A stretch of DNA of 59,514 nucleotides from Pseudobdellovibrionaceae bacterium (lineage in GTDB: Bacteria > Bdellovibrionota > Bdellovibrionia > Bdellovibrionales > Bdellovibrionaceae): the NCBI GenBank assembly GCA_021731025.1, contig JAKFYD010000033.1:1-59514 (forward strand). Direction: 5' to 3'. The notes below the pieces were generated by a model. The model saw only the letters and a list, made by a program, of their open reading frames with translations, ran no database searches and was not told the origin of the DNA. Made by a program: the position numbers and the translations under genes. This document shows, in pieces, positions 1 through 59,514 of this stretch (position 1 is the first letter of the stretch; every line of letters begins with the position of its first letter).

Positions 1-15
1 AACCCCTCCGGTTGG

Positions 16-243
16 TCATTTGACTTCGTTGTTGTTTCGTTTCGGACTCACATAGCGTTTATTGCGCGGCCAATCTTCAACTCCTTGAAATCGTCCGTCG
101 TGAAATACGAATCGAAAAGTTCCATAGGAGAAATCGGCGCCATGTTCGTCTGCATACTGTTTTTGAAGGCGTCTTGCGGCCTCTTCCAAAACGGCTTCGT
201 CCGTAAGGTCTTTGACTACAGTGCTTGCTTTGCTTTCAATCAT
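16..243 (-). CDS. Hypothetical 75-aa protein, last gene of a four-gene operon
   Basis: I do not recognise this family. It is a charged soluble protein with no signal peptide or membrane segment: an acidic, helix-prone N-terminal half followed by an aromatic stretch (FSYGTFRFVFHDGRF) and a basic tail. Its ATG overlaps the stop of the preceding gene, so translational coupling is likely. It is the last gene I can see of an operon that starts at 983 and appears to have a sigma-54-like promoter. The window edge lies 15 bases beyond its stop, so further operon genes cannot be excluded. Confidence 0.6.
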   Translation of the reverse strand: MIESKASTVVKDLTDEAVLEEAARRLQKQYADEHGADFSYGTFRFVFHDGRFQGVEDWPRNKRYVSPKRNNNEVK

Positions 244-434
244 CCGACCACTACCTTTCCCGCCAACAGGCGTTCTAATTTCTCAATCTCGGCAATCAGA
301 GCTTTGTTATAGGCAAGCTCTTTAACCGAAAGATTTCCGTACCAATTACGAATCTCAGTTTTAATTCTCTCAATGGCACTCGGTCCTGGAGTTGCCACAT
401 ATTCCAAATTTTCATTTTGTTTTGTCTGGCCCAT
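240..434 (-). CDS. Hypothetical 64-aa protein
   Basis: No family is recognised. The ATG at 434 is chosen because a strong ribosome binding site (GGGAGG) lies just upstream; the frame stays open further upstream but without such a site. The product is small and soluble, starting MGQTKQNENLEYVATPGPS, with a helical, possibly coiled-coil C-terminal half (ALIAEIEKLERLL). It starts 14 bases after the upstream gene's stop and overlaps the next gene by 4 bases. It could be a small regulatory or adaptor protein; nothing in the sequence fixes a function. Confidence 0.6.
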   Translation of the reverse strand: MGQTKQNENLEYVATPGPSAIERIKTEIRNWYGNLSVKELAYNKALIAEIEKLERLLAGKVVVG

Positions 435-447
435 TGCCAACCTCCCT

Positions 448-735
448 TTAAAATATATTTCTGTATTGCATGGCCTGCATTCGTGCTCGTTCGATTCGTT
501 CCTGTTCTGGCGGAGCAACAAAGAGAACGCAGACAACTCCTCGGATCACATTTCCTAATCCTCTCAGGACCCAGAGCCCAGCGAGCTTCCGCCAAACTTT
601 TTTGGTTCCGAAACTGAGTTTCACGAAAAACTCGTACCCTTTAAGTCGCCAAGATTTCCAGAACGGATTCGGAAAAAGCCACTCACCTTCGTTCGGGCCA
701 AGGATCAAGGTTTGATTCATTAAGTTTTGTTTCAT
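448..735 (-). CDS. Hypothetical 95-aa protein, possibly membrane-associated
   Basis: The family is unknown. The protein is rich in aromatic and basic residues in the middle, followed by a hydrophobic stretch around residues 53-75 (GLWVLRGLGNVIRGVVCVLF) that could associate with a membrane. The tail is charged (PPEQERIERARMQAMQ). The ATG overlaps the stop of the zinc-ribbon gene (ATGA), which supports translation of this frame over the competing frames in the same stretch. A second Met at residue 6 is an alternative start. Confidence 0.55.
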   Translation of the reverse strand: MKQNLMNQTLILGPNEGEWLFPNPFWKSWRLKGYEFFVKLSFGTKKVWRKLAGLWVLRGLGNVIRGVVCVLFVAPPEQERIERARMQAMQYRNIF

Positions 736-983
736 GCGGCACTTCCTTTTTTAGATTTTGTTTTTTGCTTAGTTGGTAGAGGCATGATTGCTCCTACTAA
801 TTTATGGGTGTTCATTTGTTTGATCGCCTCAAAGGCCCAAGGCGGAATCGGAAGATCGTCGGCACATTGCATTCGCTGAATTGCAAAATCCGGCGAGTAG
901 TTGCATGAATGACAGTAAGCATGTGTGCTGAACCGCTCGTAGGTCTCATCTTGGCAGCGTGGGCATTTTCCTGTTGCTCTCAT
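732..983 (-). CDS. Small zinc-ribbon protein (83 aa)
   Basis: The N-terminus has two Cys pairs, CPRC (residues 8-11) and CHSC (24-27), the pattern of a treble-clef or zinc-ribbon metal site. The C-terminus is Lys-rich (PTKQKTKSKKGSAA). A strong ribosome binding site (GGAGGG) precedes the ATG. It is the first gene of an operon running to position 16 and lies downstream of a sigma-54-like promoter and a three-site array shared with the operon at 1523-7034. The zinc-ribbon assignment rests on the cysteines; the partner or nucleic acid it binds is unknown. Confidence 0.65.
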   Translation of the reverse strand: MRATGKCPRCQDETYERFSTHAYCHSCNYSPDFAIQRMQCADDLPIPPWAFEAIKQMNTHKLVGAIMPLPTKQKTKSKKGSAA

Positions 984-1038
984 TTTTCAATCCCTCCAGT
1001 AGAGAGAACCAGAATCAGGTCCTCTTAATATTTAGAAT

Positions 1039-1054
1039 TGCAAAGGTGCAGCCG
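1039..1054 (-). promoter_or_regulatory. Candidate sigma-54 promoter for the 983-16 operon
   Basis: On the minus strand the sequence reads CGGCTGCACCTTTGCA. The invariant GG and GC have the correct 10-base separation of a -24/-12 promoter. The -12 part (TTTGCA) is excellent; the -24 part matches only in GGC. Transcription would start near 1028, about 45 bases before the ATG at 983. The array at 1129-1236 lies at a typical enhancer distance. The call is weaker than the one at 7075-7090 and is supported mainly by the matching layout. Confidence 0.45.
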
Positions 1055-1128
1055 CTTGATGGAACAGGCTAACTTATTGAATTTGTTGAGTTTGAGTTTC
1101 CAATGATGATCTCGAGAAACTTTGATTC

Positions 1129-1236
1129 GTCGAGATCTCACCAATGGGTATGAAAGAGGTGGACGTGTCCGTCGAGATCTCGCCGAAACATCGCTGATAG
1201 CGTTTTTAGAAGGGGAGGTGATGTCGAAAACTCGCC
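1129..1236. promoter_or_regulatory. Array of three 14-bp activator-like sites (copy 1)
   Basis: Three copies of GTCGARAWMTCGCC-like sites begin at 1129, 1171 and 1223 (spacing 42 and 52). The middle copy contains the perfect palindrome CGAGATCTCG. The same sites form a second array at 7139-7236 in the same orientation. Placed about 100-200 bases upstream of the predicted start at about 1028, they look like enhancer sites for an NtrC-type activator, most simply the one encoded at 1523-3064. The alternative is multiple terminal repeats of an IS21-type element, but no transposase is nearby. From 1237 to 1522 I see no convincing gene or structure. Confidence 0.6.
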
Positions 1237-1522
1237 ACTAGTTCGTCAGTGTCCATTTGTTTCGATTTCGAGTTACTACTGTCACTAATTTGAATTGAAT
1301 CGCGTGAATAATAGTTGGGACACAAGTTCAAATTGGTTGAACGTGCAACTTGCGCCCCGGCAATTTCGTTGTCCGATCAAACGAGTATAGAGTTTAACTA
1401 GGGAGCTGAAAATTGAACCTGGGACTGGTGGCTGATCCGAAGATACGCAGAAGTTTGCAAACGCAGTTCGAGTGAATATTCTTTCGCTGGATCGCAACGC
1501 TCTTTCTTAAGTGGCGGCTGCT

Positions 1523-3064
1523 CTACATTTCTGATACTCGACCGAGAAGGGATCGCAAAGATCCATCCACTCTGCGCTTCAAATCTTTTTTGTCTTCCGT
1601 CTCTTCTTTCTTAGTTACGGCATCCATACTCAGCCAAATTCCTAGTGCCTGACACTGGCTTCGCAAAGAGGTTCGCGCCACTCCAAGTTTTCGTGCAGTT
1701 TCCGACAGATTTTGATCGCAAGCCTTGTAGGTTTTAAGAATTAAAGTTCGAGCTTCGTGCTCATGTCTTGTTGCCATCTCAATTAACGATTCCAAAGTGC
1801 TAAAACCGTCCGAAGCCATTCCCGAAGCTTCAAGCTCGCCATATTTTTCAATATGTTCAGGAAGAATGATATGGCCTTCTACCAATACGGAAAGTCGTTT
1901 TATTAAATTCTCAAGTTCGCGTACGTTACCGGGCCACGAATACTGCCTGAGCATATCGAAAGCATCGGGATGGAACTGCTTTGCGACTTTGGCAGCATCC
2001 TGAGTGCAATATTTGTCCAGGAAGAATTCGCAAAGAACTTCAATGTCTTCCAAACGATCTTTAAGTTGAGGAAGATCAATTCTCATTTCTTTCATCCGGT
2101 AGACTAAGTCGACGAGAAATTCATCTCCATCAACCAATTCTTTTAAGTTTGGTTTCGCCGCAAAAACAAAACGGACATCGACTAGCTTTTCTGTGCTGCC
2201 GCCGACTCTTCGAACACGTTTTTCTTGAATAAACCTGAGGAGCATAGCTTGCGCTTCCGGGCCAAGATGATGAACTTCATCCAAAAATACGGTTCCGCCA
2301 TTTGCGATCTCCAGGAGGCCTGGCTTTGATTCAGCTCCGGTAAAGGCTCCTTTTTCACTACCGAACAGCTCGCTCGCAATGAGTTCTGATTTTTTGAACT
2401 GGGTGCAATCAATTGTTCTAAACTGCTTGTCATGACGTTTGGAATTCTGATGAATCGCCCTGGCAATCAGTTCTTTTCCCGTTCCAGTTTCTCCAATAAT
2501 CAGAACTGAAAGATTCGATGTCGCCGATTGAAGAACAAGTTCAGCTGCGGCTTTCATGGTAGAATTCATTGAAATAACGCCGATTTTTTTTAGAACTTCG
2601 GGCACTAAAGCTGCACGTCGCGTTCGTTGTCCTAAGAAGCTTCCAAATTTAGCTCGAAACTTTGTTAAGGCTTCTGTAATGAAGATTTGAAGCTTTTCGT
2701 GCTGACCCGAAAATTCCTTGTAGAGAAATTTATCGGCTCCATTTTTTAGCCAGAGCCTCAAGCTTTCAGGACTCGTATCTCCAGACATCATCACAATTTC
2801 AATATAGGAGTTAATTCGTTTGATTGGCTTGATAAAATCAGCGCCCAACGTAAGCTTGTCGGGAGCCTCACGAAAATGATGATCCATAAAAACCAGAAAA
2901 ACATTGAATGGATTTTCTCTTATAGAAATGAGTGCCTGGTCAGGATGTGCGTAGAACTCAACCTCAAAGGCTCGATTTTCGCCAAACACCGAATTAAGAG
3001 ACAGCTCCAACCCTTGGCGAAAGCAGCTTTCGTCATCAATAAAAATAACTCTTGGTGTCTCCAT
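1523..3064 (-). CDS. Sigma-54-dependent NtrC-family response regulator
   Basis: 513 residues. The receiver domain (about 1-130) has acidic pocket D10/D11, phospho-acceptor D61, S94 and K116. The AAA+ domain (about 165-400) has Walker A GETGTGKE at 191-198, the sigma-54-contacting GAFTGA at 239-244, Walker B TVFLDE near 258, and the WPGN/VRELEN motif. A Fis-type helix-turn-helix spans about 440-475 (LSETARKLGVARTSLRSQ). All key residues are intact, so it should activate sigma-54 promoters when phosphorylated, most simply by the adjacent kinase. It is the last gene of the operon starting at 7034. The matching site arrays upstream of this operon and the 983-16 operon are its most likely targets (inference). 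Confidence 0.95.
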   Translation of the reverse strand: METPRVIFIDDESCFRQGLELSLNSVFGENRAFEVEFYAHPDQALISIRENPFNVFLVFMDHHFREAPDKLTLGADFIKPIKRINSYIEIVMMSGDTSPESLRLWLKNGADKFLYKEFSGQHEKLQIFITEALTKFRAKFGSFLGQRTRRAALVPEVLKKIGVISMNSTMKAAAELVLQSATSNLSVLIIGETGTGKELIARAIHQNSKRHDKQFRTIDCTQFKKSELIASELFGSEKGAFTGAESKPGLLEIANGGTVFLDEVHHLGPEAQAMLLRFIQEKRVRRVGGSTEKLVDVRFVFAAKPNLKELVDGDEFLVDLVYRMKEMRIDLPQLKDRLEDIEVLCEFFLDKYCTQDAAKVAKQFHPDAFDMLRQYSWPGNVRELENLIKRLSVLVEGHIILPEHIEKYGELEASGMASDGFSTLESLIEMATRHEHEARTLILKTYKACDQNLSETARKLGVARTSLRSQCQALGIWLSMDAVTKKEETEDKKDLKRRVDGSLRSLLGRVSEM

Positions 3065-3085
3065 AAAACCCCTTTTCTAAAAAAC

Positions 3086-4480
3086 TCAGGCCTCTCTAAT
3101 AGCTAAACTTAAACGTACTTCTGATGCGTGTTTACGCGTCAAATCGGTGACTATTGGTAAAACGACTCTTACTTCAGTCCCAACACCCTCTTGAGAGGTC
3201 ATCAGAATTCGTCCATGATTCTGCTCAATTTTCTTTTTGGCCCATTGAAATCCAAGCCCCTTGCCATCGGGCTTTCCGTACGATCCGCCTTTATCCATGA
3301 TACTTTTCAGGATCGCCTCGGGAATTCCCATTCCATTGTCGATGATTGAAATCGTGCACTCTGTTTCGTTCCGCACGTAGTTGACTTCAACCTGTCCATC
3401 TTCTGAAACGGCTTGTAATGAATTGTCGATCAAATTTGAAATGACTCTTTTAAAGTCACTGATTCGCATTTCAACAAGAGTATCCTCATCCGCTAGATTT
3501 CCGCTCACGCTTACATTTGAGGTGTACTTGCAGAGCAGGGCTTTTTCCGAGATCATTTCATTCAGTGCAAGACTGACAGACATTGGGAGCTTCTGTATAC
3601 GTGAGCGTACTTCGCTAGATCCATACACTGGCGTGTGGTGACTAATAACATCGTCTGCGATGTCGCTGATCCTCTGGGCCGAGTTGTTCAGAGCACTCTT
3701 TAGTTGGGGGTCGAGTTGATTTTGAGCAGCGTGAAGGGCCATTTGAAGCCCGACAACAGGTGAGCGAATGTCATGCGCGACTTGCTTTGCAACATCAAGA
3801 GCGGCCTTTGCTTCTGCGGCCGCTTTTGAAACTTCAAACTGATGACTCAGGCTGTTTCCTAGAGATAAGAATTCGCTAATTTTAAAGGCTGGCATTTTCT
3901 GTGGATTATCACCAGGCGACTCGAGAATTTTCATTAGCTCATTCAGTTCTTTTCGGATGCGAGCAAAACCTATTGAAAGAACGAAAAATAATGCAAGAGA
4001 AAGGAAAACAAATCCAACTACATTCTTTCCGAGATTTTTCCACGTATTCTCAACTAAATCTGAATTATCAAAGATAATGGATAAGTGCCCCATTTGATTT
4101 GCCCGATCTTCAGAAAAATAGAGGTCGACGTCCATTCTATTGAGTCCCGTACTTGATCCGACTTTACTTTTGTTGCAGCTCTGAATCGTCTCCGATGCGG
4201 ATTTAATTTCGATACACGATATCTGTGAATTACGAGTCAATTCTTCTGCGCGAATTCTCGCTTCTATGAGGCTCCCTTGAATAAGAGGCTGTCTTATAAC
4301 AGCCGCAAAGGTTTCAAATGTAAGTTTCTGACTATCTAACCGAGATGCCTTATTTGTTTGATAGTCATTCCAAGCAAAAAGGGCGCTGATTAAGGTGCTC
4401 ACCAACAAGACAATGGGAACGAGCAGTCTCAAAAAATAGCGATTGATAGAGCGTGTTCTAGGATTCATGAATGGCGTCAC
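3086..4480 (-). CDS. Membrane sensor histidine kinase
   Basis: 464 residues with an N-terminal membrane helix (about 17-37), a periplasmic sensor of about 115 residues, and a second helix (about 154-172). A dimerisation domain follows with the H-box AHDIRSP (H236), then an HATPase domain with NLIDNSLQA, IIDNGMGIP and GKGLGF motifs. It starts at a GTG whose GTGA overlaps the stop of the upstream binding-protein gene, with AAGGAG five bases before it; an ATG four codons later is an alternative. It should phosphorylate the NtrC-type regulator just downstream. The periplasmic domain could contact the co-encoded solute-binding protein, as in known kinase/binding-protein pairs such as TorS/TorT (inference). 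Confidence 0.92.
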   Translation of the reverse strand: MTPFMNPRTRSINRYFLRLLVPIVLLVSTLISALFAWNDYQTNKASRLDSQKLTFETFAAVIRQPLIQGSLIEARIRAEELTRNSQISCIEIKSASETIQSCNKSKVGSSTGLNRMDVDLYFSEDRANQMGHLSIIFDNSDLVENTWKNLGKNVVGFVFLSLALFFVLSIGFARIRKELNELMKILESPGDNPQKMPAFKISEFLSLGNSLSHQFEVSKAAAEAKAALDVAKQVAHDIRSPVVGLQMALHAAQNQLDPQLKSALNNSAQRISDIADDVISHHTPVYGSSEVRSRIQKLPMSVSLALNEMISEKALLCKYTSNVSVSGNLADEDTLVEMRISDFKRVISNLIDNSLQAVSEDGQVEVNYVRNETECTISIIDNGMGIPEAILKSIMDKGGSYGKPDGKGLGFQWAKKKIEQNHGRILMTSQEGVGTEVRVVLPIVTDLTRKHASEVRLSLAIREA

Positions 4481-5925
4481 TCCAACTCCTTCACGGCGTG
4501 AAGGCGCGGAGTATAACGGTAGGTGGCTTCTTCAGAAATCATATTAGGCTTTCCGATTATATAGAACGGTATGCGCCATCCCGGGACCATAAGCTGATCC
4601 TTGCGAAGTTGCTCGTTGATCTGCTGAAACAATTCACTTCGGACGGTCCAATTTTCTTCTTGCCTAGCTCGCTTATACTTCTCGGCAAGATTGGGTCCTA
4701 TGTATGTTGCAAAATCTTTCACCAAGAATGTCGGAAGAAGAGCAATGAACCCTTCTGGATCATTGAATCCTCCAGCCCAGCCAGCGAAAATGACATCAGG
4801 CTTTTTCTCCGCGATCTTTCCCATCTCTGATGGTGATATTTTGACGATTTCAATTTGAAATCCATACGTCTTAGCCAACGCTTGAACGTCATTTGCTTTT
4901 AAGAAGTCATCAAACGTCGCCCCAATAAATGCCAATCTTAAAGGTTCGACCTTTTCAGATTTTTTTCGATGCACTTTTGGAATATGCGTAACTGCCAAAT
5001 GTCCGGCGACTCCCTTGGGAATGACACCAGTAGCTCTTTCGAGGTCGAGTTTTTTGCAACCTCTATCCAAGATCTCCTCGATCAATCCCATAGTTCGGTT
5101 TCGAGTTTCAGGCGAACTGAAGTGCGCTCCGTGAGGATGCCACCATGCCGAGGTTTGGGCGTAGCTGATTTGGTTAATGGCTTTGAGTTTTTCAAACCCC
5201 TTTACCTTTTGCATTCCGGTCTTTGTTGAAAGAGTGACGCCTGGTGCGTAGTCGGGAATATCTGTTGCTGGCACATTCAAGTCACCATCAGCAAAGAAAA
5301 CCAGTTGCCACTCTTTAATGCTAATCGAGGATGCCTGGGGATACTTCGCGTTGATCTCGAGCATCCACTTATCTCCGCGCTTCATAAGACGATACGGCCC
5401 AGAACCAACGATGGGTTCAGTGGAAGTCTTATCGAAGCTCCATCCCATAGGAACTACGCCAAGTTGATCGCGACTTAATGCTTTAAGGATGGATACATTC
5501 GGTTCTTTTAATTTGATAACCAAGACATCGGACGCCGGAACTTCAATTGTAGAAATGCTGGCTACGAAGTTACTCGACTGAGATTTTTTCGAGATCACTC
5601 TTTCGATGGTGTATTTGATGTCTTTGGATTCAAGCTTTTGTCCGTTTGAAAAAACACGATCTTTACGAATCTTAAAGCGAATCGTGAGACCATTGTCTTC
5701 AAACGTCCAACTCTCAGCAAGACCTGGCGTTACATTCCCAAGCTTGTCTGTATCAACCATAGGTTCAAGAATTTGACCTAATACGATATGTTCCGCGAAC
5801 TGATTCACCTCTGCGGGGTCACGAGGAAACGTCGGCGGCACATAACCATATTTTTTTGGTGTGGCTGCGCTAAGTGTTGATGTCATAAAAATTATCCCTC
5901 CGATAAAGGCAAACCACTTCTTCAT
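4477..5925 (-). CDS. Periplasmic solute-binding protein, peptide/nickel (SBP_bac_5) type, no transporter nearby
   Basis: 482 residues with a cleavable signal peptide (about 1-21, ending LSA|A) and no lipobox. The fold markers of family-5 binding proteins are present: an early ILEPMVDTD segment, GLAESWTF, IRKDRVFSNGQKL, and GSGPYRL near residue 175. ABC permease and ATPase genes are absent. The gene sits between an HExxH enzyme and a sensor kinase, with a TAATATG junction to the former and a GTGA overlap with the latter. This favours a role as a ligand-sensing partner of the kinase rather than in uptake. The ligand is unknown; the family binds oligopeptides, nickel or other small molecules. 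Confidence 0.88.
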   Translation of the reverse strand: MKKWFAFIGGIIFMTSTLSAATPKKYGYVPPTFPRDPAEVNQFAEHIVLGQILEPMVDTDKLGNVTPGLAESWTFEDNGLTIRFKIRKDRVFSNGQKLESKDIKYTIERVISKKSQSSNFVASISTIEVPASDVLVIKLKEPNVSILKALSRDQLGVVPMGWSFDKTSTEPIVGSGPYRLMKRGDKWMLEINAKYPQASSISIKEWQLVFFADGDLNVPATDIPDYAPGVTLSTKTGMQKVKGFEKLKAINQISYAQTSAWWHPHGAHFSSPETRNRTMGLIEEILDRGCKKLDLERATGVIPKGVAGHLAVTHIPKVHRKKSEKVEPLRLAFIGATFDDFLKANDVQALAKTYGFQIEIVKISPSEMGKIAEKKPDVIFAGWAGGFNDPEGFIALLPTFLVKDFATYIGPNLAEKYKRARQEENWTVRSELFQQINEQLRKDQLMVPGWRIPFYIIGKPNMISEEATYRYTPRLHAVKELE

Positions 5926-5926
5926 A

Positions 5927-6724
5927 TTAACTGGCCTGCCTTTCTGCTATCCCGACCAACTTCTCCGCAAAGGCAGTCAGCTCCTGGGCTTCAAATGCCT
6001 CAATGTTTTGTCGTAAAAATTCTTGATGCTTTTGATTTATTTTTCCACTCATTCGTTGATACTGCACCATGCGGTACAGCGCCCACATCGAATGAAGCCT
6101 GCCAATCGGCGGTCGCTTTATTCCCTGAAATGGGGCATGAACTTCATTATAGTCAAAGGGTTCACTCACAAGACGGTCGAGCAGATTCACTAGAAATAAT
6201 TCTTGGTGTGCCATTTCATGAACAACAGAAACAGCAAGTTGCTCTGATGTATGCTGCCACACTCCATCCCCAATTAGAATCAATCCGAAAATATGGGGGT
6301 GCGAAGCGGTTCTGAAGTTAACACCCTTAATTCGTAAAAATCCGGTGATGTTTGCTTTTCTTAGAGCGGACAAGTCCCTGTTAGTATTTTCAACTAACAT
6401 CAGTGCTTCTTGAAGTTTGTCACGCGTCCCAATTTCAAAGGCGTCTAAGCTTGCGCCCTCATACTGTTCAACAAACGTGGCTTTAATAAGATTTTTTGCA
6501 GACTCGCTGAGCTGGTTGGGCGCAATTGATTGGCTCAGACTCGGAATTAAAATATTATCAGGATGGACCTTTCCGTAATGCCCCATACACAAAGCAGAGA
6601 GATTATTTTCTAGTGGATTCACTTGAAATCCGTTTGCTAAGCGTCTTCGAAAAGAAGGAGCAATGCTCTGAAGAGACCATTCCCCCATTTCTAATTCTGA
6701 AAGGACTTTATCTGCCAGGCTCAT
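5927..6724 (-). CDS. HExxH-type putative peptide-modifying enzyme (aKG-HExxH peptide beta-hydroxylase-like)
   Basis: Numbered from the ATG at 6724, a VVHEMAH motif gives H169, E170 and H173. It is followed about 25-40 residues later by HAPFQG and KRPPIGRLHSMW. That spacing, with RP-x-x-G-x-LH, is the signature of TIGR04267-type HExxH proteins, found beside ribosomally made peptides and described as iron/2-oxoglutarate peptide beta-hydroxylases. The ATG is chosen because it follows the upstream stop by one base (TAGAATG); a TTG at 6748 would overlap the upstream gene. Its product may act on the small protein encoded just upstream. It has no signal peptide, so modification would precede export. 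A plain zinc protease is the alternative. Confidence 0.7.
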   Translation of the reverse strand: MSLADKVLSELEMGEWSLQSIAPSFRRRLANGFQVNPLENNLSALCMGHYGKVHPDNILIPSLSQSIAPNQLSESAKNLIKATFVEQYEGASLDAFEIGTRDKLQEALMLVENTNRDLSALRKANITGFLRIKGVNFRTASHPHIFGLILIGDGVWQHTSEQLAVSVVHEMAHQELFLVNLLDRLVSEPFDYNEVHAPFQGIKRPPIGRLHSMWALYRMVQYQRMSGKINQKHQEFLRQNIEAFEAQELTAFAEKLVGIAERQAS

Positions 6725-6725
6725 T

Positions 6726-7034
6726 CTAGAGAGCACTCGCTTTAACAATGTCGGCAGCTAAAATTTTAAATGCACCATTTTCAAAAACTGATAGATCAAG
6801 CTCGCCGTCTTCTTTAATCTGAAATGCAAGATCCTTAGCACTCTGGGCCCGTGACAACTCAACCAATCTTAGTAAATCAATTTTAATGGTTCTTGCAGCG
6901 GCCGGAGTCAGCGAATAGTAGGTACCTTTTTGAAGTCCGCCGAGATCAACGGCTTTGTCTCCGCATGCGTGAGCAGCCTCAATTCCTACGGTCAAAACAA
7001 CCACGGCACCAATTGCACTTTTTAACTTTTTCAT
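6726..7034 (-). CDS. Small secreted protein, candidate substrate of the adjacent HExxH enzyme
   Basis: 102 residues. The ATG at 7034 has a G-rich ribosome binding site (GGGGGTT) and begins a clear signal peptide (MKKLKSAIGAVVVL...), cleaved near AHA|C. The mature part is about 79 residues with one Cys at its start, a GGLQKGTYYSL segment and an acidic helical region. It resembles no family I know. It is the first gene of the five-gene operon, 30 bases downstream of the predicted start of a sigma-54 promoter, and its stop is one base from the HExxH gene's ATG. That position is typical of a precursor peptide, but no obvious core or leader cleavage site is visible. Confidence 0.75.
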   Translation of the reverse strand: MKKLKSAIGAVVVLTVGIEAAHACGDKAVDLGGLQKGTYYSLTPAAARTIKIDLLRLVELSRAQSAKDLAFQIKEDGELDLSVFENGAFKILAADIVKASAL

Positions 7035-7074
7035 AGAACCCCCGTTCTGGTTAAAAACCCTACGGAAGTACCTA

Positions 7075-7090
7075 TGCAGCTCAGGTGCCA
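7075..7090 (-). promoter_or_regulatory. Sigma-54 promoter of the 7034-1523 operon
   Basis: On the minus strand the sequence reads TGGCACCTGAGCTGCA. The -24 box TGGCAC is perfect and the -12 box is CTGCA with invariant GC at the correct 10-base separation from GG. The start should fall near 7064, about 30 bases before the ATG at 7034. The operon itself encodes a sigma-54 activator with an intact GAFTGA motif, and three repeated sites lie 63-160 bases further upstream, so positive autoregulation is likely. Confidence 0.75.
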
Positions 7091-7138
7091 ACTGCCTAAT
7101 GATTAAACAGCATTTGATGATGTAGTATCATTGCAATC

Positions 7139-7236
7139 GTCGAGAATGCGCCAATACCTATTTGTTTTGCTATGAGCGCCGTCGAAAAATCGCCAAAAGC
7201 GATGTCTTTTAGGCCAACTGGTGTCGAAATCTCGCC
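7139..7236. promoter_or_regulatory. Array of three 14-bp activator-like sites (copy 2), exact 42-bp spacing
   Basis: Sites start at 7139 (GTCGAGAATGCGCC), 7181 (GTCGAAAAATCGCC) and 7223 (GTCGAAATCTCGCC). The 42-bp period equals four turns of B-DNA, so the sites face the same side of the helix. The consensus GTCGARATCTCGCC is an imperfect dyad, as expected for a dimeric Fis-type helix-turn-helix. They lie roughly 75-170 bases upstream of the predicted transcription start of the operon and match the array at 1129-1236. Confidence 0.7.
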
Positions 7237-7264
7237 ACTTTGTTGTTCGTACCATAAAAATTTT

Positions 7265-8437
7265 TCAATCAGCAATCATCATATCGGCAACACATTTTGT
7301 ATCGCCGCCGTAGTCATAGAACGGCGTTGAACCGCTTCTAGTCAAAACGCTCGTGTTAGTTACACCAATCTGGGTAGCGTCATATGAGAATTTCTCGATG
7401 GCGTAGTTCACGATAGTCGTTGAAGTATTGACTGCGGTTGCAACATACAGCTTGTTTTCAGTCGAATCGAGAACCATAGCGGATACCCCATACAACAAAT
7501 AGGGATACGTCGCTGGATAGAGATTCGCATCGTAGATCTTATTGGCGGCTCCAACTGTCACCGATGAAGCGGTCTCTGTTACGCTGTATGCATAAATGCT
7601 ATTAATGTCTGTCGCAGTTGAACTGCCGGCGTAAGCGACCAGGAGTTTAGCGTTGAGGGCGTCGTATGCCGCAGCCACTGGAAATGCCGCCGTGTTAGGC
7701 GCTGCCTGCGCAGGAGTGCAATCACCCCCAGCGCTATATCCGGCGGGCTTAACAAAGCCGAACCTGTTTTGCGATGTTGCTGCGTGAAGAAATAAAATAA
7801 ACTGATTGCTCATCGTTGTGACTTTCGACATTAAGGTCGTCGAAGTAGCGCATGGAGCGGCTGGTGCGCTAACATATGGATTTGCGCCATTGATCACTCT
7901 GACATTTGCACCTGTGATCTTCTCAATAGCGGTTGACTTACTGATTAGAAAATCCCCATTCGATAAGAGCTTCATTCCCCGCAGTTGGGCGCTCAGTGCC
8001 GTGGTATTGTTGCTGAATAAAGTTCGGCTACCATCTGTGGATTTAGCAACACGCTCGATTCGACGCGCGCCCGCTGTGGTTGTATTTTCTACGAGCACGT
8101 AGAGATTTTCTGAATCAATACTCGCGATCCCGACAGGCGAATCACCAGCCTGAGATGGTGAAGAGTTATAGTCGGCAATAGTGGCATCTTTCACGCCCGT
8201 AGAAAGATTGATTCTATAAACCAAATTCGACGATGTCGTATTCGAAAACGCTGTATTGCCGCCGCCAGAATAGCAGGCCCCTGATGCTACATATAGATAG
8301 CGTGAACTGGCCGTCGCTTCTTCATCCTCGGGTGGCTTTGCACAACTTGCGCAGATGAATGTCACCGCCATAAACGCGAAACAAAGGTTGAGGCGATTCA
8401 GTTTTTTTGATGAAGATGTTCTTAATTGATATTTCAT
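7265..8437 (-). CDS. Secreted lipoprotein with beta-propeller-like repeats
   Basis: 390 residues from the ATG at 8437 (MKYQLRTSS); an upstream in-frame start would add seven residues. A hydrophobic segment ends in ICASC, an atypical lipobox, followed by an acidic linker (PPEDEE). The body is Ser/Thr/Ala/Gly-rich with recurring strand patterns such as RYLYVASG, NLYVLVEN and NKLYVATA, typical of extracytoplasmic beta-propellers. No catalytic motif is visible. It is transcribed away from the outer-membrane protein genes at 8558 and 9175 and may be surface-exposed. The precise family is not recognised. Confidence 0.75.
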   Translation of the reverse strand: MKYQLRTSSSKKLNRLNLCFAFMAVTFICASCAKPPEDEEATASSRYLYVASGACYSGGGNTAFSNTTSSNLVYRINLSTGVKDATIADYNSSPSQAGDSPVGIASIDSENLYVLVENTTTAGARRIERVAKSTDGSRTLFSNNTTALSAQLRGMKLLSNGDFLISKSTAIEKITGANVRVINGANPYVSAPAAPCATSTTLMSKVTTMSNQFILFLHAATSQNRFGFVKPAGYSAGGDCTPAQAAPNTAAFPVAAAYDALNAKLLVAYAGSSTATDINSIYAYSVTETASSVTVGAANKIYDANLYPATYPYLLYGVSAMVLDSTENKLYVATAVNTSTTIVNYAIEKFSYDATQIGVTNTSVLTRSGSTPFYDYGGDTKCVADMMIAD

Positions 8438-8557
8438 ACAAATCCAAATTCGGCACATTCTTAAGAATCTTAAAGAGTCTTGTCTAAAAACGAGACCAAG
8501 GTGGGGAAGATCTTAAGATTATTCAGGTTTCTAAAGATTTGTCCGAAATGAAACGGG

Positions 8558-9181
8558 ATGGGTCAACGTTCACAATTTCTTATCATTTGTGTTTTGCTTT
8601 TTCTTTGCTCTGTGAGTGAAGCAAATAACTATGGCGTCTATCCGCGAACTCGTCTGGGCATTCGTCAAAGCCTTTATTCCGGTGAAAAAGGGAAGTCCTT
8701 CACTGAAACATCTGTTGGATATGGCGCAGGAGTTTCTGTGTTTCTCGATGGCCGTCACTTCATTCCATTTTTTGGATTCAACATTGGAATAATGGCAGGA
8801 CGACAAGTTTTTTTAGATAATTCAACTGAGGTTACGGCCTCGTTCAATTACTATTCCGCTGCGACTGAAATGGGTCTTCAGATTTTCCCGATAGAGCGCA
8901 GAACCAAAGGTTTCAATGTCTACTTTGTTGGCATGGGAATCGTTGGTTACAACTTCGTTGCACTCTCGAAGAACGCAACACTCACATCAATTCCCTACAG
9001 CGATCAGTCCTTTTCAGCTGGATACGCTGCTGGAATTGGCACCGAATGGATCATGAACAACGCCAGTCCGAGCAAGTGGGCCTTAAATGCAGAGGTCCTT
9101 TTCAAAAAAGAAAGTGCAACTCTGTTCAAGCAAACATTCGATCTAAGCAGCATGGTTTTCTCGGTGGGGCTGGGGTGGTAG
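8558..9181 (+). CDS. Outer-membrane beta-barrel protein candidate
   Basis: 207 residues with a signal peptide (FLIICVLLFLCSVSEA|N) and alternating strands such as GYGAGVSVFL, FNVYFVGMGIVGYNF and AGYAAGIGTEW. It ends in an aromatic residue (SVGLGW), as expected for BAM-inserted barrels of about eight strands. The stop overlaps the likely GTG start of a second barrel gene, so the two are probably co-translated. Ligand or function cannot be told from the sequence. Confidence 0.7.
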   Translation: MGQRSQFLIICVLLFLCSVSEANNYGVYPRTRLGIRQSLYSGEKGKSFTETSVGYGAGVSVFLDGRHFIPFFGFNIGIMAGRQVFLDNSTEVTASFNYYSAATEMGLQIFPIERRTKGFNVYFVGMGIVGYNFVALSKNATLTSIPYSDQSFSAGYAAGIGTEWIMNNASPSKWALNAEVLFKKESATLFKQTFDLSSMVFSVGLGW

Positions 9182-9753
9182 CACTGAGCCGTCTCGTCTT
9201 CGTAATTTTCACTGTAGTCTCGTCTTTCGCACGAGCAGATATCCATCTGGGCGGTGACGTCGGACTGATACAGGATCAAAAAACGATTACGTCGCGAGAT
9301 TTAATCCAAACGACTTTTTACGATGCATATCTTTATTTGCAAGCGAGCAGAAATTATCCATTCTATCTTGGGTTTGAATACGTCTACATTTCTACGACAC
9401 AGCCCAACACAGTTGCGACCACAACAGCGACGCTTACGTCATCCAACGCAATGGCTGGCATGAAATATGTTTTCGGTAAAAAAGAACTCTTCTCAATTAC
9501 TTTGATGGGCAGTCCATTTATTCAAGCGAACTATCAGGTGACAGGATCGGCAAGCGACCTGTGGTCGGGATCAGCGTTTGCCTCCAAACTGTCGATACAT
9601 CCAGAGTTGTCGTCTTCACTGAAGCTCTGTGTGTCACTCGTATACTACTCAGCGACGTACACATCCAAAAGCGATTCCTCTGGCAGTACGACGGTAAGCA
9701 GTTTTTCAAGGAGCCTTTTAATTCCGACTTTTGGGCTTCAATTAAATTTCTAA
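9175..9753 (+). CDS. Second outer-membrane beta-barrel protein candidate
   Basis: 192 residues from a GTG at 9175 that overlaps the stop of the preceding gene and is preceded by a G-rich ribosome binding site. This start gives a proper signal peptide (LVFVIFTVVSSFARA|D); longer readings begin inside the previous gene and lack one. The body alternates short amphipathic strands and Ser/Thr loops and ends in LQLNF, a typical C-terminal beta-signal. It is the same size class as its neighbour, suggesting a diverged pair. Confidence 0.65.
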   Translation: MVALSRLVFVIFTVVSSFARADIHLGGDVGLIQDQKTITSRDLIQTTFYDAYLYLQASRNYPFYLGFEYVYISTTQPNTVATTTATLTSSNAMAGMKYVFGKKELFSITLMGSPFIQANYQVTGSASDLWSGSAFASKLSIHPELSSSLKLCVSLVYYSATYTSKSDSSGSTTVSSFSRSLLIPTFGLQLNF

Positions 9754-9774
9754 GAAATAGAGAATAATTTTGGT

Positions 9775-10128
9775 TTAGGCCGCTGCCATTTTGCGAATGA
9801 CAGCGCCAATATCTGTTACGAAAGGTTTTTGAACAAACGCACTGGCACCTGCGGCAAGAATCAGCTGCTCGTTGTGGTTGCCGCCGGTCATAACGATAAT
9901 GGGTATGTCCGCGTTGTCACGTTTCACTTCCTCAAGAAGTTCTAGTCCGTTTTTTATGGCCATATCAATGTCGGTGATAATCAGATCGACCTGTTGGTCT
10001 GCAATAATGCTGAGAGCGATTTGGCCGTTGGCAGCCTCAAGCACGTTGTATCCCGCCCCATCAAGCTGCTCTCTTATTACGGATCTCAAATCAGCATCAT
10101 CTTCAACTACGAGAATATTCTTAACCAT
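9775..10128 (-). CDS. Single-domain response regulator (CheY-like receiver)
   Basis: 117 residues from the ATG at 10128 (MVKNILVVEDD). It is a receiver only, with an acidic pocket in VVEDD, phospho-acceptor Asp in LIITDIDM, the conserved Thr in IVMTGG and Lys in VQKPF. There is no output domain. No kinase is adjacent, so it is an orphan receiver, probably a phosphorelay or output modulator. It faces an XRE regulator across about 65 bases. Confidence 0.9.
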   Translation of the reverse strand: MVKNILVVEDDADLRSVIREQLDGAGYNVLEAANGQIALSIIADQQVDLIITDIDMAIKNGLELLEEVKRDNADIPIIVMTGGNHNEQLILAAGASAFVQKPFVTDIGAVIRKMAAA

Positions 10129-10160
10129 AATCAAGATTATCACCGAAATCGCCTAGGTAC

Positions 10161-10187
10161 GTATAGTCCTGGACGGTAAATCTATAC
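10161..10187. promoter_or_regulatory. Dyad between divergent receiver and XRE genes
   Basis: GTATAG (10161-10166) and CTATAC (10182-10187) form a 6-bp inverted repeat with a 15-base spacer in the short divergent intergenic region. It could be an operator for the XRE protein that begins six bases later. Only the symmetry is seen; binding is inferred. Confidence 0.3.
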
Positions 10188-10192
10188 CGACG

Positions 10193-10450
10193 GTGGAATC
10201 AGACCGACCCGATACACTTTCGTATGTGAGTTCGATTGAAGCAAAATACAACAGGCTACTCCGTACAATCGGAGCCAACTTAAAGAGGATGCGAAAGTCC
10301 AGGAACTTATCTCAAGCAGATATGACGGGACATGGTTTTGAGTTGCGAAACTACCAGCGACTTGAGTCGGGTAGACATTCGCCCAGCCTGTTTACGCTTC
10401 ATCGACTCGCAATCATATTTGATTGCGAAGTAAAAGATCTGTTCAGTTAA
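10193..10450 (+). CDS. XRE-family helix-turn-helix regulator
   Basis: 85 residues from a GTG start. Residues about 24-82 form a Cro/CI-type HTH (IGANLKRMRKSRNLSQADM, then YQRLESGRHSPSLFTLHRLA and ending KDLFS). The segment normally reading as the recognition helix is unusual (TGHGFELRNY), as seen in variant XRE proteins. No effector domain is present. An IS3-family element begins just after its stop, so the original 3' neighbour may have been separated. Confidence 0.8.
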   Translation: MESDRPDTLSYVSSIEAKYNRLLRTIGANLKRMRKSRNLSQADMTGHGFELRNYQRLESGRHSPSLFTLHRLAIIFDCEVKDLFS

Positions 10451-10505
10451 GAAATTGTCTAGCTTTTTTTAGTTCGGACTTTTTGGTTTAATATTTAAGA
10501 GACAT

Positions 10506-11495
10506 TTAATGCATATTTTTCAATCGATCCTCTAAGTTTTTCTGCTTTCTTTCGAACCTAGCTGTTTCGATTTTTACTTTTCTTTCATTTAAAACTTGCT
10601 GGCCTCGACCGAAGAACATGTCTGCAGGGCGTAGATAATTTATGCCCGCGTGGAGCCGCTGGTGATTGTATTCTAAATTATATTTATTTAAAATGTCCCA
10701 GGCCTCTTGATAACTTTGCGGGCTGTTTGGTCTAATCGCTTCTTGCTTCACGGTACCGTTAAGTCGTTCAATCTTTCCATTTGTTTGCGGGTGATTTCTT
10801 CTCGTAAAAACTTGTTGGATTTCTAATTTATGAAGTAATTTTTTAAATTCTAAACTAATAAACTGGCTACCATTGTCGTTGATAAGTCGTGGTTTTGCGT
10901 GCGGGTATTTCTCTTTCACACGCTGAACGAACATTTCAACACTGCCGCCCAGCATGTCTGTCATCAACTCCCAGTCCAGCATGTACCTTGAGTAACCATC
11001 CAGCATCATAATTAAAAAATAAAACACCCCGCCAAGCTTAATGTACGCAATGTCCGTGTGCCAGTGGTGATGGGGGTACTTGGGCTTATGCTGATATTCT
11101 TTTTTCGTATCACCATGGTTAACTTTGTTCCAACCAGCAAGCTTTCCGTGTTCGGCTAATATATCGTAAACTTTTGATTCAGAAAGGTGTGCGATGTTTT
11201 CATCAACCATCTGCCAACAAAACTTTCGGTAACCGATGTCTGGATATTGCTCGCGGTGCCTGAGCACAGCTTCGATTTCATGAGCTCGTAGTGAAGCTAT
11301 ATTTTCAGTGACTAATTTTTTAGATTTTGGCTCTGGAAAACTCACCCATCCATGGTAAGTCGATTTTTTGATGTCGTAGAAATTTAAAAGTATATTTAAA
11401 CTTAAGCCCGTACGCTGCTGTTGCTTTTCAATATCAGCAATGATCTCAAGGCGTAAAAGCGGATTGATATTTACAGCAGACCCGAAGCCCCAAGA
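10506..11495 (-). CDS. IS3-family transposase OrfB (DDE integrase), expressed by -1 frameshift
   Basis: The frame is open from the end of the A9 run (11496-11504) without needing its own start. It reads SWGFGSAVNINPLLRLEI onward, the usual IS3 junction region. An HTH_21-like part precedes the catalytic core, with D in WHTDIAYI, D in INDNGSQF and E in GKIERLNG. It catalyses cut-and-paste or circle-type transposition of the element. A GTG at 11345 could give a shorter free OrfB. All three catalytic acidic residues are present, so the element may be active. Confidence 0.9.
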   Translation of the reverse strand, partial: SWGFGSAVNINPLLRLEIIADIEKQQQRTGLSLNILLNFYDIKKSTYHGWVSFPEPKSKKLVTENIASLRAHEIEAVLRHREQYPDIGYRKFCWQMVDENIAHLSESKVYDILAEHGKLAGWNKVNHGDTKKEYQHKPKYPHHHWHTDIAYIKLGGVFYFLIMMLDGYSRYMLDWELMTDMLGGSVEMFVQRVKEKYPHAKPRLINDNGSQFISLEFKKLLHKLEIQQVFTRRNHPQTNGKIERLNGTVKQEAIRPNSPQSYQEAWDILNKYNLEYNHQRLHAGINYLRPADMFFGRGQQVLNERKVKIETARFERKQKNLEDRLKNMH

Positions 11496-11800
11496 TTTTT
11501 TTTTAATTCGATATTTTCTTGAACAATTTCGGTGATCGCTGACTGCATTTTTAAAATCTTTTTTTCTTGCTCGTCAATTTTACGAAGCTCAGCTTTCGTA
11601 GGGCCGTCATCTGATTTTTTAAAACCTTCAAGGGCTGACTTTAAAAACTTGTCCTGCCATTTGTAAAACTGGGATGGAGCAATGTTATATTTCTTACAAA
11701 GATCTGAAATTGAAGTCTTCGTCGTGAGCTGCTCTTTGACGATCTTAAATTTCTGGTCTGGCGTTAAATGCCGACGTGATTTATCCTGACTTGGTTCCAT
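11471..11800 (-). CDS. IS3-family transposase OrfA (HTH_Tnp_1)
   Basis: 109 residues. The N-terminal helix-turn-helix (LTPDQKFKIVKEQ ... SISDLCKKYNIAPSQFYKW) binds the element ends, and a leucine-zipper-like helix (about 75-103) mediates multimerisation. Near its end, TTA AAA AAA AAT forms a run of nine A (11496-11504), a standard -1 slippage site producing the OrfAB fusion. A ribosome binding site (AAGGAG) precedes the ATG. Confidence 0.9.
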   Translation of the reverse strand: MEPSQDKSRRHLTPDQKFKIVKEQLTTKTSISDLCKKYNIAPSQFYKWQDKFLKSALEGFKKSDDGPTKAELRKIDEQEKKILKMQSAITEIVQENIELKKNLGASGLL

Positions 11801-11821
11801 AAAAACTCCTTCTGACTTATT

Positions 11822-12364
11822 TCAAATTCTAGAAAGAGTTTCACTATTAAAACATCCTCTAAAAGTTTGCGTCAAAAGTCTGACTAACAAAAAAGCGGGA
11901 CACTTCCCCTTAAAATAGTCTTCACAAAACCAGTCCCAAAGGTCATGTGTACTTGTAGGATGATAATTCGAAAGCATATTTCTGATTTGTTCAATTTCTT
12001 CATCATGAATTTTAAATAGCAGATTCAATGTTTCTTTATTGTCAGACCTAGTTTTAAGAGATCGCAATTTATTATAAATTTCGACAGGAAGCTCTGTTCC
12101 CACTTCCCTAAAAAGATCAATGAGCGCATGAACGATAACCACTTTACGCGCTTGATTTATAAATTCAGAGCGAATGTTTACATTTGTGTAGAGAGGGATT
12201 TTTTCATCGAGAAGAGCATTAAGCATCTCAACTGATTTATCATGGAAAAGATCAAGACTAAAATTTGCTGCAAATAGAATATTTGTATCGATTAAGCAGC
12301 CTAATTTTCTCGCAGGAGCTTCATTTACAAATGTTCGCAAATCCTTTGCTTCGATGATGGACAT
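11822..12364 (-). CDS. PIN-domain protein (VapC-like), probably truncated by the IS
   Basis: 180 residues. The N-terminal CLIDTNILFAA carries the first acidic residue of a PIN nuclease, and further acidic residues are in NIRSEF. The C-terminal acidic residue and final strand usual for PIN proteins are not evident. The last residues (SETLSRI) are read into the IS boundary region, so the true C-terminus was probably removed by insertion. It follows a small basic protein with a TAATG overlap, the usual antitoxin-toxin order. Nuclease activity is therefore doubtful. The region is markedly AT-rich. Confidence 0.65.
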   Translation of the reverse strand: MSIIEAKDLRTFVNEAPARKLGCLIDTNILFAANFSLDLFHDKSVEMLNALLDEKIPLYTNVNIRSEFINQARKVVIVHALIDLFREVGTELPVEIYNKLRSLKTRSDNKETLNLLFKIHDEEIEQIRNMLSNYHPTSTHDLWDWFCEDYFKGKCPAFLLVRLLTQTFRGCFNSETLSRI

Positions 12365-12558
12365 TAGACTTCCAAATCACCAGAATTTTTTGGCTGGGCA
12401 ATTTTCTTCTTTTGAACTTTAGATTGCTGACTCTCTTTCCTGCCTTCTTCTTTTAAAAAATCAGAAATTCTTTTGCTGACAGGCTGACGATAAATTTTCT
12501 CAAATCTTTTAGCTGCATTGTCGATTGTACTTCTCTTTCCCATTTTAGGTTCAGCCAT
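12364..12558 (-). CDS. Small basic protein, possible antitoxin partner of the PIN gene
   Basis: 64 residues, highly charged (MAEPKMGKRSTIDNAAKRF, then basic EEGRKESQQSKVQKKK). It has no recognised DNA-binding fold. Its stop overlaps the PIN gene's start (TAATG), and a ribosome binding site (AGAGGAA) lies upstream of the ATG. Gene order and coupling suggest an antitoxin, but the sequence alone does not prove it. Confidence 0.5.
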   Translation of the reverse strand: MAEPKMGKRSTIDNAAKRFEKIYRQPVSKRISDFLKEEGRKESQQSKVQKKKIAQPKNSGDLEV

Positions 12559-12874
12559 AAATGTTCCTCTTTCAAAAGTAATAATTCATATCATGATAAC
12601 ATGAAAAAACTATTTTGCAACTTATTGAAAATACAAAGGTTATCCGAATTTCGAATGCTTCAATTTTTAAGGATAGAGTCACAGGTCTTTCGGCACCGGC
12701 AGACCAACTTGGAGCTCATCTATATAAGTTAACTCGTGCATTCACGAAAAAATAGTTTATATCTCGCTCGTCAAAAGCTCCCGCCAATTTCCCTTCAGTA
12801 TGAGCAAATATTTAGATAGTGTGTATTATTTGTGGCCATACTAATCTCGAACTTTTAAAATATTAGGTAATCCT
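12559..12874. other. Intergenic region without gene
   Basis: About 316 AT-rich bases between the divergent small basic gene and the VOC gene. It should hold both promoters. No gene, strong hairpin or repeat stands out; no frame looks coding. Confidence 0.5.
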
Positions 12875-13441
12875 ATGAATACAAAGCTGAGTCATGTTGC
12901 GCTTTTAGTAAATTCAGTTGAAGCATCGGCTGCATTTCTAAAATCGCGTGGCATTAAAACAGGAAATCCTGAAGTTTTTGAGTCCGAGGGAACAAAAGAA
13001 GTTTATGTAGGGTCTTACGGGGCACAGAGTGGACTTTTGCTTTTGATCGAAGCTCAATCTGAAGGACCTTACAAGAGAGCCTTCATGAAAAGAGGAGCGT
13101 CTTTGCATCACCTTGCAATTGATGTTCTGAATATCGAAGACTTTTCTCGTGAAGCGCAAAAAGTAGGATGGAAGTTGCATCCAATTAGCGAAACGACGGC
13201 ATCTTATAAAACTATTTGGCTGTTTTTAAAAGGCATTCCTACTTTAATTGAAGTCCAGCAGAAAAAGGAACTCCCTTCAAAGCCAATGAAAATCTCAAAG
13301 GTAGAGCTTCCGATTAAAGAAGCACAGCTTACACTTTTTGAAGCTATTGGATTGGGTGAGGTGGTGTCACAAGGTAATGAGACATTACTCACTCTAGACG
13401 GTCGAAAATTAAATTTTAATCAAGTTGCATGTCTCAAATAA
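12875..13441 (+). CDS. VOC-superfamily (glyoxalase/epimerase-like) protein
   Basis: 188 residues. The first beta-alpha-beta-beta-beta module contains LSHVALLVNSVEASAAFLK, a metal-ligand-like His (H7) and Glu in LLLLIEAQ. A second HH motif (SLHHLAIDVLNIEDF) and LIEVQQ supply the matching ligands, as in methylmalonyl-CoA epimerase and related enzymes. A diverged third segment (about 145-185) lacks ligands. The substrate is not identifiable. It stands alone on the plus strand. Confidence 0.75.
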   Translation: MNTKLSHVALLVNSVEASAAFLKSRGIKTGNPEVFESEGTKEVYVGSYGAQSGLLLLIEAQSEGPYKRAFMKRGASLHHLAIDVLNIEDFSREAQKVGWKLHPISETTASYKTIWLFLKGIPTLIEVQQKKELPSKPMKISKVELPIKEAQLTLFEAIGLGEVVSQGNETLLTLDGRKLNFNQVACLK

Positions 13442-13537
13442 GTTCTAAACTCGTCCGCTATGGCTCGCCATGCAATGACGAAGACCGCTTGCTATGAATA
13501 GAGTATCAAGTGTCACGCGTTTGAAAGGGGTAAACAT

Positions 13538-14047
13538 TTGAACCATCGAAAAATTCTCATGGGTGTTATTCTCGCTCTAAGTATGTTGTGTTCTTTCTCA
13601 GCTTCAGCTGCGGATTCAGACAACAGTCCTCTTGGGGTCGCCCTATTTCCACCTCTTCAACTTCCCAACTCGGGTTACGGCATCACAGGTCTTCGGCTGA
13701 GCCTCGTCGGTTCACATCGCGAGTCGCAAGGAATTGATTTGGCTCTCTTGGGCAATGTTACCAATAAAAAGTTTAGAGGGCTCGCAATCTCTGGTCTGTT
13801 TAATTACAATTCCGGTCTTGCTACCGTTATCGGCTTACAAGCTTCAGCACTTGCGAATATAAACGTAGGGGCAAGCACGGTTTATGGAGTTCAGCTCGCC
13901 GGCTACAACACGGCTGGCACCGTTTATGGATTACAATTAGGTCTTTTCAATGTCGCCAATGATCTCCACGGAGTTCAAATCGGATTGTTCAATATCAATA
14001 GGACCGGGCTTTTTAAAGGTTCGCCTATTATCAATATTGGATTCTGA
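13538..14047 (+). CDS. Secreted surface-repeat protein (LA_2272-like)
   Basis: 169 residues from a TTG start preceded by AAAGGGG. The signal peptide ends SFSASA|A. The mature part consists of short repeats of the type G-x-Q-x-G-x-x-N (VYGVQLAGYNTAG, VYGLQLGLFNVAN, LHGVQIGLFNINR), the hallmark of LA_2272-type surface repeat proteins, and ends in INIGF, compatible with an outer-membrane beta structure. Its function is unknown. A long hairpin follows its stop. Confidence 0.65.
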   Translation: MNHRKILMGVILALSMLCSFSASAADSDNSPLGVALFPPLQLPNSGYGITGLRLSLVGSHRESQGIDLALLGNVTNKKFRGLAISGLFNYNSGLATVIGLQASALANINVGASTVYGVQLAGYNTAGTVYGLQLGLFNVANDLHGVQIGLFNINRTGLFKGSPIINIGF

Positions 14048-14061
14048 GCGTTTGAACTTAG

Positions 14062-14120
14062 CTGAATTCTGCATACTGGATTTAGTATTCTGAATACCAA
14101 ATCCAGTATGCAGAATTCAG
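14062..14120. repeat. 59-nt near-perfect hairpin between convergent genes
   Basis: Two 22-base arms (14062-14083 and 14099-14120) are exact reverse complements. Inside, after one mismatch, GTATT (85-89) pairs with AATAC (93-97) around a CTG loop, giving 27 paired positions. It lies between a plus gene ending at 14047 and a minus gene ending at 14181, so it could stop transcription from both sides, but it lacks a U tract and is not GC-rich. It may instead be a small palindromic mobile element. Confidence 0.85.
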
Positions 14121-14139
14121 TCCTGTACACTTCTTCTGA

Positions 14140-14153
14140 ATACTGATCAGTAT
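14140..14153. repeat. Second palindrome (ATACTGATCAGTAT)
   Basis: A perfect 14-bp palindrome 20 bases after the long hairpin. It uses the same ATACTG/CAGTAT words that occur in the hairpin arms. It may be a related unit or protein-binding site. Confidence 0.5.
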
Positions 14154-14180
14154 ACTGAGTGTTGCTTTTAAAATGTGTAT

Positions 14181-14687
14181 TTACTTTTTAACACCGGGGC
14201 ATGTATCTGTCCAAGTTTCGCTAATGCTAAAACATTGTTTTGAATTACAGATCGTATCCAATGTTAAGTAGGTGTAGGATGACGAATGTTTTCCGTATGA
14301 ACCAAAATCTATGTAAATGTCAGGTGTGCTCTTTTCAGAATTTTTTATTAAAACATCTCGTAGACAAAGTGTAACTTTTGAATCTTCTTTAAGAATTTTT
14401 TCGATTTTTGTCTTTTGAATTCTACATTGATCATCGTCTTGATTTATCGGATGCATCGCCGCAATAACTTCGTTACCGTTATTAAGTATATAAAGAAAAT
14501 ACTGATGTCTCCACTTGTTTTCCTTTTCTGCATTTAGAAAGTAACACTCCTGTTTAACTCTATCGCTTGAAACTTTAACAATATGTAGTTCTTCTTTTTC
14601 AAATGATTTAATTTCAAATGGTTTAGGCGTTTGACACCCACTAAGAAGGAGGAAAAGAAATAATAAATTATTTTTTAAGTTTGTCAT
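14181..14687 (-). CDS. Hypothetical lipoprotein overlapping a transglycosylase gene
   Basis: 168 residues with a short hydrophobic N-terminus and a classical lipobox LLSGC at about residues 14-18. The mature part has several cysteines (QECYFL, DQCRI, LCLRD, TICNSKQC, DTCPG) that could form disulfides. The start overlaps the end of the SLT gene by 20 bases. The pairing of a lysozyme-like gene with an overlapping lipoprotein recalls phage lysis modules, but the protein is larger than Rz1. The gene is AT-rich compared with the chemotaxis region. Confidence 0.7.
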   Translation of the reverse strand: MTNLKNNLLFLFLLLSGCQTPKPFEIKSFEKEELHIVKVSSDRVKQECYFLNAEKENKWRHQYFLYILNNGNEVIAAMHPINQDDDQCRIQKTKIEKILKEDSKVTLCLRDVLIKNSEKSTPDIYIDFGSYGKHSSSYTYLTLDTICNSKQCFSISETWTDTCPGVKK

Positions 14688-15348
14688 AATAGGCTCTGTA
14701 TCTTTCCATTATTACTTTCGCAGTTCTAGATTTATCTTTTAAAATTCCTTTATAAACTTGAATCAATTCATCTGAGGTTGCAGGACGTTTCAGAACTCTA
14801 TCCGCATAAGACTTTTTATAGGCCATCCACCGAGTACCTAAAGCAACCGAAACAATCGGGTCTTTCAAGTCTTTTTTGCGAATACCTTTGAAAACGAAAT
14901 CTTTAGCTTCGCCTTCTATGTTTTGCAGGATTTTTAAAGTGTCTGTTGTGATTTGAGTCAAGCCTGTAGCTTCTTTATTAACAGCACTTGGATTAAAAGT
15001 TGACTCAGATGCTATAAGAGCTTTGATCATGTCCGGATCAATAAGTTCTTTGAATTTAAATTTCTTATTAAAATAGTCTACCCATATAGCAATTAAGTCA
15101 GAATATTTATCTTCATTGGGAATTTTTAGCTTCTTTGCTTTTGGATAAGATAAACTTTTCTTGTCATATTTTTCAACCACTTTATAAATCATCTTAAGGT
15201 CAAGATAATGTCCTTCAATGTGACGGAGATGTCGATCAACTGTAGTTCGGCCTGAGGGATTTTTTTGGCTGATTGGAACTCGTCTTGGATGTTCTCGAAC
15301 AACAATAGTTTTCGCAGTTCTTTTGGAGATTCGTTTATTTGTTGACAT
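14668..15348 (-). CDS. SLT-type lytic transglycosylase domain protein
   Basis: 226 residues from the ATG at 15348; a longer TTG start is less likely. The SLT core carries the catalytic Glu in IKALIASESTFNPSAV and the following GLTQIT motif, as in soluble lytic transglycosylases that cleave peptidoglycan between MurNAc and GlcNAc. There is no signal peptide; the N-terminus is basic (RISKRTAKTIVVREHPRR). This suggests export by another route or a phage-type endolysin. AT-rich composition and the overlapping lipoprotein gene hint at foreign origin. Confidence 0.8.
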   Translation of the reverse strand: MSTNKRISKRTAKTIVVREHPRRVPISQKNPSGRTTVDRHLRHIEGHYLDLKMIYKVVEKYDKKSLSYPKAKKLKIPNEDKYSDLIAIWVDYFNKKFKFKELIDPDMIKALIASESTFNPSAVNKEATGLTQITTDTLKILQNIEGEAKDFVFKGIRKKDLKDPIVSVALGTRWMAYKKSYADRVLKRPATSDELIQVYKGILKDKSRTAKVIMERYRAYYDKLKK

Positions 15349-15629
15349 AGGAAAATAATTGCACTGGCAAAAGATATCAGTCAAATGTAAACTTTAGAAG
15401 GAACCCGTTTTAGTTTCGATACATTTGCCCTGACCACCTGGCAGTAAACAAAATTCCATCTACACCACCCGAGCGAATCAAATTGCGACGTCTCATTTCG
15501 TAACGACTAATTCCCGTCTCACCGTCGAACAATTTACCAAAAAAACAAACTTTAAAAGCACGCCTTAACCTTTCCATGCGGCACGACGATTGCTCATATA
15601 CAGAATCAACACTAACGAGAGGAACCCCC

Positions 15630-16679
15630 ATGCTACCGCTTCACAAAATTTTACGGCTTACTTTGATTTCAGCTACTTTAGTTTTGTCTGTGACAACAAG
15701 CTTCGCCAAAGAAAAAAAACGTCCCGAATGGGCCAACGAAACTTTTAGACAGATGAATGCACTTTCAAAAGATGCTTCTAAAGACATCAAAGAGTTCATC
15801 AAAGAGAACCCTGACTGGGTTGCTGACGCTTTCGGCGGAACAATCTATGACCGCAAAGAAGCGTTTAAAGCAATAGTTAGAGATCCTATTCACGCTATAG
15901 ACGTGGGTATCAATGACTTAAAAAAGAATTTGGGACTCAATTATGAACCATCGGATGGATTAACTAACCTTTGCACCTCGCCGCGCATTTGCCTGGGTAT
16001 GCAATATATTACGGCCAAATCCATTTTAGAAAATATGTCAAAGTATCCTGATCTTGAATTTTATATGGGCTCAACTGGTGATGAAAAGCATAACTTTATC
16101 GTTATGATTCCAAAGGGCATCGAAAAGACCCAAGAGAATATGGAAAAGTTTTCCATTATATTTGATCCTTACCCTTCACAAAGTGGCGAGATTGATCAGT
16201 TCCTGCACTTTGGTTTTGAACCTCTGTACAAGGGCATGAGTTTTATGCCCTTGATAAATCAGGATAGCTTAGACCTGGTCTTCGGCAAGAATCCCTTTGG
16301 ATCGCCAACCCCAACTCCCGATCCAGATCCTACCCCAACTCCAGACGTTTGCGCTGGCGGTATCTATAAAACTAATCCCGACGGAACTGCAGTGATGGCC
16401 CAAGCTGCCGATGGAAAATACTACCCTGTTGCGGGCTCTCCTCTTGTGTGGGCGCTATTTGTTGCAGCCTCACCCCAAGGAACTGTCTCTGCATCAATGG
16501 GTTATACTCTGACAACTCAGTGTGATTGGAATGCTCATCCCGAGTACCTTCAACAGGCTCTTGCAACCGTGAATCCTGCTACCGGTTTCAACTGTATCGG
16601 GATTTACAATATGGCACCGGGAACTCTTATTGGAACTTCTCTTCCAAAAACAGGATTTAGCTCCATCCACTGCCCTTAA
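15630..16679 (+). CDS. Secreted two-domain hypothetical protein with Pro-Thr-Asp linker
   Basis: 349 residues from the ATG at 15630, preceded by GAGAGGA. A signal peptide (residues 1-25, ending SFA|K) is followed by a domain of about 200 residues with one close Cys pair (LCTSPRIC). A linker built from TPTPDPDP units comes next, then a C-terminal domain of about 115 residues with four cysteines (VCAGG, TQCDW, FNCIG, IHCP). I do not recognise either domain. The layout suggests an exported, possibly cell-surface protein with a disulfide-stabilised module. An AT-rich gap of about 280 bases precedes it. Confidence 0.75.
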   Translation: MLPLHKILRLTLISATLVLSVTTSFAKEKKRPEWANETFRQMNALSKDASKDIKEFIKENPDWVADAFGGTIYDRKEAFKAIVRDPIHAIDVGINDLKKNLGLNYEPSDGLTNLCTSPRICLGMQYITAKSILENMSKYPDLEFYMGSTGDEKHNFIVMIPKGIEKTQENMEKFSIIFDPYPSQSGEIDQFLHFGFEPLYKGMSFMPLINQDSLDLVFGKNPFGSPTPTPDPDPTPTPDVCAGGIYKTNPDGTAVMAQAADGKYYPVAGSPLVWALFVAASPQGTVSASMGYTLTTQCDWNAHPEYLQQALATVNPATGFNCIGIYNMAPGTLIGTSLPKTGFSSIHCP

Positions 16680-16688
16680 TATGAAAAG

Positions 16689-16712
16689 GGGTAGGCACAA
16701 ATGTGTCTACCC
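16689..16712. terminator. Bidirectional terminator-like hairpin
   Basis: GGGTAGGCACA pairs with TGTGTCTACCC (one G-T wobble) around a two-base loop, between convergent genes ending at 16679 (+) and 16707 (-). The flanks are moderately T-rich in both directions. Confidence 0.65.
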
Positions 16713-17258
16713 TAACTCTTTAGACCAAAGCCTTACGACTTCACATTCTTCAGAAAAACTTTCGCCACTCACACTCATCACTCCGTCATTGAAAACAAGA
16801 TTCCAACGATTTTCTTTTTCGATATGTCCTTGAAGCCGTTCCAAAAATTTTGAAGGAATCGAAATGATCTGAACTTCTTCTTTCCGGAAGATTTTTTCTT
16901 TCGCCATCTCGGTCAAAAGAATTTGCGGATTTTTATAGGTAAAAATTTGCACGATGTTGGCCGCTTTAGAGGCTTTATGTATTTTTCGGTTGGAAGGATT
17001 TCCAATCTCAATCCAAAGAGAAAACCCCCCTTGAAGATTTGCGACACTTAAAGCAGGTCCTTCGGGATCGCCTAATCCCGAGGCCGAGATCTCGAGCCTT
17101 TCCTCGTAACTGAGAGCATAGGCGACTACTCGTGTGAGAAGATAATCTAAACTTTCTGAAGGATGTTGGGCCAGGCGAAAATCAAGAGTTTCATAGCAAT
17201 TCTTCTCTAGATTCGAGAGTTCAATTTTAAAGCGGTAGAGTTTTGAAGCTAATGCCAT
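16707..17258 (-). CDS. yaeQ: YaeQ-family protein
   Basis: 183 residues matching the YaeQ family along its length: MALASKLYRFKIELSNLE start, RLAQHPSESLDYLLTRVVAY, SYEERLEIS, FSLWIEIGNPS and VQIFTY. The family has a PD-(D/E)XK nuclease-like fold of unresolved physiological role. It starts 11 bases after the cheB stop and is likely the last gene of the chemosensory transcript, though a functional link is not implied. A hairpin terminator overlaps its stop. Confidence 0.88.
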   Translation of the reverse strand: MALASKLYRFKIELSNLEKNCYETLDFRLAQHPSESLDYLLTRVVAYALSYEERLEISASGLGDPEGPALSVANLQGGFSLWIEIGNPSNRKIHKASKAANIVQIFTYKNPQILLTEMAKEKIFRKEEVQIISIPSKFLERLQGHIEKENRWNLVFNDGVMSVSGESFSEECEVVRLWSKELG

Positions 17259-17269
17259 TTGATAATTTC

Positions 17270-18313
17270 TTATTTGTAAATTTGCTCAACGATCAAAGCT
17301 GAAAGTCGCTCAAGAGGGGCTTCAAAATTTGCGGTACTGCCTTCGATGATACATCTAGGCATACCGAACACGACACAAGAAGATGCTGACTCAGCTAAAA
17401 CGCGGCCACCCAATTTGCGAATGGATTTACTTCCTTCAAAGCCATCGCTTCCCATGCCCGTCATGACCAAGGCAAGCACTCCTGAACCTGCAGCTGCGGC
17501 AGCACTTTCGAAAAGCACGTCCACTGAAGGATGGTGTAAAGATTCAAGAGGTTCATGCGAAACCACGGCAAAATATTTTCCGTGATGGCTACGAATTTTA
17601 AGATGTCTTCCTCCCGCTGCAATGACAGCACGGCCAGGAATTAACTCCATTCCATCGTGAGCTTCATCCACTTGGATTGAACCAATTTTACTGAGACGAG
17701 CGGCCAAAGGAGCGGTGTAGCCCGCCGGTATGTGAAGAGCAATTGCAATTGGAACTGGTAGACCCTGCGGTAAGGATTTAAAAAGGCTGGTTAAAGCTTG
17801 AGGCCCACCCGTCGATGTTCCGATCACGACTAATTTTGTTGCTGAAACTTTCGAAAGATCAGGCAAAAATTTTTGAGCGGTTTCGTCCACCAAGAGAGAT
17901 CCCATTTTGGGCTTTGCAGTAGCCGCTGCTTTGACTTTGGCGATGAGTTCATCTGACAAATCGTAGAGGCGGTCCGTAGGTAGCAAAGTTGGCTTTGTGA
18001 CAAGTTCAATGGCGCCATTTTGCAAAGCTTCGATAGCGAGATCAGAATCCGCAGCCGAGGAACTAACAACGATAACCCGAGGGGCATTCTCTTTTGAAAG
18101 AGTTCGCAAAAATCCAATACCGTCCAAATCGGGCATCATCAAATCAAGAGTAACAACATCGGGACGAACTTCAGGAATTTTTTCGAGAGCCTCGAGTCCA
18201 TCTCGAGCAATGCCGACGACATCAATTTCAGGATCGCGTGATAAAATATCGCGGATCACTTTTCTAGCGAAGGCAGAGTCATCGACAACTAAGACTCGAA
18301 TACGTGGATTCAC
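17270..18313 (-). CDS. cheB: Chemotaxis response regulator and glutamate methylesterase CheB
   Basis: 347 residues: a receiver (about 1-105) with phospho-acceptor D57 and KP motif, a linker, and a methylesterase domain with catalytic S167 (GTSTGG), H194 (ALHIPAGYT) and D290 (MTGMGSDG). It removes methyl groups from, and deamidates, receptor glutamates when phosphorylated by CheA. The GTG start overlaps the cheR stop (GTGA). All catalytic residues are intact. Confidence 0.97.
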   Translation of the reverse strand: MNPRIRVLVVDDSAFARKVIRDILSRDPEIDVVGIARDGLEALEKIPEVRPDVVTLDLMMPDLDGIGFLRTLSKENAPRVIVVSSSAADSDLAIEALQNGAIELVTKPTLLPTDRLYDLSDELIAKVKAAATAKPKMGSLLVDETAQKFLPDLSKVSATKLVVIGTSTGGPQALTSLFKSLPQGLPVPIAIALHIPAGYTAPLAARLSKIGSIQVDEAHDGMELIPGRAVIAAGGRHLKIRSHHGKYFAVVSHEPLESLHHPSVDVLFESAAAAAGSGVLALVMTGMGSDGFEGSKSIRKLGGRVLAESASSCVVFGMPRCIIEGSTANFEAPLERLSALIVEQIYK

Positions 18314-19140
18314 GAGTTGCGAACCTTTCTATAGATAAAAGCGCCACCATGTTCTTCACCAACAAAATGTCCCGAGTAACGCAACAAAGATTCTGAAACT
18401 CCAACCAATAAAATTCCATCGTTGATGAGCGATCGCGAAAGCCGATCAAGCACTGCACGAACAACCTGATCCGAGAAATAGATCAGCACATTTCGACAAA
18501 GAATAGCATCGAAGGAACCCAACTGCATGAGCTCAATCTCTGTCATTAGATTCTTTTTTTCCCATTTTATTTTGCTGCACAAATCAGGTTTAACCTGAAA
18601 ATGACCATCACTGTTCGCAGTAAGATATTTTTCAAAAAGATGCGGGGCTGGTATGTTCCTTACCGCGCGCTTGCCGAACTTTCCACTTTGCGCTTTTGCT
18701 AGGACTCGAGAGCTAATATCAGTAGCAACGATCTCAACTTTATCCAGTAGATTCCGGTCATCTAACAACATCGCTAGGGAAAGTGGTTCCTCTCCGGTAG
18801 CGCAAGCCGCGGACCAAATTCTTGGACGCCGACCACTGGCGCACCAAGGTTCAATAAAGTTATCCACGAGGGATTGGATCGCTGGCCATTCTCGGAAAAA
18901 GTAAGTTTCGTTAACGACGAGAGTTTCTGTCAACTCCGTCAACTCTTTCTCTCCGTTCAGGTCGTATCTAAGAAAATAGTAATAATCGAGAAGAGAAGCG
19001 AAACCCACTTCTTGCGCCCGAGATGATAACTTATCTTGGAGAAGCTCCTTATCTCGATGTGAATAAGTAATACCTACTTTTTCTTCAATATAGGAACTGA
19101 GGATAGAGAATACAGGCGGAGAAAGCTCGAGGCTGTTCAT
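18310..19140 (-). CDS. cheR: Chemoreceptor glutamate methyltransferase CheR
   Basis: 276 residues from the ATG at 19140 with TGAGGC nine bases upstream; a longer TTG start would run into the HEAT gene. The N-terminal helical domain (about 1-75) precedes a SAM-binding domain with IWSAACATGEEPLSLA, VATDISSRVLAKA and DAILCRNVLIYF motifs typical of CheR. It methylates receptor glutamates, here most likely on the soluble MCP of the same operon. No TPR extension is present. Confidence 0.96.
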   Translation of the reverse strand: MNSLELSPPVFSILSSYIEEKVGITYSHRDKELLQDKLSSRAQEVGFASLLDYYYFLRYDLNGEKELTELTETLVVNETYFFREWPAIQSLVDNFIEPWCASGRRPRIWSAACATGEEPLSLAMLLDDRNLLDKVEIVATDISSRVLAKAQSGKFGKRAVRNIPAPHLFEKYLTANSDGHFQVKPDLCSKIKWEKKNLMTEIELMQLGSFDAILCRNVLIYFSDQVVRAVLDRLSRSLINDGILLVGVSESLLRYSGHFVGEEHGGAFIYRKVRNS

Positions 19141-19151
19141 GGGATCAAGCC

Positions 19152-21503
19152 TCACTGTCTTAATAACAGACTGCAAATCTGTCTAACTTCTTGATCGGGA
19201 TCATTCTCTTCCGCTTCTTGGAGTGCGGAGACCATTTCGGAATCTCGACGTGCAGCGAGTGCCTGTGCCGCTGCTTTTCGCGCAGCCACATTGTTCAAGC
19301 GAAATGCAGAAAGTAGAGCTGTGCGTGCCTCAGGACGTTGAAGCCGAGATAAAATCGAAATAAGAATGGCCGCCAATTCATGATCTGCAGAGGCAAGCGC
19401 GATCAAAAGACCGGCCACTCGACCTTCGCTGGGAATCAAGAGCGCCGCTTTCGCTTTATTCTTCAATGCGGGAATAGCTAAAAGCTCAACTAAGACTTCC
19501 GTAGCTTCTTGTTCCCGTCTTCCGCCAAGAAATGCAATTGCACTCGCACTGACTTGTTCGTCTCTGTCCGAAGCTGCAGAGCTCAGAGCACCGACCACAC
19601 GACTTGATGGGAATTGGGCGACTGCCGAAAGTGCCATCAATTTTGTCGCAGGATCAGATGAACTGACTGCCGATAAAAGTATTGGTAAATCTTCAATACG
19701 CTTCGCGAGTCCAAGACCGACCAGTGCTGCTCGCCGAATTTCAAGATCCTCGCGCTCGGCAGCAGATCTCAGTGCTTGATGGGCGACAGGCGAATCGAAA
19801 TGAGAGAGCGCTTCGATAGCAGCTACCCGCACTTGACCAGCAACATCTTCGAGCAATTTTACAATCTCTGATGATGCGGGAATATATTTGAGTCGTCCTA
19901 GTGATTGACATGCATAATACCGAGTCCAAGAATCTGTGTCATTCAAACCATTCATCAATAGTGAATAAACTTTTTCATTTCCACTTTGCAGTTGTCCAAG
20001 TGCTCGCATAGATAGAGCCCGAGTTCTTGCAACTTCAGCTTGAGCAGATGCAAAAAGAGCTTCCAGAGCTTCTTTGTTATCGAGAAATGGTAACCCGTAA
20101 AGAGCTGCTTCTTGAACCCGCGGATCAATATCTGACATGCCTTTGAGTAATGGTTGCAATGCCGACGAATCTCCAAAATAGGAAAGAATTCGAAGTGCTG
20201 ATCGACGAACTATGGGATTCACAGACTCAGCCGCCTTGACGGCGAGCTCGCGAGTTTCGCGTGAACCAAAGGCTTGAATAGCCGCCGTCGCCGAATGAAC
20301 GACGCGAAGATTATCATCATCCAGAAGAGGAAATAATTGTTTAACGACATTAGGATTACCTAGTCGTGCTAAAGTGTCACAAGCAAGTGCTTTGACTTCA
20401 GGATCATTATCGCGCAAACAAGTTGCAACCTCGAAGGCTGCAGATGAACGACCAACTAAAGGTAATAAAATTTTCCGTCGTTCACTGGAACCATTGTGAA
20501 TCGCCGAGACAAGTGAAGCATCAGTATCTCGACCAATTTTTTTCAAAGCTGTTGCTGCATTCGAAGCCACTAATCCCTCGCACTGAAGTGCGGCCGTCAA
20601 AGCAGGAACGGCTTCCGCATCACCAATGACTCCAAGAAGATGACAAATTGAGGTTGCTTCGCCAGAATCAGATTGCGGCAAGACTTGTCCTAGTCGTCGG
20701 ACCATTTCATTTTTCACTTGATCGCGCAGAAGATTTTCTATGACAAAAACATCGCCTCCCGATTTTTCTTGATACTGATCTCGTAACTCCCAAAGTGAAA
20801 TCGCTGCGACTCGCACGACCGCATCGACGGGAGACCGTAACAACTCAATCAGTGGCGCTACTGCAGATTTTTCTCCTGATCGGCCTAAGGCGCGTGAAGC
20901 CTCGGGCAAAAAGGTGGGATTAGAAAGCAATTTTACAAGAGGAGCTACCGAGCGTGGATCAGCACTGCGCCCAAGAACGTCAATTGCCGGAAACACTCTG
21001 AAAAAATTTTTACCGCTGACAATATCTATTAAAGCTTCAACAGCTGCACGCCCACCGATTTTACCAAGCGCTTCGATGGCTCCAACGGCAACGTTGTCAT
21101 TATCATGATTTGTCAATTTAACTAAAGTAGGTACCGCGGTCGAAGAACGCCGTCGGCCAAGAATTTGTGCAACGTCTGCAACAATAGCAGGATCTGAATC
21201 TTCAATCAGTAAAACAATATATTTTTCAACGGGTCCACTCGAGGACGAAAGCGCATCCACGACAGCGGCAATCCTGGCTTCATTATCACGTTTATTACGG
21301 AGCAAACCAATCAATGGCTCGATCGCTGAATCACCTGAACGAGCAAGGGAGTCTATAACTGAGCGCCGTACAATCCAACTTGGATCGATAAGCATATCGA
21401 GGAGTTCAGAGATATGGTTAAATCCTTTTTCACTAATTCGTTGAACATGAGCAAATCGTGTCTGCTCGGCATCTGTCAGTGAAAAGGTCTCCGATAAAAT
21501 CAT
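19152..21503 (-). CDS. HEAT-repeat protein embedded in the chemosensory operon
   Basis: 783 residues made almost entirely of HEAT/PBS-lyase-type repeats of about 31 residues, for example [38 protein letters not shown] and [14 protein letters not shown]. It has no signal peptide or membrane segment and no catalytic motif. The ATG overlaps the MCP stop (ATGA), and the gene lies between the receptor and cheR. It is probably a scaffold or adaptor for the soluble receptor array, or a link to an output other than flagella (inference from position). Confidence 0.9.
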
Positions 21504-24037
21504 GCCTGCCCCTGAATATCTTTATGAGGAATTACACGAGGAGATCGTAGGTTCGACTTAATCAATTTCGTATTTTCAATTTGGCTGATCATTGCTTTTT
21601 TCACGCTGGAAATTTGACTAGTTAGTTTGTTCGCATCAGCCGCGATACTTGCCGAAGTCTTCGCATGGGAGGTAATCCCCGCCGAAAGTTCTCTGGCTTG
21701 CTTACGAATGTCTGAAATTGTCGACACGATTTCAAAAGCCGAATTGCTTTGTCCTGCCATTTCGGTATTAATTCGCTGCATGGCCGACGTTTGCTTGACC
21801 ACTGTTGCTGTCAGTGAAGCCGCAGCTTCTGCTTGTTCACTCACGGCTCGAGCATTTTGACGAGCTATACGCCGAATTTCTTCACCTTCACGGGCAAGTT
21901 CCGCAGCGGCTTTTGCTTGCTCTTCTGTAGCTCGCGTAACTTCTTGCGAAAGCCGAGCAACTTCACGGGTTCCCGTCTCAATCTCTTTCGCAGCTCGAGC
22001 CTGTTCTGCAACCGCTCGCGCTGTTTGTGCCGCTTCTTTTCTAGCTTCATCCATGGCGCGGGCAACTTCAGCAGCACCGCTCGACTGCTCAGTCAAACCG
22101 GCAACAGTCCGCCGAGTTGAATCCAACACTTCCTTTGTCGAACCAGAAAGGTCCATCAATATTTTAGTCTGTTCACCCATCGAGTTGCTTGTTTCTTGCG
22201 TGATAGTCCTCATTCGAAGGGCTGCTTTTGCAAGCTGATCTGTGGCGGCTGCTTGTTCACTCACACCTCGAAGCACCGTGCTTGCGTTCGTGGCAAGTTG
22301 AGTATGATTCTTAACCAGTGCTCTTAAAGCATTCGCCTGCTCAATTGTTGCATCTCTTGTTTGGCGCGCCATTGTTCTCATCTCTGTAGCGCTTCGACTT
22401 AAATCTTGAGTCGCGGTGACTTGCTCGGCAGCTGCACGCGCAACCAGGCGGCCTTCTTCAGCAATTTTATGAGTGGCTTGAGTCACAGTTTTTACGGCGC
22501 TCGCTTGTTCAGCACTGGCGCGTTCAATCTCGCCGACAGCACCAGAAACATTTTCCACTCCTCCCAAAATTGCAGAAAGTGCACGCTCAGCTTCAATGGC
22601 ATGACGTCCACCTTCTTCGGCAGTTTTGAGTCCTTTCACGCTAGTGGTTACAGCTTCTCTGGAAGTTGATTGTAATCCCTTAATAATTTTTGCGATATCT
22701 CCACTTGCAGTCGTCGCACGATCTGCCAGGGCACGAATTTCTTCAGCAACAACGGCAAAACCACGACCATGATCACCTGCACGTGCAGCCTCAATACTTG
22801 CATTTAGGGAAAGTAAATTTGTTCGATCAGCGATGAGATTAATTGTCTGAACAATATCGCCAATTTCTTCTGCACGAGCGCCCATCTCTTTAATCACAGA
22901 TGCAGATTCGGCCATGGCATCACGAATTAAATTCAGCCCTTCAATGGATTTCGCAACCGTCTTTCCACCATCACGAGCTTCTGATGTAACACGCTCTGTT
23001 GTCTTACGAGCAACTTCAACAAGACTTACAATTTTATTAGTGGAACTTTCAAGTTGTGCAGCTGCAGTAGCAGTACCGGAAGATGCATTCGCAATTTTAT
23101 CGGCGCTTTGAGCAACAGACTGCCCGGAACGATTCACCTGCTCAATTGCAGTTGCATTAACTTCGACAACCACAGCATTCTTTTCCGCTGTCGCAGCAAC
23201 TTCTTCAACTGAAGCAGCAACTTCTGTTACTGTAGAGGCGGCGCTAGCGACAGCAGTTTCCAGCGCTCTTGTCTGTTCATTCATGGCTCTTGCCGAGCGA
23301 GACATTTCTTCGGCACTGGCCGAAGTTTGCTCAACAGCTGCAGCCATTTCGGTGGCATCATTAGCTACAACACTGAGCCCAGCCGAAACTTGAGTTATTG
23401 TCGCCGCCATCGATGTAACTTGTTGTCCTACAACACCAGCATCTTTTGCTAACCGGGTAATCCCCTTGGACATTTGTTCAATCGTTGCAGCAACCTCTTG
23501 AATAGTGGCAGCGTTCGATTCACCACTTTTTAGAACTTCAGTGACACTGGCTGAACTTTCAGTAGCTGCAGATGTGAGTTGTTGGCTTGCAGCTGCAAGG
23601 TCACTGGCATTAACACTGACACCTCGAATTGACCGCGAAAGTTCTTCAATTGTTGCCGCAACTTTTTCGGTTGAACCTGCTAGACCTTCTGTGTCCCGAC
23701 GAACACCAGCTATAGATGCTGTTACTTCCTGAAGACCAGATGATGCTCCCTCAAGACCCCGCAAAGTTTCGGTTGTTGTCTCGGCAACTTCTTTTTGTGA
23801 TCGTGCTAAGCCTTGCAATGAAGCCGCTGTTTGTTCGATTCCAGCAGCGACGATCTCGACAGCACTGCGCATCTGTTCTCCGGCTGCAGCGGTCTCGCTT
23901 CCTGATGCGACAATTCTTTGTGTCGCTTCTTCAAGGGCCCGAGTGGTCAGCGTGGATTCCCCCAGCGAATTCGCAATTTCTTCCGCCAATGTGACGGCGG
24001 TAATTACACCTTGTGTTCCATTATTATTTTTAGCCAT
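21500..24037 (-). CDS. Soluble methyl-accepting chemotaxis protein without sensor or membrane segments
   Basis: 845 residues, nearly all heptad coiled coil rich in Ala, Thr, Ser and Glu. No transmembrane helix and no recognisable ligand domain are seen. The signalling tip is present near residues 410-440 ([29 protein letters not shown]), binding CheA and CheW. Long arms on both sides are made of repeated (A/S)EQ-type segments ([24 protein letters not shown]). There is no C-terminal CheR-tethering pentapeptide. It resembles cytoplasmic receptors such as Myxococcus FrzCD. A strong AAGGAG site precedes the ATG. The input may come through other proteins. Confidence 0.93.
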
Positions 24038-24464
24038 GGGAAATCTCCTTACCTATTACTTTTTCTGAATCTAACAACATGATTATACGATTTTTAAGTT
24101 GGGCAACGGACTTGATATATCCAGCCGATTGCACAGCAACAACTCCCGGGGGAGTTTTAAATTGCTCTGCTGAAATATTTTGAACCTCGCGCGCACTGTC
24201 GACAAGAATTCCAACAAGCCTTTCACCAAAGATCATCACCACAACTCTTGAATCCAGTGTTGGCTTCAAGGACTCAAGTCCGAAACGCACACGAAGATCA
24301 AGTACTGGGATGATTTGACCTCGGACTTGAATAAGTCCCGCGACATAAGTTGGCGCTCCCGGCACAGGAGTAGCTCCCGAATAGGCTTCCATTTGAAAAA
24401 CATTATCAGCAGGAACTGCGTATTCGGAATCACCAACTTTACAAATGACGTAAAGAGAACTCAT
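24030..24464 (-). CDS. cheW: Chemotaxis coupling protein CheW
   Basis: 144 residues forming a single CheW domain: [40 protein letters not shown] and VLDLRVRFG. It couples the receptor to CheA. The ATG overlaps the cheA stop, and its own end overlaps the start of the MCP gene by eight bases, indicating tight co-translation. Confidence 0.95.
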
Positions 24465-26500
24465 AGATGCACCTCAGCTGTTGACGCATATTCTGCGCCT
24501 AAACTTGCTAAATCTAACACTAACGTTGGATGCCCATCCCCAAGATCGGTAGCACCGTTCATCCCTTTTGTGCGAATCAAACTGTCATCAAGGGGGCGAA
24601 TGACGACTTCTTGCTGACCCAGCATTCGATCAATACCAAAAGCCACTGCACCATTGAGCTGATTCACCACAATGGCCCGCGATGGTATTGTTTGCTCGGG
24701 TTGATTCTTTAAAACTGATTCAAGAACAAGAAAAGGAATTGTTTCCCCACGACGACTCAACAAACGGGGTTGAGGACCGTGGCCAGTGATCGAAGGTGAT
24801 AAGGATAAACGAGTTGGGTCCACTTCAAGGATTTCATCAATCATTGCAACAGGAGCAACAAAGACCTGACCGCCCGAAATAAAACTCATCACATCAATGA
24901 TTGTTATGCTCACTGGAACACGCAAAATGAAAACGGTTCCCTTTCCTTCCTGTGTTGAAAGCGAAAGGCTACCACCGAGCATTTCTAAAGTTTTCTTAAC
25001 AATGTCCATTCCCATACCACGACCACTTGTGAGAGAAACATCCTCACGAGTCGAAAGGCCCGGAGTGCAGATTTGCTTAAGAAGTTCTTCATTCTTATTG
25101 GCCACGGGCTGACCCGATTTTCGCGCGACAGCTTCACGGTCAATTCCGCGTCCGTCATCCTTAATCGTAATGGTCAAGGCCGTGCCTGATGAGTCTTCAC
25201 AATGAACAGTGATAACACCGGTTTCATCTTTGCCCGAATTTTTTCGCTCAGTTTTTGATTCAATGGCGTGATCAACTGAATTACGAATGATGTGAATGAT
25301 TGCAGGGAAAATTTTGTCAGCAACAGCCTTGTCAACTTCGGCTGAGCCGGCTTGAATAAATACGTCAATGGACTTGCCAAGATCTTTCGTGAGGCCACGA
25401 ACAACTAAAGGTAAACGTTGCAGCAGTTCAGCAAGAGAAACCATGCGAGCTTGAGTAACAGCTGTTCTTAGTCGTTTAAGCTGCCGGCCATTTTCTGAAA
25501 CGATCGCGTTTAATTCCCGCGTATCAATTCCTTTGGCTGACATTTTCTCTGTTATCTTTGTGAGTTTCGAACGTGTTACAATAAGTTCAGACAAGCGCTC
25601 CAACACTTCATCAAGTTTTCGAATATTAACCCGAACTGAAGCACTTTCGCTTTCTGTGGAAGACGTTTGATCTTCAAAATCATCTTCTTCCAATATTGAA
25701 AGCAAAGCTTTTTCCTCGTCAGAAGCCACTGGCTCCTTAACTTCCACTTCATTGATCGCATTTCCTGAAACCCCTAGAACAGTTGCAATATCTTCAAGAT
25801 TTAACTCTGTAAGTATTAAAAGATAAAATGCAATGCCCGTCGGCGCTCTGACAGCGGAATGAGGAGCAACCTTGATTAACTCGGCAATTTTATGAATTCG
25901 CTCACGAATAGTCGTAATATTCAAACCAACTGCCATATTTTCTGGAGAAGGTTCAAAATCCACAAGAATTAATTTTCGATGAGCAGCAAGACCTTGCAAC
26001 ACTTGCTCACGATCTCCCACGGTTAACGAAGAAAGGATTTCTTTTGGAAGCTGAAGATCCTGTCCTGCCGAAGGTTTTGTCTTGGGCAGATCGGAACTTT
26101 GAAGATGAATAAGTTCTTGGATTAATCGTGAAGATATTTTTTGTATTCCGGAAACTCCAACTTTAGGAATTGATTTGACCCGTTCTTCGATAACTTGTGT
26201 TCCTTTGACTAACAGATCTAATGCAACCTCTGATAATTGACCGCCAGCCCGATCTGCAGTTCGCAAGAGACCTTCCAATTCGTGAGAGATATCAACGATG
26301 GGGCCTGCTCCCACCATTGAGGCCAAGCCTTTAATGGTATGGAACGATCGGAAGAGCTCACGCACAGCTCGGGGCTCTAAACGACCAGCTCGTAGAGCTT
26401 CAGAAACTAAAACAAGGTTATGATTGACTGAATGAAGATGCTCGTCGGCTTCCAGAATAAATCCCGCAACAAATTCCTGCAGATTTACTTCGGAGGCCAT
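24461..26500 (-). CDS. cheA: Chemotaxis histidine kinase CheA
   Basis: 679 residues from the ATG at 26500, which follows the cheY stop. The Hpt domain has H54 in RSFHTIKGLASM. A variable middle region (about 120-285) shows no clear CheY-binding P2. A dimerisation helix pair (about 290-350), an HATPase domain with IIRNSVDHAIE, IKDDGRGID and GRGMGMDIV, and a C-terminal CheW-like regulatory domain follow. It autophosphorylates and passes phosphate to CheY and CheB of this operon. Confidence 0.96.
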   Translation of the reverse strand: MASEVNLQEFVAGFILEADEHLHSVNHNLVLVSEALRAGRLEPRAVRELFRSFHTIKGLASMVGAGPIVDISHELEGLLRTADRAGGQLSEVALDLLVKGTQVIEERVKSIPKVGVSGIQKISSRLIQELIHLQSSDLPKTKPSAGQDLQLPKEILSSLTVGDREQVLQGLAAHRKLILVDFEPSPENMAVGLNITTIRERIHKIAELIKVAPHSAVRAPTGIAFYLLILTELNLEDIATVLGVSGNAINEVEVKEPVASDEEKALLSILEEDDFEDQTSSTESESASVRVNIRKLDEVLERLSELIVTRSKLTKITEKMSAKGIDTRELNAIVSENGRQLKRLRTAVTQARMVSLAELLQRLPLVVRGLTKDLGKSIDVFIQAGSAEVDKAVADKIFPAIIHIIRNSVDHAIESKTERKNSGKDETGVITVHCEDSSGTALTITIKDDGRGIDREAVARKSGQPVANKNEELLKQICTPGLSTREDVSLTSGRGMGMDIVKKTLEMLGGSLSLSTQEGKGTVFILRVPVSITIIDVMSFISGGQVFVAPVAMIDEILEVDPTRLSLSPSITGHGPQPRLLSRRGETIPFLVLESVLKNQPEQTIPSRAIVVNQLNGAVAFGIDRMLGQQEVVIRPLDDSLIRTKGMNGATDLGDGHPTLVLDLASLGAEYASTAEVHL

Positions 26501-26502
26501 AA

Positions 26503-26883
26503 TCAAGATCCCGCTACGGGCGTCAGGACTCCTGAGACTTCAGATTGAATTGTTTCCGGAGAAAAAGGTTTCGTTAAGAAACGGGTGGCACCAGCCTGAA
26601 GCGCTTGATCACGCGAGGAATCATCGCCTCTTGTGGTTACAACAATAATCGGAATACTTTTAAGTCGATCTTGTGAACGAACAAATTGAACAACTTCAAT
26701 GCCACCGATGTCGGGCATGTTTAAGTCTAACAAAAGCAGATCATAAGGACGCAACGAGAGTTGTTCTATAGCTTCAAGTCCACTATTAGCTTGAGTGAAC
26801 GACAACTCATCTTGACCACGAAGACAAGCTATCAACATTTCACGCATTACCTTGCTGTCATCAACGACAAGTATGTCAGCCAT
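26503..26883 (-). CDS. cheY: CheY-like response regulator, first gene of the chemosensory operon
   Basis: 126 residues from the ATG at 26883 with GGAGG upstream. It is a receiver with ILVVDDS, phospho-acceptor D53 (LLLLDLNMPD), Thr in VVTTRG and Lys in FLTKPF. It is the likely CheA phosphate acceptor that produces the output of this pathway. Whether that is a flagellar motor or another target cannot be told; no flagellar genes are in the window. The operon promoter should lie between 26884 and 26992, shared with the divergent hybrid kinase. Confidence 0.92.
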   Translation of the reverse strand: MADILVVDDSKVMREMLIACLRGQDELSFTQANSGLEAIEQLSLRPYDLLLLDLNMPDIGGIEVVQFVRSQDRLKSIPIIVVTTRGDDSSRDQALQAGATRFLTKPFSPETIQSEVSGVLTPVAGS

Positions 26884-26992
26884 ACGATAGCCTCCAGACA
26901 ATGACTAAACTTAGACGAATTTCACTTTTCAAAAAGTTGGAAAAGCAGATAGGAGACCTATCACCGATGCTGATGCGTGTCTACAAAGCATT

Positions 26993-29020
26993 ATGTCGCA
27001 CCTGGCTTTGCTGCAATACGCGCCTAGGAAAGATGCATTAACTGTGGCACAACTTAGTCTGATGTTAAACCAACAAGGTCATGGAACAATTTGGATAGTT
27101 GACGACAGCACGACCGACGCTGATCGAGTAGCAGCTACATTAAGGCCCCAGTATACTGTAAGAATTTTTCACGATGGGCCAGCCGCTTTAGAACAATTGA
27201 TGTCATCCCCGCCTCCCGATCTTTTACTTCTTGATTGGATCATGCCAGGAATGTCGGGCATCGAAATTTGCACTTATGTACGCTCCTCGCGGTCTCCCAT
27301 TTCGCAAATACCAATCATCCTTCTTACTGCTCAACATGGTCGTGAGGAGATTGATGAAGCATTTAAATGCGGAGCAAATGATTACATAGTTAAGCCCTTT
27401 GCCCACGAAGAACTCAGAGCTCGAGTGAGAAATTTAACTGGCTCTAAACGTCATTTAGAACGAGCGCAAGGGCTCGTTGTCGACTTGCAACGAAGTGAGG
27501 AACGTCTTCTTATGGCGACCAGTTCTGCTGGAATTGGTATTTGGGAGTGGGACATTCGCTCAGGGATCGTTGCCTCAACAGATATACATCGAAGAATCTT
27601 TGAATTGCCTGCAGCTGGACAACTTACTTTTAAAGATATCCTTGAAAAAGTTCTTCCCGAAGATCGAGTTACTCTCCAACAAAGCCTGACGACCGCCATC
27701 GAGAACAACTCTGATTATTCATCAGAATTTCGAATCCAAAAATCAGACGGATTAATTTCCTGGATCTACGGGCACGGTCGTGCGGTTTGCGATGAAGATG
27801 GCAAGCCACTCAGAATGGTCGGAGTCCATGCTGATGTCTCCTCTCAGAAAAAGATTGCAGAGGAACTTAAACGATCAAAGGAAGAAGCAGAACGAGCGAA
27901 CCAAATGAAGTCCGCTTTTCTTGCAAATATGTCGCACGAAATTAGGACTCCCCTTGGCGCGATGTTGGGATTTGCTCATTTGATGCAGGATCCATCAGTA
28001 ACAAAAATGGAACTTTCAAATTATCTTGAAGTGCTAACCCGAAACGGAGAACAACTTTCCGTCATCATCAATGACATTCTGGACTTGTCTAAAGTTGAAG
28101 CAGGGCTCTTAGCTTATGAACATCATGAATTTGATCCCGCCGAAATCTGTAATGATGTCATTTCACTTTTTCAGTCTAAAGCAAAAGAAAAAGGCCTCAC
28201 TCTGGAATACATCAGTGATCCGTCGACTCCTGCGAAAGTCATTACTGACCCGACTCGTCTTCGACAAATCACTATGAATCTTGTGAGCAACTCACTTAAA
28301 TTCACTCGCACAGGTGGAATTAAAATAAGAACTTCTGGCGTGAGCGATAAAGACGGAAAAAATTATCTCACAGTTGAAGTTGAAGATACGGGGATAGGAA
28401 TCCCGACCGAACATGCTGAACGAATTTTTGATATGTTCTTTCAAGGTGATGATTCAATGACACGAAGGTTTGGCGGCACGGGAATTGGGCTTGCCCTCTC
28501 TCAACAACTGACTCGCGAATTGGGTGGCGATTTAAAACTTATTCGAACTAATTCTGAAGGCAGCCTATTTCAAGCTTCAGTACGGAATCAGTCAACAAGA
28601 TCTCTGCGCACTGAAGCTCGGCCTAAAACTAAAACAAGTTCTGCGGCTGTTTCTCTCACTGATGTTCGGGTTTTAGTCGTTGATGATTCACCCGATAATC
28701 AAAATTTATTATTTGCTTACCTCACAAAGTATGGAGCCCAGGTGGAAATCGCAGGCAACGGAATTGAAGCTTATCAAAAAGCACTTTCTAATCCTTACGA
28801 TATTATTCTCATGGATCTTCAGATGCCAATAATGGACGGCTATACAGCGACGAGAAAACTCAGAAAAGAAGGTTATAAAAAACCAATCATTGCTCTCACG
28901 GCTCATGCAATGTCGGAAGTGAGTGCTCAGTGCTTGGAAGTTGGATGTAATGGGTATTTGCCTAAACCTATTAACCCTAATGAACTTCTAAAAACTATTT
29001 CTGCCCACTCGAATATTTAA
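26993..29020 (+). CDS. Hybrid sensor kinase: receiver-PAS-HisKA-HATPase-receiver
   Basis: 675 residues, no membrane segment. The N-terminal receiver (about 33-150, D81 in LLLLDWIMPG) is followed by a PAS domain (about 165-285), a HisKA domain with H315 (NMSHEIRTPLG), an HATPase domain (NLVSNSLKFT, VEDTGIGIP, FGGTGIGLALS), and a C-terminal receiver (VLVVDDSPDN, IILMDLQMP, YLPKPI). It is transcribed divergently from cheY with 109 bases between. The N-terminal receiver could accept phosphate from CheA and link the two systems (inference). Confidence 0.93.
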   Translation: MSHLALLQYAPRKDALTVAQLSLMLNQQGHGTIWIVDDSTTDADRVAATLRPQYTVRIFHDGPAALEQLMSSPPPDLLLLDWIMPGMSGIEICTYVRSSRSPISQIPIILLTAQHGREEIDEAFKCGANDYIVKPFAHEELRARVRNLTGSKRHLERAQGLVVDLQRSEERLLMATSSAGIGIWEWDIRSGIVASTDIHRRIFELPAAGQLTFKDILEKVLPEDRVTLQQSLTTAIENNSDYSSEFRIQKSDGLISWIYGHGRAVCDEDGKPLRMVGVHADVSSQKKIAEELKRSKEEAERANQMKSAFLANMSHEIRTPLGAMLGFAHLMQDPSVTKMELSNYLEVLTRNGEQLSVIINDILDLSKVEAGLLAYEHHEFDPAEICNDVISLFQSKAKEKGLTLEYISDPSTPAKVITDPTRLRQITMNLVSNSLKFTRTGGIKIRTSGVSDKDGKNYLTVEVEDTGIGIPTEHAERIFDMFFQGDDSMTRRFGGTGIGLALSQQLTRELGGDLKLIRTNSEGSLFQASVRNQSTRSLRTEARPKTKTSSAAVSLTDVRVLVVDDSPDNQNLLFAYLTKYGAQVEIAGNGIEAYQKALSNPYDIILMDLQMPIMDGYTATRKLRKEGYKKPIIALTAHAMSEVSAQCLEVGCNGYLPKPINPNELLKTISAHSNI

Positions 29021-29025
29021 AAGCT

Positions 29026-29871
29026 ATGAAAAACCATCACGTACTCATCACAGGCGCATCAACTGGAATCGGTTTAGCTACTGCTGAAAAGCTTTTAGTC
29101 GAAGGTTACAGCGTCTGGGCCGGAGTGCGCAATCCCAGATCATTGGATGAACTTAAAAAGATTTATGAAGATCAGTTACAAGTTTTAAAGCTGGATGTTT
29201 CGTCTGAAGACGATGTCAATCAAGCTTTGCAGGTCATTAATCTTCAAAAAAATGGAGATCAACTCACTCTCATCAACAATGCTGGGATTTCTGGTGGCGG
29301 TCCTTTGGAAACAATTCCCATTAAAACTTGGCGCGCGCTTTTTGATGTGAATGTTTTTGGTTTGGTGCAAATGACTCAAGCTTTTTTACCAACACTGCGA
29401 AAGAAAAGAGGAATGGTTATTAACATCGGATCAATTGCTGGTCATCTTGCTAGCCCTTATTTGTCTTCTTATTCAGCGTCCAAGTTTGCAGTCCGTGGTT
29501 TATCTGACAGTCTTCGTCGTGAGCTTTTACCTTTAGGGGTCAAAGTTGTGTTAGTCGAACCAGGTCCAATCAAAACTCCGATTTGGAAAAAGTCGACAGC
29601 CTCGAGCCTTGGCGATCAAGCGTCGATGACTGAAGAACAAAAAAGCACTTACGACGCAGCAATCGTTAAAGTCTTACAGACTGTAGAGAGCGTCGAGAAC
29701 GATGCCATTCCTGTTCAAGATGTAGCGAACTTAATCCATGAAATTCTGCAATCAAAAAATCCCAGACCTTACTACTTGATCGGGAAGAACATTCATTTGT
29801 ACGCATGGATAGCCCGGCTCATGCCAGTGCGGCTCTTGGATAAAATTTTGGTAAAACGCGGATTCAAATAA
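29026..29871 (+). CDS. Short-chain dehydrogenase/reductase
   Basis: 281 residues. The nucleotide-binding motif is TGASTGIGLATA near residue 10, with NNAG, catalytic Ser in NIGSIAGH and Y-x-x-x-K in YSASKFAVRG. PGPIKTP is also typical of classical SDRs, similar to those acting on lipid or steroid-like substrates. It starts five bases after the hybrid kinase stop, so it is probably co-transcribed. The substrate is unknown. Confidence 0.9.
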   Translation: MKNHHVLITGASTGIGLATAEKLLVEGYSVWAGVRNPRSLDELKKIYEDQLQVLKLDVSSEDDVNQALQVINLQKNGDQLTLINNAGISGGGPLETIPIKTWRALFDVNVFGLVQMTQAFLPTLRKKRGMVINIGSIAGHLASPYLSSYSASKFAVRGLSDSLRRELLPLGVKVVLVEPGPIKTPIWKKSTASSLGDQASMTEEQKSTYDAAIVKVLQTVESVENDAIPVQDVANLIHEILQSKNPRPYYLIGKNIHLYAWIARLMPVRLLDKILVKRGFK

Positions 29872-29884
29872 AAATCTAAATGAA

Positions 29885-30247
29885 TCAGCTCGCCCGAAAA
29901 TATTTCAGCACAGTTTCTAAGAGTGCAAAGGGATTGAATGGCTTTTCAAGATACTGGTGAACATGCTGAGATAGTGCAGCTTCTGACTCTTCGGGAACAG
30001 TTCCACTGATAATTATAAAGGGTAGCGAGGGATTCATGGTTTTGGCTTTTTGCAAAAGTTCAAGCCCATTCATTTGAGGCATCTGCATATCCGAAAGCAC
30101 TAAACTAAAATTTGTAACTTTCAGCTTTTCCAAAGCATCAGCTCCATCTTGCGCCTGGATCACCTCAATTTGCTGACTGGTAAGTATCTCTGCAACCAGA
30201 TCTCGAATACCGCTATCATCATCAACAATAAGAATTTTCTTTTTCAT
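29885..30247 (-). CDS. Single-domain response regulator
   Basis: 120 residues: a receiver with LIVDDDSG, phospho-acceptor Asp in LVLSDMQMPQ, Ser in IIISGT and Lys in YLEKPF. No output domain is present. It converges with the SDR gene with 13 bases between. The cognate kinase is not evident; the hybrid kinase upstream or the chemosensory CheA are candidates. Confidence 0.9.
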   Translation of the reverse strand: MKKKILIVDDDSGIRDLVAEILTSQQIEVIQAQDGADALEKLKVTNFSLVLSDMQMPQMNGLELLQKAKTMNPSLPFIIISGTVPEESEAALSQHVHQYLEKPFNPFALLETVLKYFRAS

Positions 30248-30398
30248 ATTCTATTCATCGGTAAATTCTTCGAACCCGTGAGCCGCCATGTTCTCTATAT
30301 TACTGCCTAACTTGAATAAGAAAACTTAACGGAAATACTTAGCTAAAGATGTTTCAATCTGAACCTTGAATTTAATTTCACTTTTCTTTGGATCAGTC

Positions 30399-30707
30399 TT
30401 AGCCCTCCTCAATGCCTAACAAGTTTTTACATTCACCCATAAGCTGATCGATTTTATTAACGGCGTTTTTAATTTTTTGCAACTCTCGCAAATCAAGTTC
30501 TTTCTCGAGAGCGGCAATAACCATCGGATGTTTTTTGAGCCACTGCCCTTGTCGAGTCGCATAGGTTTCAGGAATTCCTGATTCAAGCGCTGCTAGTCGC
30601 GCATTTCCACTTTCCAGGTAAGCAGAAATAAATTTCAATGTCTCGAGTGTAAGAATATGTCTGTGGGCTTTAAGTCTCGATGAAAAAGCCATTTGTCTTA
30701 TTCGCAT
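30399..30707 (-). CDS. Orphan terminase-small-subunit-like DNA-binding protein
   Basis: 102 residues. The central part (LTLETLKFISAYLESGNARL, AALESGIPETYATRQGQWLK) matches the helix-turn-helix of phage terminase small subunits (Terminase_2). The C-terminus is a short coiled coil with one Cys. No large terminase, portal or capsid gene is nearby, so it is a phage relic or a domesticated DNA-binding protein. An AAGG site lies about 10 bases before the ATG; Met6 is an alternative start. Confidence 0.55.
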   Translation of the reverse strand: MRIRQMAFSSRLKAHRHILTLETLKFISAYLESGNARLAALESGIPETYATRQGQWLKKHPMVIAALEKELDLRELQKIKNAVNKIDQLMGECKNLLGIEEG

Positions 30708-30844
30708 GATTTTAACCTTAGCTCTATCATTGCTTTAAGGCAAAGGCTCTAAACCGATCTTGCCCATCAACCAGAATTTGGCAGATACCAACCAAATTCT
30801 GGTAAATAGGAAAGCAGCCTTGAAGAAATAAGCCCGCAGTCAAC

Positions 30845-31627
30845 CTATGGAGTATTACTTCGTTTACTCAATTCGTCATATCCCGGCATTGTTGAAAGAT
30901 CTGGAACGACAACGATAGCGATTCGACGATTCGCTGCTTTTCCTTCGGGTGTTTCGTTAGCTTGCCTTGGTGATGTTTCTCCAAAACTCGCTGCGCTCAC
31001 TCGCTCCGGCGGCATACCCGCGTCGACCATAGAGCGGGTGACATTAAGAGCGCGAGCTGATGCCAACTCCCAGTTCGAAGGAAATAGTGCTGTTGATATT
31101 GGTACATTATCGGTGTGACCTTCAACTTGATATCGTTTTCCCGGAATTGCCTTGAGCTGCTTTGTAACTTCTTTTAACGCGTCTAATCCTGCCGCAGAAA
31201 GTTTTGCCGAACCCGATGGGAACAAGACGTCGGATCCCATACTTACGACCATTTTTCCATCAATAAATTGAACGGACAGGGCCCCAGAATCCGTCAGTTT
31301 TTTAAATCGTTTTGTGAGATCTTCAAATTCTTGCAGGCGTTGTTTCTGTTCTGTCTGACGTTGGCGCATCTCTGCCATGGCTTTTTTCATTTCCTCTAAC
31401 GAAGTCTTCAACTGTCCGCGATCTTTTGTTGTGGCGATCAGATTGTCTTGAATTTTATTTCTTTCATCAGTTAAAAGTCTATTTTCATCTTTGGCTTTTG
31501 TGATCGCCGCTTGGCTCGCCGCAAGTTCTTGATTTAAGCCTGCAACTTCTTTTTCATGTTTTGATTTTGAAACACATGCGGTTAGGCCTAAGGTCGTTAA
31601 AAGGCCACATACTATAACTTTCTTCAT
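30845..31627 (-). CDS. OmpA-family peptidoglycan-binding lipoprotein with coiled coil
   Basis: 260 residues from the ATG at 31627, preceded by GGAGG. The signal peptide ends in lipobox LTAC (Cys at about 18). Residues about 25-115 are a heptad coiled coil. The C-terminal OmpA domain (about 130-250) has VEGHTDNVPIS, NWELASARALNV and NRRIAIVVVPD, the conserved meso-diaminopimelate-binding loop with Asp and Arg. It likely tethers the outer membrane to peptidoglycan, in a style resembling MotB-like or Pal-like proteins. It follows the glycosyltransferase gene by about 70 bases. Confidence 0.92.
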   Translation of the reverse strand: MKKVIVCGLLTTLGLTACVSKSKHEKEVAGLNQELAASQAAITKAKDENRLLTDERNKIQDNLIATTKDRGQLKTSLEEMKKAMAEMRQRQTEQKQRLQEFEDLTKRFKKLTDSGALSVQFIDGKMVVSMGSDVLFPSGSAKLSAAGLDALKEVTKQLKAIPGKRYQVEGHTDNVPISTALFPSNWELASARALNVTRSMVDAGMPPERVSAASFGETSPRQANETPEGKAANRRIAIVVVPDLSTMPGYDELSKRSNTP

Positions 31628-31700
31628 GTTGTCCTCCATAGTGGTTTTATTAAATTGCGTTTAGAAACTAAAATTTTTATTCAATTGCTCTTCTTGCTCA

Positions 31701-33098
31701 CTAAGCACCTGTTTTAAAATGGGGTTGTACGTATTGTAGAATGTCTGAAAGATGATCAATAGTTTGCTGAGCTGCCCGCTGTACAAGTTTCGATTGTGGC
31801 CATATTGCAAAAGAGGCATCGGAGCTCTTAAAAAGACAGATGTCATTTTCTCCGTTCCCGATCGAGAGAATTTCGGGGATTTTTCCAGGCGTGAGAAGTT
31901 TAAGGTGTGAAACGAAATTCGATTTGCAAATTGAATGACGGGAACATCCGTTCTGTAATTCCATAAATGGCGATATCGAAATCTCACCAGTTGCAAGGCC
32001 ATCATGAAAGTGCAGAAAGTGAGCAACTGAAAAATCAGCAAAAGTTCGTCGTCGGATGGTTTCGGCAGCGACTAAATAAGAATCAGTGATTATACCAACT
32101 TGGAAACCCCGCTTTTTAAGTTCGATAATGACTTCTTGGGCGTAAGGCATAAGCGAAATATGAGCTGCGACCTTTTCAAACACAGATTTTGGAATTCCAG
32201 CCAAAGCTTTCGCAATCATTTTTGTTCGATAGATTGGATCTATGTCATGACGACCCAGAAAATTGCGGACCTCGTCCTCTCTATCCTCGGCCCGTGAAAG
32301 AAAGGATATAAAGCTTCCATCGACAAGAGTTCCATCCATATCAAATAGAACAATTTTTTTATCTGGATCGATTTTTTGTAACGAGGTACTGAATGCAAAT
32401 CCAGAGCGTCTCTCTTGCTCTACAGAGTTGACAATCTGCGAGATATTTAATTTTTTGTACTTTGAAGCGCGTTCCAAAATAGTTCTCGTTATTTGCAAGG
32501 ACATCTTCGAAAGGGCCTCGAGAGACTGATGGTGGTGTTCAATAAAACCGACATCTGCCTCAACAATTCTCGCTTTAGACTCATGAACATCAATAAGCAG
32601 GCCCGCATCAACACCGTAATCCGCTTCGAATGTGAATTTTTGCAATAAGTTTCTACGACCCGCGACAATTCCACCAAGAGGTTGCTGAAATTTCGAAAGT
32701 TCAGGAAAGAATATTTTTAGCAATGGTTTTGCAGTCAAAGTTGTTACTCGCCCAGCTTGTCGTTGAAATTTACCTTTTACAAAATCGGCAGTGTTATTTA
32801 GAAGAGGCTCAATCATTTTTTCAACAAGCTGCGAACTGAAACCATAAATATCGCCATCTAAAAATAGAATAAGTTCATTTTTTGCTAGTTTTAAACCGTC
32901 AGACATCGATACCCCTTTTCCTAGCATCGAGCTCAGGTAAACCTGAGCCCCATTTTGCTTAGCAATGGTAGAGGTAAGATCTGTAGAACCGTCGTCAATC
33001 ACAATAACTTCCGTGACGATCTTTTTTGTTTTTAGAAAATTGACAATCTCACCAATTTGTTTTTCCTCGTTTAAGGTTGGAATAATCACTGTGACCAT
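31701..33098 (-). CDS. Fusion: GpgS-like glycosyltransferase plus HAD phosphatase
   Basis: 465 residues from the ATG at 33098 with GAGAGGTG upstream. Residues 1-230 are a GT-A glycosyltransferase with IIPTLNEE, VIDDGSTD, a GKG loop, FLDGD (metal-binding DxD) and the stretch AGRVTTLTAKPLL...QPLGGIVAGRR, strongly resembling glucosyl-3-phosphoglycerate synthase (GT81). Residues about 255-455 are a phosphoserine-phosphatase-like HAD with DMDGTLVDG, IITDS and GNGENDICLF. The two activities are those needed to make and dephosphorylate a glycosyl-phosphoglycerate, giving a glucosyl- or mannosylglycerate-like solute (inference). The gene overlaps the PIG-L deacetylase gene by 13 bases. Confidence 0.8.
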   Translation of the reverse strand: MVTVIIPTLNEEKQIGEIVNFLKTKKIVTEVIVIDDGSTDLTSTIAKQNGAQVYLSSMLGKGVSMSDGLKLAKNELILFLDGDIYGFSSQLVEKMIEPLLNNTADFVKGKFQRQAGRVTTLTAKPLLKIFFPELSKFQQPLGGIVAGRRNLLQKFTFEADYGVDAGLLIDVHESKARIVEADVGFIEHHHQSLEALSKMSLQITRTILERASKYKKLNISQIVNSVEQERRSGFAFSTSLQKIDPDKKIVLFDMDGTLVDGSFISFLSRAEDREDEVRNFLGRHDIDPIYRTKMIAKALAGIPKSVFEKVAAHISLMPYAQEVIIELKKRGFQVGIITDSYLVAAETIRRRTFADFSVAHFLHFHDGLATGEISISPFMELQNGCSRHSICKSNFVSHLKLLTPGKIPEILSIGNGENDICLFKSSDASFAIWPQSKLVQRAAQQTIDHLSDILQYVQPHFKTGA

Positions 33099-33982
33099 TT
33101 GCACCTCTCTGTCGACTGCTGCCAAAAGTTTTGTGAAAAGCTAAGCCAGGTGCTGCCAAAACTTTTGTTCCCGCTGTAGGATTCCAGTAGATACTCCAAC
33201 GTTGAGTTCTCGACGTTTTGGAAATCACTCCCCCCTAGAGTCATAAAGAATAGAAACTCATGGCCGGAAGAAAAGGACTTGTAACTTTCCAGTACAGATT
33301 TTTGTGACGAGTACATTTTCAAGACTTTTCGCTTTTCCTCATTCGCGAATTCGATCTTCTGCCTGTGAAATAAAACAGATTGAAAAAAATGTCTCAGCGG
33401 CAGCGAAAGTAGCGGTTTCCCAAACGATCTAAACCATCGCCACTTATAGTACCAGCTCAAATGGTAGAAAGTCTTAATCGAATACAGAAAAAGAAGTGGA
33501 AGCATTTTTAACTTAAATAGATTTTTCTGATGAGCTCGGCTACAAAACGAAGTTCCAGTTTCAGAAAAAAATCCAAATTTGAATTTGTTTTTCAGACAAA
33601 AAACGAAACTCATTAAAAATATCTGCAGATGATGAGGATGTGGCTTCTCCCCACCATGCGGCGGATGAGTGATGATCATATCAAACGAGTTTCTCGCCAT
33701 ATAATTATTGAAGCAGTCGCTGAGGTTCGGTAAAACAGACCAAAAACCTAGATCTTCAATTTCCAAAAAGGCGCATTCGACACCTAAAGCCAAACAAACA
33801 GACCTTAACTCTTTTGCACGATGACTATCGCAGCAATATGTTGCCGATAAAACTGTGACCCGAGCATTTTTAGCTAGCTCCTTTAATCCTCCAAAAAAAT
33901 AAAGACATTCATCGTCAGGGTGAGCCACCACAACCAAAATATTGTTACTTTTAAATACGGGATGATTTAATGCGTTTAACAT
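33086..33982 (-). CDS. PIG-L/LmbE-family deacetylase
   Basis: 298 residues from the ATG at 33982 with AAGGAG directly upstream; a TTG further upstream is less likely. The zinc motif VVVAHPDDECL is near the N-terminus and the second His pair is in GGEKPHPHH, as in MshB, BshB and PIG-L deacetylases that act on N-acetylglucosaminyl groups. The C-terminal half (about 150-298) is basic, aromatic and not recognised. It is co-translated with the glycosyltransferase-phosphatase fusion, suggesting one pathway that makes a deacetylated sugar conjugate. Confidence 0.85.
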   Translation of the reverse strand: MLNALNHPVFKSNNILVVVAHPDDECLYFFGGLKELAKNARVTVLSATYCCDSHRAKELRSVCLALGVECAFLEIEDLGFWSVLPNLSDCFNNYMARNSFDMIITHPPHGGEKPHPHHLQIFLMSFVFCLKNKFKFGFFSETGTSFCSRAHQKNLFKLKMLPLLFLYSIKTFYHLSWYYKWRWFRSFGKPLLSLPLRHFFQSVLFHRQKIEFANEEKRKVLKMYSSQKSVLESYKSFSSGHEFLFFMTLGGSDFQNVENSTLEYLLESYSGNKSFGSTWLSFSQNFWQQSTERCKWSQ

Positions 33983-34222
33983 TTTCTCCTTATCTGGTTT
34001 GTTGGGATATTCTGTAATGATGGCTGAATCATGCTTTTGTCGCAACCCGATTAAAGCGTTGCTATTCAGTTTGAGAATTCCAATTTTTCCGAGTATTTTC
34101 AGTTAAATACGATATCTTCAGGACCTCTTAATTGCGGAAGTAAATTTAATTTTATTTCCGGCAAAGTGTACGCACCTTCATCTTAGCTTATACTTTTTGA
34201 TTCAAATACGATATTAAAAGGA

Positions 34223-34903
34223 ATGACTGACGTGATGTCTTACCGAGTACTCATTGTCGAGGACGAAGCGAAGCTGCTCGAACATTTATCTCGCATATTG
34301 AAGGCTGAAGGCTTTTTAAGTTTCTCGTGCACTTCTTTCCGAGAACTTGAAAACATTTTAGATGCACCCGATAAAAGATTTGATGTTATCGTTTTGGATC
34401 GTTTACTTCACGGCCGAGATTCTGCAGAATTGATGGGAAAGATCAAATTAGGTCTACCTAAAACCCAAATAATAATTCTGTCTGCTATTAACACTTCGTC
34501 TGAAAAAGCGAATCTGTTAGATATGGGCGCAGATGATTATCTATCAAAACCCTTTGATAGCGACGAACTCGTGGCCCGAATTCGCGCCCTGCTAAGAAGA
34601 AGTAAAAATGAACTCCGATTTGGCAATCTCGTGTTGGACTTAAATTACCGAACGATAAAAGTTCAAGATCAAGAACTACCTCTTACAAATAAAGAATTTG
34701 CTCTCTTACGCACCTTGGTTCAGGCTCCGGGAAAAGTCTTCAACAAGACTTTTCTTCATGAGCAAGTCTGGGAGATGAGCACAGAGGTAGAAAGCCATGT
34801 CGTCGAAGCAACCGTCAATAAATTGCGCAAGCGCCTTGCCGAAGCCGGAGCTCAAATTCAAATCAAGAACACACGCCATATAGGATACTGGATTGAGGAA
34901 TAG
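34223..34903 (+). CDS. OmpR/PhoB-family response regulator
   Basis: 226 residues. The receiver has VLIVEDEAK, phospho-acceptor Asp in VIVLDRLLHG, Ser in IILSA and Lys in YLSKPFD. A C-terminal winged helix follows (LPLTNKEFALLRTLVQ, VESHVVEATVNKLRKR, HIGYWI). It binds DNA as a dimer and pairs with the kinase gene that starts 11 bases before its stop. Several starts are possible in the first five codons. Confidence 0.94.
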   Translation: MTDVMSYRVLIVEDEAKLLEHLSRILKAEGFLSFSCTSFRELENILDAPDKRFDVIVLDRLLHGRDSAELMGKIKLGLPKTQIIILSAINTSSEKANLLDMGADDYLSKPFDSDELVARIRALLRRSKNELRFGNLVLDLNYRTIKVQDQELPLTNKEFALLRTLVQAPGKVFNKTFLHEQVWEMSTEVESHVVEATVNKLRKRLAEAGAQIQIKNTRHIGYWIEE

Positions 34904-36257
34904 ATTTTTTTTCATTATTTTAACAACTTTAGTTCTAGCAGCGATTGGCATCAACTTAGTTCATGTTAAATTTTTTAAAAGTCAGAGACTCAAACTCATT
35001 GATCAACAAATCGCGGAGAGCTCAAATATTTTGACTGCATCAAATGATTTTCAAAAATCAGTAAATAACCCTGCTCTGATCGAAGATGCTATTTCCAGAG
35101 TTCTCAAAGGAAACAGGATTGGTAAAGTGTTTGTGCTGAGGGATCGAAAATCCAGTATTCTTTATCAAAGCTTTAACGTGAACCAATTGGAAACCAACCT
35201 CCCTATAGAACCTGAATGGGTTACCGTTGAGACCAACACCGAATTTGTGAGGTTAAGAAATATTCTGTTAAAGGGTTCGCATCCCCGCGTTCTCCAAGTG
35301 GGGCTCGTATTGAATCGGAACTTCATTGATTGGGAGATCATCGACAACCGCGTCGTCAACTATGTCGTTGGTATTGTGGTCGCCTTGTTTCTAGCTTCAG
35401 TTCTTTTGACACTTTTACTTTTAGCGCCTTTGCGACATTTAATTAAACACCTAAGAAGCGCAACCTCGAATCTGACCAACCTGAAAGATGTCGAGCAGCT
35501 CCCTAAACGTTTGACAAGGTATACGCACGGATTTTGGGCAAGATCAGATGAGTTCTCTAGCCTGCTGAGTACTGTTCAAAAGTTAATTGATAGGATTAAT
35601 CTTAATTACAAATTAACCAGATCATGGACACTTCAAATGGCTCACGAACTTAAAACTCCGTTAGCCATCATTCGTGCAGAAACGGAATCCAAGAGCAAAG
35701 CTCAGCTTTTACCTAAGCAGTATTCGAATGACGTCATCAAAGAGATTCAGCAAATGTCTGATATCATCAGCCAGTTTCTAGATTGGGCTGAACTCGAGAA
35801 TTCAAATTTACAAAGAGACCTTCACGCACTTCGAGCTAAGTCGGTCATCAAGACCGTCACCACACGACTTGATAAAATCAGTCCTGGCCGAATCAAACTC
35901 AATCTCAATTCAGATTTTTCTGTATTTGCAAACCCAGGACATTTGGATCAACTCGTTTCAAATTTGATTGTGAATGCTCTTAAATTCTCGCCACCCTCTT
36001 CGCCTGTGGAGGTTTCATTGTCAGGCACAAGCTTGACCATCGCCGACCACGGGCTAGGGATACCTCACGAAGTAATCGAACGCTTAGGAGAACCGTTTAA
36101 TGTGGGTTCATTCGAGAAAGAGGGTTTGACAGGAAGTGGATTAGGTTTAGCTTGGGTGTCCACCGTTGCGAAACTGTACCAATGGAGATTCGAAATTTCT
36201 GCCAAAAGTGATGGCACTTCCGTCCACATCGATTTCCCAAATACCGAAGAAATATAA
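34893..36257 (+). CDS. Membrane sensor histidine kinase, partner of the OmpR-type regulator
   Basis: 454 residues from a TTG start overlapping the regulator gene, with AGGA upstream. It has membrane helix 1 (about 4-20), a periplasmic domain of about 135 residues, helix 2 (about 155-180), a HAMP-like linker, an H-box (MAHELKTPLAIIR) and HATPase motifs NLIVNALKFS, IADHGLGIP and GSGLGLAW. It is adjacent to a secreted metallopeptidase gene 38 bases downstream, suggesting envelope sensing (inference). Confidence 0.92.
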   Translation: MRNRFFFIILTTLVLAAIGINLVHVKFFKSQRLKLIDQQIAESSNILTASNDFQKSVNNPALIEDAISRVLKGNRIGKVFVLRDRKSSILYQSFNVNQLETNLPIEPEWVTVETNTEFVRLRNILLKGSHPRVLQVGLVLNRNFIDWEIIDNRVVNYVVGIVVALFLASVLLTLLLLAPLRHLIKHLRSATSNLTNLKDVEQLPKRLTRYTHGFWARSDEFSSLLSTVQKLIDRINLNYKLTRSWTLQMAHELKTPLAIIRAETESKSKAQLLPKQYSNDVIKEIQQMSDIISQFLDWAELENSNLQRDLHALRAKSVIKTVTTRLDKISPGRIKLNLNSDFSVFANPGHLDQLVSNLIVNALKFSPPSSPVEVSLSGTSLTIADHGLGIPHEVIERLGEPFNVGSFEKEGLTGSGLGLAWVSTVAKLYQWRFEISAKSDGTSVHIDFPNTEEI

Positions 36258-36295
36258 AAAGATTTAACTGACTAAAAATTAGTGACGGAGATTTA

Positions 36296-38131
36296 ATGGC
36301 TCGAAAAAACATTTTTGATTATACCGTCAGACTTCTTGCTTTGAGCTTTATCATTTCTAATGGGCTCAGTTGCACTTCTATTCCAATCAAAGAGGAATCA
36401 ACTCATCTTAAAGTATTCTCATCTGATTATCTGCATCCAACATCAAGCCAACCTCTATGCAAATCCTTACTGGATTCATATTGCACTTATCTTTATTCGC
36501 CTGATGTCTTGGGAAATCTGGAAATTCGCAGATCTCAGAACTCAACAAAAGTTTTACAAGGCGATACGCAAAACCAATTCTCTCAGGTATTTTTCACCTA
36601 CAGCCAGGCCAAATTGCGAAATCAGTCTTTCTTGCCAAAAGATCTTTATCGAGTTCTCAACAGACACAATTACTTCAGAAAGCTTGAAATGTTTTTAAAA
36701 AGAAAACCAGTCGAGAGCATGTCACTGAGCGACCGCCTCGAAGTTGAACAAGTTGATTACGAACTGGGAATGCTTTGGTCAGCTGCGGTTAATGAAACAA
36801 TTATACTACGTATGAATAGAAAATATCCTGGTCTTCATAGAATTTCAAAGAAGCTAATGCCACTTGAGCTATCTTTAGTCGAGCGCAGAACACGAAGAAA
36901 TTTGATTTCTGAAATCTCTGCCGCTGTCTGGAGCGGAAGCGAAAACTGGAAAAAAGTTGAATTAACATTTTCAGGCCTGCGCCAAAGCTATCTAAATCTC
37001 ATTGCCAAGCTTGATATACCTGATGAAATAAGAACCAATTGGGAAAATCGAATCAAAGAAGTTCGTCTTGTCCTTCCTGGCTCATTACCAGCAATTTCGA
37101 ACGAGGAATGCTCGACCACCAAAGTGAATGCCTACTACTACACATATTTGAACATTATCACAGTTTGCGCAGGCGACTTTAACAGCGAGGATATTCTGCA
37201 AACCCTAGCCCATGAGATGGGTCATGTTTTAGATGTCGATCGATCCAACTACCTTTTTCAATCACAGTCCCAGTTGGGGCTTGAACTCAAAGCTCTTCGG
37301 CATAATGTATGTAGTCCCGAGAAAATCTCCTGCGAACAGTGGCAGCAATTTAATACAAAATTCAGCAATTTATTGGAGTCCTTGAATGAATTCACTCCCG
37401 CGCTGCCAGAGTTTCAGAGATGTCTTAAGCGTCGGCCCACAAGTAAAACAATCAAAGACGAAGATATCAGACGTATTGCTTCGGTCTTGTCCAACGATCG
37501 CATTTCTTCTTTAGCAGGTAATGACCGATTTCTTAGAATCACGAAACAAAAAATACCGATGTTCAACGGGAAACAACAAAAGAATCCAAATTATCTAAAT
37601 CCATGCAGTTATTATTTATGGAGTCAGGAAGAAGAACCAGTTGATGATGAAATTACAACGCTAATGGTCTTCACTGCAGCTTATCGCTGTTCCAATGAGC
37701 CTCCTGATAAAAAACTGAGAGCTTCTATTGAGACTGCAAGAAATATGACCGTCAAAATTTTTGAAAAAACATTAAAGCTTGAAGGAGAATTTTCAAGCAG
37801 AAATGAACTCGAGAGTGAAGGCTTTTCTTCTTCGCCGACAGAACGGTTTGCCGACGTTATCGGAGCCTACGCGATGAGCGAATACTTATCCCAACTCCCA
37901 AGCATTTGGGAAAGACGTAATCGATTTCTGGCTGGGGCTTCCTGGCTTTGTGAAAAACCGTCCTTAGCAAGTCTTTATCCCGTTGAAAGCTCCATTGAAA
38001 AAGAATTTGTTTTTGATTCTCATACCGAAGGAGATCAACGGCGAAAAGAACTTTTCACCACTCCGATTCGAAACATTATCGCCTGCGAAAAGGACTTCCA
38101 GTTCCGAGAATGCTCATTGCCGTTAAAGTGA
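36296..38131 (+). CDS. Secreted zinc-metallopeptidase candidate, large
   Basis: 611 residues with a hydrophobic N-terminus ending LSC, possibly a lipoprotein signal, and GGAG before the ATG. A clear zinc site AHEMGHVLD lies at about 305-313 (H306, E307, H310). A downstream TERFADVIGAYAM (E516, D520) supplies a likely third ligand, as in gluzincins. Many cysteines are scattered. The family is otherwise unfamiliar. It follows a two-component pair and is probably co-regulated. The length exceeds typical M48-type enzymes. It may act on envelope or prey-derived substrates, but nothing in the sequence proves this. Confidence 0.7.
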   Translation: MARKNIFDYTVRLLALSFIISNGLSCTSIPIKEESTHLKVFSSDYLHPTSSQPLCKSLLDSYCTYLYSPDVLGNLEIRRSQNSTKVLQGDTQNQFSQVFFTYSQAKLRNQSFLPKDLYRVLNRHNYFRKLEMFLKRKPVESMSLSDRLEVEQVDYELGMLWSAAVNETIILRMNRKYPGLHRISKKLMPLELSLVERRTRRNLISEISAAVWSGSENWKKVELTFSGLRQSYLNLIAKLDIPDEIRTNWENRIKEVRLVLPGSLPAISNEECSTTKVNAYYYTYLNIITVCAGDFNSEDILQTLAHEMGHVLDVDRSNYLFQSQSQLGLELKALRHNVCSPEKISCEQWQQFNTKFSNLLESLNEFTPALPEFQRCLKRRPTSKTIKDEDIRRIASVLSNDRISSLAGNDRFLRITKQKIPMFNGKQQKNPNYLNPCSYYLWSQEEEPVDDEITTLMVFTAAYRCSNEPPDKKLRASIETARNMTVKIFEKTLKLEGEFSSRNELESEGFSSSPTERFADVIGAYAMSEYLSQLPSIWERRNRFLAGASWLCEKPSLASLYPVESSIEKEFVFDSHTEGDQRRKELFTTPIRNIIACEKDFQFRECSLPLK

Positions 38132-38213
38132 AATGTATTTATTATATGCAATAGGTGTCTGGTTTAAAGAAACTTACAGGTGACTTTTTGATCTTGTTCA
38201 GCTACTAAAGGCT

Positions 38214-38591
38214 ATGCCGTCTTCACCGAACCACCAGCCCACTGGCCTTCAATTCCACAGTCATGTGTACTTCACAGAAGATTCCAAACAACAGGCCTTA
38301 GAGCTGCGAGAGAAACTTATTCAAGATCTAAAAAGTAAACTTAATTATCTCGGGCCCCTTAATGACCGAAAAGTAGGACCACATCCCCTACCCATGTTTG
38401 AATTTCATTTTGGTTTGGAATCACTATCTGAAATTATTGTATGGCTGATGGAAGGACGGAACGGACTTAATGTTCTTATTCACCAAATGACAGGCGACGA
38501 TCCTAAAGATCATTACCAAGGCGCCCTCTGGCTGGGGCAGAGTCTTCCACTGGATGACTCAAAGCTTGATCCCTCGCCTTCGCGGAACTGA
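38214..38591 (+). CDS. DOPA 4,5-dioxygenase family protein
   Basis: 125 residues matching the small DOPA-dioxygenase family: LQFHSHVYFTED at the start, VGPHPLPMFEFHFG, WLMEGRNGLNVLIHQMTGDD and DHYQGALWLGQSLPLD. His residues in FHSHVYF and GPHP are the expected metal or catalytic positions. The family opens catechol rings in some fungi, but bacterial members have unknown substrates. It stands alone. Confidence 0.82.
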   Translation: MPSSPNHQPTGLQFHSHVYFTEDSKQQALELREKLIQDLKSKLNYLGPLNDRKVGPHPLPMFEFHFGLESLSEIIVWLMEGRNGLNVLIHQMTGDDPKDHYQGALWLGQSLPLDDSKLDPSPSRN

Positions 38592-38723
38592 ATTATTTTA
38601 ACGACGAAATTAGTTCTGATAAGGACCCAAAGATAAATTGAATCAATTCAGCTAAATCCGACTGTTGTTGATATCGAACCGCTAAAGACTATCTGCCGCT
38701 TAACTGGTTTTGTCCGCACACTA

Positions 38724-39086
38724 TTATTTCTTAATTTCTGATTCTAACTCGGGATATTCACAGGGAAGCTCGTAAAATTTTACTATGGTGTGGTTGCGCG
38801 CGTTTACCTCAACGCCGTATTTGCAAATTGCAACTCCATGCCACATACTTTTAAAAGTCACTTCATACTTATTAAGCTCGATCGGTTCATATATAGATTT
38901 AACAAAATTAACACCAATGATATTACCCACACCGTCTTCCGCACCAAGAATAGAGTAAATCTGTTTTGACTCTAAGATCTTTGTAATTTGAATTGCTCTA
39001 ATCTGACTAACGGTGTGAGTTGTCATCTGAGAAATTGCTGTAGAACAAATTGACATCAAAACAAAAAGCGTCACGAAATTTTTCAT
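38724..39086 (-). CDS. Small secreted hypothetical protein
   Basis: 120 residues with a signal peptide (MKNFVTLFVLMSICSTAIS|Q) and GAGGAT before the ATG. The mature part has two cysteines (AICKYG, LPCEYP) that could form a disulfide, and strand-rich stretches. I recognise no family. A minus-oriented terminator upstream of it isolates it from the relic region at 39283. Confidence 0.65.
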   Translation of the reverse strand: MKNFVTLFVLMSICSTAISQMTTHTVSQIRAIQITKILESKQIYSILGAEDGVGNIIGVNFVKSIYEPIELNKYEVTFKSMWHGVAICKYGVEVNARNHTIVKFYELPCEYPELESEIKK

Positions 39087-39213
39087 TAAATCCTCTAAAA
39101 ATTATTATGCATTATAAATTCAGTTCAAATTACCTATTGCAAACCCATAGCCAAGGTTTACCAGCAATTTTGAAGTGATACGATCCTACAGAAATGATCA
39201 GAATAAAAATAAA

Positions 39214-39239
39214 AAATCCTGCTTTTTGTAGCAGGATTT
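39214..39239 (-). terminator. Rho-independent terminator (minus orientation)
   Basis: AAATCCTGCT pairs with AGCAGGATTT (10 bp, six-base loop). On the minus strand the hairpin is followed by TTTTTTATTTTTA, a strong U tract. It lies 44 bases past the stop of the minus-strand relic at 39283, marking a once-functional 3' end. Confidence 0.8.
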
Positions 39240-39282
39240 CTGTTTTCAATTTGAATTTGGTTTTAAGATTTTTATTATCGGC

Positions 39283-39399
39283 TTAAATTTCAATTCTTCC
39301 GTAAGTGACCACTTGGCAAGAATCAATTTTCGCATCGACAAGAACTTGTCCAGTTGATACTGTTCCAAGAAAGGTTTTGACGCTTGTTGCTTGGCCCTT
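39283..39399 (-). pseudogene. C-terminal relic of a minus-strand gene
   Basis: An open minus frame of 38 codons without a start reads KGQATSVKTFLGTVSTGQ... and ends VVTYGRIEI. It is bounded upstream by an in-frame TGA (39400-39402) and followed by a good terminator at 39214-39239. The beta-rich end and proper terminator suggest the last part of a destroyed gene. The family is not recognisable from this piece. Confidence 0.4.
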
Positions 39400-39664
39400 T
39401 CAAGCATCGAAAGGAGAAATTATCTATCAATACACCGGAAGACTTGAAAAGCATGGAAGTTCAAAAAAACACTCTTTGGCAATTATGACACTGTTACCAA
39501 ATTGTTCTTCAGACCCTCATGCACATAAAGTTGCTGAAGAATCATTTTTAATAACAGGTCCGGCCTGGCAACCTGCATGGCCAGGCGTGGGTCATGCGCT
39601 TATTCTATGGTCACCTTTCGAAAAGCAGACAACGTCAATTGAACAAATTGGAGAGATGGGCTAA
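39305..39664 (+). pseudogene. Truncated cupin-like protein, probably a gene fragment
   Basis: A 119-residue plus frame. Its first 36 codons lie antisense to the relic above and are unlikely to be native. From about 39413 it reads GEIIYQYTGRLEKHG and then PNCSSDPHAHKVAEESFLIT, an exact H-x-H-x3-E-x6-G cupin motif 1. Motif 2 with the fourth metal ligand is not seen. It looks like a cupin fragment joined to foreign sequence near 39400-39410. An AAGGAG precedes the cupin part, but no start codon follows it. Confidence 0.4.
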
Positions 39665-39698
39665 AAGCAATCGCGTTGGCCTATGGAAATCCGAGAAT

Positions 39699-39719
39699 CC
39701 ACTGCCGCCATGGCAGTGG
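39699..39719. repeat. Short intergenic palindrome, ACTGCCATG family, copy 1
   Basis: CCACTGCC and GGCAGTGG pair around a five-base loop. The minus-strand core CACTGCCATGG also appears at 47081 and 53636. It lies just past the 3' end of the aldo/keto reductase gene and could also act as a weak terminator. Confidence 0.45.
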
Positions 39720-39751
39720 CGAAAAAGAGATTCTGCTTAATTTTTTTAAAC

Positions 39752-41131
39752 TCATCGCCCCGTAAAAACCCGACTGCACATTCTTTGTTGACCACCGCGA
39801 TCGACAGTATAAAGCGCATTGAGATCAGAAGCAGTTAGCTTCTTCGATAAAGGTAAAGAGTCAATTGTTCTTCGCACTTGCTCGATCGTAATTGGCCCCA
39901 CCGTCAAAAAATCTGTTCTCACATGAGCCAAAGCATAAGCATTCAGAACCTGATCTACAGTGTAATTCGTTTTGTAAGTTTGGTTGAACCATCGAGTGTA
40001 GCCTTGAGCGCGATGGAATCTTTCCTCGTTCTCCGGTGTGAAAATAGAGTGGTAAACATTTTTCCAGTATGCATCACCCGCTTCGTATTTTTTCTTTGCA
40101 TCAGCTTTGGCATTTTCCCAGGAAGGATTTGGTTTATCTAAAATGCTAAAGCCTCCCAATGGTGAGTATGGATTCATCAGCATTCCTTTTTGGAAATTGG
40201 GATTCATCATATCTTCGTGAGTTACTTGAATACCTCGGGCATGAATCGATTGTTTTCCCATTTCGAATAAAGAAAAATAAGGGCTGTTGAATATAGGGCG
40301 CGCCAAACGAGAATTACTTTGACTGATTCGCAGAGATTCATTCACTCGCTCGTCCGTCCAATTCGACCAACCCAACATCACAAACTTTCCCGAGCACTCC
40401 ATGCAGCTCAGGGCTTTCATGATTTCTTCTACAGGAGTTTGTTTTCGCTCAACCACATTAAAGTTTAATGAATCGAAATCATCTCGATGCATCAGATAGA
40501 TAAGCTCAACATTTTTTAAATTATTTAAAGTATGAGCAATTTCTTCGGAGACTCTCTGGCGGATTAATTCTTTTGATCCATACAACCGACTGGCATAACT
40601 GCCCGGAGGAACATTCTTCAATGGTTGGCCTGGTCTTCCATCTTCCAATATGTCTTGTCTTTTTAATTCGCTGATCAGTTCCTTGGAATGAGGACCGCCT
40701 TCGAGAGTTTTGGAATAGAAAAGATCAAAAGGAAATCCACCCTTCGAAATCACGTAGATTTTGCGATCAGGGTTTAAATTTTTATCGACATAAAAGTCAT
40801 CAGACTTCAGCATTTCGTTGCGACTTTCAATCCACTTTCCAATAAGATGCTCGACTCCTCCGACATAAATCGGTGAAGTGTCTATGACGTTGATTCCTCG
40901 CTTTAAGGCTTCATCAAGGACTGCGAAAACTTGAGCTTGCGTAGGCTCGGGCTGCCCTTGCTGGACCCAATCGGCCTGCACGAGGTGATCTGTACCCATA
41001 ATTAATCTTGAAAGTTTTCTGACATTTCCACGCTGATCGCGAACATCAACATATTGCATTTCCCCAAAGGCCATCGAGGCTAAGAAGACTATGACCAATA
41101 GAAATACATTTCTAAAATCAGATAGAGTCAA
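39752..41131 (-). CDS. Sec-exported aldo/keto reductase
   Basis: 459 residues from a TTG with AGGAG six bases upstream. The N-terminus (FRNVFLLVIVFLASMAFGE) is a signal peptide. The AKR barrel follows, with catalytic Asp and Tyr in NVIDTSPIYVGG, Lys in ISKGGFP and His in LMHRDDFD. It is longer than usual (about 330) because of insertions near 125-175 and 315-370. AKRs use cytosolic NADPH, so an exported form is odd. It may be anchored or may act with another cofactor source. Confidence 0.82.
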   Translation of the reverse strand: MTLSDFRNVFLLVIVFLASMAFGEMQYVDVRDQRGNVRKLSRLIMGTDHLVQADWVQQGQPEPTQAQVFAVLDEALKRGINVIDTSPIYVGGVEHLIGKWIESRNEMLKSDDFYVDKNLNPDRKIYVISKGGFPFDLFYSKTLEGGPHSKELISELKRQDILEDGRPGQPLKNVPPGSYASRLYGSKELIRQRVSEEIAHTLNNLKNVELIYLMHRDDFDSLNFNVVERKQTPVEEIMKALSCMECSGKFVMLGWSNWTDERVNESLRISQSNSRLARPIFNSPYFSLFEMGKQSIHARGIQVTHEDMMNPNFQKGMLMNPYSPLGGFSILDKPNPSWENAKADAKKKYEAGDAYWKNVYHSIFTPENEERFHRAQGYTRWFNQTYKTNYTVDQVLNAYALAHVRTDFLTVGPITIEQVRRTIDSLPLSKKLTASDLNALYTVDRGGQQRMCSRVFTGR

Positions 41132-41333
41132 AGGAGTCTCCTGTCCACCAGATTCAGTGCAGTTTCAAGACCAATTCCCTGCAATTAAAGTCATTTTAAT
41201 CAGGTGATGCTGCTAAACTATTTTTCACTTTACAAATTTTGTCCCAAGTTAAATTTAATTGAGTTTAACAGTTCTACCTGCGATTTAAATGGGTATTAAT
41301 GCATTTAATGAATGCGAATTTGCAAAGGGTCGC

Positions 41334-41642
41334 TTACTTGTGAAATTTTAAAATTGCATCCAGTAAGCCAGGGAACTTTTTATCTACTTCATCTTTGCGA
41401 AGTGTATTGATAACCGAAACGCCTTTTTTTTCAGAGCGTATAAGTCCATTTTCTCGCAAAGTTTTATGATGAAATGAAATCGTTGAAGGCGACATGCCTT
41501 CCGCACAGGACTTCGAGCAACTCATTTCATCGCAAGTCATAAGCTTCATCACAATGCTCCGGCGAATAGGATCTGAAAGCGCGTAGAGAATGCCATCCAT
41601 CGTGAGATCTTTAGTTGAGGGGTGTGAAAACATTCTAGCCAT
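41334..41642 (-). CDS. ArsR-family transcriptional regulator
   Basis: 102 residues forming a winged helix (ILYALSDPIRRSIVMKLM, MSPSTISFHHKTLRENGLI). Between the helices, CDEMSCSKSC carries three cysteines that could be a metal or redox/electrophile sensor. It is divergent from an Old Yellow Enzyme gene with a dyad between them, so it probably represses that gene and itself and is released by reactive compounds. Confidence 0.88.
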   Translation of the reverse strand: MARMFSHPSTKDLTMDGILYALSDPIRRSIVMKLMTCDEMSCSKSCAEGMSPSTISFHHKTLRENGLIRSEKKGVSVINTLRKDEVDKKFPGLLDAILKFHK

Positions 41643-41688
41643 AAGCTATTCTAGTCTATTAATCCTGCAAAATAAAGCTCATAATGCA

Positions 41689-41719
41689 ATATTTCAATAC
41701 TTCAATAATCTTGAAATAT
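41689..41719. promoter_or_regulatory. Candidate ArsR operator
   Basis: ATATTTCAA (41689-41697) and TTGAAATAT (41711-41719) form a perfect 9-bp inverted repeat with a 13-base spacer in the divergent region between the ArsR and Old Yellow Enzyme genes. Additional TATAT words nearby could be -10 elements. Position and symmetry suggest the regulator's binding site. Confidence 0.55.
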
Positions 41720-41765
41720 AGAAGTATATGCGCTATATTGCTTTAAATTCTTAGAAAGGTCTTTT

Positions 41766-42821
41766 ATGACAGAAGTTCTTTTTCAGCCCCTTCAATTGGG
41801 CGATATTAAAATACCAAATCGTATCATTATGTCTCCTCTGACTCGACAACGATCCGGAGCAACCAGAACTCCTAATGAAATGATGCGCGAATATTACGAG
41901 CAGCGCTCTGGTGCTGGACTTATCATTACTGAAGCGACTTGCATTGATCCCATGGGCGTCGGTTATAAAGACACTCCGGGCATTTGGAATGATGAGCAAG
42001 TTCTGGGATGGAAAAAAATTACTGAAGCCGTTCATAAAAAGGGCGGTCAGATTTTTTTACAACTTTGGCATGTGGGCCGCGTTTCCGATCCATCTTTTCT
42101 TAATGGCCAAACACCAGTTGCCCCAAGCGCTATCGCGCCTAAAGGTCATGTGAGTTTGCTGCGTCCCCAACGCCCTTTCGTAACACCAAGGGCTCTCGAA
42201 ACAAAAGAAGTTCAAGAGATTGTGCAGCTCTATAAAAAAGGAGCAGAGAACGCCAAACGCGCAGGCTTTGATGGTGTTGAACTTCATGCAGCGAATGGAT
42301 ATCTCATTGATCAATTTCTTCAAACAAAAACAAATAAAAGAACTGACCAGTACGGCGGTCCTGTTGAGAATCGCGCTCGATTCTTACTTGAAATAGCCGA
42401 CGCTGCAATCGAAGTCTGGGGCGCTGGTCGTGTCGGAGTTCACCTTGCACCCGCTTCAGATTCTCACGATATGGGTGATGACAATCCTAAAGAGACTTTT
42501 GGATATGTGGCCCGAGAACTCGGTCGACGAAAAATTGCTTTTATTTTTACCCGAGAAGGCCAACGCGAGGGTTATCTCACTCCCCACATTAAAAAAGAAT
42601 TTGGTGGACCAGTGATCGCGAATCAAGGTTTGGATCCAGATCAAGCCGCAGCTCTCGTTGCTAAAGGCGAAGTCGACGCTGTTTCTTGGGGTAAATACTT
42701 TATTTCAAATCCCGATCTGCCTGAACGAATTCGATTAGGTAAATCCTTGACGCCATTTAATCCCGAAACATTTTATACTGAAGGGCCGCAGGGTTACATT
42801 GATTACCCGAAAGCAACTTGA
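41766..42821 (+). CDS. Old Yellow Enzyme-family alkene reductase (NemA-like)
   Basis: 351 residues with AAAGG six bases before the ATG. The FMN-dependent TIM barrel reads FQPLQLGDIKIPNRIIMSPL near the start, QLWHVGRVSDP, the substrate-binding pair in GVELHAANGYLIDQFLQ and NRARFLLEI. It reduces activated double bonds or nitro esters with NAD(P)H. Divergent control by a Cys-containing ArsR protein parallels electrophile-induced nemA systems. Confidence 0.94.
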   Translation: MTEVLFQPLQLGDIKIPNRIIMSPLTRQRSGATRTPNEMMREYYEQRSGAGLIITEATCIDPMGVGYKDTPGIWNDEQVLGWKKITEAVHKKGGQIFLQLWHVGRVSDPSFLNGQTPVAPSAIAPKGHVSLLRPQRPFVTPRALETKEVQEIVQLYKKGAENAKRAGFDGVELHAANGYLIDQFLQTKTNKRTDQYGGPVENRARFLLEIADAAIEVWGAGRVGVHLAPASDSHDMGDDNPKETFGYVARELGRRKIAFIFTREGQREGYLTPHIKKEFGGPVIANQGLDPDQAAALVAKGEVDAVSWGKYFISNPDLPERIRLGKSLTPFNPETFYTEGPQGYIDYPKAT

Positions 42822-42862
42822 TTTTTATAGCACTACGAAATAACGAATGCTAACTTGGGCCC

Positions 42863-43396
42863 ATGGTTTTTTCATATAAAAAGATTGTTGAATTAGATTG
42901 TAAGTTCATGCTCTGGATCGCTCGCCATCGTCGACCCCCATTTATTTTATTTTTTAAACTGATGACCTACTCTGCTGTCGGCCGAGTCTGGTTTATTCTT
43001 GGGCTAATACTTTCTTTAGCAAATCAATTCGGCTATCAGTTGATTGAAAATCAAAGTGTTTTCCTTCGCGCTTTATTTGCGCCCTTGATGGCTTGGATTA
43101 TTGGTCAATTTATTAAAAAGCATTTTAAGAGAGAACGCCCTTTCCAATGTATCCCCGATTACACGTCTTTGGTTCGAGCTCCTCAAAATGATTCCTTTCC
43201 TTCGCTTCATGCAAGCTCAACCGCTTCGTTCTTTATCGCCCTGTTGTTATTGCATCATCCTTGGGCCTATGGCGTTGGAGTTTGGGCTTTACTTGCTTCC
43301 TTTTCGAGGCTGTACCTTGGAGTTCATTTTTTAAGTGATGTCTTGTCGGGCGTACTCTTAGGTGTTTTGTGCGGCTGTTTAATAGCTATAAATTGA
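42863..43396 (+). CDS. PAP2-family membrane phosphatase
   Basis: 177 residues with about four to five membrane helices. All three PAP2 motifs are present: KHFKRERPF (K-x6-RP), SFPSLHAS (PSGH-like, with L for G) and SRLYLGVHFLSDV (SR-x5-H-x3-D). It likely dephosphorylates a lipid phosphate such as undecaprenyl pyrophosphate or phosphatidate in the membrane. It lies about 40 bases after the reductase gene. Confidence 0.9.
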   Translation: MVFSYKKIVELDCKFMLWIARHRRPPFILFFKLMTYSAVGRVWFILGLILSLANQFGYQLIENQSVFLRALFAPLMAWIIGQFIKKHFKRERPFQCIPDYTSLVRAPQNDSFPSLHASSTASFFIALLLLHHPWAYGVGVWALLASFSRLYLGVHFLSDVLSGVLLGVLCGCLIAIN

Positions 43397-43419
43397 AAAC
43401 AGTCGCACAAAAATAAATA

Positions 43420-43809
43420 TCAATTCGATTCCTGTTGCGAAAGAACAGAGATCACTTTGAAGCTCTTTTCTTTCCCACTCGGTACTGGCCATTGAATAAT
43501 CTGCCCCACCCGCAAACCAATCAGTGCTGAACCCACTGGAGCCAAAATCGAAATCTTATTTTCTTCAATATTGGCTTCATGGGGATAAACAAGAATAGCT
43601 ATAGTCTCTTTGCCGGTCTCTAAATCCTGAAAGCAAACTTTAGAGTTCATAGAGACAACATCTTTTGGCAATTCTTCATCGGATACGACCACAGCGCGAC
43701 CAAGTTCTTCTTCCAAGAGCTCAGTCGTCTCAGAATTTCTGGAATTAATTAGTGAAGTCAGTTTTTGAAAATCGGCTTGAGTTAAAACTAAATGATTTGA
43801 GTTTTCCAT
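43420..43809 (-). CDS. Rnk-like GreA/GreB C-terminal family protein
   Basis: 129 residues from the ATG at 43809 with AGGAG upstream. The N-terminal helix pair (LTQADFQKLTSLIN) is short and lacks the GreA coiled coil with catalytic acidic tip. The C-terminal FKBP-like domain has VVSMNSKVCFQDLETGKE, ISILAPVGSALIGLRVGQ and IQWPVPSG. It fits Rnk, which binds RNA polymerase and competes with Gre factors. Confidence 0.88.
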   Translation of the reverse strand: MENSNHLVLTQADFQKLTSLINSRNSETTELLEEELGRAVVVSDEELPKDVVSMNSKVCFQDLETGKETIAILVYPHEANIEENKISILAPVGSALIGLRVGQIIQWPVPSGKEKSFKVISVLSQQESN

Positions 43810-44084
43810 AGTGAAATCTCCTGTTGCTTTCATGGCTTAAAAGCAGAATGTTATTTTTAGAAATTACAAAATTTATTGTGGGGGCGGTTGAAGGAGGACT
43901 TGAAATGCCTCAACCGCCAAAAGAAATAAATTTGAGACCCAAACCAGCATTTTGGGCGAATAGAAGAATTCGTGGAATAGAAAGATATTCTTTCGGTCTC
44001 ATGTAATAAGGCTAACATAGAAGAGACATCTTTGCAAGGTGGCGAATTCCGCGTGATTAAAACATTAAGTAAGTGAACATAGAT

Positions 44085-45881
44085 TTACTGATTCACCTGT
44101 GGATCACGATCCACGTAACTCTGTAGGCTTTCGTCAGCCAAAACTTGTGCTAACTGGGCCACACTTTGAGCGGAAAGACCGACCAGTGCTTTGTCATCGG
44201 TGCGAACTTTGTATTGCTCTTTCAACATCAACTCATCATGCTGCTTAAATTTTTCAACAATTGTCGCGGCCTTAGCGACAGGAAATCCCATTTCTACTAA
44301 AAGGTCTTGCACGAAATTAATACTCGAGTCCAAAACTTCTCGCTTTATGTTTTCGATATTGAGATCCATCAAATCATAAGCATGTCCACGATTGCGGGCA
44401 CGGACGAACAATTTAATGTGTGGAAACTGTTCACGAATTATTTTTGCTGTTCGCAAGGAAGCCTCGACATCATCGATAGCTAAAACAAGATACTTGGCTT
44501 TTCCTATTCCAGCAGCTTCTAACAGATCAGCGCGGCTCACGTCTCCGTAATAAACCTTACTTCCAAATCGCCTCACCAGTTCAATTTGTTGAGCATCGTG
44601 GTCAATAGCGACGAAGGGAATATTTTGCGCGCGCAGAATCCGCGAGAAAATCTGACCGAAGCGACCAAAACCTGCAATGATGACTTGTGGCGTTTCGTCT
44701 TTGATTTCGTCATAATGTTTTTCCGCTTTTCCAAACTTTCTTCGAGTCAATTGCTCGTTCACCAAAATCAATACGGGATTCAACATCATTGAAAGTGTGA
44801 TCACCGCTGTGAGCGCATCAATAACATCAGTAGGGATAAGCAGTGTTCTCGCTGAAATTGCGAAAATAACAAATGCGAATTCCCCACCCTGTGCGATGTT
44901 CAAAGCCATCATTTTTGAATTTTCATGTTTCAGTTGAAGGAATCGGCCTATAAAATAAATAATTAAAGATTTAATTAAAAGGTATCCAATCATCAGAGAA
45001 AAAATTAATAGAGGCTGCTCAGCGATCATGCCAAGATTCACCCTCATACCAACAGCAATGAAGAAAAGTCCCATGAGAAGACTTTTGAAGGGCTCGATGT
45101 TGGCTTCAAGCTCGTGTCGATATTCCGAATCAGCAAGTAAAACTCCAGCAAGGAAGGTCCCTAAGGCTGCGGAAAGCCCCACACTTTGCATAAGTGCTGC
45201 TACGCCAATAACAATAAATAAAGCGGCTGCGGTGAACACCTCCCGCGAGTGGGTGACAGCGATCAGACGGAAGACAGGTCGAATTAAAAATCGACTTGCT
45301 AACACCAACAAGACGATTACTCCCAATGCCATTAATGAGCTGAGTACAGAAAATCCGTGACTGGTCGTCGAGGCATTGAAGGCTGGAATGATTGCCAAAG
45401 CAGGAATCGCAAATAAATCCTGAGCCAGAAGAATTGCAAAACTCGAGCGGCCAAAATCAGTATTGAATTGTTTTTTTTCGGTCAATGTCTGGACCGCGAA
45501 AGCCGTCGACGACAAAGACAAACCAAAGCCGATAACTAAACTCATCAGTGTTGGTAAACCAAATAGCATTGCAACCAACGCAAAAGTTACCGAAGTCAGT
45601 AGGACTTGCAGACCACCAAGTCCTATAAGATGACGTCGCATGGACCAAAGTTTTCTGGGTTGAATCTCGAGGCCGATCATGAAGAGGAGCAGACTTACCC
45701 CTAATTCTGAAAAGTGCATGATGCTTTCAGCATCACTGATCAATTTAATTCCTTGGGGCCCAATAAGAATTCCAGCGATGAGGTAACCTAATACAGAACC
45801 AAATCCCAAACGCTGAAAAAGAGGAACAAGGATCAATGATGACCCAATAAAAAGCAGAGCTTGATTGATGAATGAATCCAT
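44085..45881 (-). CDS. Monovalent cation:proton antiporter, KefB/KefC (CPA2) type with TrkA-N domain
   Basis: 598 residues. About 12 membrane helices (1-380) contain GYLIAGILIGP, FSELGVSLLLFMIGLEIQP and the ion-path LLAQDLFAIP. A cytosolic Rossmann TrkA-N domain (about 398-515; VIIAGFGRFGQI, DHDAQQIELVRRFG) binds nucleotide. The C-terminal tail has helices but no clear TrkA-C. It exports K+ or Na+ in exchange for protons. No KefF/KefG partner is adjacent. YbaL-like proteins are an alternative label. Confidence 0.93.
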   Translation of the reverse strand: MDSFINQALLFIGSSLILVPLFQRLGFGSVLGYLIAGILIGPQGIKLISDAESIMHFSELGVSLLLFMIGLEIQPRKLWSMRRHLIGLGGLQVLLTSVTFALVAMLFGLPTLMSLVIGFGLSLSSTAFAVQTLTEKKQFNTDFGRSSFAILLAQDLFAIPALAIIPAFNASTTSHGFSVLSSLMALGVIVLLVLASRFLIRPVFRLIAVTHSREVFTAAALFIVIGVAALMQSVGLSAALGTFLAGVLLADSEYRHELEANIEPFKSLLMGLFFIAVGMRVNLGMIAEQPLLIFSLMIGYLLIKSLIIYFIGRFLQLKHENSKMMALNIAQGGEFAFVIFAISARTLLIPTDVIDALTAVITLSMMLNPVLILVNEQLTRRKFGKAEKHYDEIKDETPQVIIAGFGRFGQIFSRILRAQNIPFVAIDHDAQQIELVRRFGSKVYYGDVSRADLLEAAGIGKAKYLVLAIDDVEASLRTAKIIREQFPHIKLFVRARNRGHAYDLMDLNIENIKREVLDSSINFVQDLLVEMGFPVAKAATIVEKFKQHDELMLKEQYKVRTDDKALVGLSAQSVAQLAQVLADESLQSYVDRDPQVNQ

Positions 45882-45982
45882 TCGCCGATGCTAACTTAAT
45901 TGAGGTGGGGCTGCCAAGTCTTCTGAAATATATTTCGCCTTCCCGCCTTGACAGGCTTATTTTCAGCTTCAATCTTGAGTTA

Positions 45983-46327
45983 ATGCACAGAACTCATTCA
46001 AAAAAGATTTTTGCTATCGTCCTCTCATTCTTTGGATTCCAGTTCTTTGACTGTGCCGTCGCAAGGGCCGAGTCTTGTTGTTTAAATGCTCGGTCGAATC
46101 AACATCATTTCACGCGGGAAACTGATCAGACCTATGAAAATGCGTTACAAGCTGCGCCTAAGCACCCCGGTACATTCTTAGATTTTAGCAATTCAATTTT
46201 TATAGCTCCTGATATATTTTATTTCTCACCGCCCCCGCCGTATCATACCGAGAAACCAGTTTTTTACCCCTTCCAGGCGCGAAACTTCTATTTTCGCACC
46301 GGCCTTAGTCCTCCGATTCGTTATTAG
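45983..46327 (+). CDS. Secreted hypothetical protein
   Basis: 114 residues from the ATG at 45983. A signal-like segment (KKIFAIVLSFFGFQFF) ends near VARA|E, followed by ESCCLNARS. The mature part is rich in Phe, Pro and Tyr (FYFSPPPPYH, FYPFQARNFYF). It has no recognised family, and no strong ribosome binding site is seen. It diverges from the antiporter gene. Confidence 0.5.
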   Translation: MHRTHSKKIFAIVLSFFGFQFFDCAVARAESCCLNARSNQHHFTRETDQTYENALQAAPKHPGTFLDFSNSIFIAPDIFYFSPPPPYHTEKPVFYPFQARNFYFRTGLSPPIRY

Positions 46328-46380
46328 TAAATCAAATTCAGTTTAAACAAATTTTTTAACTTCAATACAAATGAGGCTTT

Positions 46381-46590
46381 ATGAACCTACGTCAATTTTC
46401 AATTGCATTTTTAATTTCCGCACTTCCATTAGCGGCACTAGCAGATTCGACTATCTCTTTAAATAGAGGGGATTTTATCGCAGCCGAACGCATCTCCAAG
46501 GATGGAGAAACGATTGTGAGTGTTAAACTGAGTAAGTCAGGGAAAGCGAAGTTTAAGAAACTGAACGCAAGTCATGTTGAAAAATCATAA
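46381..46590 (+). CDS. Small secreted hypothetical protein (69 aa)
   Basis: A signal peptide (FSIAFLISALPLAALA|D) precedes a basic 48-residue mature part (STISLNRGDFIAAERIS, SKSGKAKFKKL). It is short and strand-forming, with a weak AGGC ribosome binding site. The family is not recognised. It may be a periplasmic peptide. Confidence 0.55.
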   Translation: MNLRQFSIAFLISALPLAALADSTISLNRGDFIAAERISKDGETIVSVKLSKSGKAKFKKLNASHVEKS

Positions 46591-46609
46591 TGGAAATTAC
46601 TGAATAGAC

Positions 46610-46634
46610 GAGGGCCGGCAACCAGCTTGCCCTC
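46610..46634. terminator. Weak hairpin between convergent small genes
   Basis: GAGGGC and GCCCTC pair with a 13-base loop that can add a CGG/CCA-type inner pairing. It sits between convergent genes ending at 46590 (+) and 46642 (-). U tracts are poor. Confidence 0.35.
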
Positions 46635-46641
46635 TCTTGAT

Positions 46642-46977
46642 TTACCAAACACGAATAGTTTCTGGCTTAATAGGATTGCTCAAGTAAACATTTTTGCCTT
46701 GGCTTAATCCTAATTCCTTGTAGGTAAACTCAACTTTGGCTCCATTGGGTACAACCGCTTCACAGTTATCGACAACACGACGTACCAGCTCGATTTTTGC
46801 GGGTTCAGATTTTGAAATAAGAACTTCAAAATTCTTTTTAGTGGTACATCCAGTGCTTTTAACTTGGAAAGTGATCGCTTTTAAATCGTAAGTGACTCCA
46901 AGAAGAATTTCTTTTTCTTCAGCGAACGCCGACAAAGTTGCCAATCCAAAAACTAAAGTAAGAAAAATGAGCTTCAT
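46642..46977 (-). CDS. Small secreted hypothetical protein (111 aa)
   Basis: A signal peptide (MKLIFLTLVFGLATLSAFA|E) is followed by a beta-rich domain with two cysteines (STGCTTK, VDNCEAV) likely forming a disulfide. It resembles small periplasmic or adhesin-like folds but no family is recognised. A good ribosome binding site (AAGGAGG) precedes the ATG. Confidence 0.65.
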   Translation of the reverse strand: MKLIFLTLVFGLATLSAFAEEKEILLGVTYDLKAITFQVKSTGCTTKKNFEVLISKSEPAKIELVRRVVDNCEAVVPNGAKVEFTYKELGLSQGKNVYLSNPIKPETIRVW

Positions 46978-47080
46978 GACCTACCTCCTTCTAAGAGTTA
47001 CAATAAGCCTAATTCGCGGAGACAAGTTACAGAAAATGAGAATGACGTGCGCGCTAAGAGCTCAAAATTAAATCTGACTT

Positions 47081-47100
47081 CACTGCCATGTGGCGGTCAC
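47081..47100. repeat. Short intergenic palindrome, ACTGCCATG family, copy 2
   Basis: CACTGCCATGTGGCGGTCAC, an imperfect palindrome sharing its CACTGCCATG core with the elements at 39699 and 53636. The word GCTCAAAAT occurs a short distance upstream of both this copy and copy 3. Confidence 0.35.
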
Positions 47101-47158
47101 TTTAGTAAAATTTTTGATGACTCAAGCTGCAAACAAAAAATAAACTCCATGTCTGCAA

Positions 47159-48229
47159 ATGAAAGTTTTCAACTTGGGGAACACTGTGACAAAAAACGAA
47201 TTTTCGAAAAAATTAAATTTAAAATTCCCCCTCGTTGTCGCGCCAATGGCTGGTGGACCTACATCGCCAGAGCTTGTGATTGCATCATCCGAAGCTGGAG
47301 TCTTGGGATCTATCGGTGCTGCTTATTACAATAGAAATGAGATCGAAGAGTTCATCAGCAAAGTGCGATTGCAAACTCAAAAACCTGTTGCGATTAATCT
47401 GTTTATTCCTCACGAAGAACCACAAATTTCTGAATCTCTGATATCACGCGCAATTAAAGCTACTGAAAAGTTCCGGCAGCAACTCAATTTGCCACAGCCA
47501 TCCCTACTACCCCCCTACGAAGAAAATTTTGACGAACAATTTGATACCGTTCTGAAACTCAAGCCTAAAGTTTTTAGTTTTGTCTTCGGCTTGTTAAAAC
47601 CAGAATACGTTCAAGCTGCTAGAAAAGAAGGTATTCTCCTCATTGGTACAGCAACGACACTTGAAGAAGCTTTAGCGCTTCAAGAATCGAAGGTTGATGC
47701 GATAACGTTGCAAGGCTTTGAAGCTGGTGGACATCGAGGAATTTTTAATTCCACTGCCGCGGATTCAGAAGTTTCACTTTTAAATTTAATAGATCAATGT
47801 CGAGATAAAATTAAAATTCCGCTCATCGCAGCTGGCGGTTTAATGAACTCCAATGATATTAAAGCAGTACTTTCGCGAGGAGCTCATGCCGTTCAACTGG
47901 GAACAGCCTTTCTGGCGTGCAAAGAGGCCGCAACATCTGCGCCTTATCGAAAAGCACTTTTAGCAACACCGGATCGCAGAACAAAAACCACACGCGTCTT
48001 TTCTGGCCGATTCGCCAGAGGAATCGAAAATTTATTTATGCAAGAAATGGAAAAGCACTCCGATGCTATTCTTCCCTTTCCAGCGCAAAATAAATTCACT
48101 CGAGATATTCGTGGAGCTTCTCTGAAAAATGGTTTAAGTGGTTATCTATCTTTATGGGCTGGAACTGGGCAAGGTGAATTATGGACGGGATCAGCGGGCG
48201 AGCTAATTCAGAGATTGTTTTTAACATGA
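47159..48229 (+). CDS. Nitronate monooxygenase (2-nitropropane dioxygenase family)
   Basis: 356 residues. The FMN barrel reads FPLVVAPMAGGPTSPELV near the start, LGSIGAAYY, AINLFIPHEEP, the catalytic His in GFEAGGHRG, and IAAGGLMNSNDIKAVLSRG with VQLGTAFL for phosphate binding. It oxidises alkyl nitronates, a detoxification role. A GTG at 47186 with TTGGGGA upstream is an equally good start and would remove nine residues. Confidence 0.92.
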   Translation: MKVFNLGNTVTKNEFSKKLNLKFPLVVAPMAGGPTSPELVIASSEAGVLGSIGAAYYNRNEIEEFISKVRLQTQKPVAINLFIPHEEPQISESLISRAIKATEKFRQQLNLPQPSLLPPYEENFDEQFDTVLKLKPKVFSFVFGLLKPEYVQAARKEGILLIGTATTLEEALALQESKVDAITLQGFEAGGHRGIFNSTAADSEVSLLNLIDQCRDKIKIPLIAAGGLMNSNDIKAVLSRGAHAVQLGTAFLACKEAATSAPYRKALLATPDRRTKTTRVFSGRFARGIENLFMQEMEKHSDAILPFPAQNKFTRDIRGASLKNGLSGYLSLWAGTGQGELWTGSAGELIQRLFLT

Positions 48230-48381
48230 ATATCTATATATCCGATCAAAGCTTTATCACGGCACACTGTAAAATCCTTATACACTATTTGCGCACCGAT
48301 AGGAATTAGTTCATCTACTTGGAGGAACGAGTTTAGCATACCCATGCTGGTATCGTACTTTTAACTTAAAATGGAGATTTT

Positions 48382-48780
48382 ATGAAATCAGTTATTTTAT
48401 CGATGTTGCTTGTTGGTTCCTTCGCTAATGCCGCTCTGATCTGTAAAAATGAGAACAGTCAGGCTAATAATCAGACACTTTTCGTTTTTGACGGAAATAA
48501 CTTGGGAGCTATTTGCCAAAGATCTTTGGTCGTCAATGGGACTAAAAAATCTAACGAAGAAATCTGCGCCAATGACATGTTTGTACTGTCAGGCTCTTCG
48601 TCAGGTTCAGGCAAAGTAACTAATGTATATCAATCAACAACGACTGGCGTCGGCCTTGCTGTTGAACTTTCAAACAAGATTGGAACTGTAGAGTTAAATT
48701 CAAACTACCAAGCAGCAACCATTAAAGGTGGAAATCGAGTTCTTATTGCAAAAGGGAAAATCAAGATAACTTGTAACTAA
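48382..48780 (+). CDS. Secreted hypothetical protein (132 aa)
   Basis: A signal peptide (ILSMLLVGSFANA|A) follows a GGAGA ribosome binding site. The mature beta-rich protein begins ALICKNENSQ and ends KIKITCN, with two more cysteines between (AICQR, EICAND), giving two possible disulfides. A Ser/Gly stretch (SGSSSGSG) lies in the middle. The family is not recognised. Confidence 0.65.
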   Translation: MKSVILSMLLVGSFANAALICKNENSQANNQTLFVFDGNNLGAICQRSLVVNGTKKSNEEICANDMFVLSGSSSGSGKVTNVYQSTTTGVGLAVELSNKIGTVELNSNYQAATIKGGNRVLIAKGKIKITCN

Positions 48781-48802
48781 TTTTCATCAGCTACTTTGTT
48801 TT

Positions 48803-49036
48803 TTCACCACAGGTCCCTACAAATTTATTCGTCTTCCAACATGGCTCTCAAAAATAGCCGTTGCCTTGGGTTGCGTTTTATTTGCAGGAACCTATTGGCT
48901 TGTTCCAATCATTGGGTGGATTATCGCTGAAATGCGAAGAACAATCTCTACCGAAGAATTATATTTATTAGCTAGCTTCCCAGAATATAAAGAATACCAC
49001 TCAAAATCAGCAGCAGTAATTCCATATCTAATTTAA
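48803..49036 (+). pseudogene. C-terminal remnant of an isoprenylcysteine methyltransferase-like protein
   Basis: An open plus frame without a start (77 codons) reads TGPYKFIRLPTWLSK, then a membrane helix (IAVALGCVLFAGTYWLVPII), then MRRTISTEELYLLASFPEYK and ends VIPYLI. This is the typical end of ICMT/PEMT-family membrane methyltransferases (GPY..xRxP, R..EE..L, F..EY..Y). The N-terminal half is missing; the preceding secreted gene occupies that space. It also overlaps the 3' end of the DUF899 gene by nine bases. A decayed gene. Confidence 0.65.
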
Positions 49037-49633
49037 ATTCTGACCACCATCGTCCATTTGCGCTGGACGTTTCCAATAATTAAACTGTGGCGTAAAGCTT
49101 TCGGAATTCTGACCCGCAAGACTCAAAATATTCCACAGCGAGCAGAATTGATCACCAGGACCAAATACTGTGAAATTCTTTTTGAAGATTTGCTCTCCCT
49201 GGCGCACATAACAGACAAGCCCGGGAGAGTTCGCGCCTCCAACGACATCCTGTTCTTTGATGTAATCACTTCCACCATGGGAGGCCATACGGAATCTCCA
49301 ACCCCGCGAATTAGCGAATTGTCTTTGGAGTTCTGGCGAATCCTTGGAAAAAAGAACCACAGAAAATTGGCTTTCGAGGTGAGTTAAAAACCCATTGATG
49401 CCGTCAGCCCATGTCGTGCAGTAACGGCAGCCTTGCCCCATATTGTGAATAGCAAATAGGACTTCTTTTCCTGCAAAAAGATCCAGCAAGTTCACTGTTC
49501 CGTTGATATCCTTAAAAGAATAATTTTTCACGGGGACCGGCGCAGACTCGGCTCGAAGTTTTTCTAATTTTTGCGTGAGCTCGAACACTTGATTTTCCAA
49601 TTTTTGAATTTCATTTTGTGGCTTTTCGTACAT
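49028..49633 (-). CDS. DUF899-family thioredoxin-like protein
   Basis: 201 residues with a coiled-coil N-terminus (IQKLENQVFELTQKLEKLR) then a thioredoxin-like domain. MGQGCRYCTTWADGINGF holds the CxxC pair; DSPELQRQFANSRGWRFRM and DYIKEQ follow. DUF899 proteins resemble peroxiredoxin/thioredoxin folds of unproven function. AGAGG precedes the ATG. Confidence 0.85.
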   Translation of the reverse strand: MYEKPQNEIQKLENQVFELTQKLEKLRAESAPVPVKNYSFKDINGTVNLLDLFAGKEVLFAIHNMGQGCRYCTTWADGINGFLTHLESQFSVVLFSKDSPELQRQFANSRGWRFRMASHGGSDYIKEQDVVGGANSPGLVCYVRQGEQIFKKNFTVFGPGDQFCSLWNILSLAGQNSESFTPQFNYWKRPAQMDDGGQNLN

Positions 49634-49699
49634 GCTAACCTCTTCTTTTAGAAAAAGTTAGCTTTGGCTGTCACTGTTGGCAAGTTACAAAAACATTCA

Positions 49700-50125
49700 C
49701 TAATTTATAAAACAGTTAAAGCTATTGTCTGCATTCTTAAACTGACAAGAAACATTTCCAACCGAGTAGATAGTTACATCGGGACCAGCTTGAAAATTAA
49801 TCTTTGCATTCCCTTTTTGCTTGGCCTGATGCAATAACTGGCCTGTCATCTGTGACGCCAGTCCAGAAAATTGGTTTTCAATTGAGCAGCCGACGGAATC
49901 GTCCTCATTTAGAAAGTAACACATTAAATTTCCGATACTGTATAAGGTAACCACAGGTCCACCGTTGAAAATTATTTTATAATCTCTATTTTCCTCAGCA
50001 TTTCGTAATAACGGTCCAATAACCTCAGCAGCCTCTTGTGTAAGTTCAACTGAGTGTGTCTGCGCAAATACCGTTGATGCCATCGTGGCAAGCAAAATAG
50101 AAATAATGACCGATACCTTTTTCAT
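49700..50125 (-). CDS. Secreted hypothetical protein with an internal duplication
   Basis: 141 residues with a signal peptide (SIILLATMASTVFA|Q) and AAGAGG before the ATG. Two repeats of about 60 residues follow: GGPVVTLYSIGNLMCYFLNE and AGPDVTIYSVGNVSCQFKNA, each with two cysteines near its end. The duplication suggests a two-fold beta domain with disulfides. The family is not recognised. Confidence 0.65.
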   Translation of the reverse strand: MKKVSVIISILLATMASTVFAQTHSVELTQEAAEVIGPLLRNAEENRDYKIIFNGGPVVTLYSIGNLMCYFLNEDDSVGCSIENQFSGLASQMTGQLLHQAKQKGNAKINFQAGPDVTIYSVGNVSCQFKNADNSFNCFIN

Positions 50126-50270
50126 ACGAACCTCTTAATTTCGACAGCCTGTTTTTCTAGAACAATTATATAATGTGTATAATGAATGCAAGTTATAAAG
50201 AAGCGACTTAAAGGTCCCCCTCGCAATAGCAGCCATAGACAAGCGTTTTACCCTATGTTACTCAAAAACC

Positions 50271-51395
50271 ATGAAAACTTTTTTAGTATTATCACTATCA
50301 CTGTTTTTCGCTCCAAATTCGTACGCCGACGTTTGCACTGACATCAGACAAGAATTGTTATCATCCTTGAGTCAAGTGCCTGCACCGGGTGCAAGCATCG
50401 GCGCCCAATTCCATGATGGCAAAACATGTTTCGAATCTGTCGGGATCTTCGATGTTGCACGAGGTTCTTTTATGGAGCCCTTATCCCAACTAAAAATATG
50501 GAGCATTTCAAAAACCTTCACTCACCTTCTTGTTTTGCAATTGGTTGATGAAGGCAAACTAAGTCTTGAGACTTCTCTCTACGAACTTGAACAAAAATTT
50601 CCAAATCTTTATCAGGGCCAGCTTGTCCATTACCCTAGCAGCAAGTCGATCCAAATTTGGCATCTTCTAAGTCATACATCAGGAATCATCGATTACATGC
50701 AGGTGTATTTTAAAAATTGGCAATTAAATTTGAAACCGGGCCAACTGATAAAACACATGGCCTCGATCCAACCTCAGTTTGCTCCTGGTGATAAAAATTT
50801 ATATTCAAACACAACAATGCTGATTCTTGCCCGCCTCATTGAGGAAATACGACAACATTCCTATGAAGAAGAGATTCAAAATAGAATTCTTAAACCTCTT
50901 GGCATGAATAGAAGCTACGTGAGTACGCATGCACGTGGATGGGGACAGGTTCATGGATACACTCTGGTACCTACAAGCACTGCTCCTTTTTATTACTATT
51001 TGGATGTAACTCAAAAGGTCTACCCTGCAATGGTTTGGGGAACTGGCGCGATTGTTTCCACAACGGACGACATGATGAAATGGTTCACTGCTCTCATAAA
51101 CTCAAAGTTATTGCCACAATCTCTTACGAAAAGGATGTTCACTCCAGCGAAACTTAATAACGGCAAAGAAGCCGAGTTTGGTTTAGGAGTTAGAATTACT
51201 AAGTTCAGCAATGGCTTCGTTCTTCTGGGTCACGGCGGCGGTCCTATCGAGGGGAATAGCGCAACGATGCTTTATTCACCTGTGCTTAAGACGATGATCA
51301 TCACGATGGCTAATGGTGCTTCAGAAAATTCTAATTCCGTTTTGGGGAAAATTGGCTGGCAGAGAGCTGCAAAATACTTGAGCGAAAGAAAATAG
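50271..51395 (+). CDS. Secreted serine beta-lactamase-family hydrolase
   Basis: 374 residues with a signal peptide (FLVLSLSLFFAPNSYA|D). The active site S-x-x-K is WSISK (S78, K81), the Y-x-N equivalent is LYSNTTM, and the KTG equivalent is GHGGG. It belongs to the class C/esterase/D-aminopeptidase group (Beta-lactamase domain), acting on ester, amide or peptidoglycan-like substrates in the periplasm. Antibiotic hydrolysis cannot be inferred. Confidence 0.88.
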   Translation: MKTFLVLSLSLFFAPNSYADVCTDIRQELLSSLSQVPAPGASIGAQFHDGKTCFESVGIFDVARGSFMEPLSQLKIWSISKTFTHLLVLQLVDEGKLSLETSLYELEQKFPNLYQGQLVHYPSSKSIQIWHLLSHTSGIIDYMQVYFKNWQLNLKPGQLIKHMASIQPQFAPGDKNLYSNTTMLILARLIEEIRQHSYEEEIQNRILKPLGMNRSYVSTHARGWGQVHGYTLVPTSTAPFYYYLDVTQKVYPAMVWGTGAIVSTTDDMMKWFTALINSKLLPQSLTKRMFTPAKLNNGKEAEFGLGVRITKFSNGFVLLGHGGGPIEGNSATMLYSPVLKTMIITMANGASENSNSVLGKIGWQRAAKYLSERK

Positions 51396-51581
51396 ATCTG
51401 CCCCAATCAGAGACAACAATCTGAGCTTCGCAAGGCTTTTCCCCGACCAAGAGTCGAAGTCCTGCACATGCACTGGTCAGCTGTTGAAACTTTACCCCAT
51501 TGTGACGCAGAAATTCCCCTGATATAATTTTCTATTCGGCCGATGGTTGAATTGGAAGATAACACTGGGGGAAAATAAATT

Positions 51582-52964
51582 TTGAATAAATACTACAGCA
51601 CACTCCTGAAAACCCTTATCTTAATTTCAAGTTGGCTTTTTGTGGGAGTTAGTCACGGTGATCTTCCAGCGCCAACAGTTTTCCTCGATGAACCCGACAC
51701 CATTTCTAAATGGTATGGGCTTGAAGCTTCTCATCTGAGATCTATGAAAGGTCCTACCGGAGGTCTCTGGCGAGGTGCTGATGGAACCAGTGGTGGATCG
51801 GCAGTTTTCAATGCAAATTTCAAAGACTGGAGAGGATATAAGGGACTGCGATTTTGGGTCTATTCCGAAGCCGCAACAAACGCAGAGATTATGCTAACTT
51901 TAACTTCACCTGGTCCTAATGGACAAGCCGATTACTACTTCTGGTCCTTTCGAGTGAACTGGAGAGGATGGAACTCAGTGATCGTGCCCTTCAGTCAGCT
52001 TAAGACATCTCGCCGACCCGCTGGCTTACACAATATAACTAAGATCGTCTTTAACTCTAAAGGTTGGTGGCTTTCACCAAAACCGAATACGCAATTGACC
52101 TTCGATCGAATTGCACTGAGCAAGGGCGAAACTTTTCCAGATGCATCTTCTCAAGCACCTGCTATGACAGTTTATAATTCACTCAATGGGTTTTCGCCGA
52201 AAGGCCCTGCTGTTCCTGCCTTTGAAACTAAACTAGGTTTTAAATGCATCCGCTTTGCTCTTCCTGGACATCGTTATGATATCATAAAAAAGAGAATTGG
52301 AGCAGAAGCCTCTGCCACTCAAATTCAAAAAGCTGAAATTACCGCGATGGCAAAAGATCTTGCGAAATATCATCCCAACTGTGTGGTGGCTTTAGATTTA
52401 GAGCATTGGAAGTTGAGCGGCGCTAAAAATCCAAAAGAAACTCTCGAGATAAAAAATAACATTCGTATGCTTGGTGTAATTTTAGATTGGATGCACGCGG
52501 CAGCTCCATCACTTCTCTTCGGGTATTACTCTCTGCTCCCCGCACGCGATTACTGGCGAGCACTCAAAGGACCAAACGATGCTGGTTACAAAGCTTGGCA
52601 AGCAGATAACGCGGCTTTAGCCCCAGTCGCTGCTAAAGTTAATATTATTTTTCCTTCGCTTTACACCTTCTACAATGACCCCAAAGGTTGGGTTTCTTAT
52701 GCGAAAGCCAATCTTGCAGAAGCACGAAAATACAAGCGACCTATATATCCATTTTTATGGCCAAGCTATCATGACGGATCTGCTTTAAAAAACACGCGCA
52801 TTGATGGAAGCTTTTGGAAACTTCAGCTCGAGACGATGCGCAGCCAAAATGTAAATGGCATCGTCATGTGGGATTGGGCTATGCATACTGTGACTAAACA
52901 AAAGTTACCTTGGAAGCCCTTGGATCCCTGGTGGACATCAACGATGGGATTTTTATTTCCATGA
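51582..52964 (+). CDS. Secreted glycoside-hydrolase-like protein with N-terminal beta-sandwich
   Basis: 460 residues from a TTG with GGGGGA upstream. After a signal peptide (about 1-26), residues about 30-180 look like a carbohydrate-binding beta-sandwich (WRGYKGLRFWVYSEA, WRGWNSVIVPFSQLK). The C-terminal part (about 200-460) is TIM-barrel-like, with VVALDLEHWKL as likely acidic residues, IFPSLYTFYNDPKGWVSYAK and GIVMWDWAM, reminiscent of hyaluronidase-type or related glycosidases. The substrate is unknown. Confidence 0.7.
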   Translation: MNKYYSTLLKTLILISSWLFVGVSHGDLPAPTVFLDEPDTISKWYGLEASHLRSMKGPTGGLWRGADGTSGGSAVFNANFKDWRGYKGLRFWVYSEAATNAEIMLTLTSPGPNGQADYYFWSFRVNWRGWNSVIVPFSQLKTSRRPAGLHNITKIVFNSKGWWLSPKPNTQLTFDRIALSKGETFPDASSQAPAMTVYNSLNGFSPKGPAVPAFETKLGFKCIRFALPGHRYDIIKKRIGAEASATQIQKAEITAMAKDLAKYHPNCVVALDLEHWKLSGAKNPKETLEIKNNIRMLGVILDWMHAAAPSLLFGYYSLLPARDYWRALKGPNDAGYKAWQADNAALAPVAAKVNIIFPSLYTFYNDPKGWVSYAKANLAEARKYKRPIYPFLWPSYHDGSALKNTRIDGSFWKLQLETMRSQNVNGIVMWDWAMHTVTKQKLPWKPLDPWWTSTMGFLFP

Positions 52965-52970
52965 TAGAGT

Positions 52971-53498
52971 TTATCGTCCGCCCTCTACATTGCCTTTTTT
53001 CCCAGCTGGTTTAGGATTTTCAACATCCTTATCACGACAAAAAGCCACTTTTGGCACTTTGCCTTCAATTTTGGAGCGACTTGGAATCACATTAGGACCC
53101 GTGTGAGCTTTGACATAGACATAAAATGGCTCAGCCGAGTCGCCCTTTTTGCAGCTATAAGTTGGTGGGTCAGAAAATCCAACCATAGGACTTCTCTCTG
53201 TGCAGTCGCTAGGGATATTGCAAACCCAATCAGTTCGACGAGAAAATCCTTCCGTTGCCTTTTTACAATTAGCTTTTTTCTTATCCAAAGTACAACGCCA
53301 AGGTTTATTATTGCTATCAACAATTAAAGTCTCGCGGCTATTGTAGCAACAATCGGTTTTCAAAAATTTTTCGGCCATATCCAAACAGGCCTCTTCCGAG
53401 GCAGCAGCGTTTGGGCCTTCGGCGTCACATCTAAATTCAATATCTGCCTGAGCAATGTAAGGTAACATGAGAAACAAAAAGCCTGTTAGAATTTTCAT
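52971..53498 (-). CDS. Secreted cysteine-rich hypothetical protein
   Basis: 175 residues from the ATG at 53498 with GGGGG upstream. A signal peptide (GFLFLMLPYIAQA|D) precedes a mature part with about ten cysteines (RCDAEG, ACLDMA, DCCYN, RCTLD, NCKK, VCNIPSDC, SCKKG, FCRDK) and a charged C-terminal tail. It is probably disulfide-stabilised. The family is unknown. It converges with the glycosidase-like gene. Confidence 0.65.
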   Translation of the reverse strand: MKILTGFLFLMLPYIAQADIEFRCDAEGPNAAASEEACLDMAEKFLKTDCCYNSRETLIVDSNNKPWRCTLDKKKANCKKATEGFSRRTDWVCNIPSDCTERSPMVGFSDPPTYSCKKGDSAEPFYVYVKAHTGPNVIPSRSKIEGKVPKVAFCRDKDVENPKPAGKKGNVEGGR

Positions 53499-53635
53499 TG
53501 GAACCCCCATAAGTTAAAAGTATAACTCATTTCCAATAAGATCAAATAAGTTTAACGAATAAACCCGCAGAAACAAAAAAAAAGCCCGCACTAAGTAAAA
53601 TACGGATTCACGGATCATGTCGCTCAAAATCCATT

Positions 53636-53652
53636 TACTGCCATGGGCAGTA
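53636..53652. repeat. Short intergenic palindrome, ACTGCCATG family, copy 3
   Basis: TACTGCC and GGCAGTA pair perfectly around an ATG loop. The core ACTGCCATG is shared with 39699 and 47081. It lies in the 288-base gap between divergent secreted-protein genes, where nothing else was recognised. Confidence 0.4.
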
Positions 53653-53786
53653 GAAATCTAACAATTATGATTGCCATCAGAAATCGCTTTGCCTTTTCTG
53701 CATTAAATATGATTTGCAATAGCTACGATCGAAAATGTAAACCCTCTCGGTAACAACGTTCCCACTCCATTATTGCGAGGTCATAC

Positions 53787-54053
53787 ATGCAAAAATATTT
53801 TTTACTTTTAATACTTTTATTTTCAAGTGCGAGCACTTTAGCTTGGGAATACTGCGACCGTAAGACAGGCTGCCGTTATTACGTCACTGATCGCTGGTCT
53901 CCGCAGTACTGCAAACCAGGCAACCAAGGTTTTTGGGTGGCCTCATCCAACATTCCCTGCAATGCAAATGTAAGATGTGTGAATGACGAAGACGATTGCT
54001 ACTGCCATATTCATGATAAGAGATTTCCCGATCGTTGTCAGAAACGGCCTTAA
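53787..54053 (+). CDS. Small secreted cysteine-rich protein (88 aa)
   Basis: A signal peptide (YFLLLILLFSSASTLA|W) is followed by about 69 residues with eight cysteines (EYCDRKTGC, QYCKPG, IPCNAN, RCVNDEDDCYC, DRCQK) and no free pattern of a known toxin. GAGG precedes the ATG. It is probably a four-disulfide periplasmic or extracellular protein. The acidic NDEDD could bind a cation. Confidence 0.65.
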   Translation: MQKYFLLLILLFSSASTLAWEYCDRKTGCRYYVTDRWSPQYCKPGNQGFWVASSNIPCNANVRCVNDEDDCYCHIHDKRFPDRCQKRP

Positions 54054-54065
54054 TTATTTTTGTTT

Positions 54066-55136
54066 TTAAACAACCGGTCTCGCGCGGGATCTAAAAAAGC
54101 ACAAATTGCCATCACTAAACTCTTGAGGTTCTGACCAAAACTTGTTCTTCATCCAAAGTTTGGCGTTCCCTTTGGTCACTACAGTGACTCGGCGATGGAG
54201 ACTAATCTCCTGGAGTTTAGCCATTATCACGGCGTAGCTGCCTTCTGTGAAAGAATCAAAAATATAATAGGCTTCGGCATCAGGAATTTTAAAATTTGGA
54301 TCCGACAAGTCTTGAGCTACAAAGTGAACGTGTTTATCCAACGAGAAATGTGCACTGGCTTTATTAGCTATCTCTACCCGCTCTTTAACAAATTCATAGC
54401 CGGTAAACTGAAGATCTGGTCGCATTAAGCCAACCACCAAGCCGATGCGGCCGTAGCCGGAACCCAAATCAACAAATCTTGAGCCCTTCGCTAAGTTTAA
54501 ATACCTTAAGGCAAGCACAGTCGTCGCGTAGCTGGATTGAACTCCGGCTCCGGCGCCCTCATACAATCTTTCTTTTTGATTGATCTCGGGAACTTCATTC
54601 AACAAGTATTCTAATTCAAAAATTTCATCGAGAACGTCAAAAGATCTGTAGAGTGAAAGCCTTGCATCACCTTCATTCTTCTTTTCGGCCGAGTTTAACT
54701 GATGCTCCAGCTCGTAAAGGTCTGACATTCTTAGTAAAGAAATTTGCAAAAACATTTTTTGAAATGCAGCAGATTTAGATCTTATAAAAATTGATAAGAA
54801 TTTCTCGATTTCAGTTAAGACCTTAATAGCCGTGTGCATGCCTTCGATATTTGAACTTAAGAAATAAGAATGCAGAAAGAGCAAAGGCTTCAGTTCCGCA
54901 TTCAGAAATTTTTTAACAAAACGGTCGAACTGAACTTCGATACCCGTGTTTTTATGCTGTAACCAATGATCATCAATAATATGCTGAATGACGGCTTTGA
55001 GATAAATGCTATCAATAAAGAAGTTTGCCAGATCCTTTTCGCTGATAAACTGAGCTATCGTCTTTAATTGACCTTCTAAGTGATCAAGCTCATCGACTAA
55101 CAGTATTTTCTTTAATTCGGATTTATATTCGATCAT
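54066..55136 (-). CDS. Class I SAM-dependent methyltransferase with helical N-terminal region
   Basis: 356 residues. The first 190 residues are helical and unrecognised. The C-terminal Rossmann domain has GSRFVDLGSGYGRIGLVV (SAM motif I), FTGYEFVKERVEIA (motif II, acidic E) and a DSFTEGSYA region, similar to DOT1-like or small-molecule methyltransferases. The substrate is unknown. It converges with the small Cys-rich gene. Confidence 0.82.
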   Translation of the reverse strand: MIEYKSELKKILLVDELDHLEGQLKTIAQFISEKDLANFFIDSIYLKAVIQHIIDDHWLQHKNTGIEVQFDRFVKKFLNAELKPLLFLHSYFLSSNIEGMHTAIKVLTEIEKFLSIFIRSKSAAFQKMFLQISLLRMSDLYELEHQLNSAEKKNEGDARLSLYRSFDVLDEIFELEYLLNEVPEINQKERLYEGAGAGVQSSYATTVLALRYLNLAKGSRFVDLGSGYGRIGLVVGLMRPDLQFTGYEFVKERVEIANKASAHFSLDKHVHFVAQDLSDPNFKIPDAEAYYIFDSFTEGSYAVIMAKLQEISLHRRVTVVTKGNAKLWMKNKFWSEPQEFSDGNLCFFRSRARPVV

Positions 55137-55311
55137 GTGAGTGTTAAATAATTTAATGTAAGCAAAATATTATCTCCTTAGGCTACTTTGCGCTGGAAAT
55201 ACTTATGTTTCAAGGACATTATAGAGGGATGGACAGCAAAACGGCAGATATTGGATGCGGAAATGTCCGGGATTCCCAGTGGATGGTTACAAAGATGGAA
55301 ATAGAGGCACT

Positions 55312-56331
55312 ATGAAATATTTCTTTTTGATTCTTATTTTCCTAAATTTTTCTGCTTTAGTGTCGGCAGCAGATACCAAATCCATCCCTACTCCCAGAGT
55401 CCCTCCCAAAGACGTGCTGAAAAAACTTTTAACTCCCGAGCAGTACCGCTGCACTCAAGAGGCCGGAACAGAAAAGCCCTTCGACAATGCCTACTGGAAT
55501 AAAAAAGACGATGGGATTTACGTCGATGTCGTCAGTGGTGAGCCCCTTTTTAGCTCATTGAATAAATACGATTCTGGTTCTGGCTGGCCTAGCTTTGATC
55601 GTCCGATCGAAGAAAGCACTATGGTTCGTCGCGAAGATAAAAACATGGGCGTCCCACGCACTGAAATTCGATCTAAGCAGGGAGATTCTCATTTGGGCCA
55701 TGTGTTTAATGATGGCCCCAAGGAGACCACTGGACTTCGTTACTGCGTCAACTCGGCCTCGATGAAATTTGTTCCCTTGGATAAAATGAAAGAGCAGGGC
55801 TACGGTGCTTACCTTTTTTCTTTTGCCGGTAAAAAGGGATGGAAAATCGCCACTGTTGCTGGCGGGTGCTTTTGGGGAGTCGAAGAACTGCTGCGAAAAA
55901 TTCCCGGAGTCATTGAAACCCAGACCGGTTATACCGGTGGAAATACCGACAATGCGACCTATGACATCGTCAAAAAAGGCAGCAGCCAACACGCAGAGTC
56001 CGTGCAAATTTTATTTGATCCCAAAAATGTCAGCTATGAAAGTCTACTGCTGACATTTTTTAAACTGCATGACCCAACGACTGTTAATAAACAAGGGAAT
56101 GATGTTGGGACTCAATACCGCTCTGCCATTTTCTTTATGGATAAAGAACAAAAATCCATCGCCGAAAAAGTTAAAGCTCGAGTAGAAAAATCAAAGCAGT
56201 GGAAAAAACCGGTTGTCACTGAGATCACGGCCTTCAATAAATTTTGGCGCGCCGAAGATGAGCACCAAAAATATCTTGAGAAAAAGCCTGATGGTTACAC
56301 TTGCCACTTTGTGAGAGACTTAAAGTTTTAA
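55312..56331 (+). CDS. Exported bifunctional methionine sulfoxide reductase MsrB-MsrA
   Basis: 339 residues from the ATG at 55312 (AGAGGC upstream); it starts with a signal peptide ([17 protein letters not shown]). The MsrB domain (about 35-165) has SGSGWPSF and catalytic C145 in RYCVNS, without the zinc CxxC pairs. The MsrA domain (about 180-339) has catalytic C186 in GGCFWGVEE and GYTGG. It repairs oxidised methionines of both stereochemistries in periplasmic proteins. The B-A order is the reverse of Neisseria PilB. Confidence 0.93.
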
Positions 56332-57132
56332 GCTGACACTTCGCACTTCATCGAGGTGTTCAAAATTTTGATGCTTTTCAAAACCCTTCATTAAAATTTC
56401 ACACTTCTGCATTAAACTCTCTCGAAGGGCTTTTTGTTCATTTGCAGTTAGGCTTTGATTATTAAGATGCTTTGCCAGTGCCCTTATTCGCCAAAGATCC
56501 ATGGAATGGTATTGCATCGACAGCTGATCCTTATGTCCTCCGTGTTTAATCGTAAGAGCTTCACTTAAAAATCCAACGTCTTCGATCGCGGCAATTCTCA
56601 GCCAAAGATCAAAGTCTTCGCAGACAGGAAAGCTCTCATCAAAATTTCCTACACGCTCAAGCAAAGATCGGCGGATTAAAACACTAGAAGGTGCGATGAA
56701 ACAAAGTTTCGTGCACTCAGAAAAAATGCGTCCTCCCGCTTTCTGGTGCTTCGAACTTTGTTTAACTGTTTGGCCTTCACGAATCCAAATTTCATTTGTG
56801 TGCACGATCGATGAAGAGGAACTTAAAGAAAAGTATTCCATTTGTTTTTCAAGTTTGGAAGCGGTCCACTCATCATCTGAGTCGAGGAAGGCGACAAATT
56901 CAGCAGAAGAAGCTTGAATCCCCGTGTTCCTTGCTGCACTAACACCTTTGCCAACTGTTTTTAAATAACGAACGGGAAATTCCTTCAATACCGAACGGAT
57001 ATCCAAAGTTGAATGATCGTCGACAACGAGAATTTCAAAATCTTTGAAGGTCTGCTGTTGCAACGATTGTAAGGCTCGCACTAAAGGCTGAATGCGGTTG
57101 TAAACAGGTATGACAATGGAAACTGATGGCAT
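56320..57132 (-). CDS. GT2-family glycosyltransferase
   Basis: 270 residues from the ATG at 57132 ([12 protein letters not shown]), the usual family start; an ATG at 57189 adds 19 residues. GT-A motifs: [25 protein letters not shown] (DxD) and an ED motif in CEDFDLWLR. It transfers a sugar to an unknown acceptor, probably for surface polysaccharide. Its 3' end overlaps the msrBA gene convergently by 12 bases. Confidence 0.9.
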
Positions 57133-57246
57133 CTTGAGATGTTTTAATGCCTGACTGATATTTGTCAATGATACAAATCTTATTGCCATCAGGATCTTTA
57201 GCGTCGAAACTTAAAAAATCATCATTGGGTTGAAAAGGAATAAAAC

Positions 57247-57906
57247 ATGAAGAAATTGTTATTTGTTTGGATTCTCATTTTTTCGGCATCTTGCTCTTCA
57301 CCCACTAAACAACCAAAGCCCGCCGAACCACAGACCGCTTCGAAAGAAGATGAAGAAGTTGAGCGCTTGCAACGCGCAGTTCGCGAGCGAGAAAGCTGGT
57401 CCCTTTCAAAAATGGAAGAACATTATGAAGGCCTCAAGTTACAGCCCTTTTATTTTTTAAATGAGTTGTTAAATCACGCCCTCAAAGAAAAGAACTGGGA
57501 CAAGGCTGAAGTCTATGCCAATGATTTTTTATCCACAGCTCAGAAATTTAAATCGGATTGGAACCATGGCAACGCGATCTTCTATGGAAATTTGGCTTTA
57601 GCGGGAGTCGCGATAAAACATGAAGATAAAAAAGCGGCAACACGACTGATCAAGCGCGCATCTTTATCTCCGGGTTCTCCACAACTTGGTTCTTTTGGCC
57701 CTTTCAATAATCAACTCTACACTTCTATTCTTACAGAGATTTATAACTCTGGTGAGCGCCGGGCCTTGATTGAATTTGCAAAAAACTGCAAACACTTTAT
57801 CACTAAGAATGACCCACAGGTTTCAAAATGGAGCTTGGATCAGATCGATCGTTATATAGACCAAGTTTCTAAGAACCAAGCTCCTGATTATAAAAGACCG
57901 GAATAA
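57247..57906 (+). CDS. Lipoprotein, TPR-like helical repeats possible
   Basis: 219 residues with AAAGGA before the ATG. The signal ends in lipobox SASC (Cys about 16). A Pro/Glu-rich linker then leads to helical pairs (NELLNHALKEKNWDKAEVYA, GNLALAGVAIKHEDKKAATR) resembling TPR-type repeats. It probably forms a scaffold in the envelope. No catalytic motif is seen. Confidence 0.7.
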   Translation: MKKLLFVWILIFSASCSSPTKQPKPAEPQTASKEDEEVERLQRAVRERESWSLSKMEEHYEGLKLQPFYFLNELLNHALKEKNWDKAEVYANDFLSTAQKFKSDWNHGNAIFYGNLALAGVAIKHEDKKAATRLIKRASLSPGSPQLGSFGPFNNQLYTSILTEIYNSGERRALIEFAKNCKHFITKNDPQVSKWSLDQIDRYIDQVSKNQAPDYKRPE

Positions 57907-58086
57907 CCTTTTTCCCTTAGCTTCTACAAATCCCATAATTTGAACCAACGCCGGCTGATATACATTTTAAACCTGCAGACCACCGCCTTTAAATTTTTTG
58001 CAAAAGATACACTCCTAGAAAGCCATCAAAGTGATTTCTGCCGGCAATCACTTGACCCTGCTGATGACAATAAGTTACCCAAAGCC

Positions 58087-58878
58087 ATGCTTTGCTACCA
58101 AAATATACTTAAAGCCGAATTCTTGAATCGCAGCGCGAAGAATTCATCTTATTCCCTGCGAGCCTTTTCCCGGGACATTGGTTTATCACAATCTTTTTTA
58201 TCCTTGGTGCTTAATAAAAAAAGACAACTGAGTGATGAAATGGCTTTACGCATAGCCGAGAACATAAAGCTCAAAAGTTCATCAAAAAAATTATTCATTA
58301 ATTTAGTTCGACTTGAACAAATCAAAAATCCTGTCAGCAAAAACATTCTGCAAAAGGAAATCGATCAACTGCTGAAACGCCAAGTTAACTTCAAATTACT
58401 GACAGAAGATGTCTTTAAAATTGTTTCCGAATGGCACTACTTCGCTATTGTTGAGCTGACTAGCCTGAAAGACTTTAAAAACAATTCGCGCTGGATTTCT
58501 AAAAAATTAAAAATTCCTGAAATTGAAGTTCAATTGTCCCTGCAAAAATTGCTTCGTGTCGGTTTGCTGCAAGAACAAAACGGTCAGCTTAAAAAGACAG
58601 AAAAGAATTACATTTTCGAAAATGTTTCTTCGGCTGCAATCCGCAAGCACCATCACAACACCTTAGATCTCGCTCACAAAGCCTTGGAAGAGCAAGAGAT
58701 GTCCCAGCGCGAATTTTTTACTGTATGCTTCCCCATGGACCCGCGACTTTTACCCGAGGCTAAAAGAAAGATCCGTGAATTCAGTGAACACTTAATGCAG
58801 GAAATGGAAGAATCAAGCCCTTTGGCTGTTTACAAAGTTGCCGTACAAATGTTTCGTTTAGATCAGGAGCTCCGATGA
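58087..58878 (+). CDS. TIGR02147-family putative regulator
   Basis: 263 residues from the ATG at 58087; a TTG at 57940 would add 49 residues that do not resemble the family. The N-terminal part has an HTH-like stretch (YSLRAFSRDIGLSQSFLSLV, LNKKRQLSDEMALRIAE). The rest is helical with VSEWHYFAIVELT and MDPRLLPEAKRKIREF, as in TIGR02147 proteins, multiplied in Fibrobacter and Bdellovibrio. The stop overlaps the next gene (ATGA), so it likely controls that secreted protein. Confidence 0.78.
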   Translation: MLCYQNILKAEFLNRSAKNSSYSLRAFSRDIGLSQSFLSLVLNKKRQLSDEMALRIAENIKLKSSSKKLFINLVRLEQIKNPVSKNILQKEIDQLLKRQVNFKLLTEDVFKIVSEWHYFAIVELTSLKDFKNNSRWISKKLKIPEIEVQLSLQKLLRVGLLQEQNGQLKKTEKNYIFENVSSAAIRKHHHNTLDLAHKALEEQEMSQREFFTVCFPMDPRLLPEAKRKIREFSEHLMQEMEESSPLAVYKVAVQMFRLDQELR

Positions 58879-59423
58879 CAACAGTCAAAATACTTTTCGC
58901 TGTGATTATATTTTCAACTTTAAATGCCTTTGCCGGCGGAGCTGTGGGCAATGGCGGCGGTTTCGCTTACTGCAGTCACAACCAAAGACTCTTTGCCTAT
59001 GATTATTTGTTAACCCTTAATCACTCCTTCGGTCGCGACATTCCTGCAGCTGACATGAACAAAAGCATACAGTACATAGCTTCTCATCTTCAGCGGCTCA
59101 ATGATCCTTTGATTAAAGAGTTCTTGGAATTCTTCTCTATTATTTATACTCAAACGGCAGGAAAAAAGTTCCTGTGGTTTCAGCAAAAAAACTTAAGGCT
59201 CATGCTTGAACTGGATTTAGAAAAACTTTTACCTTCGCAGTGTCGTGCTCGTAAACAAGCTGCCTATTTCTTCGCTCCTTTTGCCGGGGTCCCCTACTCA
59301 TCTTACAAATATGATCCCGATTTGTTGGCTTCCGTACAAGCTCAACTACAAGGCCCATTGCAAGTTTCTTACTTGTGGGTCCACGAATGGCTGTGGAATT
59401 ATTTTTCTCAAGATAATTTTTAG
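58875..59423 (+). CDS. Secreted VHEWLW-type protein, apparently frameshifted
   Basis: 182 residues before an early stop. AGGAG precedes the ATG. A signal peptide ends AFA|G and the mature start is GGAVGNGGGF. It ends VHEWLWNYFSQDNF. After the stop, the next frame (from about 59417) is open to the window edge and reads FLALAQFNRLLHSEKLATIN, the kind of tail expected after VHEWLW. One missing T in the T5 run at 59416-59421 would restore continuity. So it is a recent frameshift or an assembly error, and the gene probably continues past 59514. Confidence 0.7.
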   Translation: MTTVKILFAVIIFSTLNAFAGGAVGNGGGFAYCSHNQRLFAYDYLLTLNHSFGRDIPAADMNKSIQYIASHLQRLNDPLIKEFLEFFSIIYTQTAGKKFLWFQQKNLRLMLELDLEKLLPSQCRARKQAAYFFAPFAGVPYSSYKYDPDLLASVQAQLQGPLQVSYLWVHEWLWNYFSQDNF

Positions 59424-59514
59424 CACTAGCGCAATTTAATCGTCTTTTGCATTCAGAAAAGCTAGCCACAATCAACGCGATTGAATACAATCGTCTTCGA
59501 GCCCAGCTATTTAC

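Follow-up and report, generated by a model that had tools for sequence, protein, structure and literature searches.

Accounts of chemosensory systems usually run from receptor to motor. The Che7 system of Myxococcus xanthus is linked in PMC9040617 to a HEAT-repeat protein, and a review, with reference to Darnell et al. 2014, has this protein, Cpc7, interacting with CheY7 and regulating development. The accessible part of the published table for this cluster (MXAN_6965-6959) gives cheY7 (125 aa), cheA7 (683 aa), cheW7 (148 aa), cheR7 (273 aa) and cheB7 (348 aa), together with an Mcp7 of 821 aa that has no transmembrane segment and carries its MCP domain at residues 317-534. Gene 6961 falls into a gap of that table between mcp7 and cheR7, and we infer that it is cpc7. 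In M. xanthus, Mcp7 is found in one or two subpolar clusters, which are mobile.

The window analysed here, i.e., the whole stretch of 59,514 nucleotides (contig JAKFYD010000033.1 of a Pseudobdellovibrionaceae bacterium), carries on its minus strand, at 17270-26883, an operon of the order cheY-cheA-cheW-MCP-HEAT-cheR-cheB (Table 1). Judged by its sequence, this is a Che7-type chemosensory operon that matches M. xanthus che7 gene for gene: as far as the published excerpt allows the comparison, gene order is common to both, with HEAT between MCP and cheR, protein sizes are similar, and the window receptor, like Mcp7, appears to be soluble, about 820-850 aa long and with its signalling tip near the middle. 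Since order and sizes match and Cpc7 is reported to bind CheY7, the HEAT link was already known, from one species; new here are the conservation of HEAT across phyla, the fusions of PAS to HEAT, the proposed one-hairpin receptor and the lack of a full-length HEAT homologue in the other genomes of the host phylum searched. The window HEAT protein is 45-49% identical, over nearly its full length, to the HEAT protein of 43 of the 96 Myxococcaceae-family genomes searched (a homologue in pieces occurs in four more), and homology to Cpc7 is judged on these family proteins, not on Cpc7's own named sequence. One genome (G450, locus L132) has the che7 gene order, with CheY, CheW and CheR frames that fit the published 125, 148 and 273 aa and CheA, MCP and CheB lengths that depend on the start chosen.

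Table 1 Features of the Che7-type locus and its surroundings (window coordinates)
Feature	Position	Strand	Description
yaeQ	16707-17258		outside operon; PF07152 3.5e-43
cheB, REC + methylesterase	17270-18313	-	347 aa, GTG start; methylesterase 1.9e-53
cheR, methyltransferase	18310-19140	-	276 aa; Pfam 3.9e-46
HEAT-repeat protein (Cpc7-like)	19152-21503	-	783 aa; Pfam HEAT_2 4.5e-84
MCP (soluble, Mcp7 type)	21500-24037	-	845 aa; MCPsignal 2.1e-39 at residues 348-526; apparently all signalling hairpin
C-terminal MCP arm with Glu-Gln ladder	21833-22510	-	nine Glu-Gln pairs every 28 residues, 510/511 to 734/735; control also run
cheW	24030-24464	-	144 aa; Pfam CheW 4.1e-33
cheA	24461-26500	-	about 679 aa; Hpt, H-kinase_dim, HATPase_c, CheW domains
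cheY	26503-26883	-	126 aa, single-domain response regulator; Pfam Response_reg 6.6e-28
Divergent intergenic region	26884-26992	.	109 bp, presumed promoter region of both units; from sequence
Divergent REC-PAS-HisKA-HATPase-REC hybrid kinase, possible partner	26993-29020	+	Pfam domains

All seven genes have clear Pfam matches and, as the first-pass annotation had claimed, are overlapped or tightly spaced: the cheA ATG lies 2 nt after the cheY stop, an overlap of 4 nt joins cheA to cheW, MCP to HEAT and cheR to cheB, one of 8 nt joins cheW to MCP, and 11 nt separate the end of HEAT from the cheR ATG. The P2 domain was not recognised in a Pfam scan of CheA. That annotation had placed the operon at 16707-26883; the upper limit stands, and the lower one takes in yaeQ, which matched nothing in 45 stretches from related loci and is, on its sequence, a neighbour unrelated to the operon. 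No sigma-70-like match was found in the divergent intergenic region, and a scan for promoters and terminators gave counts near the shuffled mean. In line with the reported lack of cheZ, cheD and flagellar genes nearby, a scan of the seven operon products and of 20 other ORFs of the window, which reached position 48229 and covered few ORFs below 200 aa, found no such domain. The host genome itself is flagellated (seven flagellin-domain matches) and has further CheA, CheW and MCP genes on other contigs, one of which (C14) bears another che cluster with MCP, CheW, CheR, CheA and CheB; the HEAT-containing operon is therefore an additional chemosensory system in a flagellated host.

Outside the window, the HEAT gene is placed after MCP and before cheR in 20/20 loci that are complete to that point. 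These were found by a CheY search, a query independent of HEAT that was reached from a 30%-identical plasmid match by way of Gemmatirosa; the HEAT protein itself, as query against the genome contigs, gave 17 pattern matches, none of which was confirmed as a relative. It has this place in the Gemmatirosa megaplasmid locus (L044) too, and HEAT adjoins MCP in 12 further Myxococcaceae loci (read in two pieces in two of them); the HEAT-containing loci span Myxococcota, Gemmatimonadota, cyanobacteria and a Thioploca MAG. In all 47 testable genomes of one myxobacterial family, HEAT is accompanied by cheB at a distance of 842-864 bp. The large HEAT gene inserted behind the receptor, which the first-pass annotation had singled out with a call to check the adjacency, is present as described, and several bacterial phyla have its product as a constant component of the operon. 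Given that it is kept wherever the operon is seen whole, also in organisms without flagella, a CheY partner other than the motor may be general rather than particular to M. xanthus.

A search of 367 other genomes of the host phylum found no full-length HEAT homologue, which suggests that the operon was transferred from the myxobacterial lineage. In a concatenated tree of 32 rows the window groups with the Myxococcota half (SH-aLRT 100); nesting inside Myxococcota was not established (AU test on a quick tree, p 0.128). Mean identities to 19 Myxococcota sets range by protein from 41 to 69%, with CheY highest (68.5%) and CheA at 41.4%. A search for the empty site around yaeQ in six relatives gave a good match for just one of the genes that flank the operon in the window, yaeQ itself; what else was found were kinase or regulator matches at 36% identity or less.

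The receptor would be an unusually long soluble rod. MCPsignal is the only domain over its Pfam cut-off, and the unbroken heptad pattern, together with the tabulated data on M. xanthus Mcp7, argues for a protein free of membrane segments, in agreement with the initial description of an MCP without membrane or ligand domain. The turn falls at residue 422 of 845, between arms of 421 and 423 residues, and from this register and arm symmetry we propose that the whole protein is one hairpin of about 55-60 paired heptads. Described length classes run from 24H to 64H, i.e., 12 to 32 paired heptads, with a few rare receptors longer (PMC6628036), and the window MCP would thus lie outside the range, at nearly double the longest class. 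All M. xanthus MCPs except DifA and McpK are stated to be of class 40H (PMC3945109), which conflicts with about 55-60 heptads unless the core alone is counted; FrzCD of the same species is given as 417 aa in the published excerpt.

The 28-residue phasing of Glu-Gln pairs on the C-terminal arm was reached by none of 2000 heptad-preserving shuffles, that of the N-terminal arm by 521/2000, which is not significant. The Gln of the first seven rungs occupies a core heptad position and is invariant in 21/21 aligned receptors (window included). At methylation sites an exchange between Glu and Gln is expected, and it is seen in the alignment on the N-terminal arm; a reading of the C-terminal ladder as methylation sites is disfavoured, because its second residue is a fixed, core-positioned Gln that does not swap. 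The AlphaFold model of the MCP is too weak for use (pLDDT 67.7, pTM 0.28). For arrays, the testable structural prediction is a double-length receptor whose glutamine ladder keeps a step of 28 residues.

The HEAT protein is modelled by AlphaFold2 as a confident alpha-solenoid (mean pLDDT 90.5, 50 helices listed) that loosely resembles adaptor solenoids. Its best NCBIfam matches, phycobilin lyases and NblB (CpcE, CpcF, NblB), share only the repeat type, and a lyase role was rejected as the scores fall far below the curated cut-offs (90.3 vs 330, 84.2 vs 300 and 57.5 vs 220 bits).

We consider it likely that a soluble receptor array signals through CheA to CheY and that CheY-P acts on the HEAT solenoid, and thereby on a cellular target. 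By analogy with M. xanthus Mcp7-GFP, receptor, CheA and CheW would form a cytoplasmic cluster of rod-like dimers that sets CheA activity, CheA would phosphorylate CheY, and CheY-P, as reported for CheY7 and Cpc7, would bind the HEAT protein instead of the flagellar motor, the HEAT protein passing the signal on. CheR and CheB would reset the receptor through Glu/Gln pairs of the N-terminal arm, at residues 152, 187, 243, 278 and 299. The input would be intracellular, and where HEAT carries a PAS domain part of it would probably enter there. The divergent kinase may cross-feed the pathway; in 12 of 21 Myxococcota loci the che7-like operon has a relative of its first REC domain, at 94 bits or more, beside it, and in the other nine it has none, so that by sequence this partnership is only partly conserved. 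Against the proposed mechanism, conservation of CheY is not concentrated on the alpha4, beta5, alpha5 face, which we take to be the Cpc7 contact (alpha4 0.75, beta5 0.71, alpha5 0.54, other segments 0.70-0.81, with limits set by analogy with E. coli CheY).

The first-pass annotation had proposed an alternative-function pathway with HEAT as sensor adaptor or array scaffold; it had named neither the Che7 type nor the divergent kinase as a possible partner. The alternative function, HEAT included, is upheld by an adjacency kept in every locus complete to that point, and the sensor role gains indirect support from PAS_4 matches above the Pfam cut-off at the HEAT N-terminus of L044 (29.9 bits), L074 (26.5) and L078 (29.1), with sub-threshold matches in L073, L075 and L082; these are HEAT proteins of some Gemmatimonadota and cyanobacteria, and PAS is a sensor fold absent from the receptor. 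HEAT could then be an input module, which senses a cytoplasmic signal, by PAS in those proteins that have it, and pushes on the receptor rod, CheY acting elsewhere. We regard this as the less probable reading, yet a serious one: the receptor itself, apparently all signalling hairpin, is without a sensor domain, the HEAT gene adjoins the MCP gene with a 4-nt overlap that is also possible in 8/9 myxobacterial loci examined, and PAS on HEAT in other lineages points to input rather than output and counts against an output-only mechanism. Against it, no PAS match was found in the HEAT proteins of the window, L070, L072 and L076 (where the chosen start may cut the N-terminus), and the HEAT partner given for M. 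xanthus is CheY7. The PAS-HEAT fusions allow the point of signal entry to be addressed directly.

That same partner, on the output side, weakens the scaffold proposal, by which HEAT would hold or position the cytoplasmic array; the sources consulted report no HEAT-MCP contact, and we find this role improbable despite the size of the protein, its predicted adaptor-type fold, its fixed adjacency to the receptor gene and the mobile Mcp7 clusters. An ordinary motility pathway to the motor with HEAT incidental is very improbable: the host has flagellins, but it also has the separate cluster on C14, HEAT is kept in every homologous locus complete to that point and all testable family members, and cyanobacteria, which to our knowledge have no flagella, carry the operon too.

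With CheY-P acting on the HEAT protein as the preferred reading, we tentatively suggest that Che7-like systems are a separate, widely scattered chemosensory class, in which the receptor would be only a soluble hairpin of roughly 60 nm in which glutamine forms a buried layer at each fourth heptad, and an obligatory alpha-solenoid would be the CheY-P target and, in some lineages, a PAS-bearing sensor. If so, input and output would meet on one HEAT protein, which would stand in for the ligand domain of a receptor and for a motor. The Frz system of M. xanthus with FrzCD and the cytoplasmic arrays of Vibrio and Rhodobacter presumably share with it the soluble receptor and the cytoplasmic cluster, and we know of no HEAT partner for any of them. 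M. xanthus Che7 differs from the window in its surroundings: here the host is a flagellated bacterium from a phylum whose other genomes, as searched, yielded no full-length HEAT homologue, and the adjoining REC-kinase has no close relative in the fetched flanks of nine Myxococcaceae loci. The operons of Gemmatimonadota, Oscillatoriales-type cyanobacteria and the Thioploca MAG have HEAT after MCP, the receptor layout and the Gln ladder as in the window, with shorter receptor arms (about 330-370 residues) and, in several, PAS-HEAT fusions; unlike the window, L044, L073 and L075 also carry a second CheY and a gene that resembles CheX/CheC in sequence after cheB.

The seven-gene set claimed by the first-pass annotation, cheY-cheA-cheW-MCP-HEAT-cheR-cheB, is complete, with unambiguous domain assignments for all seven proteins and junctions that either overlap by 4-8 nt or leave gaps of 2-11 nt. 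The span given for it (16707-26883) stands for the operon genes at 17270-26883 but not for 16707-17258: this is yaeQ, a mere neighbour of the operon, as none of 45 stretches taken from related loci gave a match to it. The 20 window ORFs scanned outside the operon, up to 48229, contain no flagellar, CheD or CheZ domain, in line with the local absence of cheZ, cheD and flagellar genes that had also been claimed. Elsewhere the window carries a transposase-like gene with an integrase core (rve) at 10506-11345, ca. 6 kb from the operon, and a tight cluster at 1523-5925 consisting of a sigma-54 activator (weak REC match), a histidine kinase and a family 5 solute-binding protein. Other contigs of the same genome encode a further MCP, CheW, CheR, CheA and CheB cluster (C14), a CheA (C24), a CheW (C11) and two tandem MCPs (C5), and seven flagellin-domain matches occur elsewhere in the genome.

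Genes of the chemosensory operon and its immediate neighbours (window coordinates)
Feature	Position	Strand	Location	Basis
yaeQ	16707-17258		neighbour, outside operon	
cheB	17270-18313	minus		domain match
cheR	18310-19140	minus		domain match
HEAT gene	19152-21503	minus		domain match
MCP gene	21500-24037	minus		domain match
cheW	24030-24464	minus		domain match
cheA	24461-26500	minus		domain match
cheY	26503-26883	minus		domain match
REC-PAS-HisKA-HATPase-REC kinase	26993-29020		divergent from cheY, 109 bp upstream of operon	domain matches

Gene content, order and conservation were observed directly. Related loci were searched for with CheY, not HEAT, so that operons lacking HEAT could surface. 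Of the 32 loci returned, 23 (L063-L085) belong to the operon family, and nine (L086-L094) contain other response regulators, among them a different myxobacterial che cluster (L092) with no HEAT match. In three family members (L081, L084, L085) the stretch stops ahead of the HEAT position, and in all 20 that are complete to that point HEAT lies between MCP and cheR; cheB is visible in 14 of these (in part in two), the stretch ending earlier in the other six. By assigned source, the 20 loci comprise nine Myxococcota or deltaproteobacterial MAGs, eight cyanobacteria (Laspinema, Oscillatoria, Arthrospira, Planktothrix), one Gemmatimonadetes MAG, one Thioploca MAG and one unassigned bacterium. An additional HEAT-bearing operon is located on plasmid 2 of Gemmatirosa kalamazoonensis (L044). 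Among the 96 genomes of the family to which one Myxococcaceae MAG belongs, HEAT was found in 47 (E 1e-60) and cheB in 48 (E 1e-75), while the other 48 had neither at these thresholds; the extra cheB genome (G420) cannot be judged for HEAT because the 4083-bp contig carrying its cheB breaks off within the cheR region. HEAT and cheB share a contig in 47/47 HEAT genomes, at a spacing (842-864 bp) that is the size of cheR. The HEAT-MCP adjacency, set for checking in the first-pass annotation, held in the 20 complete loci, in L044 and wherever checked among myxobacteria (12 fetched Myxococcaceae-family members and the myxobacterial-type locus L070). HEAT is in two pieces in four of the 47 genomes, on separate contigs in G434 and G447; in G438 (L134) and G441 (L143) they sit side by side on a single contig in different frames, for which a frameshift, gene splitting or misassembly may be responsible.

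Several loci vary around this arrangement. In L073 (10207-12786) a single open frame of 860 aa holds both the cheA and the cheW match and may encode a CheA-CheW fusion. The Thioploca MAG (L072, 12270-12805) has cheW in two overlapping frames and the other six operon genes each in a single frame, and in Planktothrix (L082, 10374-12319; L083, 10367-12587) it is cheA that occupies two overlapping frames. Downstream of cheB, L044 (13169-14142), L073 and L075 have a further CheY and a CheX/CheC-like gene, neither of which follows cheB in the window. MCP-like proteins are also encoded on seventeen contigs catalogued as viral (L045-L061, IMG/VR); these may represent host DNA at the edges of prophages.

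The geometry of the receptor was read from its sequence. The protein has 845 residues and, by its tip motif [15 protein letters not shown], turns at residue 422, which leaves 421 residues in one arm and 423 in the other; its hydropathy repeats every 3.5 residues, the heptad phase stays at 0.44-1.05 residues in 29/29 windows of 49 residues, turn included (the signal being weakest at the turn and the C-terminal end), and residues 1-805 contain no proline. With the coil of the C-arm taken to end near residue 805, the rod would consist of about 55-60 paired heptads and measure about 575-630 Å at ca. 10.5 Å per pair; the described MCP classes have 12-32 paired heptads (126-336 Å), with a few rare receptors longer (PMC6628036). 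Arm lengths co-vary across 35 family members (approximate r 0.92, mostly a difference between two subfamilies, with the N-arm counted from the first Met and L085 truncated at its C-end). The AlphaFold model, helical over almost its whole length but weak, has its two longest low-confidence breaks (206-243, 594-638) placed near-symmetrically about the turn.

Along the C-terminal arm a Glu-Gln pair recurs each 28 residues from +88 to +312 past the turn; these nine rungs in one phase were reached by none of 2000 heptad-preserving shuffles (mean 3.2). The ladder Gln is invariant at seven rungs across 21 aligned receptors (window included). Among 38 other MCPs, only 10 of which have a C-arm of at least 200 residues and in which class indels shift the register, Gln occurs at +89 in two, at +117 in two and at +145 in none. 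As the Gln occupies a core heptad position, we read the ladder as putative structural polar layers; exchange between Glu and Gln, of the kind usual at methylation sites, instead occurs on the N-terminal arm of the aligned receptors.

The HEAT protein is made of repeats only in the window and L070, the two myxobacterial-type ones scanned. Among eight others, PAS_4 precedes the repeats above the Pfam cut-off in L044, L074 and L078, sub-threshold PAS matches occur in L073, L075 and L082, and L072 and L076 have no PAS match. In some lineages, then, a sensor fold sits on the HEAT protein, and the receptor carries none. The HEAT fold itself is firmly predicted, the window protein being modelled as an uninterrupted alpha-solenoid (mean pLDDT 90.5; 50 helices listed). 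Its best PDB matches by Foldseek are mostly adaptor-type solenoids (CAND1, karyopherins, SF3B1, PP2A A-subunit) and support the fold class only, owing to low TM-scores (0.23-0.47 by query length among the 50 matches listed). Residues constant across 21/21 aligned HEAT proteins include W43, N137-V138, F167-F168, F171, D522, W526, R528 and Y529. In the literature consulted, mostly titles and abstract openings with few subscription papers, we found no account of HEAT-containing che operons spread beyond Myxococcus, of the glutamine ladder or of PAS-HEAT fusions in che operons.

Judged by gene content, the window's phylum is probably Bdellovibrionota. A search of 367 other genomes from that phylum yielded no HEAT homologue of full length (at most two candidates scored per genome); the four further hits reaching E 1e-10 are partial, with 42-60 bits versus 612-691 for single-piece myxobacterial homologues. 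The best other MCP match among 58 near genomes (16 candidates scored per genome) reaches 77 bits versus 1577 for self. Seven-protein concatenated trees place the window on the Myxococcota side of a split with 100% SH-aLRT, with L063 and L070 as neighbours at 88-89%; a tree with Myxococcota as a single clade is not rejected (p 0.128). These results are most simply explained by transfer from the myxobacterial lineage, a possible alternative being loss in the rest of the window's phylum. Such a transfer would not be recent, given that operon GC is 46.4% (flanks 41-42%, myxobacterial loci measured 67-76%), that its GC3 (33-42%) is inside the 32-47% of other window genes and that mean identities to Myxococcota homologues are 41-69%. 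The matching GC and yaeQ relatives (44-57% identity, in 18 of 58 other near genomes) are weak signs that the contig is native.

By analogy with CheY7 and the HEAT protein Cpc7 of the Myxococcus xanthus Che7 system, CheY-P would act on HEAT in the window system too, from where the signal may pass to a final target, and the neighbouring REC-kinase could have a role in the pathway. The best relatives of its first REC score 94-126 bits (versus at most 75 for any CheY) and are found next to the corresponding operon, on its upstream or its downstream side, in 12 of 21 Myxococcota loci; the flanks fetched for the remaining nine contain none. Among the operon's proteins, CheY shows the highest conservation (mean identity to Myxococcota homologues 68.5%). 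Its alpha4-beta5-alpha5 region, reportedly the Cpc7 contact surface according to Darnell et al., is no more conserved than the rest, so CheY sequence alone lends that surface no support.

The published che7 table of M. xanthus runs cheY7, cheA7, cheW7, mcp7, [6961], cheR7, cheB7, with protein sizes close to those of the window operon; Mcp7 has 821 aa and neither transmembrane segment nor HAMP, and interacts specifically with CheW7 by two-hybrid (PMC3945109). We infer from the gap in the table that gene 6961 is cpc7. Mcp7 is cytoplasmic, in one or two mobile subpolar clusters (same source) or, alternatively, in a single cluster at random position in the cell (PMC6952110). All M. xanthus MCPs but DifA and McpK are put in class 40H (PMC3945109), which would cover Mcp7; if both this and the length estimated above are right, the count must mean the core. 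Cpc7, a HEAT protein, is described as an interaction partner of CheY7 and a regulator of development (PMC11514114, citing Darnell et al. 2014), and Che7 is tied to a HEAT protein and to the coupling of aggregation with sporulation (PMC9040617). Since gene order and sizes match che7 and Cpc7 is a HEAT protein, the window operon is a Che7-type system, and there are good grounds to regard Che7 systems as more widespread, and more unusual in structure, than the single studied example suggests.
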